Shown: in pieces, positions 1 through 64,000 of the stretch
How the letters are laid out: each line of letters begins with the position of its first letter
How positions within the stretch are numbered: the stretch's first letter is position 1
From: Acidobacteriota bacterium
GTDB lineage: Bacteria > Acidobacteriota > Vicinamibacteria > Vicinamibacterales > UBA2999
DNA: 64,000 bases
NCBI GenBank assembly: GCA_020851565.1
Contig: JADZCN010000006.1
Location: 1 to 64,000 of the forward strand
Reading direction: 5' to 3'
Notes under the pieces: model-generated
The model's input: the letters and a program-made list of their open reading frames with translations, nothing else
Told to the model about the DNA's origin: nothing
Database searches by the model: none
Position numbers and translations under genes: made by a program

Positions 1-406
1 CCAGGTTCAGCAGCGCGGACCTGAGCTCCAGGACCCCCGCCACCACGGCCGCGACGAACTCCCGCTGCCGGATGCGATACATCGTCATGTCGATGTCGTT
101 GCGGCTGCGGGCGGTGTGCAGGCGGCCGGCCACGTCCTCGCCGGCGGCGTTCTTCACGAGGCGCTCGATGAAGAAGAACAGGTCCTCGTAGGTGCCGTCG
201 TAGCTGACCTCGCGGACGGTCTCGAGCGAGATGCCGTCGAGCGAGGCCCTGAGCACGCGGGCGTCCTCGCGGGTCACGATGCCGCACTCGGTGAGCATCA
301 CCAGGTGGGCGTAATGGATGGCCATGAGCGGCGTGAGCAGCAGCTCCTTGGCGTCTTCGAAGTTCTCGTTGAGGACGATGGTGACGTATTCGGGGGCGAA
401 GCGCAT
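1..406 (-). CDS. argH: Argininosuccinate lyase, N-terminal part
   Basis: These are the first 135 residues of an argininosuccinate lyase; the rest lies left of the window. Family enzymes act in the cytoplasm and split argininosuccinate into arginine and fumarate, the last step of arginine synthesis. The diagnostic block is at residues 94-104, GRLHTARSRND, matching the fumarase-superfamily HTGRSRND motif with Gly replaced by Ala. The ATG at 406 is preceded by GGGAG at 412-416, and a TATATA stretch at 422-428 could be the -10 box. It is divergent from the penicillin acylase. Assignment to ArgH rather than another superfamily member rests on this motif and the helical N-terminus only. Confidence 0.85.
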   Translation of the reverse strand, partial: MRFAPEYVTIVLNENFEDAKELLLTPLMAIHYAHLVMLTECGIVTREDARVLRASLDGISLETVREVSYDGTYEDLFFFIERLVKNAAGEDVAGRLHTARSRNDIDMTMYRIRQREFVAAVVAGVLELRSALLNL

Positions 407-430
407 TCGGGCTCCCAGCAGTATATAGTC

Positions 431-486
431 CGGGTGCGAACGGGTGCGAGCAGGTGCGGGCAGGTGCGAACGGGCGCGGGCGGGCT
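431..486. repeat. 10-bp tandem repeat (GGTGCGGGCA type)
   Basis: About five imperfect units of a 10-mer built on GGTGCG fill the divergent gap between argH and the acylase gene. Read on the minus strand the units are CGCACCTGCC and CGCACCCGTT, the same decamers that are found inside the oxidase gene at 12554-12690. Confidence 0.8.
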
Positions 487-540
487 TGCGGCACCGGAGC
501 TCGCGCGAGGTGATGCAGGCGAGAGAAGGTGGGGGGTGGC

Positions 541-3033
541 GTGGTGAACACGATCAAACGGCAGGTCGCACTGATGGGAGCGGTCGTGACGCTGGCGCTG
601 TCGGGGCCGACGGCCCTGGACGCACGATCGGCGGGCCAGTCGCCGGCCGCCTCGACGCTGGCGGTCGCCGGGCTCGAGCGTGCCGTCGAGATCCGGCGCG
701 ATCGGTGGGGCATCAACCACATCTACGCGCAGAGCGAAGCGGATCTCTTCTTCGCGCAAGGGTATGCCGCGGCCAGGGACCGGCTCTTCCAGTTCGAGCT
801 CTGGCGCCGCCAGGCCACCGGCACCGTGGCCGAGATCCTCGGGCGCCGGGAGCTGGCGCGCGACCGGGGGACGCGGCTCCACATGTTCCGCGGCAATCTG
901 GACGCCGAGCTCAACCACTACCACCCCCGCGGGAAGCTCATCATCGAGTCGTTCGTCCGCGGCGTGAACGCGTACATCGCCGAGACCGAGCGCACCCCGT
1001 CGCTGCTGCCGCTGGAGTTCAGGATGCTGGGCATCACGCCCGGTCGGTGGACGCCGGCCGTCGTCATCTCGCGGCACCAGAGCCTCACCGCGAACATCAC
1101 GGACGAAGTGCGCTCCATGCGCGCCCTGAAGACGATGACCCCCGAGGCGCTGCGCGAGCTGATGTACTTCCAGGGCGGCGAGCCGGTGTTCACACCGGAC
1201 GCCGCGCTGGATCCAAAGACCTTTCCCGACAACGTGCTGGAGCTCTACAGCGCCTTCCGCAATGCGGTCGAGTTCAAGCCAGAGGACGTGGCCGCCGAGT
1301 TCCGGGCTCCGTCACAGCGCGTCGCCGCCGTCTCGTCCGGCCCGACTCCCGACTCCCCACTCCCGACTCCCGACTCCTTCGTCGACCCCCGCGACATCGG
1401 CTCGAACAACTGGGTGGTCAGCGGCTCACGCACGCAGAGCACCTATCCGATCATGGCCAACGACCCGCACCGCGTCCAGGGTGCGCCGTCGCTCCGTTAC
1501 TGGGTGCACCTGGTCGGCCCCGGATGGAACGTGATTGGCGGCGGCGAGCCCGTGCTGCCCGGCATCTCCATCGGCCACAACGAGTACGGCGCGTGGGGCC
1601 TCACCATCTTCGGCAACGACAACGAGGACCTCTACGTCTACGACGTGAACCCGGCCAACCCGAACGAGTATCGCTACCAGGGCGGCTGGGAAGCGATGCG
1701 GGTCGTCGCGGACACCATCCCGGTGAAGGGCGAGAAGCCTGAAACCGTGGAACTGAAGTTCACGCGCCACGGACCCGTGATCTTCGAGGACCGGGCGAAC
1801 CGCAAGGCGTACGCCGTCCGCGCGGCGTGGATGGAACCGGGCTCGGCGCCGTACCTGGCCAGCCTCCGCATGAACCAGGCGCGCACATGGGAGGAGTTCC
1901 GCGAGGCGTGCGGCTACAGCCGCATGCCGGCCGAGAACATGGTGTGGGCCGATCGCACCGGCACGATCGGCTGGCAGGCGGCAGGCATCCAGCCGCTGCG
2001 CCGCAACTGGAGCGGCCTGCTGCCCGTGCCGGGCGACGGGCGCTACGAGTGGGACGGATACCTTCCGATCACGGCGCTGCCGCACGAGGTGAACCCGTCA
2101 CGCGGCTTCGTGGCGACGGCCAACCACTACCTGTTCCCGAACGACTACCCCTATCCAGAGGCCATGCACTACACGTGGGCCGACCCGTACCGCGCCTCGC
2201 GCATCACCGAGGTGCTGGGGTCGGGCCGTTTGTTCAGCGTGGCCGAGATGGCGCGGCTGCAGAACGACGACCTGTCGATTCCTGCGCGCGCGCTCGTGCC
2301 GCTGCTGAAGGATCTGTCGCTGTCGAACGCCGCGTCCGCGAAGGCCCGCGACCAGTTGATGGCATGGGACTTCGTGATGGACAAGAGCTCGGTGCCCGCG
2401 GGTATCCATGCGATGTGGCAACGGCGCCTGCTCGCCAACCTGCGGGAGCAGCTGGTCCCCGAGGGTGCGCGCGCCGTGCTCGGCCAGGGGGCCGTTTCGC
2501 TCAAGCGGGCCATCGACTGGCTGTACGCCCCGGACGGCCGCTTCGGCGCCGACCCCGTGGCGGCGCGCGACGCGCTGGTCGCCCGCAGCCTGGACGAGGC
2601 GGTGGCCGAGCTGACGAAGCGCTTCGGCGCCGACATGGCGAAGTGGCAGTGGGGCCAGGAGGGCTACCACCACGCCCTGATTCGCCACCCGCTGTCAGCC
2701 GCGGTGAACGACACGACACGCGCGAAGCTGAACGCCGGCCCGGCGCCGCGCGGCGGCGATGGCACCACGGTGAGTGCCACGGGCAGCGGCGACAACCAGA
2801 CCTCGGGCGGGTCGTTCAAGCTGATCGCCGACACCGAGGACTGGGACAACTCGATTGGACTCAACACGCCGGGCCAGTCCGGCGACCCGGACAACAAGTT
2901 CTACCGGAACCTGTTCGACCTGTGGGCGAAGGGCCGCTACTTCCCGGTGGCCTACTCGCGGAAGAAGGTGGAATCGGTGACCGACAGCGTCACCCAGCTC
3001 GCACCGGCGACGACGAGCACGCAGCAACGGTAG
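541..3033 (+). CDS. Penicillin acylase family protein (peptidase S45, Ntn hydrolase)
   Basis: A secreted amidase of the S45 family, which includes penicillin G acylases and quorum-quenching acyl-homoserine-lactone acylases; the substrate here is unknown. An N-terminal hydrophobic signal segment (about residues 8-25) is followed by the alpha-chain, a spacer, and the beta-chain that begins at the autocatalytic Ser288 in the motif GSNNWVVSG. The C-terminus keeps the family's GQSGDP and LWAKGRY blocks. I chose GTG 541 because AGAAGGTGG lies at 524-532; GTG 529 would also be open. A heptamer repeat at 1341-1377 is inserted in frame in the spacer just upstream of the catalytic Ser. Length, about 830 residues, is normal for the family. 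Confidence 0.9.
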   Translation: MVNTIKRQVALMGAVVTLALSGPTALDARSAGQSPAASTLAVAGLERAVEIRRDRWGINHIYAQSEADLFFAQGYAAARDRLFQFELWRRQATGTVAEILGRRELARDRGTRLHMFRGNLDAELNHYHPRGKLIIESFVRGVNAYIAETERTPSLLPLEFRMLGITPGRWTPAVVISRHQSLTANITDEVRSMRALKTMTPEALRELMYFQGGEPVFTPDAALDPKTFPDNVLELYSAFRNAVEFKPEDVAAEFRAPSQRVAAVSSGPTPDSPLPTPDSFVDPRDIGSNNWVVSGSRTQSTYPIMANDPHRVQGAPSLRYWVHLVGPGWNVIGGGEPVLPGISIGHNEYGAWGLTIFGNDNEDLYVYDVNPANPNEYRYQGGWEAMRVVADTIPVKGEKPETVELKFTRHGPVIFEDRANRKAYAVRAAWMEPGSAPYLASLRMNQARTWEEFREACGYSRMPAENMVWADRTGTIGWQAAGIQPLRRNWSGLLPVPGDGRYEWDGYLPITALPHEVNPSRGFVATANHYLFPNDYPYPEAMHYTWADPYRASRITEVLGSGRLFSVAEMARLQNDDLSIPARALVPLLKDLSLSNAASAKARDQLMAWDFVMDKSSVPAGIHAMWQRRLLANLREQLVPEGARAVLGQGAVSLKRAIDWLYAPDGRFGADPVAARDALVARSLDEAVAELTKRFGADMAKWQWGQEGYHHALIRHPLSAAVNDTTRAKLNAGPAPRGGDGTTVSATGSGDNQTSGGSFKLIADTEDWDNSIGLNTPGQSGDPDNKFYRNLFDLWAKGRYFPVAYSRKKVESVTDSVTQLAPATTSTQQR
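1341..1377. repeat. Heptamer repeat CCCGACT inside the acylase gene
   Basis: Five tandem copies of CCCGACT (one with a C for G) lie in the coding sequence and translate as a Pro/Thr/Asp/Ser-rich stretch (PTPDSPLPTPDS). The same heptamer occurs in an intergenic gap at 9188-9210. Confidence 0.9.
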
Positions 3034-3039
3034 GGGGCA

Positions 3040-3206
3040 CGCAGGTTCGGAGGTTCGGGGGTTTCGGGGGTTCGGAGGTCCTGGGGCCTCAAGTTCCCGG
3101 GTTCGGGCGTAGGGGTTCTTTGGCTCGCACGGCCACAGCGCCGTGCCACCAGACTGCAGAACCCCCGAACCCCCGAACCTCAGAACCCCAGAACCCCAGA
3201 ACCCGT
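3040..3206. repeat. Paired inverted arrays of GTTCGGGG-type octamers
   Basis: The gap between the acylase and DinB genes holds an array of GGTTCGGA/GGTTCGGGG units (about 3042-3080) and, 75 bases on, an array of AACCCCCG/AACCCCAG units (about 3159-3206). The second is the reverse complement of the first, so the two could pair into a large stem between the convergent genes. Confidence 0.8.
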
Positions 3207-3233
3207 CGTCTTCGTCCTCTCGCGACGCGCGGG

Positions 3234-3824
3234 TCAGCCGCCGAGGACGCCGGGCTCCCAGGAGGGCTGCACCGTCGCGCCCCACAGCTCGCGGACGCCG
3301 TAGCGCTCGTGCAGGATCATCAGGTGGTGCTGGCTGTGCCCCGCGAGGATCCAGCAGAGGGCGCGGGCACTGACCGCCTTGTTGTTCGCCAGCGCCGACC
3401 GGCCGAGCGCGGCCTCGTCCAGCGAGTAGACGAGCGCGAGCGTCGCCTCTCGCACCGCCAGCAGCTCGTGCACGATGTCCTTGATGGATCGCTGGTGGTA
3501 CGGCGCCGTCGCGGCCCACTGGTTCTCGTCGAAGCCGGCCAGCGGCGTGGTGTCGGCCCGCGCGATGCGCAGCAGGCGGTATCCGAACACGCGCTCGGCG
3601 TCCGCGATGTGCCCGAGCACCTCCTTCACGCTCCACTTGCCTTCGTCGTAGCGGAACGAGGCCTTCGCGTCGTTCAGCACCTCGAAACGCCTGATGTCCG
3701 CGCGCTGCGCCTCGAGCGCCGCCAGCGGCCCGCTCGCGGGGACCTTGTTGATGTAGCCGGCGTAGAAGATCGCGAACTCGTCCGGACCGGGCAGGGTGAT
3801 CGGGGGGGCAGGCCTGTGGCTCAT
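3234..3824 (-). CDS. DinB-family protein
   Basis: A 196-residue DinB/YfiT-like four-helix protein. Family members bind a divalent metal through three histidines, and some act as thiol-S-transferases; the true activity here is unknown. The metal ligands are probably the His in GHIADAERVF and the two in GHSQHHLMIL near the C-terminus. I prefer the ATG at 3824: a start further upstream at 3860 would run into the ArsA-type gene, whose stop is at 3835. It is the last gene of an operon with the ATPase and the small CC-tailed protein. Confidence 0.8.
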   Translation of the reverse strand: MSHRPAPPITLPGPDEFAIFYAGYINKVPASGPLAALEAQRADIRRFEVLNDAKASFRYDEGKWSVKEVLGHIADAERVFGYRLLRIARADTTPLAGFDENQWAATAPYHQRSIKDIVHELLAVREATLALVYSLDEAALGRSALANNKAVSARALCWILAGHSQHHLMILHERYGVRELWGATVQPSWEPGVLGG

Positions 3825-3834
3825 GAAGAGGACT

Positions 3835-4761
3835 TTATCCGGGGAACAGGGCGGCCGCAATGGTCCCGAGGGCCTCGAGGCCGTGCACGTCGCGCGGGAG
3901 CTGCGGCACGCGCAGGATGGGCACGCCGGTGAAGCGCCGGTCGATTTCCTCCAGGTAGACGCGCTCCTGCGCCTGCCGGGCCACCAGGAACGGATCGGAA
4001 CTGGTGGGAGGCAGCACGCGGTTCACCACCAGCGCCCCTACGCGCACGCCAGCCTCGTCCAGCTGCGCCAGCGCGCGCGCGGTTTCCTCGATGGGCAGCC
4101 GCTCGGCGACGAGCACCAGCACGAACGCGGTCACGCGCGGGCTCACGAGCCGCGCGCGGAACTCACGCAGGCGCTCGAGCCGCTCGGCGAGCGACAGCAT
4201 GATGGGATCGTTCCTGTCGTCCTGCTCCACGCCCAGCATCGCACGCCTCGAACGCGACAGCGCGCGGATCCACGCCTCCATCAGCTCGGGCATGCGGATG
4301 AGCCGCAGCGTGTGGCCCGTGGGCGCCGTATCGAAGACCAGCAGGTCGAACCGCTCGTCCTCCCCCCGGATGAGCGATCCGATGCGGTCGAAGAGTGCCA
4401 CTTCCTCCGCCGCCGGCATGCTGGCCGCCAGGTCGATCTGCCGGTTCGCCTCCTTGAGGATCTGGTGCCCGAACAGCGCCTTGATGCGGTCCTTCACCTC
4501 GGCGACGTACCGGGCCGACTCGCGCCCGGCGTCGATCTCGAGCGCGTGCAGGTTCGGCGCGACCTCGACGATGTCGGGGCCGATCGGGCGGGCGAAGATG
4601 TCGGCCGTGTTGTGCGCGGGATCGGTGGACACCAGCAGCACGCGCCGTCCCGCACGGCTCGCGGCCAGCGCGGTGGCGGAAGCGCTCGTGGTCTTCCCCA
4701 CGCCGCCCTTGCCGCCGAAGAACAGGACCTTCCGATCGAGAAGGCGCACCCGATCGTCCAT
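3835..4761 (-). CDS. ArsA/GET3-family ATPase
   Basis: A cytoplasmic P-loop ATPase of the ArsA/GET3 family with 308 residues, a single-domain form rather than the duplicated arsenite-pump form. The deviant Walker A motif GGKGGVGKTT is near residue 16, STDPAHN (switch I region) near residue 45, and FDTAPTGHTLRL (switch II) near residue 145. No arsB, arsC or arsR is nearby, so an arsenite-pump role is not supported; a membrane-protein-targeting or unknown role is as likely. Its start overlaps the stop of the upstream small gene as TGATG, so the two are translationally coupled. Confidence 0.85.
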   Translation of the reverse strand: MDDRVRLLDRKVLFFGGKGGVGKTTSASATALAASRAGRRVLLVSTDPAHNTADIFARPIGPDIVEVAPNLHALEIDAGRESARYVAEVKDRIKALFGHQILKEANRQIDLAASMPAAEEVALFDRIGSLIRGEDERFDLLVFDTAPTGHTLRLIRMPELMEAWIRALSRSRRAMLGVEQDDRNDPIMLSLAERLERLREFRARLVSPRVTAFVLVLVAERLPIEETARALAQLDEAGVRVGALVVNRVLPPTSSDPFLVARQAQERVYLEEIDRRFTGVPILRVPQLPRDVHGLEALGTIAAALFPG

Positions 4762-5015
4762 CAGCAGCAGGGCAGGGTGCCGAGCGGCGACCGGTCCATG
4801 CCCATCCGCCGGTGCCAGAGGTGGAACTGCTCCAGCAGGTAGGGATAGATGTCGAGCATGTAGAGCGTGGCCGGGTTCGGCAGTCCGACGACTTCCATGT
4901 AGCAGAGGAGCAGGAACAGGTCGTTCAGCTCGTTGGCCTGCTTCCGCAGCTCGCGCTCGTAGTGGCTGTAGGCGATGCCGTGCACGAAGTCGCGGATGTT
5001 CTTGCCGAGGGGCAC
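4761..5015 (-). CDS. Small Cys-Cys-tailed protein (cory-CC-star-like)
   Basis: An 84-residue protein ending in Pro-Cys-Cys directly before the stop. It contains aromatic-rich helices (YSHYERELRKQANEL, YPYLLEQFHLWHRRMG) and no signal peptide. I recognise it as resembling the small family annotated as cory-CC-star, which ends in CC and travels with ArsA-type ATPases; function is unknown. TGATG overlap with the ATPase gene indicates a coupled two-gene unit. The terminal cysteines could bind metal or be modified, but that is inference. Confidence 0.65.
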   Translation of the reverse strand: MPLGKNIRDFVHGIAYSHYERELRKQANELNDLFLLLCYMEVVGLPNPATLYMLDIYPYLLEQFHLWHRRMGMDRSPLGTLPCC

Positions 5016-5033
5016 GAGGGGATCATAGACCGG

Positions 5034-5095
5034 GAGCAGGGGTCAGGGATCAGGGGATCAGGGGGATCAGGGGTCAGGAGGGGTCAGGGAGGATT
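5034..5095. repeat. GGGATCA/GGGGTCA heptamer-octamer repeat
   Basis: A run of imperfect GGGATCAG and GGGGTCAGG units upstream of the CC-tailed gene. It is the reverse complement of the CCCTGAT array at 5594-5700, so the four-helix bundle gene lies between two inverted arrays of one family. Confidence 0.8.
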
Positions 5096-5212
5096 GCAGA
5101 AACAGCCACGGTGCTGGTTGGTCGGCGCAGCAGATACTGCGAACCTCGAGGCACGATCCCATTGGTTTGCGTGGGATTCTTGAATGGCACGGGCCGTGCG
5201 TGTTGTTGGAGC

Positions 5213-5599
5213 ATGCCCATACACTCGTCCCGTGACCGAGTGGTCTGGCAGAAAGGGGTCGTCCTGGCTACCGATGTCTACCGTCTCGCACGAGAATTCG
5301 AGCGTCGGGACCGCACGCTCGCAGAACAGCTCCAGCGGGCAGCGGTCTCAATCCCGTCGAACGTCGCCGAAGGCTGGGCCCGTGGCCCTGGTCGGTCCTA
5401 CCGCTTCCATCTTCGCGTGGCACTCGGCAGCGAGGCCGAACTCCAGACCCAGCTGGAAATCGCGCTGAGGGCTGGTGTCATCGCCCCACCGACCGGCAAC
5501 GGCCTGCTGGCGCAGGCCTCCGAGGTCGGCCGTATGCTGCACCGCCTCGCCTCAGCCGTGAGCAAGGCCAACGCCCCTGGCAAGGGCAGCCGCCCCTGA
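5213..5599 (+). CDS. Four-helix bundle protein (S23 / TIGR02436-like)
   Basis: A 128-residue protein of the four-helix bundle family first seen in 23S rRNA intervening sequences. Typical features are visible: an early VVWQKGVVLATDVYRLAREF helix, then LAEQLQRAAVSIPSNVAEG, and a later helix rich in Leu/Ala/Glu. There is no rRNA gene here, so this is one of the many free-standing copies; its role is unknown, perhaps RNA or protein binding. The ATG at 5213 is the only start that gives the usual N-terminus, but the GGAG in front is only one base away. The stop codon TGA is the first unit of the repeat array that follows. Confidence 0.8.
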   Translation: MPIHSSRDRVVWQKGVVLATDVYRLAREFERRDRTLAEQLQRAAVSIPSNVAEGWARGPGRSYRFHLRVALGSEAELQTQLEIALRAGVIAPPTGNGLLAQASEVGRMLHRLASAVSKANAPGKGSRP

Positions 5600-5700
5600 C
5601 CCCTGATCCCCTGCTCCCTGCTCCCTGCTCCCAGATCCCTGATCCCAGATCCCTGATCCCTGATCCCTGATCCCTGATCCCTGATCCCTGATCCCTGATC
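5594..5700. repeat. CCCTGAT heptamer array filling a convergent gap
   Basis: About seven perfect tandem CCCTGAT units (5651-5700) preceded by degenerate copies (CCCTGCT, CCCAGAT). The array fills the whole space between two convergent genes: the left gene's stop codon is within it and the right gene's stop starts at its last base. Confidence 0.95.
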
Positions 5701-8270
5701 TACATGTTGACCCAGTAAGTGAACTTGACCAGGAACACGTTGCGCGACGGCGAGCTGAACAGGCCGCCGAAGTCGCGGTTGAACTGAAAGCTCCCGTAGT
5801 CGCTGAGCCTCTCGTTGCGCCCCTGCTGCCAGACCAGGAAGAGCTGCGAGCCCGGCTTGTACTCCCATCGCAGTACGTTCGTGGTCCGGAACGAGCGGAT
5901 GTTGAAGTCGGCCGAGCCCGTGTAGTCGTAGGGCTGGTAGCGGTCCGGGTACTCCGCGGCGCGGCCGTTCACCAGCTCGCGGAACCTCGAGTAGTCGCCA
6001 GCCGAGACGAACGGCTCCGCGTAGGTCTGCAGTGAGAGGTTCGGCGTCACCGTGTAGTTGAACCGGAGGGTCATCGCCACGGTCTTCTGATCGATGCGCC
6101 CGAACACGTAGTGCGTTGTCCCGTCATCGGCCTCGACGTTCTCAACCCACTGCGCGTCGTCCTTGTTGATCTCGTAGCGGAGACCCGCCGAGAGCGAGAT
6201 GGCGGAGGACGGCCGCAGGTTGATCCACGGGTTCACGTTGCGTCGCGCCGTGCCCTGGCCATCCGCCTCGTAGTAGCCGTTGTAGCTGAACGAGAGCGCC
6301 TTCCGGTTGTCGGTGTTGGCGTAGAACCAGACGCTGCGACTGGCGTTGGCGAGCACGCCCGGCCCGCCGCGGGTGATGCGATCGCGGAACGGCGCGCTGT
6401 TGAGGTTGACGCCCACGCCGAAGTTGTACTGGTTGACGAACGTCCAGTGCGTGTTGATGTTCCCGCCCGAGAACAGGCGGTCCCCGCCGAAGTTCCAGCC
6501 GGCCCACTGGTTGAAGTTGATGTTCCAGTTGCGCACGTAGCGCCCGGGGACGAAGTCGCGGTACTGGAACCAGTTGTTGATGGTGCGCTCGTCGGCGCGG
6601 CGCTGGAAGCCCAGGTCATTGCTGTCGAACCCGGGACTCTTGTACCCGAGGAACGTGTTGAACCTCGTGCGGTCGCCGGCAATCTTTCCGAACGACACCG
6701 ACCCGGCGTGGCCGCTCAGCGTGGTGGCCAGCGGATCCACCTCGGTGTAGCCGGCGTCGGGGCGCTGATATGAGTGCACGGCGTTGCGCTGCAGCCGCTC
6801 GATGGCCTCGGGGCTGCCGCGCAGGTGGCTCCCCGCCCAGAACCCGGAGACGCTGTACGTCCGGGACAGGCGCCAGTCGTAGTCCACGCCACCGGCATAC
6901 GCGTTGTCCGTCAGGAAGCTCACGTCGTCGGTGACTTGCCGGTTGGTGGACGTGAACATGAAGCCCAGCGCCGACTGGTTGGCGTACTCGCGGCGGACGC
7001 GGGCGACGCTGTACGAGGTCAGCGGCTCGACACTCTGCAGGCGGCGGTCGACGCCGCCGGGGCCGGCAATCACCGCGTCCTCGCGCACCGTCACGGCGTT
7101 CAGCCCGCCCACCGAGAAGCTCCCGATCCGGCCGGTCAACTTGGCGGCACCGAGGATGGTGGCGGTATCGGGGGACGTCGAGAATTCGCTGTCGCCGGCG
7201 TCGGGCGAGCCCTGTGGCGCGCGGCCGATGCGCCGCGAGTAGAAGAGGCCCGTGCAGTTCCCGTCGTTGCAGTCCATGTTGAAACGGAACGTGCCGGACC
7301 CCTCGACGAAGAAGGGCCGCCGCTCCGGGAAGAACGCCTCGAACGCGTCGAGGTTCACCACCGCCGGATCGGCTTCCACCTGGCCGAAGTCGGGATTCAC
7401 CGTGGCGGTGAGGGTGAGGCCGGGCGTCACTGCGTACTTCAGATCCAATCCCAGCGCTCCGCCCGGGTCGGGCGACTTCGCCAGCGTGTTGCCCGCATCC
7501 ACCGTGTGCGTGTCCAGCTTGCCCACCGTGTACGGCATCAGCTCGAGCCGCTGAGGCGAGCCGCCCAACCGGATGCCCTGCAGTTCGCCGAACTGCGAGA
7601 CGAATCCGTTGGCGTTGCGCGAGAGTAGCGGCCAGGTCGAGATCTCGTTCAGCCGGCCCACCTCGCGCACGATGGCAAAACCCACGGGCCCGCCCTCGGT
7701 CCCGTTGAAGCGGAGCTGCGAGAAGGGAATGCGGAACTCGGCACGCCACCCTTCGCTGTCCCGCGCCACCTGCACGTCCCACACGGCGTCCCAGCTGTCG
7801 TCGCTCGGCCCGTCGTTGTAGTAATAGCGATCGCGCTTGACGCCCACGGGATTGACGGCGAACTCGTACGCCGAGCGCCGGTCCAGGTACGAGTCCACGA
7901 TCACCTTCACCCAGTCGGACGGCGAGTGCTGATCGCGGCGCGTCAGGATGCCGACGATGCGGTCGGGCTCGGAGTCGAAGGCGCGAATGGCGACGTAGAG
8001 CGCCGAGCCGTCGAAGGCGACGCGCGCCTCGGTGGCGTGGCTGGGCGCCTGGCCCTCAGCCGGTTCGCGCTGGACGAAATCGGTGATGCGGCCCGCCCGC
8101 TCCCAGGTGCCCTCGTCCATCCGTCCGTCGATGACGATGGGCTCACCCTCGGCAACAGGGACCGCGGCAGCGCTGGCCGCGGCCCTGGCGTCACTTCGGG
8201 CACTGAGAGGCACCCACGCGGCGGTGATCAGCACCGCCATCGGGAGCCATGCCCGAAGGACCATGCGCAT
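5700..8270 (-). CDS. DUF5916 outer-membrane barrel protein with CBM9-like domain
   Basis: A large secreted protein, about 856 residues. After a signal peptide (residues 1-35) comes a family 9 carbohydrate-binding-like domain (IDGRMDEGTWERA, then DSYLDRRSAYEFAVNP), then a DUF5916 region rich in alternating beta strands, with the family block AFFPERRPFFVEGSGTF and YSRRIGR. The last residues (FLVKFTYWVNM) look like an outer-membrane beta-barrel end with a terminal aromatic. Family function is unknown; outer-membrane glycan handling is inference. Two ATGs lie at 8270 and 8264; AGGGG at 8272-8277 fits the second better in spacing. Confidence 0.85.
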   Translation of the reverse strand: MRMVLRAWLPMAVLITAAWVPLSARSDARAAASAAAVPVAEGEPIVIDGRMDEGTWERAGRITDFVQREPAEGQAPSHATEARVAFDGSALYVAIRAFDSEPDRIVGILTRRDQHSPSDWVKVIVDSYLDRRSAYEFAVNPVGVKRDRYYYNDGPSDDSWDAVWDVQVARDSEGWRAEFRIPFSQLRFNGTEGGPVGFAIVREVGRLNEISTWPLLSRNANGFVSQFGELQGIRLGGSPQRLELMPYTVGKLDTHTVDAGNTLAKSPDPGGALGLDLKYAVTPGLTLTATVNPDFGQVEADPAVVNLDAFEAFFPERRPFFVEGSGTFRFNMDCNDGNCTGLFYSRRIGRAPQGSPDAGDSEFSTSPDTATILGAAKLTGRIGSFSVGGLNAVTVREDAVIAGPGGVDRRLQSVEPLTSYSVARVRREYANQSALGFMFTSTNRQVTDDVSFLTDNAYAGGVDYDWRLSRTYSVSGFWAGSHLRGSPEAIERLQRNAVHSYQRPDAGYTEVDPLATTLSGHAGSVSFGKIAGDRTRFNTFLGYKSPGFDSNDLGFQRRADERTINNWFQYRDFVPGRYVRNWNINFNQWAGWNFGGDRLFSGGNINTHWTFVNQYNFGVGVNLNSAPFRDRITRGGPGVLANASRSVWFYANTDNRKALSFSYNGYYEADGQGTARRNVNPWINLRPSSAISLSAGLRYEINKDDAQWVENVEADDGTTHYVFGRIDQKTVAMTLRFNYTVTPNLSLQTYAEPFVSAGDYSRFRELVNGRAAEYPDRYQPYDYTGSADFNIRSFRTTNVLRWEYKPGSQLFLVWQQGRNERLSDYGSFQFNRDFGGLFSSPSRNVFLVKFTYWVNM

Positions 8271-8366
8271 GTCCCCTGTAGACGGATTGGTCCCAGGAAT
8301 AGTTGGCGCAAGGCCGAACGGCACCGAGCCGCATTCTGATGTCTGTTTCACGATATATTTCGAAAA

Positions 8367-9170
8367 ATGTCGAACTTTGGACAAGGACATCGCGCGCCGA
8401 CTGAGCTGTCGAAACACCTCAGGATCAGCCACTTCCCTTCCTTCTCGGCCATCGAGCACGTGCATGACAGGCCCATGCTGCTCTGGGCGGATCGGCCGAT
8501 CGTTGTCCGCACACGGGCGGGCGCGTGGGCAGTTCCCCTGGGACGAATGATGTGGCTAACGGCATGGACGCGGTTCCGGCTTCACTCCGAGGCGCCCGTG
8601 GACGCCGATGCCCTGCTGCTGGACCCGACCCGGGCCCGGGCGGTCACCCGCGCATCCGCCGTCCTCGACGATGACGCGGTGCTGGCGGCCATCGTGCGCC
8701 ATGCCGCGGCGACGTCCCTGCGAGCGCGTGTGCCCGGGGACCGGCGGCTCTTTGCCGTGCTTCTCGACCGGATTGGCGCCGCGCGCAGCCTCCCGCTATT
8801 CGTGCGGACGCCGTCGGAGGGACGCCTGGCCTCGGTCGTTGACCTGGGCGCGCACGTGCCCGAGGGGCGTGCCCCCTCAATCACGGACCTGGCATCGTCA
8901 CTGGTGAAGAGTCGAAAGACGGTGGAGCGCGCTTTCGCGCGTGAAATGAGCCTGACGCCCGGGCGATGGCGACAGCAGGTCCGGCTCACGCGCGCCGTGA
9001 CGCTGCTCTCCGATGGCCGGCGCGTGGGCGATGTGGCCCGCGACGTGGGCTACCGCACCCCCAGCGCGTTCGTGGCCGCCTTCCGGAAGGCCATGGGCAC
9101 GACGCCCCGGCGGTTTGCCAGAAGCCCTGGGCAAGGCAACAAGCAGAAGCAAGGCAAGAGGCAGAACTAG
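8367..9170 (+). CDS. AraC-family transcriptional regulator
   Basis: A 267-residue regulator with an N-terminal cupin-like half (GAWAVPLGRMMWL) and a C-terminal pair of helix-turn-helix motifs: LASSLVKSRKTVERAFAREM and VARDVGYRTPSAFVAAFRKA followed by GTTPRRF. It is divergent from the DUF5916 gene, a likely target or partner, though no operator was proven. The ATG at 8367 has no Shine-Dalgarno sequence; TATATT sits at 8354-8359, so the message could be nearly leaderless. The last 15 residues (GQGNKQKQGKRQN) come from an AGGCAAG-rich low-complexity stretch that runs into the intergenic repeats. Confidence 0.85.
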   Translation: MSNFGQGHRAPTELSKHLRISHFPSFSAIEHVHDRPMLLWADRPIVVRTRAGAWAVPLGRMMWLTAWTRFRLHSEAPVDADALLLDPTRARAVTRASAVLDDDAVLAAIVRHAAATSLRARVPGDRRLFAVLLDRIGAARSLPLFVRTPSEGRLASVVDLGAHVPEGRAPSITDLASSLVKSRKTVERAFAREMSLTPGRWRQQVRLTRAVTLLSDGRRVGDVARDVGYRTPSAFVAAFRKAMGTTPRRFARSPGQGNKQKQGKRQN

Positions 9171-9212
9171 GAAGGCAAGAATCGGGCACTCCCGACTCCC
9201 GACTCCCGACAG
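9130..9212. repeat. GCAAGG-rich stretch and CCCGACT heptamers
   Basis: Imperfect GGCAAGA-like units cover the 3' end of the AraC gene, followed at 9188-9210 by three copies of CCCGACT, the heptamer also present inside the penicillin acylase gene. Confidence 0.75.
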
Positions 9213-9215
9213 TGT

Positions 9216-11027
9216 CTACTGCCCCTGCCCCAGCCAGGCCAGGACGCGCGCCTTCTGCTGTTCGGTCGCGTCGGGGCGCAATTCGAGGCGCCACGAACGT
9301 CCAGGGTCCGCGCCGAGCGTCACGTCCAGCCGCGTCAGCTTGTCGCGGCGCGCCACCAGCAGCTGCACCTTGTCCCCGGGGCGATACTGATCCAGCCGCG
9401 CCGCCAGGCCATCGGGGCGCACGCGCACTTCGTCGACGGCGAGGATCTCGTCGTCCACGTTCAGGCCCCCGTCGAAGGCCGGCGTGCCGCGGCGCACCCC
9501 GGTCACGACGAGGCGGCCGTTGTCGGTGCGAGTGGTTGTGCCGAGGAACGCGCGCGCGGTGCGCGGATCCACGGGGCGGAACCGCAGGCCGTAGTACTCC
9601 AGCGCTTCGGTGTAGTCGAGCTCGTCGGTGGACTCGGCCGCCGTCCGGAAGAACGGCTTGAGATCGATCCCGGCCGCCTCGGTCATCACCTGGTAGAACT
9701 GCTCCGGCGTGTAGCCCTTGTCGCCGCCGTAGCGCTGCAGCGCGATCCGCATCCCGTCGTCCAGCGACTTCGTGCCCTCCGTGGCCTTCCGGATCTTCGC
9801 GTCCAGGAGGAACGCAATCACCGCGCCCTTGGGGTAGTAGTCGATGGAGGTGTTGGGCGTGTTCTCGTCGGGGCGGTACTGCTTGATCCAGGTGTCGTAG
9901 GACGCCATGTTCACCGGCGTCACGAGTCGACCTGGACGCGACTGCACGGCCTCGATCTGGTTGGAGAGGCCGTCGAAGTACTCGTCGAGGGTGGAGAGTC
10001 CGGCGCGCCGCACCAGGACGTCGGCGTAGTAGTCGGTGAAGCCTTCCGCCACCCAGAGCGTCTTCACGTAGTTCTCGTTCTCGTAGTCGAACGGACCGAG
10101 CTCCACCGGGCGCAGGCGCTTGACGTTCCAGTTGTGGAAGTACTCGTGGGCGACGAGCGACAGCCAGTTCAGATAGCTGCGGTGCGTGCGCGTGGTGAAA
10201 CGGCTCGACATGGTGAGGAAGCTGTTCTTGTGCTCCAACCCTCCGCCGGTATCCACCACCATGTTGAGGAAGTAGTAGTGCGGGTAGAGGAGGGGGCCCA
10301 TCGCACGGCGGCCCGCCTCGACGATCTTCTGCACGTCGGCCACGGCGCGGTCCGCATCGAAGAGCGACGGATCGCCCTCGAGCACCAGCACGTGCTTCCT
10401 GCCTTCCACGGTGAACTCGCGCGTCACGGGGTTGCCGGCGACGATGGGGCTGTCCACGAGGGTGTCGAAGTCCTCGGCGCGGTAGGCGTGCGGGCTGCTG
10501 GTGACAGGCATCAAGGCGGTGGCGGAGCCCGTCCAGCCCGATGGCAGCTCGATCCGGACCTCGTGCGGCCGCGGCCCGCGCTCGACGAGCGTGAGGAACG
10601 TCGGCGCGCCGTTCAGCATGGCGAAGCCGGCCTCCACCCAGTTGTTGCGGACCGTCATCTCGCGGGAGTAGACGCGGTAGCGCAGCGTGACCGAAGAGGC
10701 GCCGGCGGTCGTGATTCTCCAGCGGTTCTTGCGCGACTTCTCCACCACGAGCGGCTTGCCGTCGGCGGTCGCGGTCACGGCCTCGACGTGGCGCTGGTAC
10801 TCGCGCACCAGGTAGGACCCGGGCGTCCAGACCGCCATGTACACCTCGATGGACGGCTGGCGGCCCGTCGGATAGACGGCCTCGACCTCCACGTAGTGCG
10901 TCTGCGGTGCAGGGAAGCGCAGCGTGTAGCGGATGGGTTCCGGCGCCTGCGCGTCGATCGAATCGGTGGTGGTGAGCATCACGACAAGGAGAGCGCCGGC
11001 AAGCGCGAAGAAGGTGGTGCGAGCCAT
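9216..11027 (-). CDS. M61 family metallopeptidase with PDZ domain
   Basis: A secreted zinc peptidase of family M61 (glycyl aminopeptidase group), 603 residues. Signal peptide at residues 1-26; a beta-rich N-terminal domain; the zinc site HEYFH at 294-298 with the third ligand Glu328 in VAEGFTDYY; and a C-terminal PDZ domain (about 510-580) typical for peptide-carboxylate binding. All catalytic residues are intact. The start codon is only 17 bases from that of the divergent oxidase gene, so their promoters must lie inside each other's transcription units. A second M61 gene lies at 14127. Confidence 0.92.
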   Translation of the reverse strand: MARTTFFALAGALLVVMLTTTDSIDAQAPEPIRYTLRFPAPQTHYVEVEAVYPTGRQPSIEVYMAVWTPGSYLVREYQRHVEAVTATADGKPLVVEKSRKNRWRITTAGASSVTLRYRVYSREMTVRNNWVEAGFAMLNGAPTFLTLVERGPRPHEVRIELPSGWTGSATALMPVTSSPHAYRAEDFDTLVDSPIVAGNPVTREFTVEGRKHVLVLEGDPSLFDADRAVADVQKIVEAGRRAMGPLLYPHYYFLNMVVDTGGGLEHKNSFLTMSSRFTTRTHRSYLNWLSLVAHEYFHNWNVKRLRPVELGPFDYENENYVKTLWVAEGFTDYYADVLVRRAGLSTLDEYFDGLSNQIEAVQSRPGRLVTPVNMASYDTWIKQYRPDENTPNTSIDYYPKGAVIAFLLDAKIRKATEGTKSLDDGMRIALQRYGGDKGYTPEQFYQVMTEAAGIDLKPFFRTAAESTDELDYTEALEYYGLRFRPVDPRTARAFLGTTTRTDNGRLVVTGVRRGTPAFDGGLNVDDEILAVDEVRVRPDGLAARLDQYRPGDKVQLLVARRDKLTRLDVTLGADPGRSWRLELRPDATEQQKARVLAWLGQGQ

Positions 11028-11044
11028 CAGGGTATTGTAATGGC

Positions 11045-13162
11045 GTGACGGATCACCGGACGGTCGGCTTCCAGTACGCCGTCACGTCCCTGCTGTTCCT
11101 GCTCGTGGGCTTCCTGCTGATGCTGCTGATGCGATGGCAGCTGGCGTGGCCCGGTCAACCGCTGCCCGCGTGGCTCGTGCCGCTGCTCGGGGACGCCAAC
11201 GCGCCCGGCGGCATCATGCTGCCCGAGTTCTACAACCAGCTCGTGGCGATGCACGGCACGGTCATGATCTTCCTCGCCGTGGTGCCGATGGCCGCGGGGG
11301 CATTCGGCACGCTGCTGGTGCCGCAGCTCATTGGCGCCGCGGGCATGGCGCTGCCCCGAGTCAGCAGCCTGGCCTTCTGGCTGTATGCCGCGGGCGGCGC
11401 GGTGATGGTGGCCAGCTTCTTCGTGGACGGCGGCGCCGCCAATTCGGGATGGACGGCCTACCCGCCGCTCTCCATCCTGGCGACGAAGGGCCAGACCTGG
11501 TGGCTCGTGGGGATGGTCTTCGTCAGCGGGTCGGCCACGCTCGGCGCCATCGCGATGATCACCACCATCGTCCGGTCTCGTGCGCCGGGCGTGACGCTCT
11601 CGGGGATGCCGTTCTTCGTCTGGGCGCAACTGGTCACGGCGCTGCTCCTCCTGCTGGCGTTCCCCGCGCTGCAGGCGGCGGCGGTGTTCCAGTTGATGGA
11701 CCGCACGGCGGGCACCAGCTTCTTCCTGCCGAGCGGCCTGGTGATCGGCGGCATTCCGCTGCAGGACTACTCGGGTGGCGGGAGCCCGATCCTGTGGCAG
11801 CACCTGTTCTGGTTCCTCGCGCATCCCGAGGTGTATGTCCTCGTGCTTCCCGCGATGGGCATCGTCTCGGAAGTGATCGTCAGCAATACAAGGCGGCCGC
11901 TGTGGGGCTACGGCCTGATGGTGTCGGCAGTGCTCTTCCTGGGCCTGATGTCGATGCTGGTCTGGGCGCACCACATGTTCCTGACCGGCATGGGCACGAC
12001 GCTCAGCACGTTCTTCCAGATCACCACGATGATCGTGTCGATCCCCTCGGTGGTGCTGATCACAGCCCTCGTGCTCTCCTTGTGGGGCGGGTCGATCCGC
12101 TTCCCCACGGCGATGCTCTTCGCGCTGGCGTTCCTCCCGATGTTCGGCCTGGGCGGCCTCACGGGTCTGCCGCTCGGCCTGGCCGCCAGCGACATCACGC
12201 TGCACGACACCTACTACGTGGTCGCGCACTTCCACTACCTGGTGGCGCCGGGAACGATGTTCGCGCTGTTCGCGGGCATCTATCACTGGTTTCCGGCGGT
12301 GACAGGGCGGGCACTGAGCGAGCGGCTGGGCAAGTGGCACTTCTGGCTGTCGTTCTACCTGATCAACAACATCTTCCTGCCGATGTTCGTCATCGGCCTG
12401 GCGGGAGTGAACCGCCGGATGTACGACGCCGGCCTGCAGTTCGCTCTGGCGCAGCCGTTCCAGGCACTGCAGCGTCACATGACGTGGTCGGCCCTCGCGC
12501 TGGGTGTCGCGCAGATCCCCTTCCTGGTCGCGCTCGTGATGGCGTTTCGCCGGTCGCACCTGTCCGCACCTGCCGGCACCCGTTCGCACCTGTCCGCACC
12601 TGCCAGCACCTGGCCGCACCCCCCCGCACCTGCCAGCACCCGTTCGCACCCGCCCGCACCCGCCCGCACCCGTTCGCACCCGCCCGCACCTGATCTACCC
12701 GTCTGGCTCCTCGTGGCATGGTTGGCGATGTTCTTCGGCTCGCTGCTCTCGGGCTATGTACTGCTGCGCACGGGCAACGCCGAGTGGCCGCACCGGGCCA
12801 GCGGGTGGGGCCTCGCCCTGGGCGGCTCGGCGCTACTGCTGGCGTCCGCCGTGGTCACCCGGCCATCGCGGGCGGCCCTGCTGCTCTCGGCGGCTCCGGG
12901 CGCGGCGCTCGTCGCGTGGCTCACGACGCTGCACGGCGCGGCATTCGAGGCGGGCCGCACCCCCGCCGCACACCTGGAGTTCGCATCGTGGTTCACGCTC
13001 ACCGGCATGCTGCTGACCGTCATCGCGCTCGGCTGCATGGCCGCCGCGTGGAGCGCGTTCGTCCGATCGTCATCGCCCGCGCGGGCGCGCGGGCTTCGCA
13101 TCGTCTGGGGAGCACTGTCGCTGATATGGCTCGTCCTCTTGTCCGCCTTCTCGGTCGCGTGA
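11045..13162 (+). CDS. coxA: Haem-copper oxidase subunit I fused to subunit III-like domain
   Basis: Membrane catalytic subunit of an A-type cytochrome c oxidase. Residues 1-500 are subunit I: haem a His in AMHGTVMIF, CuB His and cross-linked Tyr in HPEVY, the HH pair in WAHHMF, and both haem ligands in HDTYYVVAHFHYL. After a linker (about 505-549) made by a 10-bp repeat, residues 550-705 resemble a shortened subunit III (MFFGSLLSGYVLLRTGNAEWP). By alignment with canonical sequences, the D-channel Asp (IGAPDMAFPR, here IGAAGMALPR) and the K-channel Lys (VPTGIKIF, here IPSVVLIT) are missing. GTG start; stop overlaps the next gene. Confidence 0.9.
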   Translation: MTDHRTVGFQYAVTSLLFLLVGFLLMLLMRWQLAWPGQPLPAWLVPLLGDANAPGGIMLPEFYNQLVAMHGTVMIFLAVVPMAAGAFGTLLVPQLIGAAGMALPRVSSLAFWLYAAGGAVMVASFFVDGGAANSGWTAYPPLSILATKGQTWWLVGMVFVSGSATLGAIAMITTIVRSRAPGVTLSGMPFFVWAQLVTALLLLLAFPALQAAAVFQLMDRTAGTSFFLPSGLVIGGIPLQDYSGGGSPILWQHLFWFLAHPEVYVLVLPAMGIVSEVIVSNTRRPLWGYGLMVSAVLFLGLMSMLVWAHHMFLTGMGTTLSTFFQITTMIVSIPSVVLITALVLSLWGGSIRFPTAMLFALAFLPMFGLGGLTGLPLGLAASDITLHDTYYVVAHFHYLVAPGTMFALFAGIYHWFPAVTGRALSERLGKWHFWLSFYLINNIFLPMFVIGLAGVNRRMYDAGLQFALAQPFQALQRHMTWSALALGVAQIPFLVALVMAFRRSHLSAPAGTRSHLSAPASTWPHPPAPASTRSHPPAPARTRSHPPAPDLPVWLLVAWLAMFFGSLLSGYVLLRTGNAEWPHRASGWGLALGGSALLLASAVVTRPSRAALLLSAAPGAALVAWLTTLHGAAFEAGRTPAAHLEFASWFTLTGMLLTVIALGCMAAAWSAFVRSSSPARARGLRIVWGALSLIWLVLLSAFSVA
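12554..12690. repeat. 10-bp tandem repeat in the oxidase gene
   Basis: About fourteen decamers of the CGCACCTGCC/CGCACCCGTT type. Because 10 is not a multiple of 3, the translation repeats every 30 bases (RSHLSAPAST-like decapeptides). It separates the subunit I and subunit III-like parts. Confidence 0.95.
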
Positions 13163-13320
13163 TGCTGGCCTGTCCCATTTGCGCCACGCCCGAGGGCGCG
13201 CTGATGTCGGACGGGGCGCGCACGGGCGCACTCGTCCTGATCGTCGTGACCGTCGTGGTGCTCACACCACTGGCGGCCTTTGGCGTCCGATTGTGGCGCC
13301 GGGAGCGGGAGCACCGGTGA
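13162..13320 (+). CDS. Small CPIC membrane protein of the oxidase operon
   Basis: A 52-residue protein starting MLACPICATPEG, then one membrane helix (ALVLIVVTVVVLTPLAAFGV) and a basic end (WRREREHR). Start overlaps the subunit I/III stop as TGATG, and its own stop overlaps the GTG start of subunit II, so it is translated as part of the oxidase operon. Similar tiny proteins with an N-terminal C-P-x-C and one helix occur in oxidase operons of related bacteria; function is unknown. A role in copper delivery or assembly is suggested only by the cysteines and position. Confidence 0.7.
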   Translation: MLACPICATPEGALMSDGARTGALVLIVVTVVVLTPLAAFGVRLWRREREHR

Positions 13321-14057
13321 TCGAGCGACTGTTGCCCGAGGCTGCGTCCGCGCACGCGGCCATGCTGGACGCCGTGCTCGTGGACGTTCATTGGCATGCG
13401 CTGGCCGTGTTCCTCGTGTGGTCCGTGATCTTCGTCACGGCGCTCGTGCGATTTCGCGAGGGGCGAAGCCCCGAGCCGCGCGCCGCCGGCCCAGGCATGC
13501 TGTGGCCGGCCGTGGCCATCGCCGCCGTCATCCTGGGCGATGTGGTACTGCTGGCCACGCGCGCGCTGCCGGCGTGGAACGCGCGGATGGCACCGCCAGC
13601 GGCCGGCGTCGAGGCCCCGCTCGAGATTCACGTGGCGGCCGAGCAGTTCGCGTGGAACATCCACTACCCCGGCCCCGATGGCCGCTTCGGCCGGACGGGC
13701 GCCGCGTTCATCAGCGCCGCGAATCCGGTGGGCATCGACCGCGACGACCCGGCCGCGGCGGACGACATCGGCCTGGTCAACCTCCTGGTGCTTCCGCTCG
13801 GCCGCACGATCGTGGTGCAGTTGACGAGCCGCGATGTCGTGCACAGCTTCACGCTGCCGCAGATGAGGGTGAAGCAGGACGCGACACCCGGCCTGACCGC
13901 GCGGACCTGGTTCACGCCCACCGCCCCCGGCGCCTGGGAGATCGGATGCTCGCAGCTCTGCGGGCTCGGGCACTACCGCATGCGAGGGGACTACCGCGTC
14001 GTGCCTCGGGACGAGTGGGAGGAGTGGCAGGCGGAAGAAGTCGCGCGGCTCCGTTAA
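13317..14057 (+). CDS. coxB: Cytochrome c oxidase subunit II
   Basis: Subunit II of the terminal oxidase, 246 residues. Two N-terminal membrane helices (about 25-45 and 60-80) anchor a periplasmic cupredoxin domain with the dinuclear CuA site: the His in VVHSFTLP and the cluster CSQLCGLGHYRM supplying two Cys, His and Met. This domain takes electrons from cytochrome c. No haem-binding CxxCH follows, so it is not a caa3-type fusion. The GTG at 13317 overlaps the stop of the CPIC protein. It is the last gene of the operon; the downstream gene is convergent. Confidence 0.92.
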   Translation: MIERLLPEAASAHAAMLDAVLVDVHWHALAVFLVWSVIFVTALVRFREGRSPEPRAAGPGMLWPAVAIAAVILGDVVLLATRALPAWNARMAPPAAGVEAPLEIHVAAEQFAWNIHYPGPDGRFGRTGAAFISAANPVGIDRDDPAAADDIGLVNLLVLPLGRTIVVQLTSRDVVHSFTLPQMRVKQDATPGLTARTWFTPTAPGAWEIGCSQLCGLGHYRMRGDYRVVPRDEWEEWQAEEVARLR

Positions 14058-14079
14058 AGCGTGCCGCCCCGCATCCCTG

Positions 14080-14116
14080 CGCCTTCCTTCGTGCCCTTCG
14101 TGTCTTCGTGGTTTCG
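14080..14116. repeat. CTTCGTG-type low-complexity element
   Basis: The 69-base convergent gap between subunit II and the second M61 gene contains TTCCTTCGTGCCCTTCGTGT then CTTCGTGG, a seven- to nine-base periodic element; nothing else is recognisable there. Confidence 0.5.
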
Positions 14117-14126
14117 TCTGGACGGG

Positions 14127-16106
14127 CTACTGCGCGCCGAGCCAGGCGTCGCGGAAGCGCTTCTGGTCCGCGGAGAGCGTGCCGCCCGTGCGCTCCACGG
14201 GCACGATCTCGATGCGCGGGTCTTCCTCGAAGGTAATGGTCGTCTCCACCTTCTCACCACCGCGGCGCACGAAGCGCAGGGCCACGCGCTCCCCGGGCCT
14301 GTGCCGCGCGAGGATCTCCTCGACCTGGCCCTCGCGGACGATGTCGGTGCCATCGAGGCTGACGACGTAGTCGTCCTGCGCGACGCCGGCCTTGTAGAGC
14401 GGGGACCCGAACGGGACCAGCATGGTCACGCGCGCGCCGCCGGCGCCGGCCTGCAGCCTCACGTCGCCCATCCACGCCTTCCCCGCCTGGTGCTTCCGAA
14501 CGACCAGCCCTGCCCGCCCCATCAGCTTCGCGTAGTCCACCAGCTCCCGACCGAGGACGTAGCGCTCGAAGTACTGCTCGGCGAACTTCGCGTCGCCTGA
14601 GACTTCAGCCAGCGTGTCACGCAGGTCCTGGATGGTGTAGGTGACCGGCACCATCCCCGGCGTCTTGTCGGCGCTCCGCCCGAACTTCCGCCACAGGGCG
14701 CGCATGTAGTCGTCGAGCGTCAGCTTACCGTCGCTGCGGTCGCGGAGGCTCAGGTCGAGCCCCAGCGCGATCGCCTGCCCGTAGGTGTAGTACGAGATGA
14801 ACAGGTTCGGCCACGCCGTGCGATCGATCGACACCGCCGCGTCCACGAAGGGCGCCAGGCGGCTCATCTCCACCGCCGATCGAATCTGCCGGCCGGGGCT
14901 GAACTGCACGGTGTTGACGACGCCCGCGAGCCCGCCGAGCAGCATCTCGAGGGGCATCAGGTTCGCGCGCTCCAGGATGAGACCACCGTAGTAGTTGGTG
15001 AACCCCTCCCCGAACCAGAGCTCGTCCGAGACGTTGGCGTCCTCGAAATCGAAGGGCTCGATGCGCTTCGCACGGAGCCGCTCCATGTTCCACGCGTGGA
15101 AGAACTCGTGCGAGACGGTGCCGAGCATGCCCAGGCGCTGATCGGGGTTACGCAACGCGCCCCGCCTGGACACCACGGTGCTGTTCCGGTGCTCCATCCC
15201 GTCGCCGTCCACCCATGGCAGGTAGTCGGCCAGGAACGTGTAGGTGCCGGTGTCGAATCGCGGCATCTCGCCGAACACCTTCGCCGACTCGCGCACGATC
15301 CTCTCCACGTCCCGAGTGTAGGCGTCTGCGTCCGCGTCGGTCCCATCGTGATGCAGGGCGATGCGGATCGTCTGGTTGTCGACGGCGAAGGTGCGCAGCG
15401 TGAAGTCGCTGAACTCCGCAGGGCTGTCGAGGAGGTAGTGGATGTTGGGCGCGGTGAAGACGAGCGGATCCTGCGTCGGAAACAGCTGCGTCGCCACGCG
15501 CCACTTCCGGCCCGGCGGCTGCACGAAGGTGACCCGCGCCGGCCGGTCCATCTGTCCGCGCACGAACACGACCGTCGCCGGCATGTTCATGTGCGCGTGC
15601 GCGGCGTCCACGCTCAGGTACGTCCCGTCGGTCCGATCGCCGAACACCTTGTAGGTGACGACGACGGCCCCGTCGTGCCCCGAGACGTTCCACTGGTGCA
15701 GGTCCGGCCGCGCCGGCTCGAGGGCGCGCCCCTTGCCGTCCGTGATGCTCAGCTCGAAGACGTTCTTCGCGAACTCGTGCAGCGCGTACCGCCCGGGGGA
15801 GGTGCGGCTCATGCGAATCTCGGCGGTTCCTGCCGGCAGCCCGCTGAACCGTGCCTCGACCACCATCCACCGGTGCTCGGGGGTCGGGAACGACAGCCGG
15901 TACTCGAACGGCGCGGCCTGCGCCCACGCGGACGTGGCGCACAGGAGGAAGGCCATCAGCAGGAGCCACACCTGGCCCGAGGGCCTCGCCGCTTCGCGGC
16001 TCGGCAGGCGGCGCTTCGCGCCGTGGGCGGCCGGCACTGTTCCGCGCCGTGAATTGGATGTCTGTGCCATCTGCGTCATCTGCGGCTTCTGCATCATCTG
16101 CGTCAT
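14127..16106 (-). CDS. M61 family metallopeptidase with PDZ domain (second copy)
   Basis: A second secreted M61 zinc peptidase. Counting from the ATG at 16106 it has 659 residues: an odd N-terminal leader, a signal segment at about 46-63 (VWLLLMAFLLCATSAWAQ), the zinc site HEFFH at 333-337, Glu367 in FGEGFTNYY, and a PDZ domain near 545-620. The ATG overlaps the kinase stop codon as ATGA and both lie in a 9-bp repeat; the first 15 residues are repeat-encoded and the next 25 come partly from a GC hairpin repeat. GTG 15971 is an alternative start that would give a normal signal peptide. It is the third gene of a signalling operon. Confidence 0.9.
   Translation of the reverse strand: MTQMMQKPQMTQMAQTSNSRRGTVPAAHGAKRRLPSREAARPSGQVWLLLMAFLLCATSAWAQAAPFEYRLSFPTPEHRWMVVEARFSGLPAGTAEIRMSRTSPGRYALHEFAKNVFELSITDGKGRALEPARPDLHQWNVSGHDGAVVVTYKVFGDRTDGTYLSVDAAHAHMNMPATVVFVRGQMDRPARVTFVQPPGRKWRVATQLFPTQDPLVFTAPNIHYLLDSPAEFSDFTLRTFAVDNQTIRIALHHDGTDADADAYTRDVERIVRESAKVFGEMPRFDTGTYTFLADYLPWVDGDGMEHRNSTVVSRRGALRNPDQRLGMLGTVSHEFFHAWNMERLRAKRIEPFDFEDANVSDELWFGEGFTNYYGGLILERANLMPLEMLLGGLAGVVNTVQFSPGRQIRSAVEMSRLAPFVDAAVSIDRTAWPNLFISYYTYGQAIALGLDLSLRDRSDGKLTLDDYMRALWRKFGRSADKTPGMVPVTYTIQDLRDTLAEVSGDAKFAEQYFERYVLGRELVDYAKLMGRAGLVVRKHQAGKAWMGDVRLQAGAGGARVTMLVPFGSPLYKAGVAQDDYVVSLDGTDIVREGQVEEILARHRPGERVALRFVRRGGEKVETTITFEEDPRIEIVPVERTGGTLSADQKRFRDAWLGAQ
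15985..16030. repeat. GGCGGCGCTTCGCGCC hairpin inside coding sequence
   Basis: The palindrome-like GGCGGCGCTTCGCGCC at 16007-16022, with a related hairpin at 15986-16000, lies in the N-terminal leader of the second M61 gene. The same 16-mer occurs twice more directly and once inverted at 21195-21373. Confidence 0.8.
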
Positions 16107-16114
16107 CTGCGTTC
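16059..16114. repeat. CATCTGCGT 9-bp repeat at the kinase/M61 junction
   Basis: Six or so units of a nonamer. On the minus strand it reads CGCAGATGA, and one unit supplies both the kinase stop TGA and the M61 start ATG. Confidence 0.9.
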
Positions 16115-19054
16115 GAGCGTGGCGGCCTCGGCACGGGCATCGACGAGCAGCGGCACGTCCGCGTCGGCGTCCTTCCAGAACTCGAAGAACTCGGCGTAGG
16201 CAGCCTGCGCATCGTCGTGGCGCCCGAGCGCCGCCAGGGCCCGGGCCCGCTGCACCATCAGCCAGGGCTTCAGCCCGTTCAGACCGGACTGGACGGGCGG
16301 CGCGAGCAGATACTCGAAGGCGCGCAGCGCGTCGGCGTGCCGGCCCTGGAGCAACTGGGCGACCGCCCACAGGACCAGGGCGTCGGCTCGCTTCGGCGTG
16401 AACGTCGGGGGGTCGACCATGGCTTGGGCGTCGGCCGGTCGTCCCTCCGCCAGGGCCACGGCTGCATTGAAAACGGGTCTCCGTGCCTCGCCCTCCGGCG
16501 TGTTCGCCAGCTCGCGCACAGCCGCCGGCAAGGCCTGTCGCGCCAGCGCGGCGTTGCGGGCGAATGCGGCGTAGAACAACTGCTCGTCCGCGGAGCCGGG
16601 TGTGAGGTGGCCGGCTTTCCTCAGCTCCGCGAACCGTCGATCGGCATCGGCGGCCAGCCCGAACGTGGCGGCTGTCAGGACGGTCCCCATCGCCGGCTCG
16701 GCGAGGGCCGTCGCCCGGCCGTCGCGAACCATCCCGGCCATCCACGCGTCGGCCAGTGTCCAGGCCTCGCGCACGCGGCCCCTGAAGAGCGCGGCCTGCA
16801 CCCGGAGACCCGTGATGTTCACCTCGTCGCGCCGGCCCTTGACGGCCTCCACCTGCGCCTGCGCCAGGGCGTCGTCACCCGTGAGCGTGGCGAGGACGAG
16901 CAGGCCCGACCGCGCGCTCGTGCTGTCCTGCAGCTTCACCGCCTGCTCGAATGCCAGCCGGGCATCCTCGAAGCGCGTGGCGTCCATGAGCGCGTAGCCG
17001 AGGTTCGCATGGGCGTTGGGCTGATCCGGCCCGGCCTTCGTGGCGGCCTCGAGCATGGGAATGGCCTCGCTGACCCGGCCCTGCTGGCGCAGCAGGAGGC
17101 CGGTGTTGGCCAGCGCGGCGTAATCGTCGGGATAGGTGGCCAGCAGGAGCTTGTAGGTGTCGATGGCCCTGTCGAGATCCTCGGAGACCGTGGTGTGATA
17201 CCGCGCCTCGATGTAGTAGCGCTCGCGATCGCTCACGCGCTCCCGCAGCTCGTAGGCCTTCGTGGTGGCGGCCCGCGATTCGGCCAGCTGTCCCAGGTTG
17301 GAGTACACCGTGCCGAGGCGTGCGTAGGCCAGGGCGAAGTTCGGGTCGAGCTCGATGGCGCGCCTGAAGAACGGCACGGATTCGAAGTCGCCCTCGGTGC
17401 GCCGCGTGGTCGTGCCCTGGCTGTACGCCTTGAGCGCCTCGAGCGACGGCGTGGTCGCCTGCTCGACCGGCGCGTCATAACGCTGGATGGAGGCGAGCGA
17501 CTCCCCGAGGCGCTCGCGGAACTGCCGGACCGCTCCGCTGAGGGCCGCGAGCACGTCCTCCTTGCCCGAGGCCTGGACCTGCTCCTCCGCGAGGATGTCG
17601 CCCGTGACGCAGTCCTGCGCGCTCAGCGTGACGAGGTACGCGGATCCGAGACCGGCAATCGTTCCGCCGAGCAGCGCCTTGGCGGCCGCGCGCTGGCAGA
17701 GCTCGCGACCCACGTCGGGCGTCACCGGCGACATCGGATCCCGGCCCATCAACCGCAACGTGGATTGCTGCTGCTGCTCGTTGAGCACGTTCAGGAACGG
17801 CGACTGCCGCAGCTGGACGGCAAGCGCCTCGTCGAGCGTGTCATCGAACATCGTGTCGCCCGTCCGGTTGACGAACTCCGACAGGACGACGAGATCCCGG
17901 TCGGCGAGCGCGGGCGTCTGCTGTGAGCGCCAGAGCAACACCGCGGCGACGACGCCGATGGTCACGAGGGGTGCCGCAATCCACAACGCGGATCGCCGGG
18001 GAGACACGGACGCCGATGGCGCCGGGAACGCAGATGATGCAGATGAACCGGGAGCCGCAGATGACACAGATGAAGCGGGAGCCGCAGATGGCGCAGATGA
18101 AGCGGGAGCCGCAGATGGCGCAGATGACGCAGATAGATCAGGGGGGGCCAGATGGGGTTGGGGTGTCGTGCCGGCGGTCGCCGTCAGTGTGCGGCCGCTC
18201 TCCAGTGCCTTTCGGAGCCGCCTGAGATCGGCGCGCAGGTCTGCGGCGCTCTGGTAGCGCATCTCGCGGTCCTTCTCGAGCGCCCGGAAGACGATGCGGT
18301 CCAGGTCCTCGGGTACGCCCGCCGTCACCTGCGAGGGCGCGGGAGGAACGCCGCCGAGGATGCCCTCGAACACCACGGCCGCCGTCGCGCCCTGGAACGG
18401 TGCCCGGCCCGTCGCCATCTCATAGAGCACGATGCCCAGCGAGAACAGGTCGCTCCGCCCGTCGATCTCGAGCCCGCGCGCCTGCTCCGGCGACATGTAG
18501 TGGATGGTGCCGATGGCCGAGCCCGCCATCGTCACCTGGTCCGAGCCGCCGATGGTCTCGGCCCCGGCCGACGCCCGGCCGGGCTCGGTGAGCTTCGCGA
18601 CGCCGAAGTCCAGCACCTTCACCTGGCCGCGCGTCGTGATGAAGAGGTTGGCGGGCTTCAGGTCGCGGTGGACGATGCCCTTGGCGTGGGCCGCGTCCAG
18701 CGCGTCGGCGATGTGCTCGCCGAAGGACAGCACGTCGTCGAGCGGCAGCGGCCCGCGCGCGAGGCGGGCTTTCAGCGGCTCACCTTCGAGCCGCTCCATC
18801 ACCATGAACTGCTGCCCCTCGCGCTCGCCGATGTCGTGCAGGGTGCAGATGTGCGGGTGGTTCAGCGACGAGATGGCGCGCGCCTCCCGCAGGAACCGCT
18901 GAACCGACTCCGGGTCGGAGCACGCCTCCTCGGGAAGGAACTTGACGGCCACTTTGCGGCCCAGGCGGAGGTCCTCGGCCTCGTACACCACACCCATGCC
19001 GCCGCGGCCGAGCCGTTCGCCGATCCGGTAGTGCGAGACCGTCTGTCCCGTCAT
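16103..19054 (-). CDS. Ser/Thr protein kinase with TPR repeats
   Basis: A membrane-anchored eukaryotic-type kinase, 983 residues. The kinase domain covers 9-285: LGRGGMGVVY glycine loop, catalytic Lys in VAVKFLP, HRDLKPAN, DFG, and MSPEQARG in the activation loop. A Ser/Ala/Pro linker (about 303-345) encoded by a 9-bp repeat precedes a single membrane helix (about 355-375). The C-terminal half has a FlgO-like segment (FVNRTGDTMFDDTLDEAL) and several TPR repeats, presumably periplasmic. Its ATG overlaps the stop of the hybrid histidine kinase (ATGA), and its stop overlaps the M61 start, so the three are coupled. Confidence 0.93.
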   Translation of the reverse strand: MTGQTVSHYRIGERLGRGGMGVVYEAEDLRLGRKVAVKFLPEEACSDPESVQRFLREARAISSLNHPHICTLHDIGEREGQQFMVMERLEGEPLKARLARGPLPLDDVLSFGEHIADALDAAHAKGIVHRDLKPANLFITTRGQVKVLDFGVAKLTEPGRASAGAETIGGSDQVTMAGSAIGTIHYMSPEQARGLEIDGRSDLFSLGIVLYEMATGRAPFQGATAAVVFEGILGGVPPAPSQVTAGVPEDLDRIVFRALEKDREMRYQSAADLRADLRRLRKALESGRTLTATAGTTPQPHLAPPDLSASSAPSAAPASSAPSAAPASSVSSAAPGSSASSAFPAPSASVSPRRSALWIAAPLVTIGVVAAVLLWRSQQTPALADRDLVVLSEFVNRTGDTMFDDTLDEALAVQLRQSPFLNVLNEQQQQSTLRLMGRDPMSPVTPDVGRELCQRAAAKALLGGTIAGLGSAYLVTLSAQDCVTGDILAEEQVQASGKEDVLAALSGAVRQFRERLGESLASIQRYDAPVEQATTPSLEALKAYSQGTTTRRTEGDFESVPFFRRAIELDPNFALAYARLGTVYSNLGQLAESRAATTKAYELRERVSDRERYYIEARYHTTVSEDLDRAIDTYKLLLATYPDDYAALANTGLLLRQQGRVSEAIPMLEAATKAGPDQPNAHANLGYALMDATRFEDARLAFEQAVKLQDSTSARSGLLVLATLTGDDALAQAQVEAVKGRRDEVNITGLRVQAALFRGRVREAWTLADAWMAGMVRDGRATALAEPAMGTVLTAATFGLAADADRRFAELRKAGHLTPGSADEQLFYAAFARNAALARQALPAAVRELANTPEGEARRPVFNAAVALAEGRPADAQAMVDPPTFTPKRADALVLWAVAQLLQGRHADALRAFEYLLAPPVQSGLNGLKPWLMVQRARALAALGRHDDAQAAYAEFFEFWKDADADVPLLVDARAEAATLERR
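18020..18142. repeat. CGCAGATGA 9-bp repeat in the kinase linker
   Basis: A dozen or so nonamers (GCAGATGAC, GCAGATGGC and the longer unit AAGCGGGAGCCGCAGATG) lie in coding sequence, giving the SSAPSAAPAS-type linker. It is the same family, in opposite orientation, as the array at 16059-16114. Confidence 0.9.
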
Positions 19055-21153
19055 GCCGCACCCGTTTCGCGTTCCTGGAGCACTTCACGGATCTTACGGG
19101 CAAGCTCCATCGGAGTGAACGGCTTCTGCAGGAAGGGCTTGCCTTCGTCCAGCACGCCAGTTCGGACGATGGCCTCGTCCGTATAGCCGGACACGTAGAG
19201 GATACGGGTGGCCGGCCGGAGCGCCCGCAGCGCCTCGGCCATGGCCGTGCCGCTCATGTCGCCCAGGATGACGTCGCAGACGGCGATGTCGAAGTGCCGC
19301 GTGTCGTCGGTACCAAGGGACAGGCCGGCACGGCCCGACGCCGCTTCGGTCACGGTGTACCCGAGCCGGGTGAGCAGTTCCTTCGCCAGCCGGCGCACCG
19401 AGGCATCGTCCTCGACGAGCAGGACGTGCTCGGTGCCGCCCGGGAGCTTCTGGGCGGCGGTCTCCGGCTCGGTGGCCGGCTCCTCTTCCGCGCGCGGGAG
19501 CAGCACGCGAAACGTCGTGCCAAGCCCGACCTCGCTGCTCACGCTGATGTTCCCCTCGGCCTGGCGGATGATGCCGTAGGCGGTGGAGAGGCCGAGGCCG
19601 GTGCCCTTGCCGGCCTCCTTGGTGGTGAAGTACGGCTCGAAGATCCGCGCGCGGACACCCGGCGACATGCCGGTGCCCGTGTCGGAGACGATGAGCGCCA
19701 CGTGCGGGCCGGCGCGCAGGCCGAGCTCGGTCGCGGTCGACTCGTCGATGGTCACGTCGGCGGTTTCCACCGCCAGGCGCCCGCCCTTGGGCATGGCGTC
19801 GCGCGCGTTGACGGCCAGGTTCATCAGCACCTGTTCGATCTGGCCCGCGTCCACCCGGACGAAGGGCAACGCGGACTTCGCCGAGACGGCGAGCTGGATG
19901 TCCTCGCCCATCATCCGCCGAAGCATGGGCTCGACCTTCGAGAGCGCCGTGTTCAGGTCCAGCACCTTCGCCTTCGCGGCCTCTCGGCGGCTGAACGACA
20001 GCATCTGGCGCGTGAGCTCCGCCGCGCGCAGCGCCGCGCGTTCGATCTCCTCGGCGTCGGCACGGCGCGGATCCTTTGGCTCGAGCGATTCCCGGAGGAT
20101 GTCGGCGTAGCCGATGATGGCGGTCAGCAGGTTGTTGAAATCGTGCGCAATACCACCGGCCAGGCGGCCGACCGATTCCATCTTCTGCGCGTGGCGCAGC
20201 TGCTCTTCGAGCTGCACGCGCTTCAGGCGGACGTCGTCCCGCTCGGCCTTCATGGCCGCCAGGAGGTGGCCGATGGTGGAGGCGAGCAGCAGGAAGACGA
20301 AGGTGACGGTCCTGGCCGCCTCGATGGAGAGGCCCTGGAGGGGCCCCAGGCCGAACACGGCCAGCGCGATGGCCACCCCGGTGATGAGCGCCAGCACGGC
20401 CGACGCGCCGCGGGCGCCGAAGCGGAGCCCCGCCCAGGCGACGAGCGGCAGCGCAAGAAGGGCGATCCCGCCCGGCGGTAACAGGCCGGTCGGCAGAAGT
20501 CCGAACGCCAGCAGGGCGAGGCCGAAGAGGCTCAGCAGCAGGGAAATCGCCTCGAGGATGTGGAGCGGGCTGTCCGGGACGCGCCGAGCCTTGAGCCAGG
20601 CGAACACGATCGGCACGCACATCGCGATGCCGAGCCAGTCGCGCATCAGCCACAGCAGCCAGCCCCATGCGAGGTCCGCGGTCGGCAACTGGCCCAAGGC
20701 CCAGGCGGCCGTCACCCCGATGGTGGCGGCGGCCGCAGCGCCTACAGGGGCGGCAATGAGGGACAGCCCCAGCGGATCCCGGATGCGCTCGAGCCGATCG
20801 TCGAAGCGGAAGCGCCGAAGCAGCGGCACCACCAGCAGTGTTTCCACGACGGGCGCGAACGCGCCCAACAGGGCCACGAGCCAGGGTGCACGAAGCCAGA
20901 CGACGAGGGCAGAGGCGAGGTAGATGCCGGGAAGAACCCGAGGCCCGAGCAGCCAGACGGCCGCCACGGCGAGGCCGGCGGCGGGCCAGACCGGGGTGGC
21001 CGCGGACCCGCCGGCGAACCGGGGCAGGAGGACGAGTTCGGCGAGAAGGATGTAACCGAGCGCAACCGCTGCGTTCTGCAGGACGATGTGCAGGGTCGAG
21101 GTAGTGGAAGACCACGCCTGGAACCGGGTCGCGAGGGGTGAACGCGTGGACAC
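19051..21153 (-). CDS. MASE1 hybrid sensor histidine kinase
   Basis: A 700-residue membrane sensor. Residues 20-300 form a MASE1-like sensor of about eight helices. A short coiled coil leads to the HisKA domain with phospho-acceptor His337 in [11 protein letters not shown], an HATPase domain ([10 protein letters not shown] near 445, DTGTGM near 491, GKGTGLGLS near 517), and a C-terminal receiver domain with phospho-Asp627 in VCDVILGD. Its receiver lacks an output domain, so signalling must pass to another protein; the coupled Ser/Thr kinase is the obvious neighbour, but that link is inference. First gene of the operon. Confidence 0.92.
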
Positions 21154-21189
21154 GCCGGAGCAAGCGTATCGGTGAGGGAGGGATGGTGC

Positions 21190-21375
21190 AAGCGGGCGGC
21201 GCTTCGCGCCGTGCGGGCCTCGCGGCCATGGCCGCTCGGTGGGCGGCTGGCGGGGCCAGCCGTGGGCGGCGCTTCGCGCCGTCGGCGCGCCTACGGCGCG
21301 TGAGATTCTGGCTCCAACCTCGCGAAGCGAGGGCTGCCGAACGAAGAGAGGCCCACGGCGCGAAGCGCCGCCTGT
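21190..21375. repeat. REP-like GC hairpin cluster
   Basis: Upstream of the histidine kinase and next to the tRNA lie GGCGGCGCTTCGCGCC at 21195-21210 and 21265-21280 and its inverse at 21358-21373, plus short palindromes such as CGCGGCCATGGCCGCTCG and CCTCGCGAAGCGAGG. No gene is present. Confidence 0.8.
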
Positions 21376-21377
21376 TC

Positions 21378-21472
21378 TGGCGGTGAGGGAGGGATTCGAA
21401 CCCTCGGTAGGACTTTAAAGGTCCTACAACGGTTTAGCAAACCGCCGCCTTCAGCCTCTCGGCCACCTCACC
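21378..21472 (-). tRNA. tRNA-Ser (GCU)
   Basis: A 95-base serine tRNA with encoded CCA. The acceptor stem pairs GGTGAGG (5' end at 21472) with CCTCACC, discriminator G at 21381. The anticodon loop TTGCTAA gives anticodon GCU. A long variable arm (TAGGAC with GTCCTA) and the T-loop GGTTCGAATCC confirm the serine type. It stands alone. Confidence 0.96.
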
Positions 21473-21566
21473 GCGCGGACCTTCAAGTATACGCTGCGCC
21501 CAGCCGTCCCGGAAACGGCCGTACCCGGCCGCCGGCGGCGTCATCCACAGAAGCGCCTGACGACGC

Positions 21567-22703
21567 TCAGAGGATCCGCTCGAGCTGCGCTAGTCCCTCC
21601 AGATCCACCCACTCGTCCAGGCCATGGATGCCTCCTCCGGGCGGGCCGAAGATGACCGACGGAATCCCCGCCGCCTGGATGAGCGCCGCGTCCGTCCACC
21701 ACGGCGCGGCGCACACGAGGGCGGTGTTTTCCATCTCGGCCCGGGCCGCGTCCGCCACCGCACGCACCACGGGCGTCGCCTCGTCCACGAGCATCGGATC
21801 GCGCCACAGCCGCCAGTCGAGCGTCGCCTCGAAGCGAGGGTCGCGCGCCCTCAGGGAATCGAAGAGGCGCTCGACCTCGGCCGTCAGGCCGGCCCGCGTC
21901 TGGCCCGGGAGCGTCCGCCACACGAACTGCGCTTCGCACGCCGCCGGACAGGTGAAGATCTCCGTGCCCCCGCGCACCAGCGAGGCCACCACCGCGCCAT
22001 GCCCCAGCAAGGGGTGACCCGCGCCGGCGTTGAGCCGCACGTCGAGATCCTCGAGAGCCACGATGATCCGGGCCATCATCGCGATCGCGTCGATGCCTTC
22101 GTCGCGCCGGGCCGTGTGCGCGGCGCGGCCTCGCGTCGCGATCGTGCCCGTGGCGAAGCCGCGGTGGCCGATCATCAGCCGCAGGTCGCTGGGCTCGGTG
22201 ACGATGCAGGCATCCGGCCGGACGTTGCGTCGTGCGAGCTCGGCCAGCACCGCCTCCGCCCCCCGGCTGTCGCTCTCCTCGTCGGCGACAATCATCAACC
22301 ACAGCTCCCCGGCACAGGGCTGCGCGGCCACCTCCGCCGCCACGCGCATGATCGCGGCCAGGCTCCCCTTCATGTCGTAGGCGCCGCGCCCGTGCAGCCG
22401 GCCCGCGCGGACGGCGGCGGCGAACGGGCTCGCCATGCCGGCCACGCCGACGGTGTCGGTGTGCGCGTAGAGCATCAGGCTGCGGCCGCCGCCCGTGCCG
22501 GGCACGCGGCACAGCAGGCTGGGGCGGTCCGTTCCGGGCTCACCGGATGCGACCTCCGCAGCGTCAACGCCCCTCGAGGCCAGCCACCGTGCGACGGTAT
22601 GCGTGATGGCGCGCTCGCCCGGGGCGCCAGGCACCAGGGTGGAATTGATCGAATTGATCGCGACGAGCTCGCAGGCGAGGTCGACCAGGCTCACGGGACT
22701 CAT
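21567..22703 (-). CDS. M20 family peptidase / deacylase (ArgE/DapE-like)
   Basis: A cytoplasmic dinuclear zinc hydrolase of family M20, 378 residues, no signal peptide. Visible metal-site motifs: YAHTDTV (first His and Asp), GRGAYDMKG (bridging Asp), DEESDSRGAE (catalytic Glu pair), TEPSDL, and the C-terminal GGGIHGLDEWV. A dimerisation domain is expected near 175-285 (RGRAAHTARR). Substrate cannot be told from sequence: acetylornithine, succinyl-diaminopimelate or dipeptides are possible. The argH gene at the left edge is too far away to be evidence. It is divergent from the J-domain gene with 17 bases between starts. Confidence 0.88.
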   Translation of the reverse strand: MSPVSLVDLACELVAINSINSTLVPGAPGERAITHTVARWLASRGVDAAEVASGEPGTDRPSLLCRVPGTGGGRSLMLYAHTDTVGVAGMASPFAAAVRAGRLHGRGAYDMKGSLAAIMRVAAEVAAQPCAGELWLMIVADEESDSRGAEAVLAELARRNVRPDACIVTEPSDLRLMIGHRGFATGTIATRGRAAHTARRDEGIDAIAMMARIIVALEDLDVRLNAGAGHPLLGHGAVVASLVRGGTEIFTCPAACEAQFVWRTLPGQTRAGLTAEVERLFDSLRARDPRFEATLDWRLWRDPMLVDEATPVVRAVADAARAEMENTALVCAAPWWTDAALIQAAGIPSVIFGPPGGGIHGLDEWVDLEGLAQLERIL

Positions 22704-22720
22704 CTGGATATCATTGACCG

Positions 22721-23509
22721 GTGACCAGCCTTGTCCGATCCGGACAGCCGCAGGAGCAGGACATCGAGGGCCTGCGCGCGCGGCTCGCCGAGCTCGACGC
22801 GGCGCTCCGCGAGCGCGCCGCGGAGGTGGCTCGTGTAACGTCGGAGCTGGCTGCGTTCAGGATCAGGTACCGCCAGGAGGTCGGGCTGCTGCACGAGGAG
22901 CTCGACGAGCTCGAGCGCGCCATCGACGAGGCCACGCGGGGCCAGATCTCCGATACCGCGACGAACGCGGACACGGAGGCGGCGGAGTCCCCTCCGGGCC
23001 CGATGCCGGAGCCGCCGCCTCGCTACACGTCCGACGCGGCACGCAGGCTGTTTCGCGACGTCGCGAAGGCCGTCCACCCCGATCTCGCCCACGACGAACT
23101 GGCGCGCGATCGTCGCCATGCGCTCATGATCGAGGCCAACCGTGCCTATGCCCTCGGCGACGAGGAGCGCCTCCGCTGGATCCTGCAGGCCTGGGAGAGC
23201 AGTCCCGAGGCCGTGCAGGGCACCGATCTCGAGGCCGCGAGGCTGCGGCTGGTCCGCCGCATCGCCCAGATCGAGGAACAGCTCGGCGCCCACGCCGAGC
23301 ACCTGGCGGCCCTGCAGGACTCGTCGCTGGGGAAGCTGAAGGCGATGGTGGACGAGGCGGCCGCCCGGGGCCGGGACCTGGTGAGGGACATGGTCGGTCG
23401 GCTGAAGCGCGACATCCTGGTGGCCCGCAATCGCCTGGATGCGATCCGGTGGCGAAGCAGCCCTACGACCCGAGCACGACGTGGCGCGTCTCGGCGAACT
23501 CCCGCGTGA
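22721..23509 (+). CDS. Coiled-coil protein with degenerate J domain
   Basis: A 262-residue cytoplasmic protein. Residues 12-73 form a coiled coil (GLRARLAELDAALRER), residues 88-100 are Pro-rich, and residues 103-155 resemble a J domain with the essential His-Pro-Asp at 119-121 inside VAKAVHPDLA and a following helix LMIEANRAYALGD. A second coiled coil follows (175-250). J domains stimulate the ATPase of DnaK; the client or partner is unknown. GTG start. Its last 47 bases overlap the convergent CoA-transferase gene, so the Arg-rich tail may be an extension without function. Confidence 0.75.
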   Translation: MTSLVRSGQPQEQDIEGLRARLAELDAALRERAAEVARVTSELAAFRIRYRQEVGLLHEELDELERAIDEATRGQISDTATNADTEAAESPPGPMPEPPPRYTSDAARRLFRDVAKAVHPDLAHDELARDRRHALMIEANRAYALGDEERLRWILQAWESSPEAVQGTDLEAARLRLVRRIAQIEEQLGAHAEHLAALQDSSLGKLKAMVDEAAARGRDLVRDMVGRLKRDILVARNRLDAIRWRSSPTTRARRGASRRTPA

Positions 23510-24758
23510 GCTCCGCCCGCACATCGGGGTGCGCGATGCTGATGAGCGCCTCGGCCCGCTGCCGAAGCGACCGCCCGAACAGGTTCACCGCGCCGTACTC
23601 GGTCACCACCCAGTGCACGTGCCCCCGCGTGGTCACCACCCCCGCGCCCGGCTTGAGCGCCGAGACAATGCGCGAGACGCGCCCGCCGGCCGCCATCGAC
23701 GGCAGCGCGATGATGGGCTTGCCTCCCTCGGAGAGCGCGGCCCCGCGAATGAAGTCCATCTGGCCACCGATGCCGGAGTAGATGCGGAACCCGATGGAGT
23801 CGGCCACGACCTGGCCGGACAGGTCGATCTCCAGGGCCGAATTGACGGCCACCACCTTGTCGTTCTTCCGGATGAGGGCGGTGTCGTTCGTCCGGTCGCA
23901 CGGGTGGAACTCGACGAGCGGGTTGTCGTCCACGAATCGGTAGAGCCGCTCGCTGCCCAGCACGAAGCTGGTGACGATGCGTCCGGGGTGCACCTTCTTG
24001 CGGCGGTTGGTGATGACACCCCCTTCGACCAGGTCGAGGATGCCGTCCGAGAACATCTCCGTATGGATGCCGAGGTCGTGCTTGTCGCCGAGGCGGCGAA
24101 GCGCGGCATCCGGGATGGCCCCGATACCCATCTGCAGCGTCGCGCCGTCTTCAACCAGCGCGGCCACCTGTGCGCCAATGGCGTCCTCGACATCCGTCGG
24201 TGGGGCCGCCGTGTGGGCGGGCAACGGCCGGTCGGTGTAGACGCACGCGTCGATCCGCGAGAAGGGCACCAACGTGTTCCCGAGCGTGCGCGGCATCTGC
24301 TGGTTGATCTCCGCAACGATGTGCCGTGCCGAGAGCGACGCCGCCAGGGCCGCGTCCACCGACGTGCCCAGCGAGCAGAAACCGTGCGAGTCAGGCGGCG
24401 AGAGTTGCAGCAGCGCCACGTCGAGTGGAATCCGGCCGGTCAGAAACAGTGCCGGGATGTCCGAGAGGAAGACCGGGATGAAGTCGGCCGCGCCCTCGTC
24501 GATGGCGCGTCGCACCGGCGGCCCGGCGAAGAGGGACACCGACAGGAACCGCCCGCGATGCTCGGCGTTGACGAAGGGTGCGGGCCCCTCGGTGTGCAGG
24601 TGATAGAGTTCGATGCCCGAGAGAGACTCGTTTCGGACGAGCGCCTCGACGAGCGGCGTGGGCGTCGCGGCGGCGCCGTGCACGAAGAGGCGCATGCCGC
24701 TCCTGACGATGGAGAGGGCCTCGTCGGGCGACGAGGCGACGACAGGAACGTGGCTCAT
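23463..24758 (-). CDS. Acetyl-CoA hydrolase/transferase family protein
   Basis: A cytoplasmic class I CoA-transferase of the acetyl-CoA hydrolase / 4-hydroxybutyrate CoA-transferase type, 431 residues. Such enzymes move CoA between short acyl groups through a glutamyl-CoA intermediate. The catalytic Glu is in GIHTEMFSDG; the CoA-site glycine block QMGIGAIPDA lies just before, and GGQMDFIRGA follows in the second half. Single gene with no pathway partners nearby, so the acyl substrates are unknown. Confidence 0.9.
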   Translation of the reverse strand: MSHVPVVASSPDEALSIVRSGMRLFVHGAAATPTPLVEALVRNESLSGIELYHLHTEGPAPFVNAEHRGRFLSVSLFAGPPVRRAIDEGAADFIPVFLSDIPALFLTGRIPLDVALLQLSPPDSHGFCSLGTSVDAALAASLSARHIVAEINQQMPRTLGNTLVPFSRIDACVYTDRPLPAHTAAPPTDVEDAIGAQVAALVEDGATLQMGIGAIPDAALRRLGDKHDLGIHTEMFSDGILDLVEGGVITNRRKKVHPGRIVTSFVLGSERLYRFVDDNPLVEFHPCDRTNDTALIRKNDKVVAVNSALEIDLSGQVVADSIGFRIYSGIGGQMDFIRGAALSEGGKPIIALPSMAAGGRVSRIVSALKPGAGVVTTRGHVHWVVTEYGAVNLFGRSLRQRAEALISIAHPDVRAELTREFAETRHVVLGS

Positions 24759-24866
24759 TCATCCCATCATCCCCCATGCCGGGGGTTCCGGTCAGGCCGC
24801 CCCAACCCGGCCGATGCCGCGACGGGTGCGCCCGCTGATGGCGCACCCGCCGCCCGCGTGGGCCCC

Positions 24867-25016
24867 TCACACCGGGGTACGTCCCTGCAGCACGCGGATC
24901 AGCATCACCGCCACCGCGAGCACGAGCAGGACATGGATGAAGCCTCCCAGGGTGTAGGAGCTCACCATTCCGAGCAGCCACAAGACGACGAGCAGGACGA
25001 GAATCGTATTCAGCAT
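24867..25016 (-). CDS. Lmo0937-family small membrane protein
   Basis: A 49-residue hydrophobic protein. It begins MLNTILVLLVVLWLLGM and has the family hallmark SYTLGGFIHVLLVLAVAVML, giving two short membrane helices, then RVLQGRTPV. Function is unknown; homologues are often induced by envelope stress. It lies 35 bases downstream of the YtxH gene on the same strand and probably belongs to the same transcript. Confidence 0.85.
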   Translation of the reverse strand: MLNTILVLLVVLWLLGMVSSYTLGGFIHVLLVLAVAVMLIRVLQGRTPV

Positions 25017-25051
25017 TGGGGTCCTCGATTCGTTTGCGTTCTGTACCAGAG

Positions 25052-25369
25052 TCAGCCGTTGGTCCGGCGGCCCGAGGGGATGGCCTCCGCTCCGGCCTCT
25101 ACGAGATCCCTCGCCTCGGCCTCGAGGCGATCGGCTGCGCGCTCCACACGCGCGAGCAGCGTGTCGAGCCGCCCGGCCACGCGCGCGGCCAGGTCGCGAT
25201 AGCGCTCGGTCATCGAGTCGCGCAGCGCGCCCGCCGACTCGCCGATGTCGCCGCGGAGCTCCGCGCCCGCCTTCGGCGCATACAGCAGCGCCAGCCCTGC
25301 CCCGACCACCGCACCGGCCAGCAGGCCCGTGCCGAAGCCGGACGACGTGTTCTTACCGTGATGAAACAT
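25052..25369 (-). CDS. YtxH-domain stress protein
   Basis: A 105-residue protein with a glycine-rich membrane segment (GFGTGLLAGAVVGAGLALLYAPKAG) followed by a long amphipathic helix (about 40-100) of Arg/Glu/Ala/Leu heptads, the YtxH/gas-vesicle-G-like layout. The APKAG turn after the helix is typical. Start at ATG 25369 is fixed by GGAGG six bases upstream; the longer frame to 25417 would overlap the upstream gene. The family is linked to general stress, but its job is not known. Confidence 0.82.
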   Translation of the reverse strand: MFHHGKNTSSGFGTGLLAGAVVGAGLALLYAPKAGAELRGDIGESAGALRDSMTERYRDLAARVAGRLDTLLARVERAADRLEAEARDLVEAGAEAIPSGRRTNG

Positions 25370-25775
25370 GACGATCCTCCAGTGATTTGCTCTGCGCGGC
25401 CGCTGATGTGCGGGCACGCCGCTTCTTCCACACTGCGATGGCGCGGCCGGCCAGGCCGGCGGCGCCCGCCATCAGCACCGTTTGCGGCCGCGTCACGGCG
25501 GTGGCCACGGCGCGGACGGCATTGCCCGTGTCGAGCACGAGCGCGCCGGTGCGGTCCGCCACCCGGTCCACCGCGCGAACGGCCGTCTTCACCTCGCGCG
25601 CCACCTCGTCGATGCGCGTGTGAACCACGGCCAGTTGTTCATCGGCCAGCTGTCGAGTGTGCTGCCACGCCTTGAACGTGCCCACGAGCAGTCCCAGGAA
25701 CAGAAGGACCTGCAGCCATGCCGCCACGGCCATTGCCACGAGCGCCCATTCCACGGTCACAAGGTCGGCTGTCAT
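25353..25775 (-). CDS. DUF948-like membrane protein
   Basis: A 140-residue protein with an N-terminal membrane helix (VAMAVAAWLQVLLFLGLLVGT), then a long coiled-coil-like helix with the repeated pattern VDRVADRTG and VREVKTAVRAVDRV, and a second hydrophobic segment PQTVLMAGAAGLAG. It resembles DUF948 and YtxH-associated proteins. AGGAG six bases before ATG 25775 fixes the start; a TTG lies one codon upstream. It overlaps the start of the YtxH gene by 17 bases, and together with the Lmo0937-like gene forms a three-gene unit. Confidence 0.7.
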   Translation of the reverse strand: MTADLVTVEWALVAMAVAAWLQVLLFLGLLVGTFKAWQHTRQLADEQLAVVHTRIDEVAREVKTAVRAVDRVADRTGALVLDTGNAVRAVATAVTRPQTVLMAGAAGLAGRAIAVWKKRRARTSAAAQSKSLEDRHVSSR

Positions 25776-25852
25776 CAACTGCTCCTACGGCCTGTTGAGC
25801 ATGGACCATGCCAGCAGGAATCGCCGGTTCAGGCGGCAAGGACGGCGGTCAC

Positions 25853-25889
25853 GGGTAACGCGGTGCCCTGTCGTGGCACCGCGCTACCC
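25853..25889. terminator. Strong hairpin, possible terminator
   Basis: A 15-base stem with one mismatch (GGGTAACGCGGTGCC against GGCACCGCGCTACCC) closes a 7-base loop. It lies downstream of the lipoprotein gene and upstream of the DUF948-like gene, both on the minus strand. No T-run follows, so it may instead be a repeat or an operator. Confidence 0.45.
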
Positions 25890-25922
25890 AGCCGCGGCAT
25901 GATCGTTCCCCGCTCAGTGGCG

Positions 25923-26297
25923 CTACACGTCCGAGGTGTCCCACGAGCAGAGCTTCAGCATGCCGTCGTGCTCGATGAAGTAGGCGATGAGCAGCACGTC
26001 ACGACCGGCCGACGTCCACGACCACGAGGCCGCGGTCATGCCGTTCGGCCCCGGCGAAAGCCTCGCGTCGGTCGGATCCGGAAGAGGGCTCGGCACCGGT
26101 CGCGGCGTGCATCCCGGCGCGACCACGTCCCATCGCAGCGCGGGAGTGCCGTTCGTATCTCCGGCTGGCGCACCCTCACCAGGGGATGCAACAGAGCGCG
26201 CCTCGGCAACGGGTGACTGCACGAGCGCCGAGGGCGACGTGGGAGAGCCGGAACAGCCCGCGGCGAGAACGAGTGCAGCAGGAATGATGAATCGCAT
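25923..26297 (-). CDS. Small lipoprotein of unknown function
   Basis: A 124-residue lipoprotein: signal peptide MRFIIPAALVLAAGC with the lipobox LAAG-Cys at residue 15, then a Ser/Pro-rich linker and a compact domain with two Trp and a Cys (ASWSWTSAGRD, MLKLCSWDTSDV). The start at 26297 is fixed by an excellent GGAGGTGATC just before; an ATG four codons upstream overlaps that site. No known family recognised. Single gene. Confidence 0.75.
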   Translation of the reverse strand: MRFIIPAALVLAAGCSGSPTSPSALVQSPVAEARSVASPGEGAPAGDTNGTPALRWDVVAPGCTPRPVPSPLPDPTDARLSPGPNGMTAASWSWTSAGRDVLLIAYFIEHDGMLKLCSWDTSDV

Positions 26298-26434
26298 GAT
26301 CACCTCCATGATCGGTCGGTGGTCAGGGATTCAGGTCTCGTGCCAGCGCGGGATAGCAGGGCGTTACCCATTACGTGGCGCGCGCGAGCCACGATGGCCT
26401 CGCCGCTGCCCTCCCGTCGAACCTCAGTGCCTTC

Positions 26435-27005
26435 TCAGGACAGTGCCACCACGCGCTGATCCCATGCCGCGCCTTCGACGGCGTCGGCGAGGAACCTCGC
26501 CACGCTCCGCCTGCTGATCGACATCGAGCGCACGCTCCCGTCGAGAGCCGCGAATGGCACGCGGGCATCGTCACTGTCGGTGAGGGCCACCGGTTGCGCG
26601 ATCACCCACCTGAGGCCGCTGGCGCGGACACGCTGCTCCTGGACCTCGGTGTCCACGATCTGCGGTGCGAGCAGCAACGCGAAGATGAGACGCCACTTCA
26701 ACGGCAGCCGCCCGCGCGTGTCGCCCACGCCAAACGAACTCTGCACGACGAGCTTGCCGACGCCGTGACGACGCATGGCGTCGATGACGTTCGCGGTTCC
26801 ACTCGAGCGCACGTCGATGGGCGTGGCCCTGCTCCCCAGCAGGCGCACGGGGAGCGGGTTCTCGCGAATCCCCACCGTCACCACCACCGCGTCCTGCCCG
26901 CTCATCGCTGCATCGACGTCGTCGGGCGGCGTGACGTCACCCTGCACGACGCGAACCGGCTCGACGAGACCGTGCGCGGCGCCCGGCTGTCGCACGAGCC
27001 GCCAT
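26435..27005 (-). pseudogene. NmrA-like NAD(P)-binding protein, 5' end deleted
   Basis: The C-terminal 185 residues of an atypical short-chain-dehydrogenase (NmrA/NAD(P)H-binding) protein: VRVVQGDVTPPDDVDAAMSG, DAVVVTVG, NVIDAMRRHGVGKLVVQSS, and ASGLRWVIAQPVALTD. The N-terminal dinucleotide-binding GxxGxxG strand that all such proteins need is missing; recognisable similarity starts at RLVRQPG near 27004, immediately where an AraC remnant on the other strand begins. A GTG at 26995 could still allow a shortened product, but without the Rossmann glycines it should not bind cofactor. Confidence 0.7.
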
Positions 27006-27106
27006 GGCGCGCGAGGCTCGGCTACGAGTCGGAGGCCGCGTTCGCCAGGGCGTTCAAGCGCGTGACGGGCCGCTGGCCCGGCGAGGCGCGCCGCGGCGCA
27101 ACGTAA
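27006..27106 (+). pseudogene. AraC regulator remnant (C-terminal HTH end)
   Basis: Only the last 31 codons of an AraC-family regulator remain: ARLGYESEAAFARAFKRVTG followed by WPGEARRG, the second helix-turn-helix and tail. Upstream sequence in this frame is antisense to the NmrA-like gene. Together the two remnants look like a divergent pair that lost both 5' ends and the promoter region in one deletion. Confidence 0.7.
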
Positions 27107-27202
27107 CGCCCGGCCGCCTCATCCAATGGCGGCATCCCCGCTCGGTTTCCGATGTCCCCTGTGAGGGCACTTGTCGATTCGACCCCACGGGAGAGTGAAA
27201 CC

Positions 27203-28474
27203 ATGACCAGATTGCAGCGACGCCTCACGGAGCTCGCCGTGTGCATATGTCTCGGCTGGGCGATCCCCGCCCACGCCGATGCCGTCACCCACTGGAACGC
27301 CATCACGGTGCGCGCCGTCAGCACCGGGCGTCCGGGGGCGGTGGGCTTCCTGGACGTCGCGCTCGTCCACGCCGCCATTCACGACGCGGTCCAGGCGTTC
27401 GACAATCGTTTCGAGCCGTATCGCGCGACCATCACGGACGCCACGGGATCGCCGGCCGCGGCCGTCGCGGCGGCCGCGTACGGCGTGCTCGCCGGCATCT
27501 ACCCGTCACAGCAGGGCGCGCTCGAGGCCGACTATCTGGCCTACCTCACGGCGAACGGCCTCGTGGGGGATCCGGGGCTGGCCGCCGGCCAGCAGGCCGC
27601 GGCGGCCCTCCTGGCCGAGCACCGCGCGGCGCCAAATCCACCGCTTCCGCCGTACACCGGCGGCACGGCGCCGGGTGTCTGGCGACCCACGCCGTCGTAC
27701 ATCGGCGATCCGCCCGCGCCGCCGCCGTACTCGCCGATGGCGCTGCTGTACATGGCCTTCACGAAGCCGTTCACCCTGAATCGCACCTCGCAGTTCCGAC
27801 CCGAACCACCGCCGCCGCTCACCAGCGAGCGCTATCGCCGGGACTACGACGAGGTGAAGGCCTACGGGGCACGCTTCGGGAGCGCGCGAACCGCCGAGCA
27901 GACGGACATGGCGTACTTCTGGAACGACAACGTCGTCACGCAGTGGAACGCGGTCCTGCGCTCCATTGCCGGCACCTACGTCACCAGCCTGGGCGACAGC
28001 GCGCGGCTCTTCGCGCTCGCGAACCTCGCCACCTCGGACGCCCTCATCAGCTGCTGGGACACCAAGTACCACTACAGCTTCTGGCGGCCCATCACCGCCA
28101 TCCAGGAGGGAGACACGGATGGGAATGCGAAGACGGTGGGCGACTTCCTCTGGCAGCCGCTGGTCAACACGCCGAACTATCCGGAGTACTCGTCGGGCGC
28201 GAACAACGTGTCCGGCGCCATGACGACCACGCTGCAGCGCTTCTTCGGCACCGATGACCTCGCGTTCGCGGTGACGAGCAATGCCCCGATGGTCCAGCAA
28301 CGGACCCGCGCCTACACGCGCATCTCGGATGCCGCGCAGGAGGTCGTCGAGGCGCGCATGCTGCTCGGTTTCCACTTCCGCTTCGCGGACGAGGAAGCGC
28401 GCCGCCAGGGTTCGCGGGTGGCCGACTGGGTGTTCAGGCGCACCCTGGGGCCCGTGCCGGGCGGCGGCCGGTGA
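27203..28474 (+). CDS. Vanadium-haloperoxidase-like / PAP2-related protein, His replaced
   Basis: A secreted 423-residue protein of the vanadium-dependent haloperoxidase branch of the PAP2 fold. Signal peptide at 1-25. The vanadate/phosphate pocket appears as KYHYSFWRPITAI, PEYSSGANNVSGA near 327-339, and GFHFRFADEEARRQG. In active haloperoxidases and phosphatases the second block has SGH; here the catalytic His is Ala333, while the last His is kept. It may be a distinct subgroup, a binding protein, or an enzyme using other chemistry. ATG 27203 follows a GGGAGAG sequence. Confidence 0.85.
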   Translation: MTRLQRRLTELAVCICLGWAIPAHADAVTHWNAITVRAVSTGRPGAVGFLDVALVHAAIHDAVQAFDNRFEPYRATITDATGSPAAAVAAAAYGVLAGIYPSQQGALEADYLAYLTANGLVGDPGLAAGQQAAAALLAEHRAAPNPPLPPYTGGTAPGVWRPTPSYIGDPPAPPPYSPMALLYMAFTKPFTLNRTSQFRPEPPPPLTSERYRRDYDEVKAYGARFGSARTAEQTDMAYFWNDNVVTQWNAVLRSIAGTYVTSLGDSARLFALANLATSDALISCWDTKYHYSFWRPITAIQEGDTDGNAKTVGDFLWQPLVNTPNYPEYSSGANNVSGAMTTTLQRFFGTDDLAFAVTSNAPMVQQRTRAYTRISDAAQEVVEARMLLGFHFRFADEEARRQGSRVADWVFRRTLGPVPGGGR

Positions 28475-28486
28475 TCCACGATGCGT

Positions 28487-28509
28487 CCCGGGGGCTCACG
28501 TCCCCCGGG
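28487..28509. terminator. Bidirectional terminator-like hairpin
   Basis: A perfect 8-base GC stem (CCCGGGGG with CCCCCGGG) and a 7-base loop between two convergent genes. The stop codon of the kinase-BRCT gene lies in the loop. No clear T-run on either side. Confidence 0.5.
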
Positions 28510-29668
28510 GCGCGCGCCTCCCGGCGAGCTTCCAGAACTGCGCCTCGCTCAGCAGCGTAATCCGCACGCCCTTCTCGCCGAGGCGCTTGATCTCCATCAG
28601 CTTGAGACCGCCGTCCTTCCTCGCGGCCTGGCGCGGGTTCGGGCGGCCCCGCACGAGCACCGTCGTCTGCGCCGACGCGCCGGTGTGGACGATGGCGCCG
28701 GCCCGCCGCGCGGCCTTTGCCGCCTCGGCCCTGGGCACGCTCAGGATTCCGGTAAAAGCCAGGTGCACGCCCTTCAGCGACTTCGCGGCGCCCACCCGCA
28801 TGCGCGCCGGCGCCTGCTCGAGCGCACGAATCAGCTCGTCCGCGCTTTCGTAGCGCTTGCGGCGCTCGCCGATGCAGCGGTACACGATCTCCTTCAGCTG
28901 GTCGCTGCAGTCGAGCGTGCGCACCTCGGGCGTCCGCACGCGACGCGTGGCGTCCCCCTTCACGAGCATTCCCAGGAGCTGGCCTACCTGGTAGACGTCG
29001 TCCCTCGCCTGCCATTTCGGCACCGCGCCGTCGAAGATGTCGCTGGGCGCCATCAACGGATTGAGCGTGCGCGCGGTGATGCCACGCTGATCGCTCTGCT
29101 GCCGGACGATGCCGAAGTCGCCGAGCTTGAGGCGAGAGCCCTCGCAGACGAAGACGTTCAGCGGCGTGAGATCCCGGTGCAGGAGCTGCCCGCGGTGCAG
29201 CTTGTCGAGCACGTGCAGGATGCCGGCGATTTCGCGGCGCACGGTCGTCTCACGCCACGGCTTCGGGTGGCGCGCGAGGTATGCGCTCAGGTCGCCGTGG
29301 GGCGCGTACTCCATGGCCAGGCAGTACAGGACCTGGCCGGACTGATCCATCACCGGGAACGTGTCGAACACGCGAACGGCGCGTGGATGGTCCTGGAGGA
29401 GCTGGCCGAAGTACGCCTCACGCAGCCAGCCGTCGAGGCGCGTGCTCACCTTCACGCACACGGTGTCGGGCACGCTGGTGGACGGGCCGATGCGCGTGGC
29501 AAGGAACACCTGCCCGAAGCCGCCCTGCCCGAGCATCCGCCCGATGCGATACGACAGGCGCGATTCAACGCTGTGGACGATCTGGCCGGTGCCCAGCAGC
29601 GCGAGCGTGGAGCGGTCCCCGGGCAGCGTGGCGGCCCTCGTGGTAGCACTGGTGTTCGATCGCGGCAT
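28496..29668 (-). CDS. Ser/Thr protein kinase fused to a BRCT domain
   Basis: A 390-residue cytoplasmic protein. Residues 38-285 are a eukaryotic-type kinase: GQGGFGQVF loop, Lys in VCVKVS, HRDLTPLN catalytic loop (Thr in place of the usual Lys), and GDFGIVRQ. Residues 298-383 look like a BRCT domain of the DNA-ligase type: LKGVHLAFTG, RRAGAIVHTGASAQTTVLV, then GVRITLLSEAQFWKL. BRCT domains bind phosphopeptides or DNA ends, which suggests a role in damage signalling, but there is no repair gene next to it. No membrane helix. Stop lies in a hairpin loop. Confidence 0.85.
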   Translation of the reverse strand: MPRSNTSATTRAATLPGDRSTLALLGTGQIVHSVESRLSYRIGRMLGQGGFGQVFLATRIGPSTSVPDTVCVKVSTRLDGWLREAYFGQLLQDHPRAVRVFDTFPVMDQSGQVLYCLAMEYAPHGDLSAYLARHPKPWRETTVRREIAGILHVLDKLHRGQLLHRDLTPLNVFVCEGSRLKLGDFGIVRQQSDQRGITARTLNPLMAPSDIFDGAVPKWQARDDVYQVGQLLGMLVKGDATRRVRTPEVRTLDCSDQLKEIVYRCIGERRKRYESADELIRALEQAPARMRVGAAKSLKGVHLAFTGILSVPRAEAAKAARRAGAIVHTGASAQTTVLVRGRPNPRQAARKDGGLKLMEIKRLGEKGVRITLLSEAQFWKLAGRRAPRGT

Positions 29669-29694
29669 GGGAAGCCATCAGGATAACGCCTCCC

Positions 29695-32472
29695 CTACTG
29701 CGCGCGAAGGGCCTGCATGGGATCGGTGCGGGCCGCCCGCACGGCCGGCAGCAGGCCCGCGCCAACGGCCACCACGGCAAGCAGGACCACCGAGAGTCCG
29801 ACGACGACGGGATCGTAGCCGTCGAGGCCGAAGAGCAGCGAGCGCACGGCCGTGCCGAGCGCAAGCGCCGCGGCCAGGCCCAGGACACCGCCGACCATGG
29901 TCATGCGGGCGACCTGCCACAGGATCAAGGCCCGGAGCTGCGCCGGGGCGGCGCCAAGCGCCATCCGAAGGCCGAACTCACGCGTGCGCTGTGCCGTGGC
30001 GTACGCCAGCACGCCGTAGAGGCCAAGCGCGGCCATGAGCGTGGCGAGCACCGCGAACGAGGCGGAGAGGAGGCTGATCATCCGGTCCAGGAACACGTTG
30101 TCGCGGACCTGCTCCGACATGGTCATCAGGTCGCGCACCGGGACAGCCGGATCCTGCTCGGCCACCACGCGCGGCAGCGCCGCGAGCAGTGCCTCTGGTG
30201 GCTGGGCGCTCCGCACGTAGAAGTACGAGGCGAACAGGGCGGGATTCTGGCGGTAGGGCCGATAGACGAGCGCGGGCACGTCCCCCTTCACGTCGCTGTA
30301 CTTCGCGTCGCGCACGACGCCGACGATCTCGGTGTCGGTGGGGCCGCTTCTCCCGTCGCCCATCCGCACGCCGACCGCCGATGCGCCCAGGTCGAACTTC
30401 CGCACGAAGGCCTCGTTCACGATGGCGACCTTCGGCGACGCGGCGTTGTCGGCCACGGTGAACTCGCGTCCCGCCAGCATGCTCATGCCCATCGTCCGGA
30501 AGAACGACGGCCCAATCTGGTGGAAGCGTACGTTGACGTCAGTGTCGGGCCCCGCGCCAAATCCCTGGACCGCCACGTCGCCACCGGTGGTCTGGCCCGA
30601 GAGGACGCGCACGCGCGACGCCGATGCGGACGTGACGCCAGGCAGCGCGCCCAGCCGCTCCTCGAGCTGCTCGAGGAAGGCCCGCGTGCGCTCGGGCGAA
30701 TAGCCCTGCATGCCTGGCGCCACGGCGAAGCTGACGACGTGCTCGGCGCTCAGGCCAAGATCCACACGGCTCACGTTCGCGAGGCTGCGGACGAACAGGC
30801 CCGCCGACACCAGCAGGGCCATGGCCAACGCGATCTGCGCCGTCGCGAGGCCCGTGCGAAACCAGGCGGCCTTCTGGGCGCCGCTCGGCTGACCGGACTG
30901 GTCCTTGAGCGTGGAGAGAACGTCGGGGCGCGTGCTGTGCAGCGCCGGTGCCAGCCCGAACAGGAGCGCGGCCGCCAGGGCCAGTCCTCCGGAGAACAGC
31001 AACGCCCGCCAGTCGAGCGCGAAGGTCACCACGGTCTCGGACGTCTGCCGCGGCATGAAGAGCGCGACCGCCGCAAGCGTCCACCGCGCCACCAGCAGCC
31101 CGCCCAACCCGCCCAGCACGGCCAGGACGCCCGACTCGGTGAGGAGCTGGCGGACGAGCTGCCAGCGGCTGCCGCCGATCGAGAGGCGCACGGCCATCTC
31201 GCCGGCACGCCCGGCGGATCGAACCAGCAACAGGTTCGCGATGTTCGCACAGGCAATCAGCAGGACGACGGCCGTGACGGTGAGCAGCAGCGTGAGGGGG
31301 GCGGACATCACGGCGTGCATGCGGCTCTGCCCGCGCGCGCCTTCGGCCACGGTCAGCTGCTTCGAGCGGAAGCGCGACATCACGAGATCGCTGGCACCGA
31401 GCTGCAGCGGCGCTTCGACCTCGTGCAGGATCCGCGTGTATGGCATGTTGAGGGCCGTCCGCGCGAGCTCGATCGTCACGCCGGGCTTCAGCCGAGCAAA
31501 GGCGTACACCCAGTATCGGCGCCGGTTCTCGAGCGAGTTCGCCCACGACTGGGAACCCGGCTGGAGGCGGTCGTACAGGGTGATGGGCAGGAACACCGCT
31601 GGACGGATGCCGAGGGTCGTGCCGGTGAATCCGCGTGGCGCCACGCCGACAATCGTCACCGCGTGGTCGTTCACGAGGAGCGTCTGACCGAGGATGTCCG
31701 GGGCCGCGCCGAGCTGGGTGCGCCAGTAGTCGTCGCTGAGGACGGCGACCTCCGTCCCCCCGGCCACATCGTCGTCTACGGGATCGATGAGCCGGCCCAT
31801 CGCGGGCACGAGCTGCAGCACGGGGAAGTAGCTGCCCGAGACGAACGTCGCCATCGCCCAGGCGCCGGTCGAGCGGCCGGGCGGGACGACCGTCACGTCC
31901 GTGGCCCGATGTGCCGCCATGGCCACCGTGTCGGCGGCGAGGCGCTCGAGGTCCTGGTACATCGGGTAGCTGAACACCTCGGCGCAACTTCCAGCCTGGT
32001 TGCAGTTGTCCCCGCCGGGCTTGGGGCCCGGCGCGCCGAGGTTCACCAGCGCGGATGGGTCGGGCACGGGCAGGGGACGCATCAGCGTCTGCTCGAACAT
32101 CGAGAAGATGGCGGTGTTGGCGCCGATGCCAAGGGCGAGCGTGAGGATGGCGACGAGCGAGAGGCCGGGGCTGCGCCACAGCAGCCTCCACCCCAGAACC
32201 GCGTCGCGCCTGAGATCCTCCGCCCAGACGGCCAGGCGGAGACGGCGCTCCATCCCGGCGTCCACATCAGCACACGCGACGGCGCCTGCAGCCCGGTCGC
32301 CGAACTCACGCACGGCCCGGGCTCGCGCGTCGGCTTCGGGCACGCCCGATTCCACGAGCTCCGCGGTTCGCATGTCGAGATGGAACTGGAACTCCTCCTG
32401 AACGTCGGACCTCACCTGGGCCCGCGTGCGGAACGGGAAGCGGAAGACGCGGGTGATGCGGGAACGATGCAC
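29695..32472 (-). CDS. ABC-type permease of the acidobacterial duplicated (ADOP) type
   Basis: A 925-residue membrane protein. Residues 20-90 are a cytoplasmic prefix (VRSDVQEEFQFHLDMRTAEL, AVREFGDR) typical of permeases controlled by PadR. Then come two MacB/FtsX-like units, each with a periplasmic domain followed by FtsX-type helices (VVLLIACANIANLLLVR near 415; REFGLRMALGAAPAQLR near 855). No ATPase is encoded, as usual for orphan permeases of this group. The 9-base gap to PadR indicates one transcript. Substrate unknown. Confidence 0.9.
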   Translation of the reverse strand: MHRSRITRVFRFPFRTRAQVRSDVQEEFQFHLDMRTAELVESGVPEADARARAVREFGDRAAGAVACADVDAGMERRLRLAVWAEDLRRDAVLGWRLLWRSPGLSLVAILTLALGIGANTAIFSMFEQTLMRPLPVPDPSALVNLGAPGPKPGGDNCNQAGSCAEVFSYPMYQDLERLAADTVAMAAHRATDVTVVPPGRSTGAWAMATFVSGSYFPVLQLVPAMGRLIDPVDDDVAGGTEVAVLSDDYWRTQLGAAPDILGQTLLVNDHAVTIVGVAPRGFTGTTLGIRPAVFLPITLYDRLQPGSQSWANSLENRRRYWVYAFARLKPGVTIELARTALNMPYTRILHEVEAPLQLGASDLVMSRFRSKQLTVAEGARGQSRMHAVMSAPLTLLLTVTAVVLLIACANIANLLLVRSAGRAGEMAVRLSIGGSRWQLVRQLLTESGVLAVLGGLGGLLVARWTLAAVALFMPRQTSETVVTFALDWRALLFSGGLALAAALLFGLAPALHSTRPDVLSTLKDQSGQPSGAQKAAWFRTGLATAQIALAMALLVSAGLFVRSLANVSRVDLGLSAEHVVSFAVAPGMQGYSPERTRAFLEQLEERLGALPGVTSASASRVRVLSGQTTGGDVAVQGFGAGPDTDVNVRFHQIGPSFFRTMGMSMLAGREFTVADNAASPKVAIVNEAFVRKFDLGASAVGVRMGDGRSGPTDTEIVGVVRDAKYSDVKGDVPALVYRPYRQNPALFASYFYVRSAQPPEALLAALPRVVAEQDPAVPVRDLMTMSEQVRDNVFLDRMISLLSASFAVLATLMAALGLYGVLAYATAQRTREFGLRMALGAAPAQLRALILWQVARMTMVGGVLGLAAALALGTAVRSLLFGLDGYDPVVVGLSVVLLAVVAVGAGLLPAVRAARTDPMQALRAQ

Positions 32473-32481
32473 GGGCTCACC

Positions 32482-32814
32482 TCAGGCGGTTTCGATGACC
32501 TTGAAGACGGCTTCCGCGTATTGACGCCACGCCGACACCTCGCTGCGAAGCTCGCGGCGGCCCACCGGCGTGAGCGCGTAGAACTTGGCGCGCCGGTTGT
32601 TCTCGGACAATCCCCACTCCGACGCGATCCAGCCCCGCGCTTCGAGACGGTGCAGCGCCTGGTACAGGGCGGCGTCCTCCATCGACAGCACGCCGTCCGT
32701 GCGCTCTCGGACCCATCGGGACACGGCATAGCCGTGGGCGGGGCCCTGCTGAAGGGCACGAAGGATGAGCAGGTCGACGGTTCCCTGCATCAGGTTCAGG
32801 GCGGGATGGCTCAC
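32482..32814 (-). CDS. PadR-family transcriptional regulator
   Basis: A 110-residue winged-helix repressor of the PadR family. The DNA-binding part reads GTVDLLILRALQQGPAHGYAV and ALYQALHRLEARGWI, followed by the wing RRAKFYALTPVGRREL and a C-terminal dimerisation helix. GTG start. It directly precedes the permease gene and, by family precedent, probably represses this operon in response to a ligand or membrane stress. Confidence 0.92.
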   Translation of the reverse strand: MSHPALNLMQGTVDLLILRALQQGPAHGYAVSRWVRERTDGVLSMEDAALYQALHRLEARGWIASEWGLSENNRRAKFYALTPVGRRELRSEVSAWRQYAEAVFKVIETA

Positions 32815-32928
32815 GAGGGGCTTGGACGAACGGGGCCGGAGAATGTTCCCCTTACGATGTGAGGGGAGCAGTCAACGGCCGGCGTTCCGGCCTCTTGGAA
32901 ACTGTCGCGCAAATGAGCGCACCGGACA

Positions 32929-32942
32929 TTGATCTGGATCAA
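32929..32942. promoter_or_regulatory. Perfect FNR/Anr-type operator
   Basis: TTGATCTGGATCAA matches the CRP/FNR-superfamily consensus TTGAT-N4-ATCAA exactly. Its centre is about 105 bases upstream of the lipoprotein ATG at 33041, and about 120 bases upstream of PadR on the other strand. A class II position (-41.5) would place the lipoprotein transcript start near 32977. Confidence 0.7.
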
Positions 32943-33040
32943 GAACCGAGGCGGCGTTTCACGTCCCTGCCCTGTTCTTCCCCCCGCCACGGGCTGGGCT
33001 CGTCCGGGCCGCGGCCGATACCAATGGGGAAGGAGGAGCG

Positions 33041-33565
33041 ATGCGCAAGGCATCCGTCGGATTGCACGGGATCGCGTTCGCGCTGCTGGCCGCGGCGTGC
33101 GGAGGCTCGGCCGCTGGCGGGGACGGCGGCACGGGCACGGTGACCATTGGCGACCGGGCCTTCGGCGTGAACACCATCACGCTGACCCACGCGTTGGGCA
33201 ACGACGGCTACTTCCGCATCGAAGGAGACGATGCGGCGCACGCCAATGAGGATTGCCTTCCGGGCCTGGGGGGCGGGATTGCCCTGTACGGAGACATCCC
33301 GCCCTCGGCCACCTCGCTTGCCGACCTGGCCGGACGCGAGCTGCCGTTCGAGTTCTCTGGAGACGGCGACGACTTCAACCTGTGCTTCGTCGGCTCGAAC
33401 GGGCTGCTGGGTGTCGAGACGGGGACCGTGCGCATCGACTCGGTGGAGGGATCGACCGTGCGGTTCTCGTTCTCGGGGCGCTTCGTCCTCTACGACGGCC
33501 AGGGTGGCGAGTCGCCCGGCGTGAGCGCATCGGGCCGGGGCACGGCCCGCGTCGTCGCCGAATAG
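33041..33565 (+). CDS. Lipoprotein of unknown function
   Basis: A 174-residue lipoprotein: basic start MRKASVG, hydrophobic stretch and lipobox LAAAC with Cys20, then Gly/Ser-rich linker. The mature part is beta-rich with two cysteines (EDCLPGLGG and FNLCFVGS) that may form a disulphide. No family recognised. Translation start is well supported by GGAAGGAGGAGCG before the ATG. A perfect FNR-type site lies upstream, so oxygen-dependent expression is plausible. Confidence 0.75.
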   Translation: MRKASVGLHGIAFALLAAACGGSAAGGDGGTGTVTIGDRAFGVNTITLTHALGNDGYFRIEGDDAAHANEDCLPGLGGGIALYGDIPPSATSLADLAGRELPFEFSGDGDDFNLCFVGSNGLLGVETGTVRIDSVEGSTVRFSFSGRFVLYDGQGGESPGVSASGRGTARVVAE

Positions 33566-33576
33566 TGCCGACGGTC

Positions 33577-33607
33577 CGCTGCTGAGGGCCCCGGACCTTC
33601 AGCAGCG
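33577..33607. terminator. Bidirectional terminator-like hairpin
   Basis: CGCTGCTGA and TCAGCAGCG form a perfect 9-base stem, extended by two G-C pairs beyond a mismatch, between the convergent lipoprotein and hydrolase genes. No T-run. Confidence 0.5.
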
Positions 33608-33614
33608 TCCGCCG

Positions 33615-34535
33615 CTACTTACCGTTCAGCTCGTCGTAGATGGCCTCCACCGCCGCCTTCAGGCGCGTGGCCTCGTAGCCCGGATACTTGCTCATCCACG
33701 CGGTTTCGGCCGCCGCCTGGTCCACGGTCTTCCCGGCCTTGTGTGCCGCTGCGGTCTGCGTGTAGAGCTCCGCGGTGAACTGCTGGAAGAGCGCCAGGTC
33801 CTTCCATCCCGCCACGGGCTGGTGCCCGCCGATCACGGTTTCAACGTTCTTCACGTTGTCGAGCACCTTCTTCAGTGTCTGCGGCCATTCACGGCCGCTC
33901 CCGCCGTTGCTGCGATCGATGAACGGCGCATCCTTCCACGGGAACATGTCTCCCGCCTGCATCGTGCGAAGCGCCGTGTAGACGACGAAGGTGTCGCCAT
34001 TAGTGTGGCCGGGGCCGAAGTAGTAGAGGTCGATCTGATCCTTGCCCGATCCGAGCGTGAGCCTGTCCTTGTAGGTGCGCTTCGGCAGGAACTGCGCCTT
34101 GTCGCCCTTGAAGGCGTCCATGCGGGCCATGTTCGCCTTCGTGTTCTCGTGGACCACGCTGTCCACGGAGGCGCCGAAGAACTCGTTGCTGCCGGTGTGA
34201 TCACCGTGCGTGTGGGTGTTGATGATGGTGGTGACCGGCTTGTCGGTGACGGTACGGATGCGATCCAGCAGTGCCTGTCCCCAGCCCGCGAGCTTGGTGT
34301 CCACGACCACGACGCCCTTGTCCGTGACGAAGACGCCGGTGTGGCCGCCGGCGAAGGTCTCGGGCGGCACCGGGTTGGCGCCGGTGATGATGTAGAGGTT
34401 GTCCCTGACCTTCTCGATCTTCGTCGCGGCCAGCGCTGCCGCCGATGGCGCCGCGGGCGGCGCCTGGAAGGCGGCGACAGCGATCGAGAGCCCGCCGATG
34501 GTGGCGATCAAGCCGATCGTGAATCCTCGTGTCAT
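33615..34535 (-). CDS. Metallo-beta-lactamase-fold hydrolase, secreted
   Basis: A 306-residue exported MBL-fold protein. Signal peptide at 1-22. Zinc motif THTHGDH near 105-112 (HxHxDH), a further His in GPGHTNGDTFVVY and the Asp in AGDMFPW, and VIGGHQPVAG for the last His. The substrate is unknown; the general fold includes lactonases, glyoxalases and lactamases and gives no support for antibiotic resistance. Start at ATG 34535 is supported by GGGAGG seven bases upstream; the open frame continues further but without a better start. Confidence 0.88.
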   Translation of the reverse strand: MTRGFTIGLIATIGGLSIAVAAFQAPPAAPSAAALAATKIEKVRDNLYIITGANPVPPETFAGGHTGVFVTDKGVVVVDTKLAGWGQALLDRIRTVTDKPVTTIINTHTHGDHTGSNEFFGASVDSVVHENTKANMARMDAFKGDKAQFLPKRTYKDRLTLGSGKDQIDLYYFGPGHTNGDTFVVYTALRTMQAGDMFPWKDAPFIDRSNGGSGREWPQTLKKVLDNVKNVETVIGGHQPVAGWKDLALFQQFTAELYTQTAAAHKAGKTVDQAAAETAWMSKYPGYEATRLKAAVEAIYDELNGK

Positions 34536-34615
34536 GGGCTGCCTCCCGAACACCGTGTGAACGGCCACGCTCCCGGGCATGGCGGCTCCCGATTCTAGCA
34601 GCGCGCGGCCACGCG

Positions 34616-37147
34616 TTAGCGCGATTTCGTCCGGCCCGCGCCCGACCATCTCGGCAGCAGCCGCCACCCCACCGCCAGTACGCCAAGCCCGATGGCGGCG
34701 GATACGTGCGCCCCGGGTGGCCTCGCGATCCTGAACATCCCGGCCATGGCGGGCACGTACAGCATCGCAACCAGGCTGAGCCCGGCGGCGCACCAGACGG
34801 TCCAGAACACAAACGTCCGGGGCACAGCGCTGACGGCCAGCTCCGGCAAGGCCAGTCGCTCCGCAAACATCAGGACCTGGTAGCCGGACAGCAGCACGAC
34901 CAGCGACAGGGCGCGCGCCTGCGCTTCGCCAATCATCGGTGACTGCCACAAGAACATCGCGAAGCATGCCACCGCCAACACCCCACCGGACATCACGGAA
35001 CGCCTCAAGGCCGCACGCGGCAGCAGCGAGGCGGCCGGGCTGCGTGGTGGTCGACTCATGATGTCGGCCGCCGCCGGCTCCGCCTGGAACACCACGGCCG
35101 AGACCGGGTGGACGATGAGTTCCAGCCAGACCAGGTGGATGGGCTGCAGCACGAGAGGCACGCCGGCCAGCGGCGCCGCGATCGCCAGAACGACGATGGG
35201 GAGATGAAACGCGATGAGGTAGAGGAACGCGCGCTGGATGTTCTGGAAGATGTGGCGGCCCTGGCGAACGGTTTCAACGATCGACGCGAAGTTGTCGTCG
35301 AGCAGTACGAGGTCCGCCGTCGCGCGGGCTACGTCGGTGCCGCGCTGGCCCATGGCGATGCCGATGTCGGCGCGGCGCAGGGCGGGAGCGTCGTTCACCC
35401 CATCGCCGGTCATCGCGACGATGGCGCCGGCGGTCTTCAGCCCGTCCACGATGAGGAACTTCTGCTCGGGGGTGATGCGCGCGAAGATCGCGGCCCGTGT
35501 GATGCGCGCGGTGCGTTCCCCCTCGTCCAGCGCAGCCAGCTCGTCCCCGGTGACGATCAGGCTGTCGTCGTGCATGATGCCGGCCGCCTCGGCCACGGCG
35601 TGCGCGGTCAGCGCGTGGTCGCCAGTGATCATCGTGACGCGGATGCCGGCCCGCTGGCAGTCGTCCACCGCCGTGGCCACCTCGGGGCGAAGGGGGTCCT
35701 GGAAGCCCATGAGGCCATAGACGGTGAGGTCGCGCTCGTCCTCGTCTCGGCCCGCGCCGAGCCGGTTGGTAGACCGGCCCGCCAGCGCGAGCACGCGCAG
35801 CCCAACGGCCGCTAGCCGGCCGTTGGCGTCGAGCACGGCCCGGCGCGCGCCTTCGTCCAGGTTGCTGTGTGCGAGGATGCCCTCGACGGCGCCCTTCGCC
35901 ACCACCAGGTAGGTGTCGTCGGTGTCACGCGCCTGCCACACATGCGACATGTGCTTGCCCACCGCATCGAAGTCGTAGTCGCGGATGAGCGCCCAGCGGG
36001 CGTCCAGCTCGTTCGGCGAGACTCCGCGGGCGTCGGCATACGCGCCGATGGCCCGCTCCATCGCGTCGGTTGGATGGCGCTCGCACGCCAGCACCGCGGC
36101 CTCCAGGAATTCGCGCTCCGACAGGTCCGGGACGAGCACGAGGTGCCGGGTCATCCGGAACTCGCCGCGCGTCAGCGTCCCGGTCTTGTCGGTGCAGATC
36201 ACCGTCGTCGATCCGAGCGTTTCCACGCTCGCGAGCCGACGGACGAGCATGCCGTGCGACGCCAGCCGCCACGCGCCCACCGACAGGAACAGGGTGAGGA
36301 CGATCGGGAACTCCTCTGGGATGGCCGCCATCGCCAGGCTGACGGCGCCCAGAAGCGCCCGCGTCCACGGCTCGCCGCGGAAGAGGCTGAGCGCAAAAAG
36401 CGCGCCCGCCACGATCACGGCGACGGTGCCGAGGCGCTTGACCAGGGCAGAGGCCTGCCGCTGCAGCGGGCTGGTCGCTGCAGCCGTCTGCGCCACGAGG
36501 GCCGCGATGCCGCCGTACTCGGTCGCCGGTCCCGTCACGGAGACGAGGCCGAACCCGTGGCCCGAGAGCACCTGCGACCCGGCGAAGAACCGGGCCTCAG
36601 CCGGCGCCTCACCAGGCTCGGATGTCCACTCGCGCTTCGACTGGGGCTCCGATTCGCCCGTCAGAGACGATTCGTCAACCGCCAGGTTCGCCGCCCACCG
36701 GACGACGCCGTCGGCCGCCATCACGTGGCCCTCGCGCAACACCAGTAGATCGCCCGGGACCACTTCCTCGACAGGGACCGACACCACGTGCTGCTGCCGA
36801 ACCACGTCGGCAAAGGGGGCCGCCGCACGAGCGAGCTTGTCGAGGGCGGACCTGGAACGCGCCTCGAGCACGACATCCACACCCAGCACCGGGATGAGGG
36901 CCAGCGACAGCACGACCGCGTCCCGCGTTTCGCCGAGCAGGAAGTAGACCGCGGCAGCCACCGCCAGCATGACGGCCATCGGATCCAACAGGAGACCGAT
37001 GGCCTCCCGGACGCCTGCTAGGCGGCTCCGCTTCACCCATCGGTTCGGTCCCGCCTCAGCGAGCCGGCGGCGCGCCTCGATGGAAGACAGGCCCTCGAGC
37101 CCGGCCGGAATCTCTGTCGTCTCGGTGTCGATGGACACCTCCCTCAC
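34616..37147 (-). CDS. P-type (P2) cation-transporting ATPase
   Basis: An 843-residue membrane ATPase of the calcium/sodium-type P2 group. Visible parts: N-terminal actuator-side segment, TGESEPQSK (actuator loop), IPEEFPIVLTL in M4 (Glu for the Gly of PEGLP), phosphorylation Asp in CTDKTGTLTRG, ATP site near GAVEGIL, MTGDGVNDAPALRRADIGIAMG hinge, and M5-M10 with VWLELIVHPVSAVVFQAEP. The transported ion cannot be fixed from this. Its start overlaps the stop of the upstream sugar-dehydrogenase-like gene (ATGA). Confidence 0.92.
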   Translation of the reverse strand: MREVSIDTETTEIPAGLEGLSSIEARRRLAEAGPNRWVKRSRLAGVREAIGLLLDPMAVMLAVAAAVYFLLGETRDAVVLSLALIPVLGVDVVLEARSRSALDKLARAAAPFADVVRQQHVVSVPVEEVVPGDLLVLREGHVMAADGVVRWAANLAVDESSLTGESEPQSKREWTSEPGEAPAEARFFAGSQVLSGHGFGLVSVTGPATEYGGIAALVAQTAAATSPLQRQASALVKRLGTVAVIVAGALFALSLFRGEPWTRALLGAVSLAMAAIPEEFPIVLTLFLSVGAWRLASHGMLVRRLASVETLGSTTVICTDKTGTLTRGEFRMTRHLVLVPDLSEREFLEAAVLACERHPTDAMERAIGAYADARGVSPNELDARWALIRDYDFDAVGKHMSHVWQARDTDDTYLVVAKGAVEGILAHSNLDEGARRAVLDANGRLAAVGLRVLALAGRSTNRLGAGRDEDERDLTVYGLMGFQDPLRPEVATAVDDCQRAGIRVTMITGDHALTAHAVAEAAGIMHDDSLIVTGDELAALDEGERTARITRAAIFARITPEQKFLIVDGLKTAGAIVAMTGDGVNDAPALRRADIGIAMGQRGTDVARATADLVLLDDNFASIVETVRQGRHIFQNIQRAFLYLIAFHLPIVVLAIAAPLAGVPLVLQPIHLVWLELIVHPVSAVVFQAEPAAADIMSRPPRSPAASLLPRAALRRSVMSGGVLAVACFAMFLWQSPMIGEAQARALSLVVLLSGYQVLMFAERLALPELAVSAVPRTFVFWTVWCAAGLSLVAMLYVPAMAGMFRIARPPGAHVSAAIGLGVLAVGWRLLPRWSGAGRTKSR

Positions 37148-38310
37148 CGCCCGTAGGCGATCCGGTAAATGAAGCCCTTGTTGTCGTCCGATACGTAGAG
37201 TGCGCCATCGGGGCCCGTGATGATCCCTCGCGGACGTCCGGACACTGCGCCGTCCTTCAGCCAGCCCGTGACGAAGTCGTCGCTCGCCACCGGCCGCCCG
37301 TCTTGCATGCGCACGCGGATCACCTGGTAGCCGTTCCTGACCGAGCGGGCCGACGAGCCGTGCAGCGTGACGTACATCGTGCGGTATTCCTCAGGGAAGC
37401 TGGAGCCCGTGTAGAACGTCAGCCCAAGCGGCGTGCTGTGCGCGGGGAGCTCGAGCGCCGGAGGAACCGCACTCGCGGCATCGATGGCGCGGGGCGTGCC
37501 CGCGATCTCGGGTACCCGGCTCTCGACGTTCCGGCCGTAGAAGAACGGGAAGCCGTAGTGCCGGCCGTCCTCGATGAGGTCGATCTCTTCTGGCGGCTGA
37601 TCGTCGCCCAGCTGTTCCTGCCCCGTGTCGGTGGCCCACAGTCTGCCCGTGCGCGGGTCCCAGTCCAGGCCAACCGCGTTGTGCAATCCGGCGGCGAAGG
37701 TGCGGCCGTTGCGGCCGTCGGCATCGAACACCTGGATCGTGGTGCGACGCGCGTCGCCCTCGATGCAGACGTTGCACGACGATCCGATGCCCACGTACAA
37801 GCGGCCGTCTCGACCGAAGAGGATGGAACGCGAGACGTGCACCGCGGGCGTCGACGTCGGAAGCTCGACGAAGTCCTCGGGCTCGCCGACCGGCATGCCG
37901 TTCGCCCATCGCACGCGGACGACAGCCGGTGTCGTGCCGACGTAAAGGTAGCTGTTGCGGAACGCGAGAGTATGCGCGTTGACCAGGCCGCTCAGGACCA
38001 CGCGCGGTTCGGCGCGGCCGTCGTGGTCCGAATCGGACAAGGCCACCACGTCGCCCCGGCGCGCAAGGTGCAGCGTGCCCTCAGGGCTCACCGCCATCAT
38101 CCGCGCCCCCTGCAGGTCCGCGGCGAAGACCGTGATGCTGAAGCCCGGCGGCACGCGCAGATCGTTCAGCGGCGCCAGGGTGAGCGCCGAGGGCGGCGAC
38201 GACGTCCCGACAGGCGCCTGGTCACGTGCGACCGGCGATGCCGCCAGGACGGTGATGACGCCCGCGACGATCAGAACGCCGGCGGTGCGGGGTGCAACGG
38301 GAATAGGCAT
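37144..38310 (-). CDS. PQQ-dependent glucose/sorbosone dehydrogenase-like protein
   Basis: A secreted beta-propeller protein of the soluble glucose dehydrogenase / L-sorbosone dehydrogenase group, 388 residues. Signal peptide about 1-28. Family blocks seen: VPPGFSITVFAADLQGARMM, the HTLAFRNSYLYVGT strand, CNVCIEGD, GLHNAVGLDWDPRTGRLWATDTG, and the final GRPRGIITGPDGALYVSDD. Substrate and cofactor use are not certain. It is followed by the P-type ATPase with an ATGA overlap, an unusual pairing with no clear biochemical link. Confidence 0.87.
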   Translation of the reverse strand: MPIPVAPRTAGVLIVAGVITVLAASPVARDQAPVGTSSPPSALTLAPLNDLRVPPGFSITVFAADLQGARMMAVSPEGTLHLARRGDVVALSDSDHDGRAEPRVVLSGLVNAHTLAFRNSYLYVGTTPAVVRVRWANGMPVGEPEDFVELPTSTPAVHVSRSILFGRDGRLYVGIGSSCNVCIEGDARRTTIQVFDADGRNGRTFAAGLHNAVGLDWDPRTGRLWATDTGQEQLGDDQPPEEIDLIEDGRHYGFPFFYGRNVESRVPEIAGTPRAIDAASAVPPALELPAHSTPLGLTFYTGSSFPEEYRTMYVTLHGSSARSVRNGYQVIRVRMQDGRPVASDDFVTGWLKDGAVSGRPRGIITGPDGALYVSDDNKGFIYRIAYGR

Positions 38311-38354
38311 TCTCGGAGTGTATCCGCAGCCCGGCCGAGCCGTAGAATGCCGCC

Positions 38355-38834
38355 ATGCTCGCCACCGAACTCGCCGCGCTCTTCGCCCGCGACCTCACCC
38401 GCCTCCATCAGGAGATCGAGGCCTTCCCCGATACGCCGACCCTCTGGGCCACGGCCGCCGGCGTGTCGAACTCTGCCGGGACACTGGCCCTGCACCTCGA
38501 AGGTAATCTGCGCGAGTACATTGGCCGCCAGCTCGGTCACATCGAATACCGGCGTGACCGGCCGGCCGAGTTCAGCACCCGCGAGGTGGCCAGGGAGGAA
38601 CTGGCGGCTCGAGCCGAGGCCTTGCGCGAGCAGATCCCGGCGGCGATCGCAAGACTCTCGGACGCGGAGCTGTCGGCAACGTTCCCCGAAGAGGTCCTCG
38701 GTGTCCCGATGAGCAACAGGCAGTTCCTCATCCATCTGAGCGGCCACCTGAACTACCACCTCGGACAGATCGACTACCTGCGGCGAGTGTCGACAGGAAG
38801 CGGCGCCATCCCGCTGGCGGGACTCACGGCGTGA
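38355..38834 (+). CDS. DinB-superfamily protein (DUF1572-like)
   Basis: A 159-residue four-helix protein of the DinB superfamily. Metal-ligand candidates are the His in TLALHLEGNL (near 47) and the pair in LIHLSGHLNYHLGQIDYL near 125-141. Family members include thiol transferases and DNA-damage-induced proteins of unknown action. It begins 44 bases from the divergent dehydrogenase gene. A second, distant DinB protein is at 3234. Confidence 0.82.
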   Translation: MLATELAALFARDLTRLHQEIEAFPDTPTLWATAAGVSNSAGTLALHLEGNLREYIGRQLGHIEYRRDRPAEFSTREVAREELAARAEALREQIPAAIARLSDAELSATFPEEVLGVPMSNRQFLIHLSGHLNYHLGQIDYLRRVSTGSGAIPLAGLTA

Positions 38835-39072
38835 GGGACGCGTGACGGGACAATTGGAGGACGGGGGTTGGCCGCGGTTGAGGGGCTACTGCACGGGCCC
38901 GCACGCGGCCTTTACCCCCCAAGCATCCTCCGCCCGGCTTCAGCCAGTCCGCAAGGGCGCCGGGACCGTAGTTGTCGGTGGGTGCGTCGCCACGAAGGCG
39001 GTCGTCCCGGCCCGCGGCCGTGGCGTCGTGCAGGGGCATGCGGCCATGCTCCGGGCCAGGCCGCGGCCCCGG

Positions 39073-41970
39073 CTACGGCACGTTGACGACGACCTCGCCT
39101 GACGGGGCCGAGAGCCCGCCGCACGCATTCCGCGCACGGACGCGCACGTAGTAGCGGCCTGGCGGCGGTGCAGCCTGAAGGCCTGCGCCGGCTACGGGCC
39201 CGACGAACACGTTGCTGGTTCCTGGGGACGAGCCCGCCTCGAGCACGTAGCCCGCGGCGCCGGGCACGCCGGGCCAACCGAGCGACACGGTGCCTCCGGC
39301 GACCGAGACGCCAATGGGCCCGGGCGCGGCCGGTGTCGGGCAGGCGCCAGGCACGTCCACGACCACTTCGTTCGACGGCGCGCCGGCACCACAGGCGTTG
39401 ACGGCGCGCACGCGCACGAAGTACCTCCCGTTGGGCGCGTCGATGGCCAGGCTCGTGGCCCCACCCGCCAGCGGCAGGGTGGCGAGGTTTGCCAGGCCGG
39501 GAGCGGACCCGGCTTCGATCACGTAGCCGCTGGGCGACCCGGCCGGCGCAAGCCAGGCCAGCGAGACGCGCGCCCCCGACACGTGCGCTTCGAGCGAGCC
39601 CGGCCCCCCCGGCTGCGTGCAGGCGAGCGTGGCCTCACCGCGCGCCATGACCTCGACCTCGGCCAGGCTCGCCACGTTCATGTAGCGCGTGAGGCCCGTC
39701 ACGTTGAGGAACTCGATGCCGACCATGCGCGCGACCACCTCATCGAACGCCACGTCGGTGCCATCGTCACTGATGGGACCGGTGGTGACCGACGCCAGCT
39801 CCTGTCGCCCCTCGTGATCGGCGAAGAGGCGAACGCGGGCGGACTGCACCCGCGTGGTCAGCGTGTCGCTCTGTGGCGGGTTGTACAGTCGCACGGTGCG
39901 GACCCGGATAGGCTGAGCGAACCTGAGCCCCACCCACTGTCCGTTGGGCGACTGCGATGGGTGGCTGCGCCAGAACCACTCGGGACGACCCGTCCGCACG
40001 CGGCGATCCACGAGCCCGTCGGTGTCCTCGAGCGCCGGATCGACCGACGACTGCACGACCTCCGCGCCCGGCGCCAGGTTGGTCCAGCGCGCCTCTTCAT
40101 CGGTGGCCGGCACGGGGATCATCGTGTGGCCCGCGTGGCAGCCCACGCAGCGCACGCGCGCGCCGGTGCGGCCGTAGTTCATGCCGGCGACGTGGGCGGC
40201 GCCCGGCGTGGCGCCGCGGGATCCGCGGCCCGTAAAGGGCACGGCCATCCCGGCGCTGCGCAGCTGTTCGAAGAGCGGCAGGTTCGCGGGCAGCGGGGTG
40301 GGGGCGACCGATCCGTCGGCCCGCACCGGCGCCGTGCCTACCAGGATGGGCCAGTCGAGCCGCTCGAACGAGCCGGGGTTGAGCCGCTGGTGATCCAGGA
40401 AGAAGGCGATGAGCGACGCGCTCCCAATCCCTGGCGCGTTGATGATCGGCACGTCCACCGGCGCGTTGAAGAAGACGTTCAGGGCATCGAAGAGGAACGT
40501 GCCGTCCACGTCATACGGCCCTTCCGCCCGCGGAGGCAGGGCGCTGGCCACCTGGTTCACCACGTCCGGGATGACGGGCGGCACGACCCTCGGCGTGACC
40601 ACGCGCGCCCGAAGCTCGCTCCGGCCTGGCTCGTCGTAGAGCGGCGTCGGGCCGGTGCCATCGCCGTTCACCACATACAGGCCGTAGTCCTGGAAGACAT
40701 CGGGGGCGCCCGACACGATCAGTCGCCCGTCGGGCAGGGCCGCGGGCTCCGCCGCGTAGCTGCCGACGTAGACCCCGAACGACCGGGGTGACTGGCTGAC
40801 GTACTGCTGGTTGAGGTTCGTCGTGATGCCGATCACCGGCACGGGGCGGGTTACTCCCCGGGCGTAGCGCCGCACGCCGCCGAAGCCGGACGCCTCGGTA
40901 CCGTTCTTCATCGGGAAGAAGTTCGCGTAGAGCGTGCCGTCGGGGGCGAACGAGCCGCCGTAGGCGTGGTTGTTGTCCTCCGCCTCGAAGAAGAGCCCCG
41001 ACCCGCCGGCGAACTGGACCATGTCGGATCCATCGGGCGTGATCGAGATGAGGTGCCACGAGTTGCGCTGCAGGTTGTTCGGCCCGCCCGGGATGCCACC
41101 GAGCTCCGTGTCGGTTGACGCCACCAGGCCCAGGTGCCGCCTGAACCCGCCGTTCGGATGCGGCACGGTGGACAGGTCGTTCGACGCGAACCGGTAGTTG
41201 CGCCACCAGCGCGAGTAGACCACGCGGCCGGTGAGCGGATCGACCATCGGCCGATCGGCCCCGTTCTTCTCACCGGTGATGCGGTGCAGCCCGGACCCAT
41301 CGGCATTGACGACGAACAGGTTGGTCGCCCGCGCCCCGCCGTACTGAGCGAAGGCAGGCCACCGCGTGGACGAGAACACGACGCGGCCGTCGGGCAGCCA
41401 TGCCGGATCGGTGTCGTCGTAGGTCGAGAACCGGCTGGCCAGCGATCCGAACTGCGAGAGGTCGATGGTGCGATCGGAGGTGGTGAGCTGGCGCAGGCCA
41501 GTGCCATCCACGTTGATGACGAACAGGCGCCACGCGCCTGGGCCCTCGACCGGCTCGAGCGAGTAGCTGCCCTCCGGCAGGCCTGCAAAGACAATGCGCT
41601 GCCCGTCCCACGACACGTCCGGAGCGTTCACGTCCACGAGGCGGAAGGCGTTGCCGGCAGGCTGGGCACCGTCGATGAGCGTCCGGATCTGGCCGTCGGG
41701 CTCGCGCACGAGCAGTCGGCCGGGAGCCGCCACCTGGAACCGGCTGTAAGCCATCACGCCAGGCAGGCCCCGGGGGACGTTCCAGTACACGGTGCCCCGC
41801 GCGGGAATGGCGCGCGACACGAAGACAATGGATGGAACCGGCGCGACCTGCGCGCTGGTGGTGTGGTCCGCGGGCCAGCACGCGGCCACGGCCGCAGCCA
41901 GGACGGCAGTCAACGCCCATCCCGGGCGGCGAACTCCAATGAGCATGATGGTTTGGAGCCGCTGGAGCAA
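39073..41970 (-). CDS. Secreted PD40/WD-like protein with haem site, discoidin-like and FN3 domains
   Basis: A 965-residue exported protein, perhaps a lipoprotein (AAAVAAC near 31). Residues 45-470 hold TolB/PD40-like propeller repeats (PAWLPDGRVVFSSTRWP, ADGSGLHRITGEKNG). A single c-type haem motif CVGCH follows near 640, next to GRTGARVR. Residues 665-790 resemble a discoidin/F5-8C domain (VRTVRLYNPPQS, VGIEFLNVTGL). Two fibronectin type III domains close the protein (about 795-875 and 880-965). The haem plus propeller layout recalls proteins with the hydrazine-synthase-alpha middle domain, but that is a weak comparison. Function unknown. Confidence 0.75.
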   Translation of the reverse strand: MLQRLQTIMLIGVRRPGWALTAVLAAAVAACWPADHTTSAQVAPVPSIVFVSRAIPARGTVYWNVPRGLPGVMAYSRFQVAAPGRLLVREPDGQIRTLIDGAQPAGNAFRLVDVNAPDVSWDGQRIVFAGLPEGSYSLEPVEGPGAWRLFVINVDGTGLRQLTTSDRTIDLSQFGSLASRFSTYDDTDPAWLPDGRVVFSSTRWPAFAQYGGARATNLFVVNADGSGLHRITGEKNGADRPMVDPLTGRVVYSRWWRNYRFASNDLSTVPHPNGGFRRHLGLVASTDTELGGIPGGPNNLQRNSWHLISITPDGSDMVQFAGGSGLFFEAEDNNHAYGGSFAPDGTLYANFFPMKNGTEASGFGGVRRYARGVTRPVPVIGITTNLNQQYVSQSPRSFGVYVGSYAAEPAALPDGRLIVSGAPDVFQDYGLYVVNGDGTGPTPLYDEPGRSELRARVVTPRVVPPVIPDVVNQVASALPPRAEGPYDVDGTFLFDALNVFFNAPVDVPIINAPGIGSASLIAFFLDHQRLNPGSFERLDWPILVGTAPVRADGSVAPTPLPANLPLFEQLRSAGMAVPFTGRGSRGATPGAAHVAGMNYGRTGARVRCVGCHAGHTMIPVPATDEEARWTNLAPGAEVVQSSVDPALEDTDGLVDRRVRTGRPEWFWRSHPSQSPNGQWVGLRFAQPIRVRTVRLYNPPQSDTLTTRVQSARVRLFADHEGRQELASVTTGPISDDGTDVAFDEVVARMVGIEFLNVTGLTRYMNVASLAEVEVMARGEATLACTQPGGPGSLEAHVSGARVSLAWLAPAGSPSGYVIEAGSAPGLANLATLPLAGGATSLAIDAPNGRYFVRVRAVNACGAGAPSNEVVVDVPGACPTPAAPGPIGVSVAGGTVSLGWPGVPGAAGYVLEAGSSPGTSNVFVGPVAGAGLQAAPPPGRYYVRVRARNACGGLSAPSGEVVVNVP

Positions 41971-42074
41971 GAACCCTGCCGAGCTTCCGCCGCGGCAACT
42001 TACGATTTTCTGGCGTGAATATGTGATCGACGCGAGCGGTTCGCAGGCTGGCCCTTACGTTTTTACTCGGTCGA

Positions 42075-43466
42075 TTACATCTTTGCCGGATGAGCGGCGC
42101 GCCGGTCGGCGCCGGAGGTGAGATAGGCGACGCCGTGGGCCGCGAAGACGAGCAGCACGACGTCCACCGGCAGGCGATAGCGGATGAGCGTCCACGTCAC
42201 CAGGTGGATGGCTGTGTAGACGACCACGAACAGGCCGAGGAGCGATGCGCCGGGGGTGAGCCGTTCCTCCTTGCGGTCCCGCACAGTGCGGATGGCGGCG
42301 ACCAGGCCAAGGGCCATGAACGGCAGGAAGACGCCGAACGAGAGCAGCCTCACCGCGCTGCCCACCCGGCCCGAGTCCTGCGACGGCCAGAAGCGCACGT
42401 ACTCGCGGACGCGGCTCGCCGACAGGCGGAGGAACCGGCCGGGGTCGCGGCCAATCTCCTCGACGGCGCGCCCGAGGAGCGCGCGGTCCATCGCCGCTTC
42501 ATTCAGGTGGCGCAGCTCGTCGGGTATCAGCCTTCCATAGAACTCGCCGTCGAAGATCGGGATGAACTTGCTGCCGTGGACGGGATGGTTGCCCCAATAG
42601 AGCGCGAAGCCCGCGTTCGTGTTGAGCAGGACGAACGTGCCGAACGCCCGATAGTTGCGAATGGTCCACGGCGCCACCAGCAGCACGGCCACCGTCGCGG
42701 TGACGGCCACGCCCGCCAGCGGCCGGCGCACCCGCTCCCACGAAAGCCGGCCACGAGGGCCAGCGGTCACCCACAGGAGCCAGAAGGCCAGGACGGGCGC
42801 GAATACCAGGAACACCTGCCGCAGCAGCCCGGTGAGCCCGATGGCCAGGCCAAGCTCCACCCACCCACGGACGTCCCAGGTTTCGCCCACGCCCGACCGG
42901 CGCGGATCGTCATCGGCCGCGCGCACCCGCGCCGCCAGTCGCGTCGCCGCATCGAGTGTCCACAGGATGCCGACGAAGTAGAACGCCTCGGTGAGCAGGC
43001 CCGCGGCGTAGTAGGCGAAGTAGCCGTAGACCGCGCTGAACAGCGCGGCGAGTACGCCGGCACGCTCCCCGAAGAGGCGGCCGCCCACGCGCCACGCCAG
43101 CCACGGGTGCAGCACGCCGACCACAACCGCCTGGAGCAACCGGGCCGCCACCGGCTGGGCGCCGACGAGGGTGTAGACGGCCGCGAGGTAGAGCGTGTAG
43201 AGGAAGCTCCAGTGCGCGGTGGGCTCTCCAGCGGGCGTCGCCGGCCAGTGCCCTTCGCCAAACGTGAAGCCCCAGCCATCGGCGACGCGCTGACCGAGCG
43301 CGTGATACGAGAGCTGGTCCGCAATCCCGGGCTGCTCGGTGACCTCGTTGCCGAGAACGAGCGCGGCGGCCACGCGCAGGGCCACCGACACCAGGATGAT
43401 GTGCGGCAGCACGCGCGGGTCGGCCCATCGGCCGATGGCGTCCCGGACTACTGCAGCCGCGCGCAC
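42075..43466 (-). CDS. Membrane glycosyltransferase (GT39/ArnT-like)
   Basis: A 463-residue polytopic membrane protein, about ten helices, of the polyprenyl-phosphate-dependent glycosyltransferase type. The first loop after helix 1 holds the usual acidic region (NEVTEQPGIADQLSYHALGQRVADG), and a Trp-Asn-rich periplasmic loop follows (APWTIRNYRAFGTFVLLNTNAG). Such enzymes add sugars in the periplasm from a lipid carrier. The GTG at 43466 gives the normal N-terminus and overlaps the upstream glycosyltransferase gene by 19 bases. Confidence 0.8.
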   Translation of the reverse strand: MRAAAVVRDAIGRWADPRVLPHIILVSVALRVAAALVLGNEVTEQPGIADQLSYHALGQRVADGWGFTFGEGHWPATPAGEPTAHWSFLYTLYLAAVYTLVGAQPVAARLLQAVVVGVLHPWLAWRVGGRLFGERAGVLAALFSAVYGYFAYYAAGLLTEAFYFVGILWTLDAATRLAARVRAADDDPRRSGVGETWDVRGWVELGLAIGLTGLLRQVFLVFAPVLAFWLLWVTAGPRGRLSWERVRRPLAGVAVTATVAVLLVAPWTIRNYRAFGTFVLLNTNAGFALYWGNHPVHGSKFIPIFDGEFYGRLIPDELRHLNEAAMDRALLGRAVEEIGRDPGRFLRLSASRVREYVRFWPSQDSGRVGSAVRLLSFGVFLPFMALGLVAAIRTVRDRKEERLTPGASLLGLFVVVYTAIHLVTWTLIRYRLPVDVVLLVFAAHGVAYLTSGADRRAAHPAKM

Positions 43467-44377
43467 AGCCGAACCACCTCGAGATTCGACGTGATCTCCC
43501 GCGCCGCGCGCTCGCGCCTCCACGGCAGCACCGACTGCATCCCCCACCACGCCAGCTTCGCAACGCTGAGGGACGCAAACAGCAGCCGGAGGGCCACGGT
43601 ACGGAGCGGCCCGTAGTGCTTCCGGTAGAACAGCATCTTGCCTCGGTAGACCATGCGCCGCCGCCTCCAGCGGTCAAGACTGCGGCCGCCGTAGTGCAGC
43701 GTATCGGCGCCGGGGAGGAAGTAGACACCCCACCCGGCCTTCTGCAGGCGGAACTGCAGGTCCACCTCGTCGCCGTAGATGAAGTACTCCTCGTCCAGCA
43801 GGCCCACCTGGTCGAGCGCGGCCCGCCGCAGCATGATGCACGCCGAGCAGATCCAGTCCACGCGCGCCACCTCGGTCGCGTCCATGACGGAGGGGTAGCC
43901 CGGCCAGAGCGCCTCGCCAAGCCGCGTGGCAATCAGCGCCTCTTCGCGCAAGGTCGAGAACGAGTTGTAGCAGGCCTGCACCGTGCCGTCCTCGTTCATG
44001 AGGCGCCCGCCGACGGCGCCGGCCTCGGGTGTGCGGTCCAGGAAGTCCACCATCCCGTCGAGCGCCTCGGCGGTGACGAGCGTGTCGTCATTCAGGAGCA
44101 GGACGTACCGCCCCGTCGAGGCGGCGATGCCCTGGTTGCAGGCGCGGCTGAGGCCGACATTGGCGCCGTTGTCGATGAGCGCAACGACCGGGTAGGTCGC
44201 CTTCAGCCAGTCCTGCGTGCCATCGGTCGAGCCGTTGTCCACGATGACGACGTCGTACGTGTGGCGGAACGGCGGCCCGATGAGCGACGCCAGGCACGGC
44301 TCGAGGTACTTCCGGTTGCTGCGCGTGACGATGACGACCGAGACGTCCGCCGGCCGGGTGAGGGGCTCAGTCGCCAT
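43448..44377 (-). CDS. Glycosyltransferase family 2 (rhamnosyltransferase-like)
   Basis: A cytoplasmic GT2 enzyme of 309 residues. GT-A motifs: VSVVIVTRSN, VIVDNGSTDGT, the NVGLSRACNQGI block and LLLNDDT as the metal-binding DxD equivalent; acceptor-side YGDEVDLQFRLQKAGW. The C-terminal helices (MLFYRKHYGPLRTVALRLLFASLSVAKL) suggest membrane association. The ATG at 44377 lies inside the end of the heptose kinase gene (11-base overlap), so the two are coupled. Confidence 0.9.
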   Translation of the reverse strand: MATEPLTRPADVSVVIVTRSNRKYLEPCLASLIGPPFRHTYDVVIVDNGSTDGTQDWLKATYPVVALIDNGANVGLSRACNQGIAASTGRYVLLLNDDTLVTAEALDGMVDFLDRTPEAGAVGGRLMNEDGTVQACYNSFSTLREEALIATRLGEALWPGYPSVMDATEVARVDWICSACIMLRRAALDQVGLLDEEYFIYGDEVDLQFRLQKAGWGVYFLPGADTLHYGGRSLDRWRRRRMVYRGKMLFYRKHYGPLRTVALRLLFASLSVAKLAWWGMQSVLPWRRERAAREITSNLEVVRLCARLQ

Positions 44378-45353
44378 AGTGGATGATGCGGGTGCCTTCG
44401 GGCTCGATGGTGAACGGAACCTCGCGCAGCCCGGCGCGCCGCATCGACTCGCGCACGCGCGCCTGCGCGGCTGGACGCACGACGAGCAGCAGGCACCCGC
44501 CGCCGCCGGCTCCCGAGATCTTGCCACCGTCGGCTCCCGCACGCACGGCCCGCCGGTACAGGCGGTCCAGCGCCGGCGTCGAGACGCCCGAGGCCATCCG
44601 CTTCTTCACCTGCCACGACTCGTCCAGGACGCGGCCCAGCCTTGGCACACGCGCGTCGACCAGGAGTTTCTTGACGGCGTCGGCCATGCCCACCAGCCGG
44701 TCGATGTTCTCGCGCGCCTCCTCGCTCGTCGCCATGCGCCCGCGGGCGTCGCCGAGCACGGAGCCGGCCTCGCGCTGGGTGCCGGTGAAGAAGAGGAGCA
44801 GGTTCTGCTCGAGGCGCGCGCGCGTGGTCCGGGCGCAGATGAGAGGGTGAACCTTCACCGACCCGTCTGGATTGAACTCGATTTCCTGGAGGCCGCCGAA
44901 GGCGGCGATGTACTGATCCTGTTTTCCGATGGGCCGCCCCAGCACGTCGATCTCGATCTGGCACGCGCGTGCAGCCAGCTCGGCGGGCGTGCGCCACTCG
45001 TTCTTGAACGCGTACAGCGCGTTCAGGACGCCGACGGTGAGGGCCGAGCTCGACCCGAGGCCGATGCCCGCGGGAAGGTCGGCGATGGTCGTGATCTCCA
45101 CGCCCTCGGTCACCCCGGTCATGCGCAGCGCTTCGCGGATGAGCTCGTGCTGCAGGTCTTCCAGGCTGTCCACGATCTCGGTCCGCGTGTACGACACGCG
45201 GATGCTGCGGTCGAACCGGCGATTGACCGTGACGTACATGTAGCGGCTGATCGCGAGCGACACGACACGGCCGGGACGATGGCGATAGTACTCGGCAAGG
45301 TCGGAGCCGCCACCGGCGAGGCTCACACGAAAAGGGGTCTTCGAGATGATCAC
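44367..45353 (-). CDS. hddA: D-glycero-D-manno-heptose 7-phosphate kinase
   Basis: A GHMP kinase, 328 residues. It starts VIISKTPFRVSLAGGGSD, the HddA/fucokinase-type N-terminus; the ATP loop LPAGIGLGSSSALTVG is at about 95-110; KISGAGGGGCLLL is motif 3. By family it makes D-glycero-alpha-D-manno-heptose 1,7-bisphosphate. The neighbours HddC and GmhA support this over fucose kinase. GTG start overlaps the stop of HddC (GTGA). Confidence 0.88.
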   Translation of the reverse strand: MIISKTPFRVSLAGGGSDLAEYYRHRPGRVVSLAISRYMYVTVNRRFDRSIRVSYTRTEIVDSLEDLQHELIREALRMTGVTEGVEITTIADLPAGIGLGSSSALTVGVLNALYAFKNEWRTPAELAARACQIEIDVLGRPIGKQDQYIAAFGGLQEIEFNPDGSVKVHPLICARTTRARLEQNLLLFFTGTQREAGSVLGDARGRMATSEEARENIDRLVGMADAVKKLLVDARVPRLGRVLDESWQVKKRMASGVSTPALDRLYRRAVRAGADGGKISGAGGGGCLLLVVRPAAQARVRESMRRAGLREVPFTIEPEGTRIIHYGD

Positions 45354-46066
45354 GGTCGCGCCTCTCGCGCCTGCCGATCGTGCCAGGCACGGCCGGCCTG
45401 CTCGAGGGCGGCCGGTGTCCCGATGTCCACGAGGAAATCGTCGATGACGTATCCCGCCATCCGGCCCACGAGCCGGGGCAGCACGTCGTGCCCGAAATCC
45501 ACGACGCCGGGCCGATCCGGGATGTAGTCGAACACCGACGGGCGGGCCAGGTAGACGCCGGCGTTGGCCAGGTCGCCCTGTGGGTGCTCCGGCTTCTCGT
45601 CGAAGGCCACGACGAGGCCGTCCCGGTCCAGCTGCACGATCCCCGCGGCGCGCGGATTCGGGGCATGGAACAGCCCCATCGTGAGGACGACGTCGTGCGC
45701 GTGATGCACGGCGGCCATCGGCGCCAGCCGCATGTCGGTGAGGTTGTCGGCGTAGAAGATCCAGAAGCTCTCTTCGCCCTGCGCGAACTCGCGGTGCTGG
45801 AAGACGGTCCGCGCGCTGCCGAGCGGCTCCGGCTCGGTGACCAGCGTCACGCGTGGGCCTGCGGCCCGCGCGTCGAGGAACCGCCGCACCTGCTCCTCGT
45901 GGTGAGAAACGTTCAGCAGCACGTCCGTCACGCCGTTGCGATGGCACAGCTCCAGCCAGAGCCCGAGGAGCGGAACGCCGTCGATGGGCACAAGGCACTT
46001 CGGGGTTGTGAGCGTGAGCGGCCGCAGGCGCTCGCCGCGCCCACCCGCGAGCAGATAGGCCTTCAC
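45350..46066 (-). CDS. hddC: D-glycero-alpha-D-manno-heptose-1-phosphate guanylyltransferase
   Basis: A sugar-nucleotide transferase of 238 residues with the pyrophosphorylase signature LLAGGRGERLRPLTLTTPKCLVPI, active-site Asp in FYADNLTD, and the DIGTP sugar-binding motif near the end. By context (HddA downstream, GmhA divergent) it loads GMP on heptose-1-phosphate; sequence alone could also fit a mannose or glucose enzyme. GTG 46066 is chosen because GGAGG lies six bases before. Divergent from gmhA across 205 bases. Confidence 0.83.
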   Translation of the reverse strand: MKAYLLAGGRGERLRPLTLTTPKCLVPIDGVPLLGLWLELCHRNGVTDVLLNVSHHEEQVRRFLDARAAGPRVTLVTEPEPLGSARTVFQHREFAQGEESFWIFYADNLTDMRLAPMAAVHHAHDVVLTMGLFHAPNPRAAGIVQLDRDGLVVAFDEKPEHPQGDLANAGVYLARPSVFDYIPDRPGVVDFGHDVLPRLVGRMAGYVIDDFLVDIGTPAALEQAGRAWHDRQAREARP

Positions 46067-46271
46067 CGGCGCCTCCGGGCCCTGATATCGTTCCGGGAAG
46101 AGAAAATAGGCTGCCGCTCGGTAGACTTCACCTCCCGGCGCGCCCACGGCCGCGCCGGACACCCCCCCTCTAAGAGGTGCCGTGGCAGCATGTTAGGGAG
46201 TGCGCTCCAATCCGACTGCATCTGGCGTTGACCATGCAATCCACCTGCCCGTTCGAGGGAGAGCGGAGCTC

Positions 46272-46883
46272 ATGCTGGACATCAGGCACTACGTGGACAC
46301 CTACGCGGGCGTCGTCCGCTCGCTGGACAGCGGCTCCATCGAAGCGCTGGCCGGCGTCATTGCCGAGGCGTGGCGCCAGCGGCGCACGGTCTATTTCTGC
46401 GGCAACGGCGGGAGCGCGGCCAATGCGGCCCACATCGCGGCGGATCTGACGAAGCTCACGGCTCCGGCCAGCGGCCCGCGCCTGCGCGCGGTGGCGCTCG
46501 GCGAAAGCCTGCCCGGCCTGACCGCCGCGGCCAACGACCTGGCCTACGAGCACATCTACGCCGAGCAGCTGAGGGGCTTCCTCGAGCCGGGCGACGTGGT
46601 GGTGGGCCTCAGCACCAGCGGCTCGTCGCCGAACGTGCTGCGGGCGCTCGAGCTCGCGGCCGAGGTGGGCGCCGTCACGGCCGGCGTCACGAGCACGAGC
46701 GGCGAAGCTCTTCAGGCGCGCGCCCGGCACGTGGTGCTGGTGCCGTCCGACAGCGTGCAGCACATCGAAGACGCCACCATGGTCACGGGCCACCTGCTCT
46801 GCCTGCTCGTGCGCGACCTCATCGCGCGCCAGATTCAGGCCTCGACCGCGCACCCGGTACGCCCGGCGGTCACGCCGGCATGA
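46272..46883 (+). CDS. gmhA: Sedoheptulose 7-phosphate isomerase
   Basis: A SIS-domain phosphoheptose isomerase, 203 residues. It converts sedoheptulose 7-phosphate to D-glycero-D-manno-heptose 7-phosphate in the cytoplasm. Motifs: FCGNGGSAANAAHIAADL (SIS phosphate loop with His), LSTSGSSPNVLRAL, and HIEDATMVTGHLLC carrying catalytic His and Glu. GCGGAG before the ATG fixes the start. Its stop overlaps galE as ATGA. It is divergent from hddC/hddA, which supply the next steps; gmhB phosphatase is not in the window. Confidence 0.92.
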   Translation: MLDIRHYVDTYAGVVRSLDSGSIEALAGVIAEAWRQRRTVYFCGNGGSAANAAHIAADLTKLTAPASGPRLRAVALGESLPGLTAAANDLAYEHIYAEQLRGFLEPGDVVVGLSTSGSSPNVLRALELAAEVGAVTAGVTSTSGEALQARARHVVLVPSDSVQHIEDATMVTGHLLCLLVRDLIARQIQASTAHPVRPAVTPA

Positions 46884-47857
46884 AGCTGCTCGTCACGGGC
46901 GGGGCCGGCTACATCGGCTCGGTGGTCGCGGAGCTGGCGACCGATGCGGGACACGAGGTCGTCGTGCTCGACGATTTGCGGGCGGGATTCCGCGCGGCGG
47001 TGCCCCAGGGCAGCCGGCTGATCGTGGGCGCCATCGGGGACCCGGCGGCGCTCGCGCAAGCGTTCGCATCCGGGCCCTTCGACGCCGTGATGCACCTCGC
47101 CGCCGAGGCCGCCATCGAGGAATCGACGACCAACCCGGCGCTGTACTTCCAGGTGAACCTGGCCGACAGCCTGACGCTCATCGACGCCATGCGCGCGCAC
47201 GGCGTCGCGCGGCTGGTGCTGTCGTCCACGGCAGCCACCTACGGCGAGCCACGGCAGGTCCCGATCACCGAGGACCACCCGCAGGCGCCGGTCAATGCCT
47301 ACGGCGAGTCGAAGCTGATGCTCGAGACCTGCCTGCGCTGGTACCACCGGGCGTACGGGCTTCGCACGGTGGCCTTCCGCTATTTCAACGCGGCAGGAGC
47401 GACCGCGGCACGCGGTGAGTCCCGGCGGCACGAGACGCACCTCCTCCCTCTGGCGCTCGACGCCATGGCGGGGCGTCGGCCACCCCTTCGCGTCTTCGGC
47501 CACGACTACCCGACGCCGGACGGAACGTGCGTGCGCGACTACGTCCACGTGGCGGACATCGCGCGCGCGCACCTGCTGGCCCTCGAGCGGATCGACCAGC
47601 TCGGGCTGGCCTTCTTCAACCTGGGGAGCGAGACCGGCTATTCCGTGCGACAGGTGCTGGATGCCGTCGCACGCACGCTGGGGCGGGAGGTGCCGTCGGA
47701 GCCGGCGCCAAGGCGACCCGGAGATCCGGCGGTCCTGGTGGCCAGCGCCGCGCGCGCCCGCGCGGAGCTGGGTTGGCAGCCCGAGGCCGGGCTGGACGCG
47801 ATCATCAGGTCGGCCTGGGAGTGGCGCCAGCGCCACCCGCACGGCTACCGCGAGTAG
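46880..47857 (+). CDS. galE: UDP-glucose 4-epimerase-like NAD-dependent epimerase
   Basis: An extended short-chain dehydrogenase of 325 residues: TGGAGYIGS nucleotide site, AAEAAIEES, SSTAATYGEP, the catalytic YGESK, RYFNAAGA and CVRDYVHVADIA blocks are all the GalE pattern. It probably interconverts UDP-glucose and UDP-galactose, or the N-acetyl forms, to feed the glycan locus. Coupled to gmhA by ATGA. Its 3' end overlaps the convergent glycosyltransferase gene by 53 bases. Confidence 0.88.
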   Translation: MKLLVTGGAGYIGSVVAELATDAGHEVVVLDDLRAGFRAAVPQGSRLIVGAIGDPAALAQAFASGPFDAVMHLAAEAAIEESTTNPALYFQVNLADSLTLIDAMRAHGVARLVLSSTAATYGEPRQVPITEDHPQAPVNAYGESKLMLETCLRWYHRAYGLRTVAFRYFNAAGATAARGESRRHETHLLPLALDAMAGRRPPLRVFGHDYPTPDGTCVRDYVHVADIARAHLLALERIDQLGLAFFNLGSETGYSVRQVLDAVARTLGREVPSEPAPRRPGDPAVLVASAARARAELGWQPEAGLDAIIRSAWEWRQRHPHGYRE

Positions 47858-49124
47858 CAGGCGCCCGGCTGTCTCGCGCGTCCTCCATCACCGATTCGAG
47901 CCGGCGGATGTACTGATCCCACGAGTGGCGCTCCACCGCGTCGGCCCGGGCGCGCGTTCCGAGCGCGGCCCGCAGCGGACCATCGTCGATCAGCCGGCCG
48001 AATGCCGCCGACGTCGCCTGCGCGTCGCCGGGCGGCACCAGCAGGGCGTTGACGCCGTCCTGGAGCACGTCGCTCACCTGCCCCGCCGCCGACGCGACGA
48101 TGGCCACGCCGGAGGCCATGTACTCGAAGAGCTTGAGCGGCGACAGCCACACTTCCTGCGGCAGTCTCGGATAGGGCACGACCGCGATGTCCGCCGCCGC
48201 CATGTACTGCGGCACCTCCGCGTGCGCCACCAGGCCCGTGAAGTGCGCCACCGCACCCAGGCCGAGCGCCTGCGCGCGCTGCTCCATGGCCGCGCGGGTG
48301 GCGCCGTCACCGACGAGGACCAGCCGAACGGCACGATTGGCCTGCGCGAGCGGCGCCATCGCATTCAGGACCGTCTCGACGTCGTGCCACTCGTAGAAGT
48401 TGCCGACGAAGAGCACAACCGGGGCGCCTTCCGCGATCCCGAGTGCCGCGCGCACACGGTGCCGCGCGTCCGCGTCCGGGCGAAACGTTTTCGCATCGAC
48501 GCCGTTGGGCATCACCACCACGGCCTCCGGCCGAACGCCCCAGCGCGAGACGAGGTGCGCCTTCAGCGGTTCCGACACGCAGATCACGCGGTCGGCGGCT
48601 TCGAGATTGTGGCGGAACATCCGCCCGGCCCGCCACCGGAGCAGGCCGGTGATGGGCGTCCCCATCAGGTCGTGCTCGAGAATCTCGTCGGCTTCCACGA
48701 ACAGCACGTGCGGCACGCCCAGCTGCACCGAGGCGCGGGCGATACCGTCGCGGTAGAGCGCGCTCCGTTGATAGACCACGTCGTGGCCGGGCAGGCAGTG
48801 CAGGCAGGCGTCGTACAGCGACAGGTTGCTGAAGACGTTCAGGTAGGGAACGCCGAGCGCGCGCTGCACGCGCCAGGCGCCGCCGGCCAGCGTACGGAAC
48901 CAGGGCCGCGCGGACCAGGATCGCGGCGCGGGCGTCTCGACGCGCGGATCGGAGGTGCAGACCTCCTCGCCAAGCGCGCGTGGCGCGATGAACGTGAGGG
49001 CATGGCCGCGCTCGCGGAGGCGCGAGGCGACCAGGGCCTGGATCAGGTAGGTGGCGTTGGTGGGCGCGCCCGCGGTCGCCCGCTGGAACTCGCCGAGCTC
49101 GGGCGGGCAGAACGCGATGCGCAT
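47805..49124 (-). CDS. Glycosyltransferase family 4
   Basis: A 439-residue GT-B enzyme. N-terminal domain starts MRIAFCPPELGEF; C-terminal nucleotide-sugar domain has VVLFVGNFYEWHDVETVL and the EX7E-type block PQEVWLSPLKLFEYMASG. The start overlaps the upstream GT4 stop as TGATG. The C-terminal 18 residues (Arg/Gly/Thr-rich) overlap galE and are probably an extension. Last gene of the long glycan operon. Confidence 0.9.
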   Translation of the reverse strand: MRIAFCPPELGEFQRATAGAPTNATYLIQALVASRLRERGHALTFIAPRALGEEVCTSDPRVETPAPRSWSARPWFRTLAGGAWRVQRALGVPYLNVFSNLSLYDACLHCLPGHDVVYQRSALYRDGIARASVQLGVPHVLFVEADEILEHDLMGTPITGLLRWRAGRMFRHNLEAADRVICVSEPLKAHLVSRWGVRPEAVVVMPNGVDAKTFRPDADARHRVRAALGIAEGAPVVLFVGNFYEWHDVETVLNAMAPLAQANRAVRLVLVGDGATRAAMEQRAQALGLGAVAHFTGLVAHAEVPQYMAAADIAVVPYPRLPQEVWLSPLKLFEYMASGVAIVASAAGQVSDVLQDGVNALLVPPGDAQATSAAFGRLIDDGPLRAALGTRARADAVERHSWDQYIRRLESVMEDARDSRAPATRGSRAGGAGATPRPT

Positions 49125-50419
49125 CAGGTGTTGATGGCCTGCTGGTAGGCCCGGACGAAGGTCTCGCACACCGTCGCCGGCGAGAAGCGCCCCTTCTCGT
49201 ACGATGCCCGTGCCGCGCGGCCGAGCCGATCGCGAAGCGCCGGGTCATCGATCATCACGCGGATGGCCTCGGCCAGCGCCGCGGCATCACCGGGGGGGCA
49301 CAGCAGGCCGTTCACGCGGTCCTGGATCAGCTCCGGGATACCGCCGACGGTGGTGGTGACGATCGGGCAGCCGTGCGCCATGGCCTCGATGAGCGCGAGC
49401 GGCTGGCCCTCGAGGATCGACGACATCACGAACACGTCGTTCTCACCGAGGATGCGCGTCAGCGACGCCCGATCCGTGAAGGCGTGCTGGAAGATCTCGT
49501 GCCCGTCGAGGCCGCGCGCGGCCGCCTCCGCCAGCAGCTCGTCCCGGAGCGGCCCATCGCCGTATACCGTGAATGCCGTGTCGGGGTGCGTTCGGCGCAC
49601 CTCCACGATGGCGTCGAGCAGGTGCACGAGCCCCTTGGTGACGTAGAGTCGCGCCAGCGTGACCATGCGTACCGGTCCCTGCCCTGCCGGGCGAGCGGGA
49701 CGCCGCCATCCCGAGGCCATCGGGTCCGGCATGATCGGCTCGCTGGCAACGATGGGGCGCGTCACGCCCGCGATCTGCCGCAGCTTGTTCGCGCTGATGT
49801 CGGAGGCGGCGACCACGAGGTTCGCCTTGTTGACGATGCGATCGAAGCCCTTCCACCAGTCGAACTGGGCGTCAGGGGTCTGGTGCTCCTGGTACGCCAC
49901 CGGCAGCCCGTGTGCGTGCGACCACTCGATCGCGAAGAGCAGGTTCGAGGTGTAGCCGTGCATGTGCACGACATCGGGCCGCCAGCGGAAGCGCCACCAC
50001 CGCAGCATCGCGCGCCCGAGCGCGGGGCTCCGGTTGGGGCCCACCATCCGCGTCATGACCTGCCGCCGCAGCCAGCCGTGGGCGCTCCCCAGCGCGGCGG
50101 ACCAGCCCTGCCCGCGGCCGAGCATCAGGCCGAGCGCCGCCACCCAGGTCACCGGCGCAAGCACGGTCATCAGGGCTGCGAGCACGCGCTCCTTGGTGTG
50201 CCAGTGGGCCGCCAGGTCGGAGATCCAGCGGGGCGGCTGTGCCAGGGGAATGCCGGCCGCCCGAATCCGCTGCGCATACTGGTTCTCCGGGGGGATGTAG
50301 TGCACCGACAGGACGCTCACGTCGTGTCCGGCCCGCCGCAGCCCTGTCGCCAGGTTGATGGCGTACTCCTCGAGCCCGCCGAAGTCCTGGACGTCGTACA
50401 TCAACATGCACACTCGCAT
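49124..50419 (-). CDS. Glycosyltransferase family 4
   Basis: A 431-residue GT-B enzyme: DFGGLEEYAINLATGL acceptor loop, PDVVHMHGYTSNLL, AYQEHQTPDAQFDW, RMVTLARLYVTKGLVHLLDAI and the EX7E motif EGQPLALIEAMAHGCP. A hydrophobic patch near 85-105 could attach it to the membrane. Both ends overlap neighbours as TGATG. Confidence 0.92.
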   Translation of the reverse strand: MRVCMLMYDVQDFGGLEEYAINLATGLRRAGHDVSVLSVHYIPPENQYAQRIRAAGIPLAQPPRWISDLAAHWHTKERVLAALMTVLAPVTWVAALGLMLGRGQGWSAALGSAHGWLRRQVMTRMVGPNRSPALGRAMLRWWRFRWRPDVVHMHGYTSNLLFAIEWSHAHGLPVAYQEHQTPDAQFDWWKGFDRIVNKANLVVAASDISANKLRQIAGVTRPIVASEPIMPDPMASGWRRPARPAGQGPVRMVTLARLYVTKGLVHLLDAIVEVRRTHPDTAFTVYGDGPLRDELLAEAAARGLDGHEIFQHAFTDRASLTRILGENDVFVMSSILEGQPLALIEAMAHGCPIVTTTVGGIPELIQDRVNGLLCPPGDAAALAEAIRVMIDDPALRDRLGRAARASYEKGRFSPATVCETFVRAYQQAINT

Positions 50420-51873
50420 CACGCGCTCCCGTGGCCCTCGAGGCCGCCGCCGGCCGGGGGCGGGCCGCCCCCGACGAGCGATCGCAGCAGGATCGACTGC
50501 ACGCCGCGGTTGGCCAGCAGCGACGGCGTGTGCCGAACCGCCTCGACGACCCGACCGGGGACGGCGGCTCGCCGGTTCGCCCGGTAATCGCGGAACGCGC
50601 GGTTGATGGCGACCGATCCGCGCAACTGCCGCGCGGACGCGCCGCCGCTGACGCGCGACACGGCCGCGCCGAGGCGATGGACGGCCTCGTCCGCCGCCCC
50701 CTCGCCGAACTCCTGCTCGTAGCTCAACACCTGCGTGGTCAGCATCTGGATGAGCGTCGTGTCCACCCCGGCACCCAGCCGGGCGGCGGCGCCGCAGTGC
50801 TCCGCTCCTTCTGCCAGGCGTCCCCACAAGGCGTGCCGGACCCCGCGCAGCAGGTGCCCGCGCGCCACCGCCCACGCGCGGTGTGCCGACAAGTCGGCCT
50901 CCGTCGGCAGCTGGGCGAAGATGACGTCGAGCACGCGCTCGTGATCCAGGTTCTCGTCCGCAATGCTCTCCGAGAGCAGATAGGTGAGCAGCTCCGGATG
51001 CTCCCCCTGGAGCATCGTCGGATCCATGCGCACGAGGCGGCGCACCGAGTGCTGGGCGAGTGCGGTCTCCTCCTGCCGGAGTGACAGCGACACGATGTCC
51101 ATGAGATGGACCTTCAGCGCGGTGTCGCGCGCGGCTCGCACGTGATCGGGACACCGCGGGTCGGCGAACACCGCCTCGAGCACCCCGCTCACGTCCGCCA
51201 GGCGTCCCGCCAGGTTCCGCCGGCCTCGGCCCGAGTGATAGCGCCGGTAGTTGAGCGCGCGGTCCACGCTGGCGAACCGGCAGCCCGCCAGGGCCATGCG
51301 ACACGGCAGGTCGGTGTCCTCCGCCGATCCGCGCGCCGGGTCGAAGAGGCCCGCCGTGAACGGCCACTCGCGCCGCATCACCACCTCGCTGGGGCAGAAC
51401 GGGAACCACCTCACGAGGTCCAGCAGGTCCACCGCCAGGGGCGGCCGGAACAGGTCACGAATCGTCGTCTGCGAGTGGTTCCACTCGAAGCGGGCGCTGT
51501 AGGTGAACCCCACCGCTGGGTTGGCCCGCAGGAAGGCCACGTGCGCTTCCAGCTTCTCCGGGTGATACACGTCGTCGGCATCGAGCCAGGCGATCAGCTC
51601 GCCCCGGGCGGCACGCATGCCGGTGTTGCGCGACTCGGGAAGCCCGCGGTTGGTGTCGTGGCGGATGTAGACCAGGCGCGGGTCGTCGAAGGTCGCGATG
51701 ACCTCCGGCGTCTCGTCTGGCGACGCATCGTCCACGACGATCGCCTCCAGGTGCGGCCACGTCTGCGCGAAGACGCTCCGGAGCGTCTCGGCGAGGAACG
51801 CAGCCTGCCTGAAAGAGGGGATGACCACGCTGACGAGCGGGTCCTCGACCACTGGCAGCGGTGACATGGTCAT
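50419..51873 (-). CDS. Glycosyltransferase family 2 with helical C-terminal extension
   Basis: A 484-residue protein. Residues 10-230 are a GT2 domain: VSVVIPSFRQAAFLAETLRS, VVDDASPDET, RGLPESRNTGMRAA, and AWLDADD as the DxD motif. The remaining 250 residues are alpha-helical and resemble the tails of other GT2 proteins in polysaccharide loci, for example the one at 59344; their role is unknown. Start overlaps the Wzm-like stop as TGATG. Confidence 0.9.
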   Translation of the reverse strand: MTMSPLPVVEDPLVSVVIPSFRQAAFLAETLRSVFAQTWPHLEAIVVDDASPDETPEVIATFDDPRLVYIRHDTNRGLPESRNTGMRAARGELIAWLDADDVYHPEKLEAHVAFLRANPAVGFTYSARFEWNHSQTTIRDLFRPPLAVDLLDLVRWFPFCPSEVVMRREWPFTAGLFDPARGSAEDTDLPCRMALAGCRFASVDRALNYRRYHSGRGRRNLAGRLADVSGVLEAVFADPRCPDHVRAARDTALKVHLMDIVSLSLRQEETALAQHSVRRLVRMDPTMLQGEHPELLTYLLSESIADENLDHERVLDVIFAQLPTEADLSAHRAWAVARGHLLRGVRHALWGRLAEGAEHCGAAARLGAGVDTTLIQMLTTQVLSYEQEFGEGAADEAVHRLGAAVSRVSGGASARQLRGSVAINRAFRDYRANRRAAVPGRVVEAVRHTPSLLANRGVQSILLRSLVGGGPPPAGGGLEGHGSA

Positions 51874-52697
51874 CAAATCACGTCGGCCAGGCGACCCTCG
51901 ACGCGCCTGAAGAAGGCGTATCCGGCTGCGAGGGCCACCACAGCCATGGCCGCCGCCGCCGCGAGCTCGGGCCCGGGCGCGCGCGCGAGGAGCAGAACGT
52001 CGCGAAGTGCGTCGATGACGCCCGCCACGGGATTGGCGTAGTAGAGCCACCGCCACTCGTCCGGCACGAGCGCCGTGGGATAGATGATGGGCGAGGCATA
52101 GAACCACAGCTGGGTGAGCAGCTTGATGGCGGGATCCACGTCGCGGTAGAAAACGTTCAGGGCCGACGAGGCCAGGCCAAGACCAAGCGTGAAGGTCACG
52201 AGCACCGCAACGATGACCGGCACCCACAGCCACTGCACCGTGACCGGCATCCCGTAGGCGACCACGAGCGCGAGGAGAAGAACCATGCCGATGCCGAAAT
52301 CCACGGCCCGCGCGACGAGGGCGGCGGCGGGCAGCGCGGCCCTCGGGAATGCAATCTTGGTCACCAGATTCAGGTTGGCCACGAGCGATCCCGCCATATC
52401 GGCCCACGCGTTGGCCAGCAGCGTCCACGGCACCGTTGCCGTGTAGGCGAAGAGCACGTAGGGGATGCCTCCGGTCTCGATGCGGACGAACCGCGTGAAG
52501 ACCACGGTGAAGATTGCCACCATCGCCACCGGCTGCACGACGGCCCACGCCCAGCCGAACGCCGACTGCTGGTAGCGCGCACGCAGGGTTCGCGCGGCCC
52601 ACGCCCGGGTGACGTCCAGCGCCACCATCGCGGGGGAGGCGGGCGCGCGGTTCCGTGCCACGGCGGCCGGGCTTGCGGCGGCTGGCATGTCAGCCAC
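51873..52697 (-). CDS. wzm: ABC-2 polysaccharide export permease
   Basis: The membrane subunit of an O-antigen/teichoic-acid-type exporter, 274 residues and six helices. Typical blocks: LRARYQQSAFGWAWAVVQP, LNVFYRDVDPAIKLLTQLWFYASPIIYP and YYANPVAGVIDALRD. It moves lipid-linked glycan across the inner membrane with the ATPase encoded just upstream. GTG 52697 overlaps that gene's stop; ATG 52688 is an alternative. Confidence 0.92.
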   Translation of the reverse strand: MADMPAAASPAAVARNRAPASPAMVALDVTRAWAARTLRARYQQSAFGWAWAVVQPVAMVAIFTVVFTRFVRIETGGIPYVLFAYTATVPWTLLANAWADMAGSLVANLNLVTKIAFPRAALPAAALVARAVDFGIGMVLLLALVVAYGMPVTVQWLWVPVIVAVLVTFTLGLGLASSALNVFYRDVDPAIKLLTQLWFYASPIIYPTALVPDEWRWLYYANPVAGVIDALRDVLLLARAPGPELAAAAAMAVVALAAGYAFFRRVEGRLADVI

Positions 52698-53967
52698 GCT
52701 CCCCTGCCGGGCCGGGCTTGGCTCCCACCGGCGCCGCCCCCTCGGCGGCAGCCGGCCTGGTCAGCCACGCATGGTCCGGCTCGAACACCCCATCGTGGTG
52801 ATCGATACCGGCGGTCCGCCCCTGCACCTCGAACCAGTCCGACGTCGCGCGGCTCATCCCGTTGGCGTCGCTGGCGTCAAGGAACCAGACCACGGCGTAG
52901 TACGAGCCGGGGAACAGTCGCGTGGCGTCGATGGTCACTGCCACCGTTCCGGTCCCACGGTCGAACCTCACGGGCACGCCGTCCTGGCTCGTGCGAAGCA
53001 CGAAGCACGACAGCCCGTCCGAGCGCATCATGCGGACCAGCACGTTGGCTTTCGGCACGTCGGTGTACGCGGTGTAGGAGATGCGCACCTGCACCGGCTC
53101 GGCGCTCGTGACCGCGCGCACCGGGCCGCCATCGCCGGCGAGCACCTCCACGCGTCCGATCTCGACGATGCCGTGATCGCCGGGCGAGCCCGCTTGCTGC
53201 TGCAGCTTTGCCAGGCGCCGCTGGTCGAGTACGCGATTGTAGTGATCGATCGTCTCGCCGGTGTCGCCGGCGTGCCGGATGGCACCGTCCTCGATGTAGA
53301 GGGCCTCCTGGCATACGGCCTTCACGAGGCCCATGTCGTGCGAGACGAAGAGCAGGCTCGTGCCGGCCGACCGCAGGTCCTGAATCCGCGCCACGCATCG
53401 CTGGCGGAAGGCCGCGTCGCCTACGGCCAGCACTTCGTCCACGAGCAGGACGTCGGGCTCGATGCAGGAGGCCACGGCGAATCCCAACCGCACCGTCATG
53501 CCCGACGAGTAGCGCTTGATCGGCGTGTCGATGAAGCGCTCGAGCTCGGCGAACGCGACGATCTCGTCGAAGCGCGCCCGCACCTCGTGCCGTGGCAGCC
53601 CCAGCAGCGTGGCATTGAGGAACACGTTCTCGCGGCCGGTCAGGTCGGGATGGAACCCGGCGCCGAGCTCGATGAGCGCGGCCAGGCGGCCGCTCGACTC
53701 CACCTCGCCGCTCGTGGGCTCGGTGATGCCGGCCAGGAGCTTGAGGATGGTCGACTTGCCGGCACCATTCGGGCCGAGGAGCCCGAGCGATCGGCCCGCT
53801 TCGAGCGAGAACGACACATCCCGGAGTGCCCAGTAGACGTCATCCGCTCCACGGCTGCCGTTCCACGCGTGGCGCAGGCTTCGCCACGCCGCCGCGGCCA
53901 CGCTCGTGCGCGTGAGACCGAGGTGGTACTTCTTCGAGACGTGCGAGAAGCGGACGGCGTGATCCAC
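52690..53967 (-). CDS. wzt: ABC exporter ATPase with carbohydrate-binding C-terminal domain
   Basis: The ATPase subunit, 425 residues. Nucleotide-binding domain 1-245: Walker A GPNGAGKST, signature YSSGMTVRLGF, Walker B VLLVDEVLAVGD, and switch His in FVSHD. Residues 290-425 are a Wzt-type beta-sandwich that in other systems binds the end of the glycan chain (SYTAYTDVPKANVLVRM, PGSYYAVVWFLDASD). GTG 53967 lies 23 bases after the stop of the upstream paralogue; no better start is available. Confidence 0.92.
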   Translation of the reverse strand: MDHAVRFSHVSKKYHLGLTRTSVAAAAWRSLRHAWNGSRGADDVYWALRDVSFSLEAGRSLGLLGPNGAGKSTILKLLAGITEPTSGEVESSGRLAALIELGAGFHPDLTGRENVFLNATLLGLPRHEVRARFDEIVAFAELERFIDTPIKRYSSGMTVRLGFAVASCIEPDVLLVDEVLAVGDAAFRQRCVARIQDLRSAGTSLLFVSHDMGLVKAVCQEALYIEDGAIRHAGDTGETIDHYNRVLDQRRLAKLQQQAGSPGDHGIVEIGRVEVLAGDGGPVRAVTSAEPVQVRISYTAYTDVPKANVLVRMMRSDGLSCFVLRTSQDGVPVRFDRGTGTVAVTIDATRLFPGSYYAVVWFLDASDANGMSRATSDWFEVQGRTAGIDHHDGVFEPDHAWLTRPAAAEGAAPVGAKPGPAGERG

Positions 53968-53990
53968 GATGCGGCTCGTTGATGTCCGGC

Positions 53991-55817
53991 TCAGGAGTCC
54001 AACAGGCGATACGCCAGCGCCTGCACGGACTGCAGGCGCCGGAGCGCGCGGTAATCCCTGGCGTCGGACGTCGCCCGATCGTACAGCGGCTGCAGCCACC
54101 TGGTGTCGAGCCAATCCGAGAGCTCTCGCTCGGCCTCCGGGATGGGCCATAACCCGGCGGGGCCTGCGGCCCTGAGCGCGTCGCAGTCCATGCGCGGGTC
54201 GGCGGCGGCGAACACCTTCAGGGGCCCCTTGTGCAACGACGCCGGTACCGCCGCGGCCATCCTCCGCTTCAGCAGGTAGCGGCCTGTGCGGAGCATCGGC
54301 TCGTCGTCGTATGTTCCGGGGATGGCGGCCACCTTCGGATAGAACCGGCGGAACACGTCGCGGAGAAGCGCCCGGTTGTCGCGCGCCCCTCTCGGGAGCG
54401 ACAGGCAGAAGCGGGCGTACGCGCGGTTCATGAACGGCGACGCCGAGCCGCGCCAGTAGTCGGCGAGCACGAGCTGGAACGCCGTGAACAGGCGGTTCCG
54501 GTTGCGGAGCCCGATGCCCAGGTCGTGCTTGAAGTAGACATCGCCTGACGCGGCCACCTCCTCGTCGATCGTCGTGGCCAGCTCGGCGAGCGCCTCGTCC
54601 ACCGGCACGCGCAGGACATCACGGAGCTCGTCGATCGTCCAGTGCCGGTACCATTCGCTGTACAGCTGCCCGAGCGACGCGATCACCTGCCGGGAGCCGC
54701 TCGTGCCGCTGAGGATGTCGTTGAGGAAGCCGGACGCCACCGGACGGCCGCTCACGGGGGCCACGGCATCGTAGAACGCCATCTGGTACATGCCGTGGAA
54801 ATGCATGGAGCTGCCGAACCACTCGGCCCACGGACGCGTGTAGGTCGCCAGGTAGGCGCGCCCCAGGTCAACGTGCGTCCAGGGCATGCCGAGCGTCCGT
54901 GCCACGGCGCGGCTCCCGATGACGTCCATCGTGTCGGATGAGCCCCAGGCGTACGCGGCGAGGTCCGCCTGGAGATCGGTCCCGATGCACGCGAGAAGCC
55001 GCGAATCGAGCCCACCGGAGAGCGGGAGCATCCACGCCGGCTCCGAGTGGAGTGTCGCTCGCACCGCAGCGGTGGCGAGCGCATGCATCTCGTCGACGAG
55101 ATCGTCCCACCTCGTCTCCCAGCGATCGCGGCTCGGCGATACGCTCCCGAGCGACCGGCTCCGGAAGGCCCCATCCCACCTGCTCACCGAGTCCGGCGGC
55201 AGCGTCCGCATACCGTTGAACAGCGTCCAATCCGCCAGCAGGTGGCCGTTCAGCAGGATGCAGAGGAGCGCGGCGTGCCGGATGTCCCCGCGGGTGTAGC
55301 CCATCGCGGCCACCACGGCCGGCTCGAGGGTGCCTGCGACGGTCCCAGGCGGTCCATCCGCGTGGAACACGGTGATCGCCCCCATCCAGTCGTTCCAGAT
55401 GGTCCAGCGCTCACCGTCCGCGCTGATGCGCAGCAGGACGACGCGCCCCTCCCAGGGCAGTTCGGCGTCGGCCTCCGCGTCCCCGTCCAGGAACGCCCTG
55501 GGCAGGTCGGTCCACGAGACCGTCCCGTGGGGCGCTCCCACCAGGGCCAGCAGCGAACCGTCCGGGCAGTGGTGCAACCGCGTCTCGAGCGCTCCGGGTC
55601 CCCACACGTCGAGTGTGGTCCGGCCCATCACGATCGCGTGAGCGCGCAGGTGGCCGAAACGCCCGAGGACACGTGCCTGGGCCTTGCGCGCGGCGACCAG
55701 GGCCCCGGGCGAGGAGCCGCGGTAGACCATGAAGCCGACGATGGCCCCCCGTGCGCGCATGGCCGTCGGGCCAGCTTCGCTCCCCGCCGGAATCACGTGC
55801 GGCGTCGACTCAGGCAT
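53991..55817 (-). CDS. Asparagine-synthetase-like protein 1, glutaminase-dead
   Basis: A 608-residue protein with the two-domain plan of asparagine synthetase B. The N-terminal Ntn half (about 20-215) has WNDWMGAITVFHAD but no Cys at the N-terminus, so it cannot hydrolyse glutamine by the usual route. The ATP-pyrophosphatase half has the PP loop LSGGLDSR near 265-272 and a downstream HVDLGRAYL block. Probably activates a carboxylate with ATP and uses ammonia or an amine; the target may be a sugar acid or glycan. Start overlaps the paralogue's stop by 8 bases. Confidence 0.85.
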   Translation of the reverse strand: MPESTPHVIPAGSEAGPTAMRARGAIVGFMVYRGSSPGALVAARKAQARVLGRFGHLRAHAIVMGRTTLDVWGPGALETRLHHCPDGSLLALVGAPHGTVSWTDLPRAFLDGDAEADAELPWEGRVVLLRISADGERWTIWNDWMGAITVFHADGPPGTVAGTLEPAVVAAMGYTRGDIRHAALLCILLNGHLLADWTLFNGMRTLPPDSVSRWDGAFRSRSLGSVSPSRDRWETRWDDLVDEMHALATAAVRATLHSEPAWMLPLSGGLDSRLLACIGTDLQADLAAYAWGSSDTMDVIGSRAVARTLGMPWTHVDLGRAYLATYTRPWAEWFGSSMHFHGMYQMAFYDAVAPVSGRPVASGFLNDILSGTSGSRQVIASLGQLYSEWYRHWTIDELRDVLRVPVDEALAELATTIDEEVAASGDVYFKHDLGIGLRNRNRLFTAFQLVLADYWRGSASPFMNRAYARFCLSLPRGARDNRALLRDVFRRFYPKVAAIPGTYDDEPMLRTGRYLLKRRMAAAVPASLHKGPLKVFAAADPRMDCDALRAAGPAGLWPIPEAERELSDWLDTRWLQPLYDRATSDARDYRALRRLQSVQALAYRLLDS

Positions 55818-57570
55818 CGATCAGTCGATAGGCCAGCGTCTGCACCGATTGCAGGCGGCGAAGCGCGCGATAGTCCTTGGCCGGCGAGACCGCGCGGTCG
55901 TACAGCGGCCCGAGTTGCTTCACGTCGAGCCATTCGGCCAGCGCGTGCTCGGCCTGCGGTATCGGCCACAGGGCGGCCGGCCCCGAGGCGCGCAGGGCGT
56001 CGCAGTCCATGCGGGGATGCACGCCCGAGAAGACGCTCAGCGGGCCCTTGCGCCAGGAACGAGGCAGCATCAGCGCAACGCGCCGGCTCACGAGGTAGCT
56101 CCCGGTCCGCAGCATCGGCTCCTGTCCGTACGTGCCGGGGATGGCCGCCACCGTCGGATAGAAGGTGCGGAACACCTCGCGCAACAGGCGGCGATCGTCC
56201 ACCGCCACGAGTGGCAGGGAGAAACAGAACCGGGCAAACGCCCTGTTCAGGAAGGGCACCGCGACGCCGCGCCAGTAATCCGCCAGCGTCACCTGGAACC
56301 CGGCGAACAGCGGGCAGCGGTTCCAGATCTCGATGGCCATGTCCTGCTGGAACCCGGCGCCACCCCTGGCCGACAGCTGGACCTCTATCTCGTGCGACAG
56401 CTCATCGAGCGCATCGTCGAGGGGAACGCACAGCAGGCGCCGCAACTCGTCAATCGTCCAATGGCCGTACCACTCGTCGTACAACTGGCCTCGCGCGGGC
56501 ACCGTCTCGCGCCCTCCGACGCCGCACAGCACGTCGTTCAGGAACCCCGAAACGACCGGGCGGGTATCCGACCGGGCCGATGCGTCATAGAAGGCCATCT
56601 GGTACATGCCGTGAACGTGCATCGTGCTCCCGAACCACTCAGCCCAGGGGCGCGTGAACCTGTCGAGATAGTCGGTGCCCAGATCGACGTGCGTCCACGG
56701 CAGGTCCAGCTTGCGCGCCACAGCGCGGCTGCACACGACGTCGATGGTGTCCGCGGATCCCCACGCGCACGTCCGAAGGTCGACGCCGAGACCACGGGCG
56801 ATGCAGGCGATGAGGCGGGAGTCGAGCCCGCCCGAGAGCGGCAGTGTCCATGCCGGCCCAGCGGCCAACGCCTGGGCCACGGCCCGCGTCTGCAGGGCGT
56901 GCATCTCCTCGACGAGGTCTACCCAGCGCGTCTCCCACCTGTCCGTGGTGGGAACGACGGTGTGCAGGATCCGCTGCCGGAAATCCTCGTCCCATGTCGA
57001 CACCGCATCGGGCAGCAGCGCCCGCATGTCGCGGTAGAACGTCCAGTCCGACAGCAGGTGGCCGTTGATCAGGATGCAGAGCAGCGAGGCGATCCGGATG
57101 TCATGCGGCGTGTAGCCCATGGCCGCGACGACGGCGGGCTCGAGCGTGCTGGCGACGAGGCCTTTCGGCCCCCGCGCATGGAACACGGGGATGGCACCCA
57201 GCCAGTCGTTGCAGAGGACCCATCGCTCGCCGTCCGCGCTGACGCGCAAAAGCAAAGCGCGGCCCTCCCACGGCAGGCCGTTCAGTGCGGCATCGTCGCC
57301 ATCGAGGAATGCGGGCGGCAGATCAGTCCAGGACACCGGAGGCTGCGGCCGCCCCACGAGCACGAGCCACGAGCCATCCGGCGCACGGTGCAGCCAGCGC
57401 TCGACCTCGCCCGCGCCCCAGATGTCGATCGTCGTCGAGCCCACGGTCAACGATCGCGTGGCGAGGTGCGGGAAGCGCGAGACGACGCGTGCCTGCGCGG
57501 TGCGCGCCGCACGGAAGGCTTCCTCCGAAGCGTGACGCCAGGCCGTGAAGCCGATGATGGCAGCCTGCAT
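55810..57570 (-). CDS. Asparagine-synthetase-like protein 2, glutaminase-dead
   Basis: A 586-residue paralogue of its neighbours. It starts MQAAIIGFTAW, with no Cys2, then has CNDWLGAIPVFHA in the Ntn-like half and the PP loop SGGLDSR at 246-252. Shared blocks include RPWAEWFGSTMHVHGMYQMA, SGFLNDVLCG and the C-terminal RALRRLQSVQTLAYRL. The start is one base after the stop of paralogue 3. It belongs to the central part of the glycan operon. Confidence 0.85.
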   Translation of the reverse strand: MQAAIIGFTAWRHASEEAFRAARTAQARVVSRFPHLATRSLTVGSTTIDIWGAGEVERWLHRAPDGSWLVLVGRPQPPVSWTDLPPAFLDGDDAALNGLPWEGRALLLRVSADGERWVLCNDWLGAIPVFHARGPKGLVASTLEPAVVAAMGYTPHDIRIASLLCILINGHLLSDWTFYRDMRALLPDAVSTWDEDFRQRILHTVVPTTDRWETRWVDLVEEMHALQTRAVAQALAAGPAWTLPLSGGLDSRLIACIARGLGVDLRTCAWGSADTIDVVCSRAVARKLDLPWTHVDLGTDYLDRFTRPWAEWFGSTMHVHGMYQMAFYDASARSDTRPVVSGFLNDVLCGVGGRETVPARGQLYDEWYGHWTIDELRRLLCVPLDDALDELSHEIEVQLSARGGAGFQQDMAIEIWNRCPLFAGFQVTLADYWRGVAVPFLNRAFARFCFSLPLVAVDDRRLLREVFRTFYPTVAAIPGTYGQEPMLRTGSYLVSRRVALMLPRSWRKGPLSVFSGVHPRMDCDALRASGPAALWPIPQAEHALAEWLDVKQLGPLYDRAVSPAKDYRALRRLQSVQTLAYRLIDA

Positions 57571-57571
57571 G

Positions 57572-59347
57572 TCAGGAGCCGATCAGGCGATACGCCAGCG
57601 TCTGCACCGACTGCAGGCGGCGAAGCGTGCGGTAATCCTTGTCGTCCGACACCGTCCGCTCGTACAGCGGCTGGATGTGGCTCACGTCCATCCAGTCCGA
57701 CAGCGCGCGCTCGGCCTCCGGAATGGGCCAGAGCCCGTCACGTCCCGCGTGCCGCAAGGCATCACAGTCCATCCGCGGGTCCACGGCGCCGAACATCTTG
57801 AACGGTCCGACTCGCCAGGCCGGTGGCAACGCCTCCGCGATGCGCCGGGCCAGCAGGTAGCGCCCCGTGCGCAGCAGCGGCTCATCCCCGTAGGTCCCCG
57901 GCACCGCAGCGACAGCCGGATAGCGCCGCTTGATGACCTCGCGCAGCAGCGCCTTCCCGTCCAGCGCCACCCGCGGGAGCGACAGCCAGAATCGTGCATA
58001 GGCGCGATTCATGAACGGCGTGGCTGCGCCCCTCCAGTAATCCGCGAGCGTGAGCTGGAAGCTCGTGAACAGCGGGCACCGGTTCCGGATCTCGAGCAGT
58101 GCGTCGCGCTGGTACTCCGCACCAGGTGGTTCGCGGAACTGCGCCTCGATCTCCGACTCCAGCTCCGCCAGCGCATCGTCCAGCGGAACCCGCATCACCG
58201 CCCGCAGTTCCTCGATCGTCCAGTGGCCGTACCACTCGTTGTACAGCTGGCCGCGTGCGGGCTCGATCTGCCGCCCCGAGCCCCCGCACAGCACGTCGTT
58301 GAGGAACCCCGAGGCGATCGGACGCGCGTCAAACGGCGCAACGGCGTCGTAGAACGCCATCTGATACATGCCGTGGACGTGCATCGAGCTGCCGAACCAC
58401 TCCGTCCAGGGCCGCGTCCACTTTGCCAGGTAGCCGGTCCCCAGGTCCACGTGCCGCCACGGCAGGTCCAGCGAGCGGGCCACCTGGCGGCTGCACACCA
58501 CGTCCACGGTGTCGGCGGCACCCCACGCGCAGGTCGTCACGTCCGCGCCGAGGTCGCGGCTCACTGAGGCGAGGAGTCGGGAGTCGAGCCCACCAGAGAG
58601 CGGCAGCATCCATGACGGCTCCGCGGCCAACGCACCCGCAATCGCACGCGTGGCGAGCGCATGCGCCTCGTCGACCAGGTCGTCCCAGCGCGACTCCCAG
58701 CGGTCTCGCGTGGGCCCAACGGTGCCGACGATGCGATGGCGATAGGCGGGATCCCACACGGCCACTGAATCGGCCGGAATCGTCCGCATGCTGCGGAAGA
58801 ACGTCCAGTCCGAGAGCAGGTGGCCGTTGATCAGGATGCAGAGGAGCGAGGCGAGTCTGATGTCGGCCGGGCCATATCCCGTGGCCGCGACAACCGCAGG
58901 CTCCAGCGTGCTCGCCACGCGGCCCGCTGCCCCACCCGCGTGAAAGACCGGGATGGCCCCCAGCCAGTCGTTCCAGAGCGTCCACTGCTCGCCGTCCGGA
59001 GCGATTCGGAGCAGAACGACGCGGCCCTCCCAGGGCAGCTCCACGTCTGCCGACGGGTTGCCCTCGAGGTACGCAGACGGCAGCTCGTCCCACGAAACGG
59101 GCGGCTGCGGTGCTCCGACGAGCACGAGCAGCGAGCCGTCAGCCGTCCGATGCAGGCACGCATCCGGCGCCCCCGGCCCCCAGATATCCAGTGTCGTCGC
59201 CCCGACGACAATCGAGCGGGTGGTCAGCCGGGCGAACCGGTCGGTCACGCGCCGCCGGGCCGCCCGCGCCGCCTCGACCGCACCGGACGAGGCCCCGTGC
59301 CAGGCCGTGAAACCGATGACGGCGCCACGCGCCGGCGCGTCGCTCAT
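57572..59347 (-). CDS. Asparagine-synthetase-like protein 3, glutaminase-dead
   Basis: A 591-residue paralogue. The N-terminus MSDAPARGAVIGFTAW lacks the glutaminase Cys; the Ntn-like half has WNDWLGAIPVFHAG; the PP loop LSGGLDSR is near 255-262. Closest by eye to paralogue 2. The start overlaps the GT2 stop (ATGA). Three such copies in tandem suggest either different acceptors or a multi-subunit enzyme. Confidence 0.85.
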   Translation of the reverse strand: MSDAPARGAVIGFTAWHGASSGAVEAARAARRRVTDRFARLTTRSIVVGATTLDIWGPGAPDACLHRTADGSLLVLVGAPQPPVSWDELPSAYLEGNPSADVELPWEGRVVLLRIAPDGEQWTLWNDWLGAIPVFHAGGAAGRVASTLEPAVVAATGYGPADIRLASLLCILINGHLLSDWTFFRSMRTIPADSVAVWDPAYRHRIVGTVGPTRDRWESRWDDLVDEAHALATRAIAGALAAEPSWMLPLSGGLDSRLLASVSRDLGADVTTCAWGAADTVDVVCSRQVARSLDLPWRHVDLGTGYLAKWTRPWTEWFGSSMHVHGMYQMAFYDAVAPFDARPIASGFLNDVLCGGSGRQIEPARGQLYNEWYGHWTIEELRAVMRVPLDDALAELESEIEAQFREPPGAEYQRDALLEIRNRCPLFTSFQLTLADYWRGAATPFMNRAYARFWLSLPRVALDGKALLREVIKRRYPAVAAVPGTYGDEPLLRTGRYLLARRIAEALPPAWRVGPFKMFGAVDPRMDCDALRHAGRDGLWPIPEAERALSDWMDVSHIQPLYERTVSDDKDYRTLRRLQSVQTLAYRLIGS

Positions 59348-60549
59348 GCCCCCGCGGCCCCGGCCCGCGCCGCGGCGCGTCCGGGCAGCCATCCCCGCAC
59401 GAACGACTTCACGAGGTCACCCACGACGAGCGTGTCGCCCCAGAGACGCGCGTCGCGCACCAGCGCCCTCGTAAGAAACCGCCGGCTCATCGCGTAGTGG
59501 CCTGCGTTGTACGCCACCAGTCCAAGTGCCTTGTACGCGGTGCCCGCGCCGCGCGCGCGCGTGCCCCGGTCTTCGAGGCTGCCGAGCACCGATTCGATGG
59601 CGTCCGTGAACGGGCGCACGTGCTCGGTCAACGGTGCGGCAGCCGCGCCCCGATACCCTACGGGCTGGCCCGCCAGGGCCAGGTCGTAGAAGAGGTCGAG
59701 ATCCTCCGCCAGGGTCGGGTCGATCTCGAGCGCCGTGCGCAGGAAACCGGCGGCCTTCGTCCAGTCCATCTGACGCTGCACCGTGGAGATGGCGCAGTAC
59801 CGGTACAGCCCGCCGAAGGCGCGCCGCTTCTCCGGGGGCCACGCCTCGCGCGGCTCGTCCCCAGCGCCGAATCGCTTCTCGATCACCGTGCGCGCCCAGC
59901 GCTGCATCGCCTGCGGATCCCCGGACAGGCTGGAGCCGTGCACGCGGTAGTCCACCAGGCATGCATCGTGGCCGACGATGGCGTGCTCCGGGAGCAGGCG
60001 CAGCCAGAGATCCCAGTCCTCGCACGACCTGAGGCCCGCATCGAAGAGCCCCGCGGCCATCACCACCTCCCGTCGCAGTACGACGGTGCTCGGGATGATG
60101 AAGTTCGCCCGCAGCAGCCGCTGGAAGAGCTCTCCCGCAGGCACTGGCGGGCCGCCCAGCACCTGCGGCAGCGGTGTGCCGCGCTCGTCCATGGTCTGCG
60201 CGCGGCAGTAGTACGCGGCCGCGCCCGGATTCGCATCCGCGACGCGCGTCATCTCCGCGCAGAACTGCGGGCGCCATCGGTCGTCGGCGTCGAGCAGCCC
60301 CACCAGCTCCCCTCCAGCCGCGCGGATACCGGTGTTTCGCGCGGCCGCCAGGCCCTGGTTCTCCTGATACAGATACCGCACGCGCTCGCCGTACGTGCGG
60401 ACCGCCGCTTCACACCCGTCGGTCGATCCATCGTCCACCACGATGATCTCGCCGGGCGGCTCGGTCTGGTCGAGCACGCTCTGAATCGCCCCGTCCAGGT
60501 AGCGGGTGTGGTTGAAGTCCGGGATGATGACGCTCAGGCGCGCAGCCAT
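59344..60549 (-). CDS. Glycosyltransferase family 2 with C-terminal extension
   Basis: A 401-residue GT2 enzyme: LSVIIPDFNHTRYLDGAIQ, IIVVDDGSTDG, NQGLAAARNTGIRAA and LLDADD (DxD). The acceptor part has GLRSCEDWDLWLRLLPEH. Residues 250-401 are helical, resembling the tail of the GT2 at 50419. It lies 6 bases from the upstream GT4 and overlaps the downstream paralogue gene. Confidence 0.9.
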   Translation of the reverse strand: MAARLSVIIPDFNHTRYLDGAIQSVLDQTEPPGEIIVVDDGSTDGCEAAVRTYGERVRYLYQENQGLAAARNTGIRAAGGELVGLLDADDRWRPQFCAEMTRVADANPGAAAYYCRAQTMDERGTPLPQVLGGPPVPAGELFQRLLRANFIIPSTVVLRREVVMAAGLFDAGLRSCEDWDLWLRLLPEHAIVGHDACLVDYRVHGSSLSGDPQAMQRWARTVIEKRFGAGDEPREAWPPEKRRAFGGLYRYCAISTVQRQMDWTKAAGFLRTALEIDPTLAEDLDLFYDLALAGQPVGYRGAAAAPLTEHVRPFTDAIESVLGSLEDRGTRARGAGTAYKALGLVAYNAGHYAMSRRFLTRALVRDARLWGDTLVVGDLVKSFVRGWLPGRAAARAGAAGA

Positions 60550-60555
60550 GGCGGA

Positions 60556-61887
60556 TCAGCGAAGGGATGCGTAGATGGCGCCGAGCTCGTCGGCGTTGGC
60601 CTGGACCGTCTTCACGGGAGGAATGCCCTTCCGCAGCTCGTCCACGATGGAGGGCTCACGCACGAGGCGCGCGAGATGGGTGGCCAGCATCGCGGCATCA
60701 CCCGGCTCGAAGAGAAAGCCGTTCACCCCATCTTTCACGGCCTCGGCCATGCCGCCGAGGTTGGTAGCGACGACTGGTGCGCCGGCGGCCAGGGCGTCCT
60801 GGATGACGAGCGGGAAGTCGTACCAGAGCGACGGCACCACGAGCACGTCGAACGTGGCCATGACCGACGCGCGCTCCTCACGCTGGAATGTGCCCATGAA
60901 CCGGACCGGAAGGCCGTGCGCCTGCTCGATCACCTGCTGCCCGTACTCCGGCGACTGGCGCACGCTGCCATAGACCACGAGCTCGATGCGAGACCGCAGG
61001 TCGTCGGGCACACGCCGCAGGGCGTCGAGCAGCACGTGCAGCCCCTTCGCCGGGATGATCTGCCCCACGAACCCGACGCGGAGGACGTCCGAGGCCGTGC
61101 GGCCCGCGAACGCCGAGAGCCACGACACGTCGTTGCCATAGGCCGAGACCTCGATGGGCGCGGTGACGCCGTTGGCCATGTAGGTCTGGCGGACGAACGG
61201 CGACGCGGTCAGCCTGACCTGCGGCCACTCGATAGCGCGCAGCAGGAAGGCCTTGCGCGCGTCCATGTCGCCAATCATCCCGCGCAGCCCCGGCTGGCGC
61301 GCCAGCACGGGCTGCCGTCCGACGGCCGTGAGCAGGCCCGCGACCGCGCGTTCCGGCAGCAGGGCGCTGGGCCACCGGTATGCCTTGCTCCCTCGTGACA
61401 GGCACTTCGTGCACTCCCAGGCGGTCGTCTGGCCGTCGCATGTCCGCATGTCGCTGCGCAGGAGTGTCATGCGGGGGCAGATGAACCAGAAGTCGGTCAG
61501 CGTGAGGACCAGCGGCAGGGCGCGCTCGCGCGTGACACGCAGCACGCTGGCCGAGAGGGTCTCGCACGACGTGACGTGGACGACGTCCGGCCGCCACTCG
61601 TCGAGCCAGCGGCCGTAGAGGCTCGCGGTGACGGGATTGTCGAACAGCCACGTGAACGGATCATCCCCCCGCGTCCAGTTCAGGTTCAGCCGGCGGACCG
61701 GGATCCCCTCGTAGGTGGAGTCCTCGTACCCGTTGAAGTACGCCTCGCCGTTGTCCCACGCGCCCACGCAGAGCACCTGCACGCTCTCGCCGCGGCCGTG
61801 GAACTCCCGGGCGATGGCCGCCGTGTAGGCCTCGGTGCCCGCCCAGCGATGCGGCGGGAATCCATTGGTGACGTAGAGCACCTTCAT
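60556..61887 (-). CDS. Glycosyltransferase family 4 with Cys cluster
   Basis: A 443-residue GT-B enzyme: MKVLYVTNGFPPHRWAGTE start, PDVVHVTSCETLS, RVGFVGQIIPAKGLHVLLDAL, and the EX7E-like region SLWYDFPLVIQDALAAG. A cysteine set in the middle (FICPRMTLL, TCDG, ECTKCLSRG) is typical of a subgroup of GT4 enzymes and may bind metal. ATG 61887 overlaps the upstream GT2 stop (ATGA). Confidence 0.92.
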   Translation of the reverse strand: MKVLYVTNGFPPHRWAGTEAYTAAIAREFHGRGESVQVLCVGAWDNGEAYFNGYEDSTYEGIPVRRLNLNWTRGDDPFTWLFDNPVTASLYGRWLDEWRPDVVHVTSCETLSASVLRVTRERALPLVLTLTDFWFICPRMTLLRSDMRTCDGQTTAWECTKCLSRGSKAYRWPSALLPERAVAGLLTAVGRQPVLARQPGLRGMIGDMDARKAFLLRAIEWPQVRLTASPFVRQTYMANGVTAPIEVSAYGNDVSWLSAFAGRTASDVLRVGFVGQIIPAKGLHVLLDALRRVPDDLRSRIELVVYGSVRQSPEYGQQVIEQAHGLPVRFMGTFQREERASVMATFDVLVVPSLWYDFPLVIQDALAAGAPVVATNLGGMAEAVKDGVNGFLFEPGDAAMLATHLARLVREPSIVDELRKGIPPVKTVQANADELGAIYASLR

Positions 61888-62786
61888 GCGGGCATCCGTC
61901 CGGTTCGCCCCCTCGCAAAGTCCACCAGGCCGCGCCACATCGCGTCACGGTGATCCCGCTTCTGCCGCCACTTCGGGCGGATGCTCCAGCTGGCGAGCGT
62001 CCTCAGGATCTGCGCCCAGGCGACGACCTTCGCCGGAAAAGGCGCGTGCTGGATGGAGAGCATCAGCAGGCGGTTGCGGGTGCTGTAGTAGGTGACCGAG
62101 GGTTTCGGCCGGTAGTCGCGCTGCACGCCCTTGTGCCAGACGCGGGCCGCGGGTGCCACGACGAGGCGCCAGCCGGCGCGCCCCGCGCGGACGCACCATT
62201 CCGTCTCTTCCCAGTAGATGAAGAAGCGCTCGTCGATGCCGCCGATCGCCTCGATCACCGCACGCCGCACCAGGATGGCGCAACCGGAGATCCACTGGAC
62301 GTCCCTGGGCGCGGCGAACTGACCACGGTCCAGCTCGTTCTGCCCCCAGTGGAAGCCTTCCCACCAGCGCGTCAGTCCGCCACCCGCCGACTGGATGACA
62401 CCCGGCTCGTCGTGGTGGTACACGATCGGCCCGACCACCCCGATGCGCGGGTCGCTCTCGCCGACCTGCACCATCGCTTCGAGGCAGTGCGGGTCGAGCA
62501 CCACGTCCTCGTTGAGGACGCACACCCAGTCGGCGCCCGTGTCCAGCGCGCGCTGGATGCCGACGTTGTTGTTGCCCGCATACCCGCGGTTCTCCTCGAG
62601 CTCGATGAGCTCGACGCCCGGGAATCGCGCGCGCACCGCGTCCGGCGATCCATCCGTGGACTGGCAGTCGAGCACGATGATACGGACGTTCGGGCAGGTG
62701 CCAGCCTCGAGCGAGGCGAGGCATTCCAGCGTGTCCTCGCGGCGGTTGCTGTTGAGGACCACGCAGGCGACGAGCGGGAGGGACAC
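61884..62786 (-). CDS. Glycosyltransferase family 2
   Basis: A 300-residue GT2 enzyme: VACVVLNSNRREDTLECLAS, IIVLDCQSTDGSPD, ENRGYAGNNNVGIQ and VLNEDVVLD (DxD position), with FIYWEETEWCVRAGRAGW on the acceptor side and a basic C-terminus. The GTG at 62786 is chosen because the domain begins two codons later; no strong Shine-Dalgarno is seen, so the start is uncertain by a few codons. Confidence 0.87.
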   Translation of the reverse strand: MSLPLVACVVLNSNRREDTLECLASLEAGTCPNVRIIVLDCQSTDGSPDAVRARFPGVELIELEENRGYAGNNNVGIQRALDTGADWVCVLNEDVVLDPHCLEAMVQVGESDPRIGVVGPIVYHHDEPGVIQSAGGGLTRWWEGFHWGQNELDRGQFAAPRDVQWISGCAILVRRAVIEAIGGIDERFFIYWEETEWCVRAGRAGWRLVVAPAARVWHKGVQRDYRPKPSVTYYSTRNRLLMLSIQHAPFPAKVVAWAQILRTLASWSIRPKWRQKRDHRDAMWRGLVDFARGRTGRMPA

Positions 62787-62830
62787 GGATGGTGTCAGGA
62801 AGTCGGACCCGGAACGCGAGACGGACGTGC

Positions 62831-63856
62831 CTACTGGCGGACGGTCGCTCCGCGCTCCACGGCCAGGGGCACGGCACCGAGCAGGCCGTAGGCCAGCGTC
62901 TTGGCGGTGCTGCCGGGCACGAAGATGATGTCGTTCGGCTGGATCGAAACCTCGGGCTTCCTGCCCTCGAAGACGGCCTTGATGTCCACGGGCATCTCGA
63001 GGCGGCGACCGGACTCGTCGAACCGGACGACGATGGCCTTGGCCAGCTTCGCCGTGCGCATCGGCCCGCCAGCCTTGGCAATGGCCTGGCTGCTCAGCAG
63101 CGTCGGCGGGTCCGGGAACTCGTACGCGCCGGGCTGGTTCACGTCGCCGACGACGAAGAAATGCTCCTTGCGCCGTTGCGGGACGTAGAGGACGTCGCCG
63201 CCGCGCAGCTTGACGTTGAGGTCCGGGCGGTTCCCCTCGTTGAGCGCGCGGAAGTCGATCTCGACGGCTTCGTCCGCGGCACTGGCGTCGGCGGCGCCGC
63301 CATTGGTGCCGTTGGTGGCCGCGGCACCGTCCGAACGGCGGCGATAGAGATAGCCGACCGGCGTCGCGACGTCGTTGAATCCGCCCGCGAGCGTGATGAG
63401 GTCGATGAGGTACATCTCGTCGCGGATGACGAACTGCCCGGGGTCCATCACCTCGCCCAGGATGTAGACGGGCTGCGCACGATACTGCTGGATGCTCACG
63501 CCCACCCACGGGTCCTTGACCAGCCCCTCGGTCCGCAGGCGTTCCGCGAGGTGGCGCTCGAGCCCGGAGGGCGTCATGTCGGCGACCTTGATCACACCCA
63601 GGAACGGCACGTGGATCTTGCCCGTATTGCTGACCCGAACGGTCTGCTCGAACTGCTTGATGTTCGAGACGGCGATGGAGAGCAGGTCCCCGGGGCCGAT
63701 GCGATAGCCGGGCTCGGTGCCCGCGGGCGCAGGCGCTGCCGCGCTCGTCGCGGAGGCCGCGGGAGCGGCTTCCTGCGCGTAGGACGGGGTCGCGAGCACG
63801 ACGGACAGGCCCAGCACCAGGGCTGGCAGCACTCGACGGGAAATCGGGGTGGTCAT
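62831..63856 (-). CDS. Polysaccharide export protein (Wza/OPX family, SLBB domains)
   Basis: A 341-residue periplasmic protein. Signal peptide 1-27 (ends SYAQ), Ala/Pro-rich linker, then the polysaccharide export domain YRIGPGDLLSIAVSNIKQFEQTV and SLBB-type blocks (YILGEVMDPGQF near 130; FFVVGDVNQPGAYEF near 235). No lipobox Cys and no C-terminal amphipathic helix typical of Wza, so it may be a shorter OPX protein needing a separate outer-membrane partner. The C-terminus IIFVPGSTAKTLAYG is shared with the next gene. Confidence 0.9.
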   Translation of the reverse strand: MTTPISRRVLPALVLGLSVVLATPSYAQEAAPAASATSAAAPAPAGTEPGYRIGPGDLLSIAVSNIKQFEQTVRVSNTGKIHVPFLGVIKVADMTPSGLERHLAERLRTEGLVKDPWVGVSIQQYRAQPVYILGEVMDPGQFVIRDEMYLIDLITLAGGFNDVATPVGYLYRRRSDGAAATNGTNGGAADASAADEAVEIDFRALNEGNRPDLNVKLRGGDVLYVPQRRKEHFFVVGDVNQPGAYEFPDPPTLLSSQAIAKAGGPMRTAKLAKAIVVRFDESGRRLEMPVDIKAVFEGRKPEVSIQPNDIIFVPGSTAKTLAYGLLGAVPLAVERGATVRQ

Positions 63857-63877
63857 GGCGCTTTCCTCGGCCCGGGC

Positions 63878-64000
63878 CTAGAAGATGAGCAGTCCCGAGA
63901 TGAGGACTCGCGGAATCGTGGACAGGATGCCGTACCCCATCGTCTTGGCCTCGCTGCCCGGAACGAAGATCACGTCGTTGGCCCGCACGTCGATGTCCGG
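63878..64000 (-). CDS. Polysaccharide export protein, C-terminal end (second copy)
   Basis: The last 40 residues of another export protein, cut by the window edge. It reads RANDVIFVPGSEAKTMGYG and ends in LISGLLIF, matching the C-terminus of the neighbouring gene, so two paralogues lie in tandem, 21 bases apart. The upstream part cannot be judged. Confidence 0.8.
   Translation of the reverse strand, partial: PDIDVRANDVIFVPGSEAKTMGYGILSTIPRVLISGLLIF

Follow-up and report, generated by a model that had tools for sequence, protein, structure and literature searches.

The window, a 64,000-nucleotide stretch of an acidobacterial genome, encodes an A-lineage cytochrome c oxidase in which the key residues of both canonical proton channels, D and K, have been replaced. 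Textbooks define proton uptake and pumping in A-type oxidases, including the mitochondrial enzyme, by these two channels. Loss of the K-channel lysine (Lys354) is old and common to a whole clade distributed across several phyla, and loss of the aspartate at the D-channel mouth (Asp124) is confined to the branch that includes the window's enzyme and a few others. We propose, with confidence just short of even, that these proteins are A-lineage cytochrome c oxidases in which a Lys-free K path has been rebuilt and the D path dismantled, and in which proton pumping is probably reduced or absent.

Results

An A-lineage oxidase lacking the key residues of both proton channels

The subunit I (COX1) core is located at 11045-12550 (forward strand, as are all features reported here) and matches PF00115 with 423.6 bits. 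Its top PDB match by phmmer is the COX1 of Paracoccus denitrificans (1ar1_A, 349 bits), to which it aligns without a gap at every channel and ligand site named; Paracoccus numbering is used for these sites throughout. The His ligands of haem a, haem a3 and CuB (H94, H276, H325, H326, H411 and H413) are all retained, as is the Tyr of the cross-link pair, and the sequence AHPEVY corresponds to the A-family HPEVY motif with its Glu at 278 (E278 is Glu262 and Y280, at the cross-link position, is Tyr264; 11828-11836). An AlphaFold model of the complete 705-residue protein (mean pLDDT 82.4, pTM 0.87) aligns with aa3-type structures with Z scores of 46.9-49.0, the match to 3fye_C having a Z of 49.0 over 500 residues.

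In contrast with this conserved active site, the D channel has Thr89 at N113 (11309-11311), Gly100 at D124 (11342-11344) and Ser107 at N131 (11363-11365), a residue that we take to be bovine N98. Four further D-channel sites are apolar: S134, S193 and N199 are each Ala, and S189 is Val. In the K channel K354 is Leu338 (12056-12058) and the subunit II Glu, E78, is Ile68 (13518-13520), while Ser is present at both 291 and 351. The first-pass annotation had described an A-type core with intact metal ligands and HPEVY Tyr, Gly for the D-channel Asp, Ser for the nearby Asn and Leu for the K-channel Lys. All of these readings are borne out by the ungapped alignment, which adds the change at N113, and the A-type assignment is upheld by tree position, active-site residues and fold alike. 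The Asp or Lys at a shifted position that would have overturned that account is not found in subunit I, where no gap interrupts the alignment at any of the sites and relatives repeat the same states; an ionisable residue at a new position is, however, present in subunit II, a chain outside the scope of the earlier reading.

A sequencing error or misassembly is ruled out because L116, a locus from the same genus that is 82% identical, has the same Thr, Gly and Ser at 113, 124 and 131. Another COX1 of the window's genome, L001, retains K354 and Asn, Asp and Asn at 113, 124 and 131 (N-D-N), and the genome is therefore not generally devoid of ordinary channels. Against the NCBIfam equivalog TIGR02891 (CtaD_CoxA) the window protein scores 510.4 bits, which is under the curated cut-off of 670.75. 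Descent from the B branch is not indicated: the B-like row of the same genome, L003, scores only 83 bits with the window query, compared with 303-490 bits for the A-type rows L001 and L140-L145, and the PDB matches are A-type. As the protein has the descent, fold and active site of the A family but not the key residues of either channel, it is an A-lineage variant, and is neither a regular A1 member nor a member of the B family.

The oxidase locus

The coding region is longer than the 11045-12550 originally assigned to it. The open frame extends from 11045 to 13162 (705 residues) and comprises COX1, a repeat linker and a COX3-like part with five helices. The low-complexity linker between the two domains is encoded by a minisatellite with a 10-bp unit (12550-12692), and the model has a pLDDT < 50 at residues 508-549. 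The COX3-like domain (12689-13162; 157 residues), fused in frame to COX1, returned no Pfam match at E<=0.1, whereas PF00510 matches a relative's COX3 with 75.6 bits, and it lacks the conserved subunit III Glu and the WHFVD motif. It is nevertheless predicted to be a degenerate five-helix subunit III because it matches the COX3 of relatives in tblastn and because the full-length model (residues 1-705) aligns with the subunit I-III fusion of the Thermus caa3 oxidase (2yev_A; Foldseek rank 1, 665 residues aligned, Z 45.0). In the structure alignment few rows cover the COX3-like part, only residues 1-540 being covered by at least a fifth of the rows.

The COX1/3 frame is followed by a gene for a 52-residue membrane protein with a CPIC motif (13162-13320), for which no Pfam family was matched, and by COX2 (subunit II; 13317-14057), with a GTG start that is inferred from relatives and a CuA motif, CSQLCGLGHYRM, at 13947 (PF00116, 54.4 bits on 13287-14054). 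The small gene overlaps both the COX1/3 stop and the COX2 start, each neighbouring pair sharing a few bases. Small CPxC proteins occur at 22 of the 42 K-less loci with more than 2 kb of downstream sequence. COX2 is located downstream of COX1 in 41/44 K-less loci but upstream in 69/69 ordinary loci.

A clade without the K-channel lysine

A scan of GTDB genomes identified 80 loci, identity to the window COX1 being 44-69% in L006-L022, from records whose titles name many phyla (a few of them apparently mistaken), and dropping to 39-45% in ordinary oxidases. A match at E<=1e-130 is present in 75 of 396 genomes of the window's phylum, although six of these matches (L140-L145, 45-47% identity) fall outside the K-less clade; in the window's family the figure is 30 of 43 genomes. 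At E<=1e-140, matches are present in 18 of 68 genomes of the phylum of the L011 genome and in 26 of 288 of the phylum of the L020 genome.

The K-less set was picked by the residue at 354, and the independent evidence for the clade is a tree of 78 COX1 rows from which that and the other channel columns (nine in all) were removed, and in which no B-type row was included. A branch supported at 100/100 separates the 60 K-less rows from the other 18, of which 17 have Lys354; the exception is L144, where a separate K354 to Ile change occurred outside the clade. In the tree the clade falls among A-type rows, consistent with the PDB matches, which are A-type by both sequence and fold. L144 and the B-type L003 were excluded from the clade and ordinary sets before residues were counted, and the ordinary comparison set is mostly Burkholderiales. 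In a set of 113 distinct K-less rows, Ile occupies position 354 in 68, Leu in 30, Val in 14 and Met in one.

Candidate components of a Lys-free K path

A column-by-column comparison of K-less with ordinary rows shows that helix VIII has gained polar residues in the clade. In the window this helix (12017-12064) carries Q325, T327, T328, S332, S335 and T340, corresponding to Paracoccus positions 341, 343, 344, 348, 351 and 356. Among the 113 K-less rows Q341 is present in 107 (Glu in five, one unread), T343 in 109, T344 and S348 in all, S351 in 112, and Thr or Ser at 356 in 111; position 291 is mostly Ala. By contrast, Met predominates at 341 (58) and Ala at 348 (55) in the 71 ordinary rows. With a turn of 100 degrees per residue, positions 341, 344, 348 and 351 would lie on one face of the helix.

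A second feature that distinguishes the clade is in transmembrane helix 2 of subunit II. COX2 was recovered for 44 of 75 K-less rows (the rest having no flank or no match) and for 69 of 72 other rows. Position 85 is an acid in 44/44 K-less loci (30 Glu, 14 Asp) but Pro (64) or Thr (4) in 68 ordinary sequences. In the window the acid is Asp75 (13539-13541). A later set of 20 K-less loci yielded 14 further COX2 sequences, 13 with Glu and one (L255) with Lys, giving 57 acids and one Lys in 58 K-less sequences. In HMMER alignments with five subunits from the PDB (two of Paracoccus and one each of Thermus, human and Rhodobacter), E78 falls on E78 and position 85 on Pro. The E78 equivalent, ordinarily the mouth of the K path, is retained in 26/44 K-less loci but absent in the window's branch and in 18/44 loci, which speaks against a rebuilt K path. 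Residues 78 and 85, two helix turns apart, are expected to share a face, and from helix periodicity residue 85 is predicted to flank the K path. That path is described in PMC8361435 as starting near the subunit II Glu and running via Ser, Lys and Thr to the Tyr. The acid at position 85 may replace the K-channel lysine. It should be emphasized, however, that a separate A-type lineage, the L185-type, has Gln in place of Lys, has mostly lost the Asp and has no acid in subunit II helix 2, and thus the subunit II acid is no general requirement.

Repeated loss of the D channel

The first-pass annotation had treated the K and D losses as a single event, which is contradicted by the distribution of the residues. 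Whereas Lys354 is missing from every member of the clade, D124 is retained in 85 of the 113 K-less rows (replaced by Gly in 12, Asn in eight, Glu in three, Ala in two, and Gln and Arg in one each, with one gap) and in 70/70 rows carrying Lys354. The two losses are separate events, the K loss being older and the D loss younger and repeated. The window's branch is itself mixed at 113, 124 and 131, L119 being N-D-N, L091 and L137 N-E-N and L090 T-D-A, with other members lacking the acid; the clade therefore contains intermediates in which Asp has become Glu, or has been kept although both Asn residues are gone. In a second branch, from the phylum of the L011 genome, D124 is absent in 11 of 20 loci, mostly replaced by Asn, with one more unread, and L139 has Arg. 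The well-supported branches of the first tree force at least three D124 changes, D to E being counted as a loss, and a larger quick tree (SH-aLRT only) forces four.

Within the 16 rows of the window's branch N113, D124, N131, S134 and N199 rank at the 81st-96th percentile of column entropy, whereas Q341, T343, T344, S348 and S351 show no variation. Across the remaining 57 K-less rows all five of these D-channel columns are fixed (one residue unread at N113). E278 and Y280 are retained in 113/113 K-less rows. Fixation of helix VIII beside drifting D-channel columns is consistent with the idea that a single K-like channel may serve these enzymes.

Erosion of subunit III

Subunit III was scored at seven conserved positions in those 68 K-less rows that could be read at every one of them. 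The median kept is 7/7 in 43 N-D-N rows and 2/7 in 21 D-less rows, with 5, 5, 5 and 0 in four intermediate rows; these counts stand for about two branches and not for many independent events. In the first set the Glu of the 'ASEVMLFG' helix, presumably bovine E90, is absent in 11/12 D-less rows and present in 43/44 rows with an acid at 124, while in the second D-less branch it is mostly retained or replaced by Asp. In each branch the erosion seems to have begun at the base, since rows of both branches that keep Asp or Glu at 124 (L119, L091, L137, L090 and L255) have a COX3 that is already decayed, or partly so. It could be argued that D loss drove the decay of COX3, but a tree-based independent-pairs test of the two on the quick tree (SH-aLRT only, pairs on starred branches) gave this no support, yielding three pairs, none of which differed. 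Joint loss would make sense because removal of subunit III alters proton uptake through the D path, according to a section of PMC8361435.

Selection and genome context

The genes are under purifying selection. Values of dN/dS are 0.04-0.27 in 10 pairs from the window's branch, 0.20 for the window and L116, and 0.06-0.18 in seven control pairs. A pseudogene or relaxed selection is contradicted by these ratios and by the same-genus relative.

A second A-type COX1 (YSHPAVY, Lys, N-D-N) was read in 14 of the 16 genomes of the window's branch, where the K-less enzyme is therefore a second oxidase. The opposite situation also occurs. In one acidobacterial genus, with 14 genomes with a match listed, the K-less, D-intact gene is the only COX1-family gene in 7/7 genomes tested, which also contain one distant CydA-like match each (<=92 bits), and in the G426 assembly a D-less enzyme is the only COX1-family match found.

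Discussion

In A-type oxidases the D channel delivers two to three chemical protons and all the pumped protons, with the K channel supplying the remainder, while B- and C-family enzymes use a single K-like channel and pump less, as outlined in portions of PMC8079940 and PMC12901375. The simplest account of the pattern reported here is an A-lineage enzyme with a rebuilt K path that would work in the manner of a B-type oxidase. In the mechanism that we propose, an ancestor exchanged the K-channel lysine for a hydrophobic residue and the K path was rebuilt as a polar ladder on helix VIII (Q341, T344, S348, S351) leading to the cross-linked Tyr, with the acid on subunit II helix 2 becoming the ionisable station in the lysine's stead. 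In a second step the D channel would have been let go in the window's branch and in at least one other, together with the subunit III features that serve it. All chemical protons would then travel by the rebuilt path, as in B-family oxidases, and pumping would fall below the A1 figure of 1 H+/e- or be absent. The more specific proposition, that moving the ionisable station of the K path from a subunit I lysine to a subunit II acid freed the D channel and subunit III for repeated dismantling, is one that we hold more loosely and rate as somewhat less likely than not. The first-pass annotation had offered either another proton path or an enzyme that does not pump in the usual manner. The path half is favoured by the clade-fixed helix VIII polar set and the clade-specific ionisable residue of subunit II, both of which persist where D-channel residues drift and would carry protons, while the pumping half remains a prediction. 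The main point that a rebuilt K path leaves unexplained is the invariance of E278, which terminates the D channel on its inner side; this argues that something still requires this residue; B-family enzymes do without a Glu at the site.

It could be argued instead that no cytoplasmic channel works at all, and that the D-less enzymes take up chemical protons on the periplasmic side, in the manner of bacterial cNOR, reducing oxygen without charge separation and acting as a sink for electrons and oxygen. We consider this unlikely, although several observations would fit. The window has lost both named channels, the E78 equivalent in subunit II and a large part of subunit III, the L185-type lineage has lost both channels with no helix 2 acid in place, and the second, Lys and N-D-N oxidase in 14/16 genomes of the branch means that the cell need not depend on the D-less one. 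The retention of E278 in 113/113 rows is also perhaps better explained in this way. Periplasmic uptake, however, would assign no role to the subunit II acid or to the polar residues fixed on helix VIII, and in the G426 assembly the D-less enzyme is the sole COX1-family match found.

A little less probable again is a modified D channel that still works, in which water and small polar residues feed E278 from another surface group and the K path is dispensable. This is in harmony with the retention of E278, with Y35 in 15/16 rows of the window's branch (one gap), and with S193 in many D-less rows and N199 in some. Bovine mutants with Thr or Ser at N98 reduce oxygen but do not pump, as a passage of PMC12901375 reports, and in the absence of subunit III protons may enter via other surface groups, a possibility raised in part of PMC8361435. 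In contrast with this view, S134, S189, S193 and N199 are apolar in the window and most such columns are among the most variable of its branch. Moreover, K319M blocks haem a3 reduction in the model enzyme, according to the relevant portion of PMC12901375, and so the K path is not readily dispensable.

That the protein acts on another substrate such as NO, or serves as a sensor or assembly factor, is improbable. Channel loss is typical of the NO reductases of this superfamily, and in this respect the D-less enzymes resemble them. The cNOR and qNOR enzymes, however, have no active-site Tyr, and since the HPEVY Tyr is present in the window we reject that identity; the Tyr is found in 113/113 rows, the CuA motif of subunit II is retained, selection is purifying, and in the seven acidobacterial genomes described above a K-less, D-intact relative is the sole COX1-family gene. 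A decaying gene heading for loss is highly improbable: the degenerate subunit III, the minisatellite linker and the freely varying D-channel columns would suit it, but the frame is open, dN/dS is 0.20 for the window and L116 and falls to 0.04 within their branch, and similar states recur in other genera. Pumping through the H pathway (a part of PMC12901375) could be compatible with any of these readings.

Similar to the A1 aa3 oxidases of Paracoccus and Rhodobacter, the window's enzyme has the aa3 fold, all the metal ligands, the HPEVY Glu and Tyr and a CuA subunit II. It differs from them in lacking D124, N113, N131 and K354, in the acid at subunit II position 85, in its degenerate and fused subunit III, and in having COX2 downstream of COX1. 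The Thermus thermophilus caa3 oxidase is an A2-type enzyme with its own channel set. The fusion of subunits I and III is common to it (2yev) and to the window's enzyme, of which it is the best Foldseek match, but in the window the fusion passes through a repeat linker into a subunit III unrecognized by Pfam. The B-family ba3 enzymes have Thr at the site of the K-channel Lys, as does L003, whereas the window has Leu; Ser at 351 is common to the window and L003. The K-less clade differs from the B family in its A-lineage sequence and fold, in Leu or Ile and not Thr at 354, and in retaining E278. The proposed likeness to Thermus ba3 would be a single K-like path without Lys and the absence of a D path (sections of PMC8079940 and PMC12901375).

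Variation in the K channel has precedent within the A family. Degli Esposti (2021) describes K-channel variants among archaeal family-A oxidases, one hypothesis implying seven losses of the channel (PMC8239418, section 11). Those variants are archaeal whereas the present clade is bacterial, and neither this clade nor the subunit II acid is named in the sections of that paper covered here. We found no account in an open-access collection of papers of this bacterial K-less clade, the subunit II acid or repeated D loss, although papers outside it may contain one. If the ionisable station did move from subunit I to subunit II, A-family oxidases would have independently become single-channel enzymes, with natural channel-minus forms that still respire. 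Members of the clade form a natural gradation in which the residues truly required for pumping could be sought, and they lead to the prediction that a subunit II acid can stand in for the K-channel lysine. Caution is also called for in annotation: the genes are scored as 'cytochrome c oxidase subunit I' or 'aa3/caa3', a label from which a full proton yield might be assumed in error.

Two groups of organisms touch on known physiology. Trojan et al. (2021) reported that an acidobacterial A1 caa3 oxidase is used at nanomolar O2 and that the A1 oxidase genes lie upstream of bc1 genes (PMC8407424, in part). We do not claim a link to that enzyme, as at L015, the one record titled Acidobacteriaceae that was inspected, reading by eye of 3.6 kb of sequence beyond COX2 revealed no bc1 gene. 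Six genomes of the verrucomicrobial phylum (2.2-2.5 Mb) encode a K-less COX1 together with pMMO/AMO genes, which points to cultured methanotrophs, probably Methylacidiphilum-like; verrucomicrobial methanotrophs have aa3, ba3 and cbb3 oxidases, according to part of a review (PMC8498564).

Channel-poor A-type oxidases of more than one origin

Channel-poor A-type oxidases have more than one origin. Besides the K-less clade, the A-type COX1 sequences without lysine at position 354 (Paracoccus numbering) to which the COX1 of the window belongs, a second A-type lineage, comprising L185:1408-2868 (genome G167) and L266-L273, was present in 8 of the 297 genomes of the phylum that were scanned. Here Lys354 is replaced by glutamine (8/8), Asp124 by asparagine, glutamine or threonine (7/8) and Asn113 by isoleucine or valine in all. 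Comparison of the COX2 sequences of this lineage revealed no acid in helix 2 of subunit II, the location (position 85) of the Glu or Asp specific to the K-less clade.

Single departures were also observed at both sites. In L144 (G323:C3), placed in the sister group of the K-less clade and with an intact D channel, Lys354 has independently become isoleucine within the local sequence IPSAIIGFNL. The COX2 of L255 carries a lysine in place of the clade-specific acid, as if the K path had regained its lysine, now from the other subunit.

Gene organization around the oxidases

A gene for a small CPxC membrane protein (13162-13320 in the window) lies between COX3/COX4 and COX2 in 22 of the 42 K-less operons with more than 2 kb downstream, the carriers including the window, its same-genus relative L116, L006, L012, L015, L139 and others. 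The protein, for which a Pfam match was not found, is perhaps an accessory subunit or a copper-handling factor. In L139 (G334:C51), a D-less member with Thr-Arg-His at positions 113/124/131, a small CxxC gene stands immediately 3' of COX1; the 11.4 kb of sequence covered at this locus yielded no noteworthy match to COX3.

Within the COX1-COX3 fusion of the window, a GC-rich minisatellite (12550-12692) forms an in-frame linker, with every copy of the repeat translated. The operon has an M61-type peptidase gene on either side, both on the minus strand (9216-11027, by Pfam match; 14127-16745, by likeness of sequence).

The titles of some records (L016, L017 and L022) appear wrong; the COX1 of L022, titled 'Acidimicrobiia', is the same as that of G419, a genome of the window's acidobacterial family.

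In two loci (L009:5106-5804 and L015:998-1801) COX1 is adjoined by a secreted protein, one end of which is carboxypeptidase regulatory-like; by eye the protein looks cupredoxin-like. L205 (G184) and similar loci encode a distant CydA-like protein (92 bits, ~640 aa) beside a cytochrome c-like frame, and in these genomes the sole COX1 is K-less.

Follow-up and report, generated by a model that had tools for sequence, protein, structure and literature searches.

Three tandem asparagine-synthetase (AsnB)-like genes (B1–B3), lying between a glycosyltransferase gene and a Wzt/Wzm-type polysaccharide exporter, encode paralogues that have kept the PP-loop and lost the glutamine site. On balance, their products are probably ATP-dependent amide ligases that work without glutamine and decorate the exported glycan. 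The window, i.e., the whole stretch of DNA analysed (64,000 nucleotides from an Acidobacteriota bacterium), belongs to a contig of 92.8 kb in a genome of 6.06 Mb (171 contigs). The coordinates of the features are collated in Table 1.

Table 1. The AsnB-like genes and their exporter and glycosyltransferase neighbours in the window.
Feature	Coordinates	Strand	Basis
GT4 glycosyltransferase, common to L018 and G004	49124..50446	-	PF00534; 54% identity
GT2, kept beside Wzm in relatives	50419..51876	-	PF00535; 54–57% identical to relatives
Wzm-like ABC permease	51873..52697	-	KpsM/Wzm models, under equivalog cut-offs; 47–59% identical to relatives' Wzm
Wzt-like ABC ATPase, C-terminal Wzt_C domain	52690..53967	-	PF00005 and PF14524; GTG start 53967 by reading
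B1, third AsnB-like gene	53991..55817	-	608 aa; ORF, PF00733 29.9 bits, AF2 model, Foldseek
B2, second AsnB-like gene	55810..57570	-	586 aa; ORF, PF00733 33.8 bits
B3, first of three AsnB-like genes	57572..59347	-	ORF, family alignment, AF2 model, Foldseek
GT2 directly upstream of B3	59344..60549	-	PF00535
GT4 glycosyltransferase	60556..61938	-	PF00534/PF13692
GT2 glycosyltransferase, start approximate	61884..62830	-	PF00535 in frame; NCBIfam
Outer-membrane polysaccharide export protein (Poly_export/SLBB)	62831..63856	-	PF02563, PF10531

All three genes are intact and in frame, share 64–67% pairwise identity, and are translationally coupled through ATGA, 1-base and overlapping junctions. The B3 frame is open to 59392 (57572–59392, 606 aa as listed); its true start is probably the ATG at 59347, which overlaps the stop of the upstream GT2 gene as ATGA. 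The ATG of B2 sits 1 base past the B3 stop, and the start of B1 overlaps the B2 stop, an inner ATG at 55760 being a possible alternative. Such a tandem of full-length, in-frame, coupled paralogues is far beyond chance. Because dN/dS among the copies is about 0.27–0.31 (pairwise dN 0.26–0.29, dS 0.83–1.08), they are under constraint rather than decayed. A sequence-only reading of this DNA had described three tandem, glutaminase-dead paralogues within an exporter/glycosyltransferase operon, and each part of that description was borne out: the SGGLDSR loop (as LSGGLDSR) is present in every copy, Cys and glutamine pocket are lost family-wide, and GT2, GT4, export proteins, Wzt and Wzm surround the genes. 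Its concern that the genes might be decayed copies is excluded for the window by the dN/dS values and holds for one Chloroflexota relative, in which the first of two tandem copies (copy a, L020:6676–8324) is broken by a deletion of ~35 codons and a frameshift, or by an assembly error.

The PP-loop motif SxGxDS, the Mg-binding Asp and the predicted overall fold place B1–B3 in the Asn_synthase fold superfamily (PF00733). The Pfam model covers only the PP-loop part of each protein, with scores over the curated cut-off for B1 and B2 and under it for B3 (the gene at 57572). AF2 models were obtained for B1 (pLDDT 87.7, confident) and B3 and were compared with known structures by Foldseek. Full-length matches to the complete two-domain asparagine-synthetase architecture were returned, so that the Ntn-like half, for which structure prediction had been proposed, is present in a confidently predicted fold. 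The top match for both models was the hydroxyamidotransferase TsnB9 (PDB 7ylz; E 8e-18, TM 0.68), and beta-lactam synthetase was also among the best. TsnB9, the closest fold, differs from the window proteins in its DSS-type PP-loop (as aligned), its identity of 14–15% and its natural-product setting. A PDB sequence search with one single protein gave no relative, whereas a profile search did find relatives. Profile and fold searches together assign the proteins, complete with both domains, to the AsnB/beta-lactam-synthetase superfamily. Among the NCBIfam models, B1–B3 scored 20.8–33.7 bits with TIGR01536 (AsnB; cut-off 267.1 bits), two copies scored 18–24 bits with the lasso peptide cyclase model NF033535 (cut-off 525 bits; third copy without a match), and TIGR03108 (WbpS/WbqG) was absent among the matches of B1–B3 with E up to 1.

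AsnB begins with MCGIxGF, and the roles of its Cys, Glu, Lys and Mg-binding Asp are established. In an active-site alignment of family members with 13 canonical AsnB proteins from the retrieved loci, the nucleophilic Cys was missing at the aligned position in 14 of 14 family copies. The three window starts read AVIGF, AIIGF and AIVGF, with no Cys near any of them, and the glutamine-pocket motifs RLxIIDL, NGEIYN and SDTE of AsnB are replaced in every family member listed in the alignment. The whole glutaminase site appears to be gone across the whole family, and the glutaminase-dead reading is strengthened because the loss takes in the entire glutamine pocket. A nucleophilic Cys hidden at a processed N-terminus, named beforehand as evidence to the contrary, was looked for at the starts and rejected, none being in register; in L047, a GTG lying upstream in the same frame would add a Cys at residue 2, which is four residues off register. 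Across the family, SxGLDSR never varies, and neither does the Asp that aligns with the Mg ligand. Activity of B1–B3 is nevertheless not assured, since the catalytic Glu of the canonical GEGxDE is F/Y/L in the family, which also has no conserved Lys at the position of the catalytic Lys of AsnB. B1–B3 share a Gly-to-Asn change beside the Mg Asp, and B2 and B3 have further changes in common, which is consistent with specialisation of the copies; their divergence would fit separate acceptors and would also fit drift.

When loci were read by pattern (a sample rather than a census), DSR-type proteins with a readable start lacked MCG and DSS-type proteins carried it; the window family would therefore be part of a wider glutaminase-dead set. 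DSR-type glutaminase-dead AsnB-like proteins occur in several of the glycan loci examined here. Literature searches found no direct description of a glutaminase-dead AsnB-like glycan enzyme, and no paper assigning a substrate to a DSR-type protein of this kind.

In beta-lactam synthetase and carbapenam synthetase, the acyl group is transferred to an amine of the substrate. The best reading of B1–B3 is that their mode of action would resemble that of beta-lactam synthetase, not that of the uronamide synthetase WbpS. The glutaminase half, without Cys and glutamine pocket, would be kept merely as a scaffold, and the synthetase half would use ATP, bound at the PP-loop, to adenylate a carboxylate. 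As there is no glutaminase, the nitrogen donor is likely free ammonia or an amine carried by the substrate, to which the activated carboxylate would be passed. The result would be an amide group added to the sugar polymer that the neighbouring Wzm/Wzt exports. Catalysis, a glycan substrate and action before export are what we infer. The likeness to beta-lactam and carbapenam synthetase (PDB 1jgt/1mbz, 1q15/1q19) lies in the two-domain fold, the functionless glutaminase half and the PP-loop ATP chemistry; B1–B3 differ in being only ~15% identical, in their glycan locus and in their three copies. The Tyr of the Tyr-Glu dyad of those enzymes aligns, by reading, with F in the window and F/Y/L in the family.

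The assignment to a glycan is the best reading because of the exporter linkage, and recurrent linkage to one exporter type supports the role on the glycan that the sequence-only reading had suggested. The ABC domain (PF00005, 80.3 bits) and the C-terminal Wzt_C domain (PF14524, 34.9 bits), both over cut-off, identify the putative Wzt ABC exporter ATPase. A second Poly_export/SLBB gene (contig C6, 63878–64981) stands back to back with the one in Table 1, and the locus also has Wzc-like, Wzy_C-type and ABC exporter genes. GHMP kinase, nucleotidyltransferase and SIS genes lie at 44367–46883, as in D-glycero-D-manno-heptose synthesis; these heptose-type genes are the only clue to the sugar.

The family is rare. 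High-scoring members were found in the window genome (three copies), in G004 of the same genus (one copy) and in the Anaerolineae (Chloroflexota) genomes G426, G427, G428, G429, G430, G431 and G709. Apart from G004, no same-genus relative carries the family; the G004 copy is only 46–48% identical to B1–B3, so the locus varies within the genus. A scan of 396 genomes from the window's phylum gave one other match, a distant one (G283, 92 bits); in an Anaerolineae sample of 396 genomes, four carry the family. Family genes are near neighbours of Wzt/Wzm, at most a few genes away, in the window, in G004 and in six Chloroflexota genomes. Five of the seven Anaerolineae genomes have the family in one syntenic exporter locus, with tandem pairs in two. 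The order in L018, L020, L021 and L023 is radical SAM, Wzy/TPR, two BNR proteins, AsnB-like (one or two copies), Wzt and Wzm, the last followed by a matching GT2 (clear in all but one); the AsnB-like gene adjoins Wzt directly or via a GT2 and an ATP-grasp-type gene. The short contig L019 covers the Wzy/TPR, BNR, AsnB-like and Wzt portion of this order. L022 departs from it (BNR-type, Wzt, AsnB-like, Wzm, GT2). The window and G004 have radical SAM, Wzt, Wzm, GT2 and GT4 genes in common with the Chloroflexota loci. The two BNR-repeat secreted-type proteins (L018:3778–7991), kept beside the Chloroflexota exporter, are absent from the window contig.

The following observations also count against ligases acting on a glycan. 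The exporter locus of G709 (L098) has no family gene, and its two copies lie elsewhere among unrelated, non-glycan neighbours; many Anaerolineae genomes have a similar, high-scoring Wzm and no family gene; and a search of the window's contig gave no homologue of uronate dehydrogenase. A strict one-to-one pairing of the family with the Wzm subtype, perfect among 59 relatives, failed in Anaerolineae. In favour of a glycan role, homologous exporter loci in L101 (G707), L102 (G733) and L103 (G683), in which the BNR protein directly adjoins Wzt, carry WbqC-like and DegT-like (sugar-modification-type) genes beyond GT2. L105 (G634) has no family member at the exporter and, farther on, ATP-grasp-type, DegT-like and canonical DSS-type AsnB genes; the 7 kb contig L104 (G765) carries WbqC-like and DegT-like genes and one divergent DSR-type gene. 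The names WbqC and DegT are readings of the sequences without a family search. These arrangements suggest a variable modification slot in the exporter locus.

There is a precedent for the ligase reading in AsnB-family enzymes that modify surface-glycan sugars: WbpS, WbqG and PGN_1234 (the TIGR03108 group) have the AsnB fold, stand in surface-glycan loci and are described as amidotransferases, and knock-out showed PGN_1234 to be needed for a glucuronamide (PMC7468200). B1–B3 might likewise be primary-amide (uronamide) synthetases supplied with ammonia that is free or from a separate glutaminase; the AsnB-type PesC can take ammonia in place of glutamine (PMC13060819), and a UDP-sugar dehydrogenase gene lies near the L022 gene. 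This is nonetheless unlikely: every member has lost the glutamine pocket, the TIGR03108 match is absent, and, besides the lack of a uronate dehydrogenase homologue on the window contig, the gene-lacking exporter loci L107 and L108 also carry one. Less probable again is a non-catalytic role, in which B1–B3 would bind ATP and serve as scaffolds for, or regulate, glycan assembly or export, as the unconserved Glu and Lys and the position of the L022 copy between Wzt and Wzm might indicate; PP-loop and Mg Asp are invariant family-wide under purifying selection, and the PP-loop Arg of all DSR-type members may, speculatively, stand in for the lost charge. Lactam or macrolactam formation on peptides or small molecules, with an incidental glycan linkage, has weak similarity to macrolactam and lasso cyclases and the non-glycan setting of the G709 copies in its favour, and is very improbable given scores far under curated cut-offs (30 vs 300 bits, 24 vs 525) and an exporter linkage that recurs in two phyla.

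A narrower form of the amide-ligase reading is a long shot: the amide might cap the growing end of the glycan and be read by the Wzt C-terminal domain as an export signal, the three paralogues making alternative caps. The Wzt_C domain of Aquifex reads a chemical cap (PMC9445017), and the window transporter likewise has Wzt_C; caps described for Wzm/Wzt exporters are methyl, phosphate or Kdo, not amides, so that an amide cap, if real, would be a new chemical class. Mean Wzt_C identity is 46% among gene-carrying genomes against 35% to loci without the gene (phylogeny uncontrolled), which may be a weak hint of such a cap; the ATPase half shifts likewise (72 vs 67%), and the G709 Wzt groups with gene-lacking loci.

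B1–B3 group together in a clade of their own (100/100), separate from the tandem pairs of Chloroflexota and from the G709 pair, a result that rules out inheritance of the triplet from those tandem pairs. The triplet is a lineage-specific expansion; elsewhere the gene occurs in one or two copies. As the clades are separate, copies have multiplied at least three times. The triplet and its relatives with one, two, relocated or no copies offer a natural comparison for the amide chemistry of surface polysaccharides. The tandem copies of L021 (7995–11527) are 100% identical in DNA over codons 120–200 and 46–51% identical in parts of the C-terminal half, a pattern expected from gene conversion. The radical SAM protein of the window genome (G000 contig C6, 76528–78276; L083:14531–16276) is 63–73% identical to the versions in Chloroflexota exporter loci, which is unusually high for a cross-phylum comparison.
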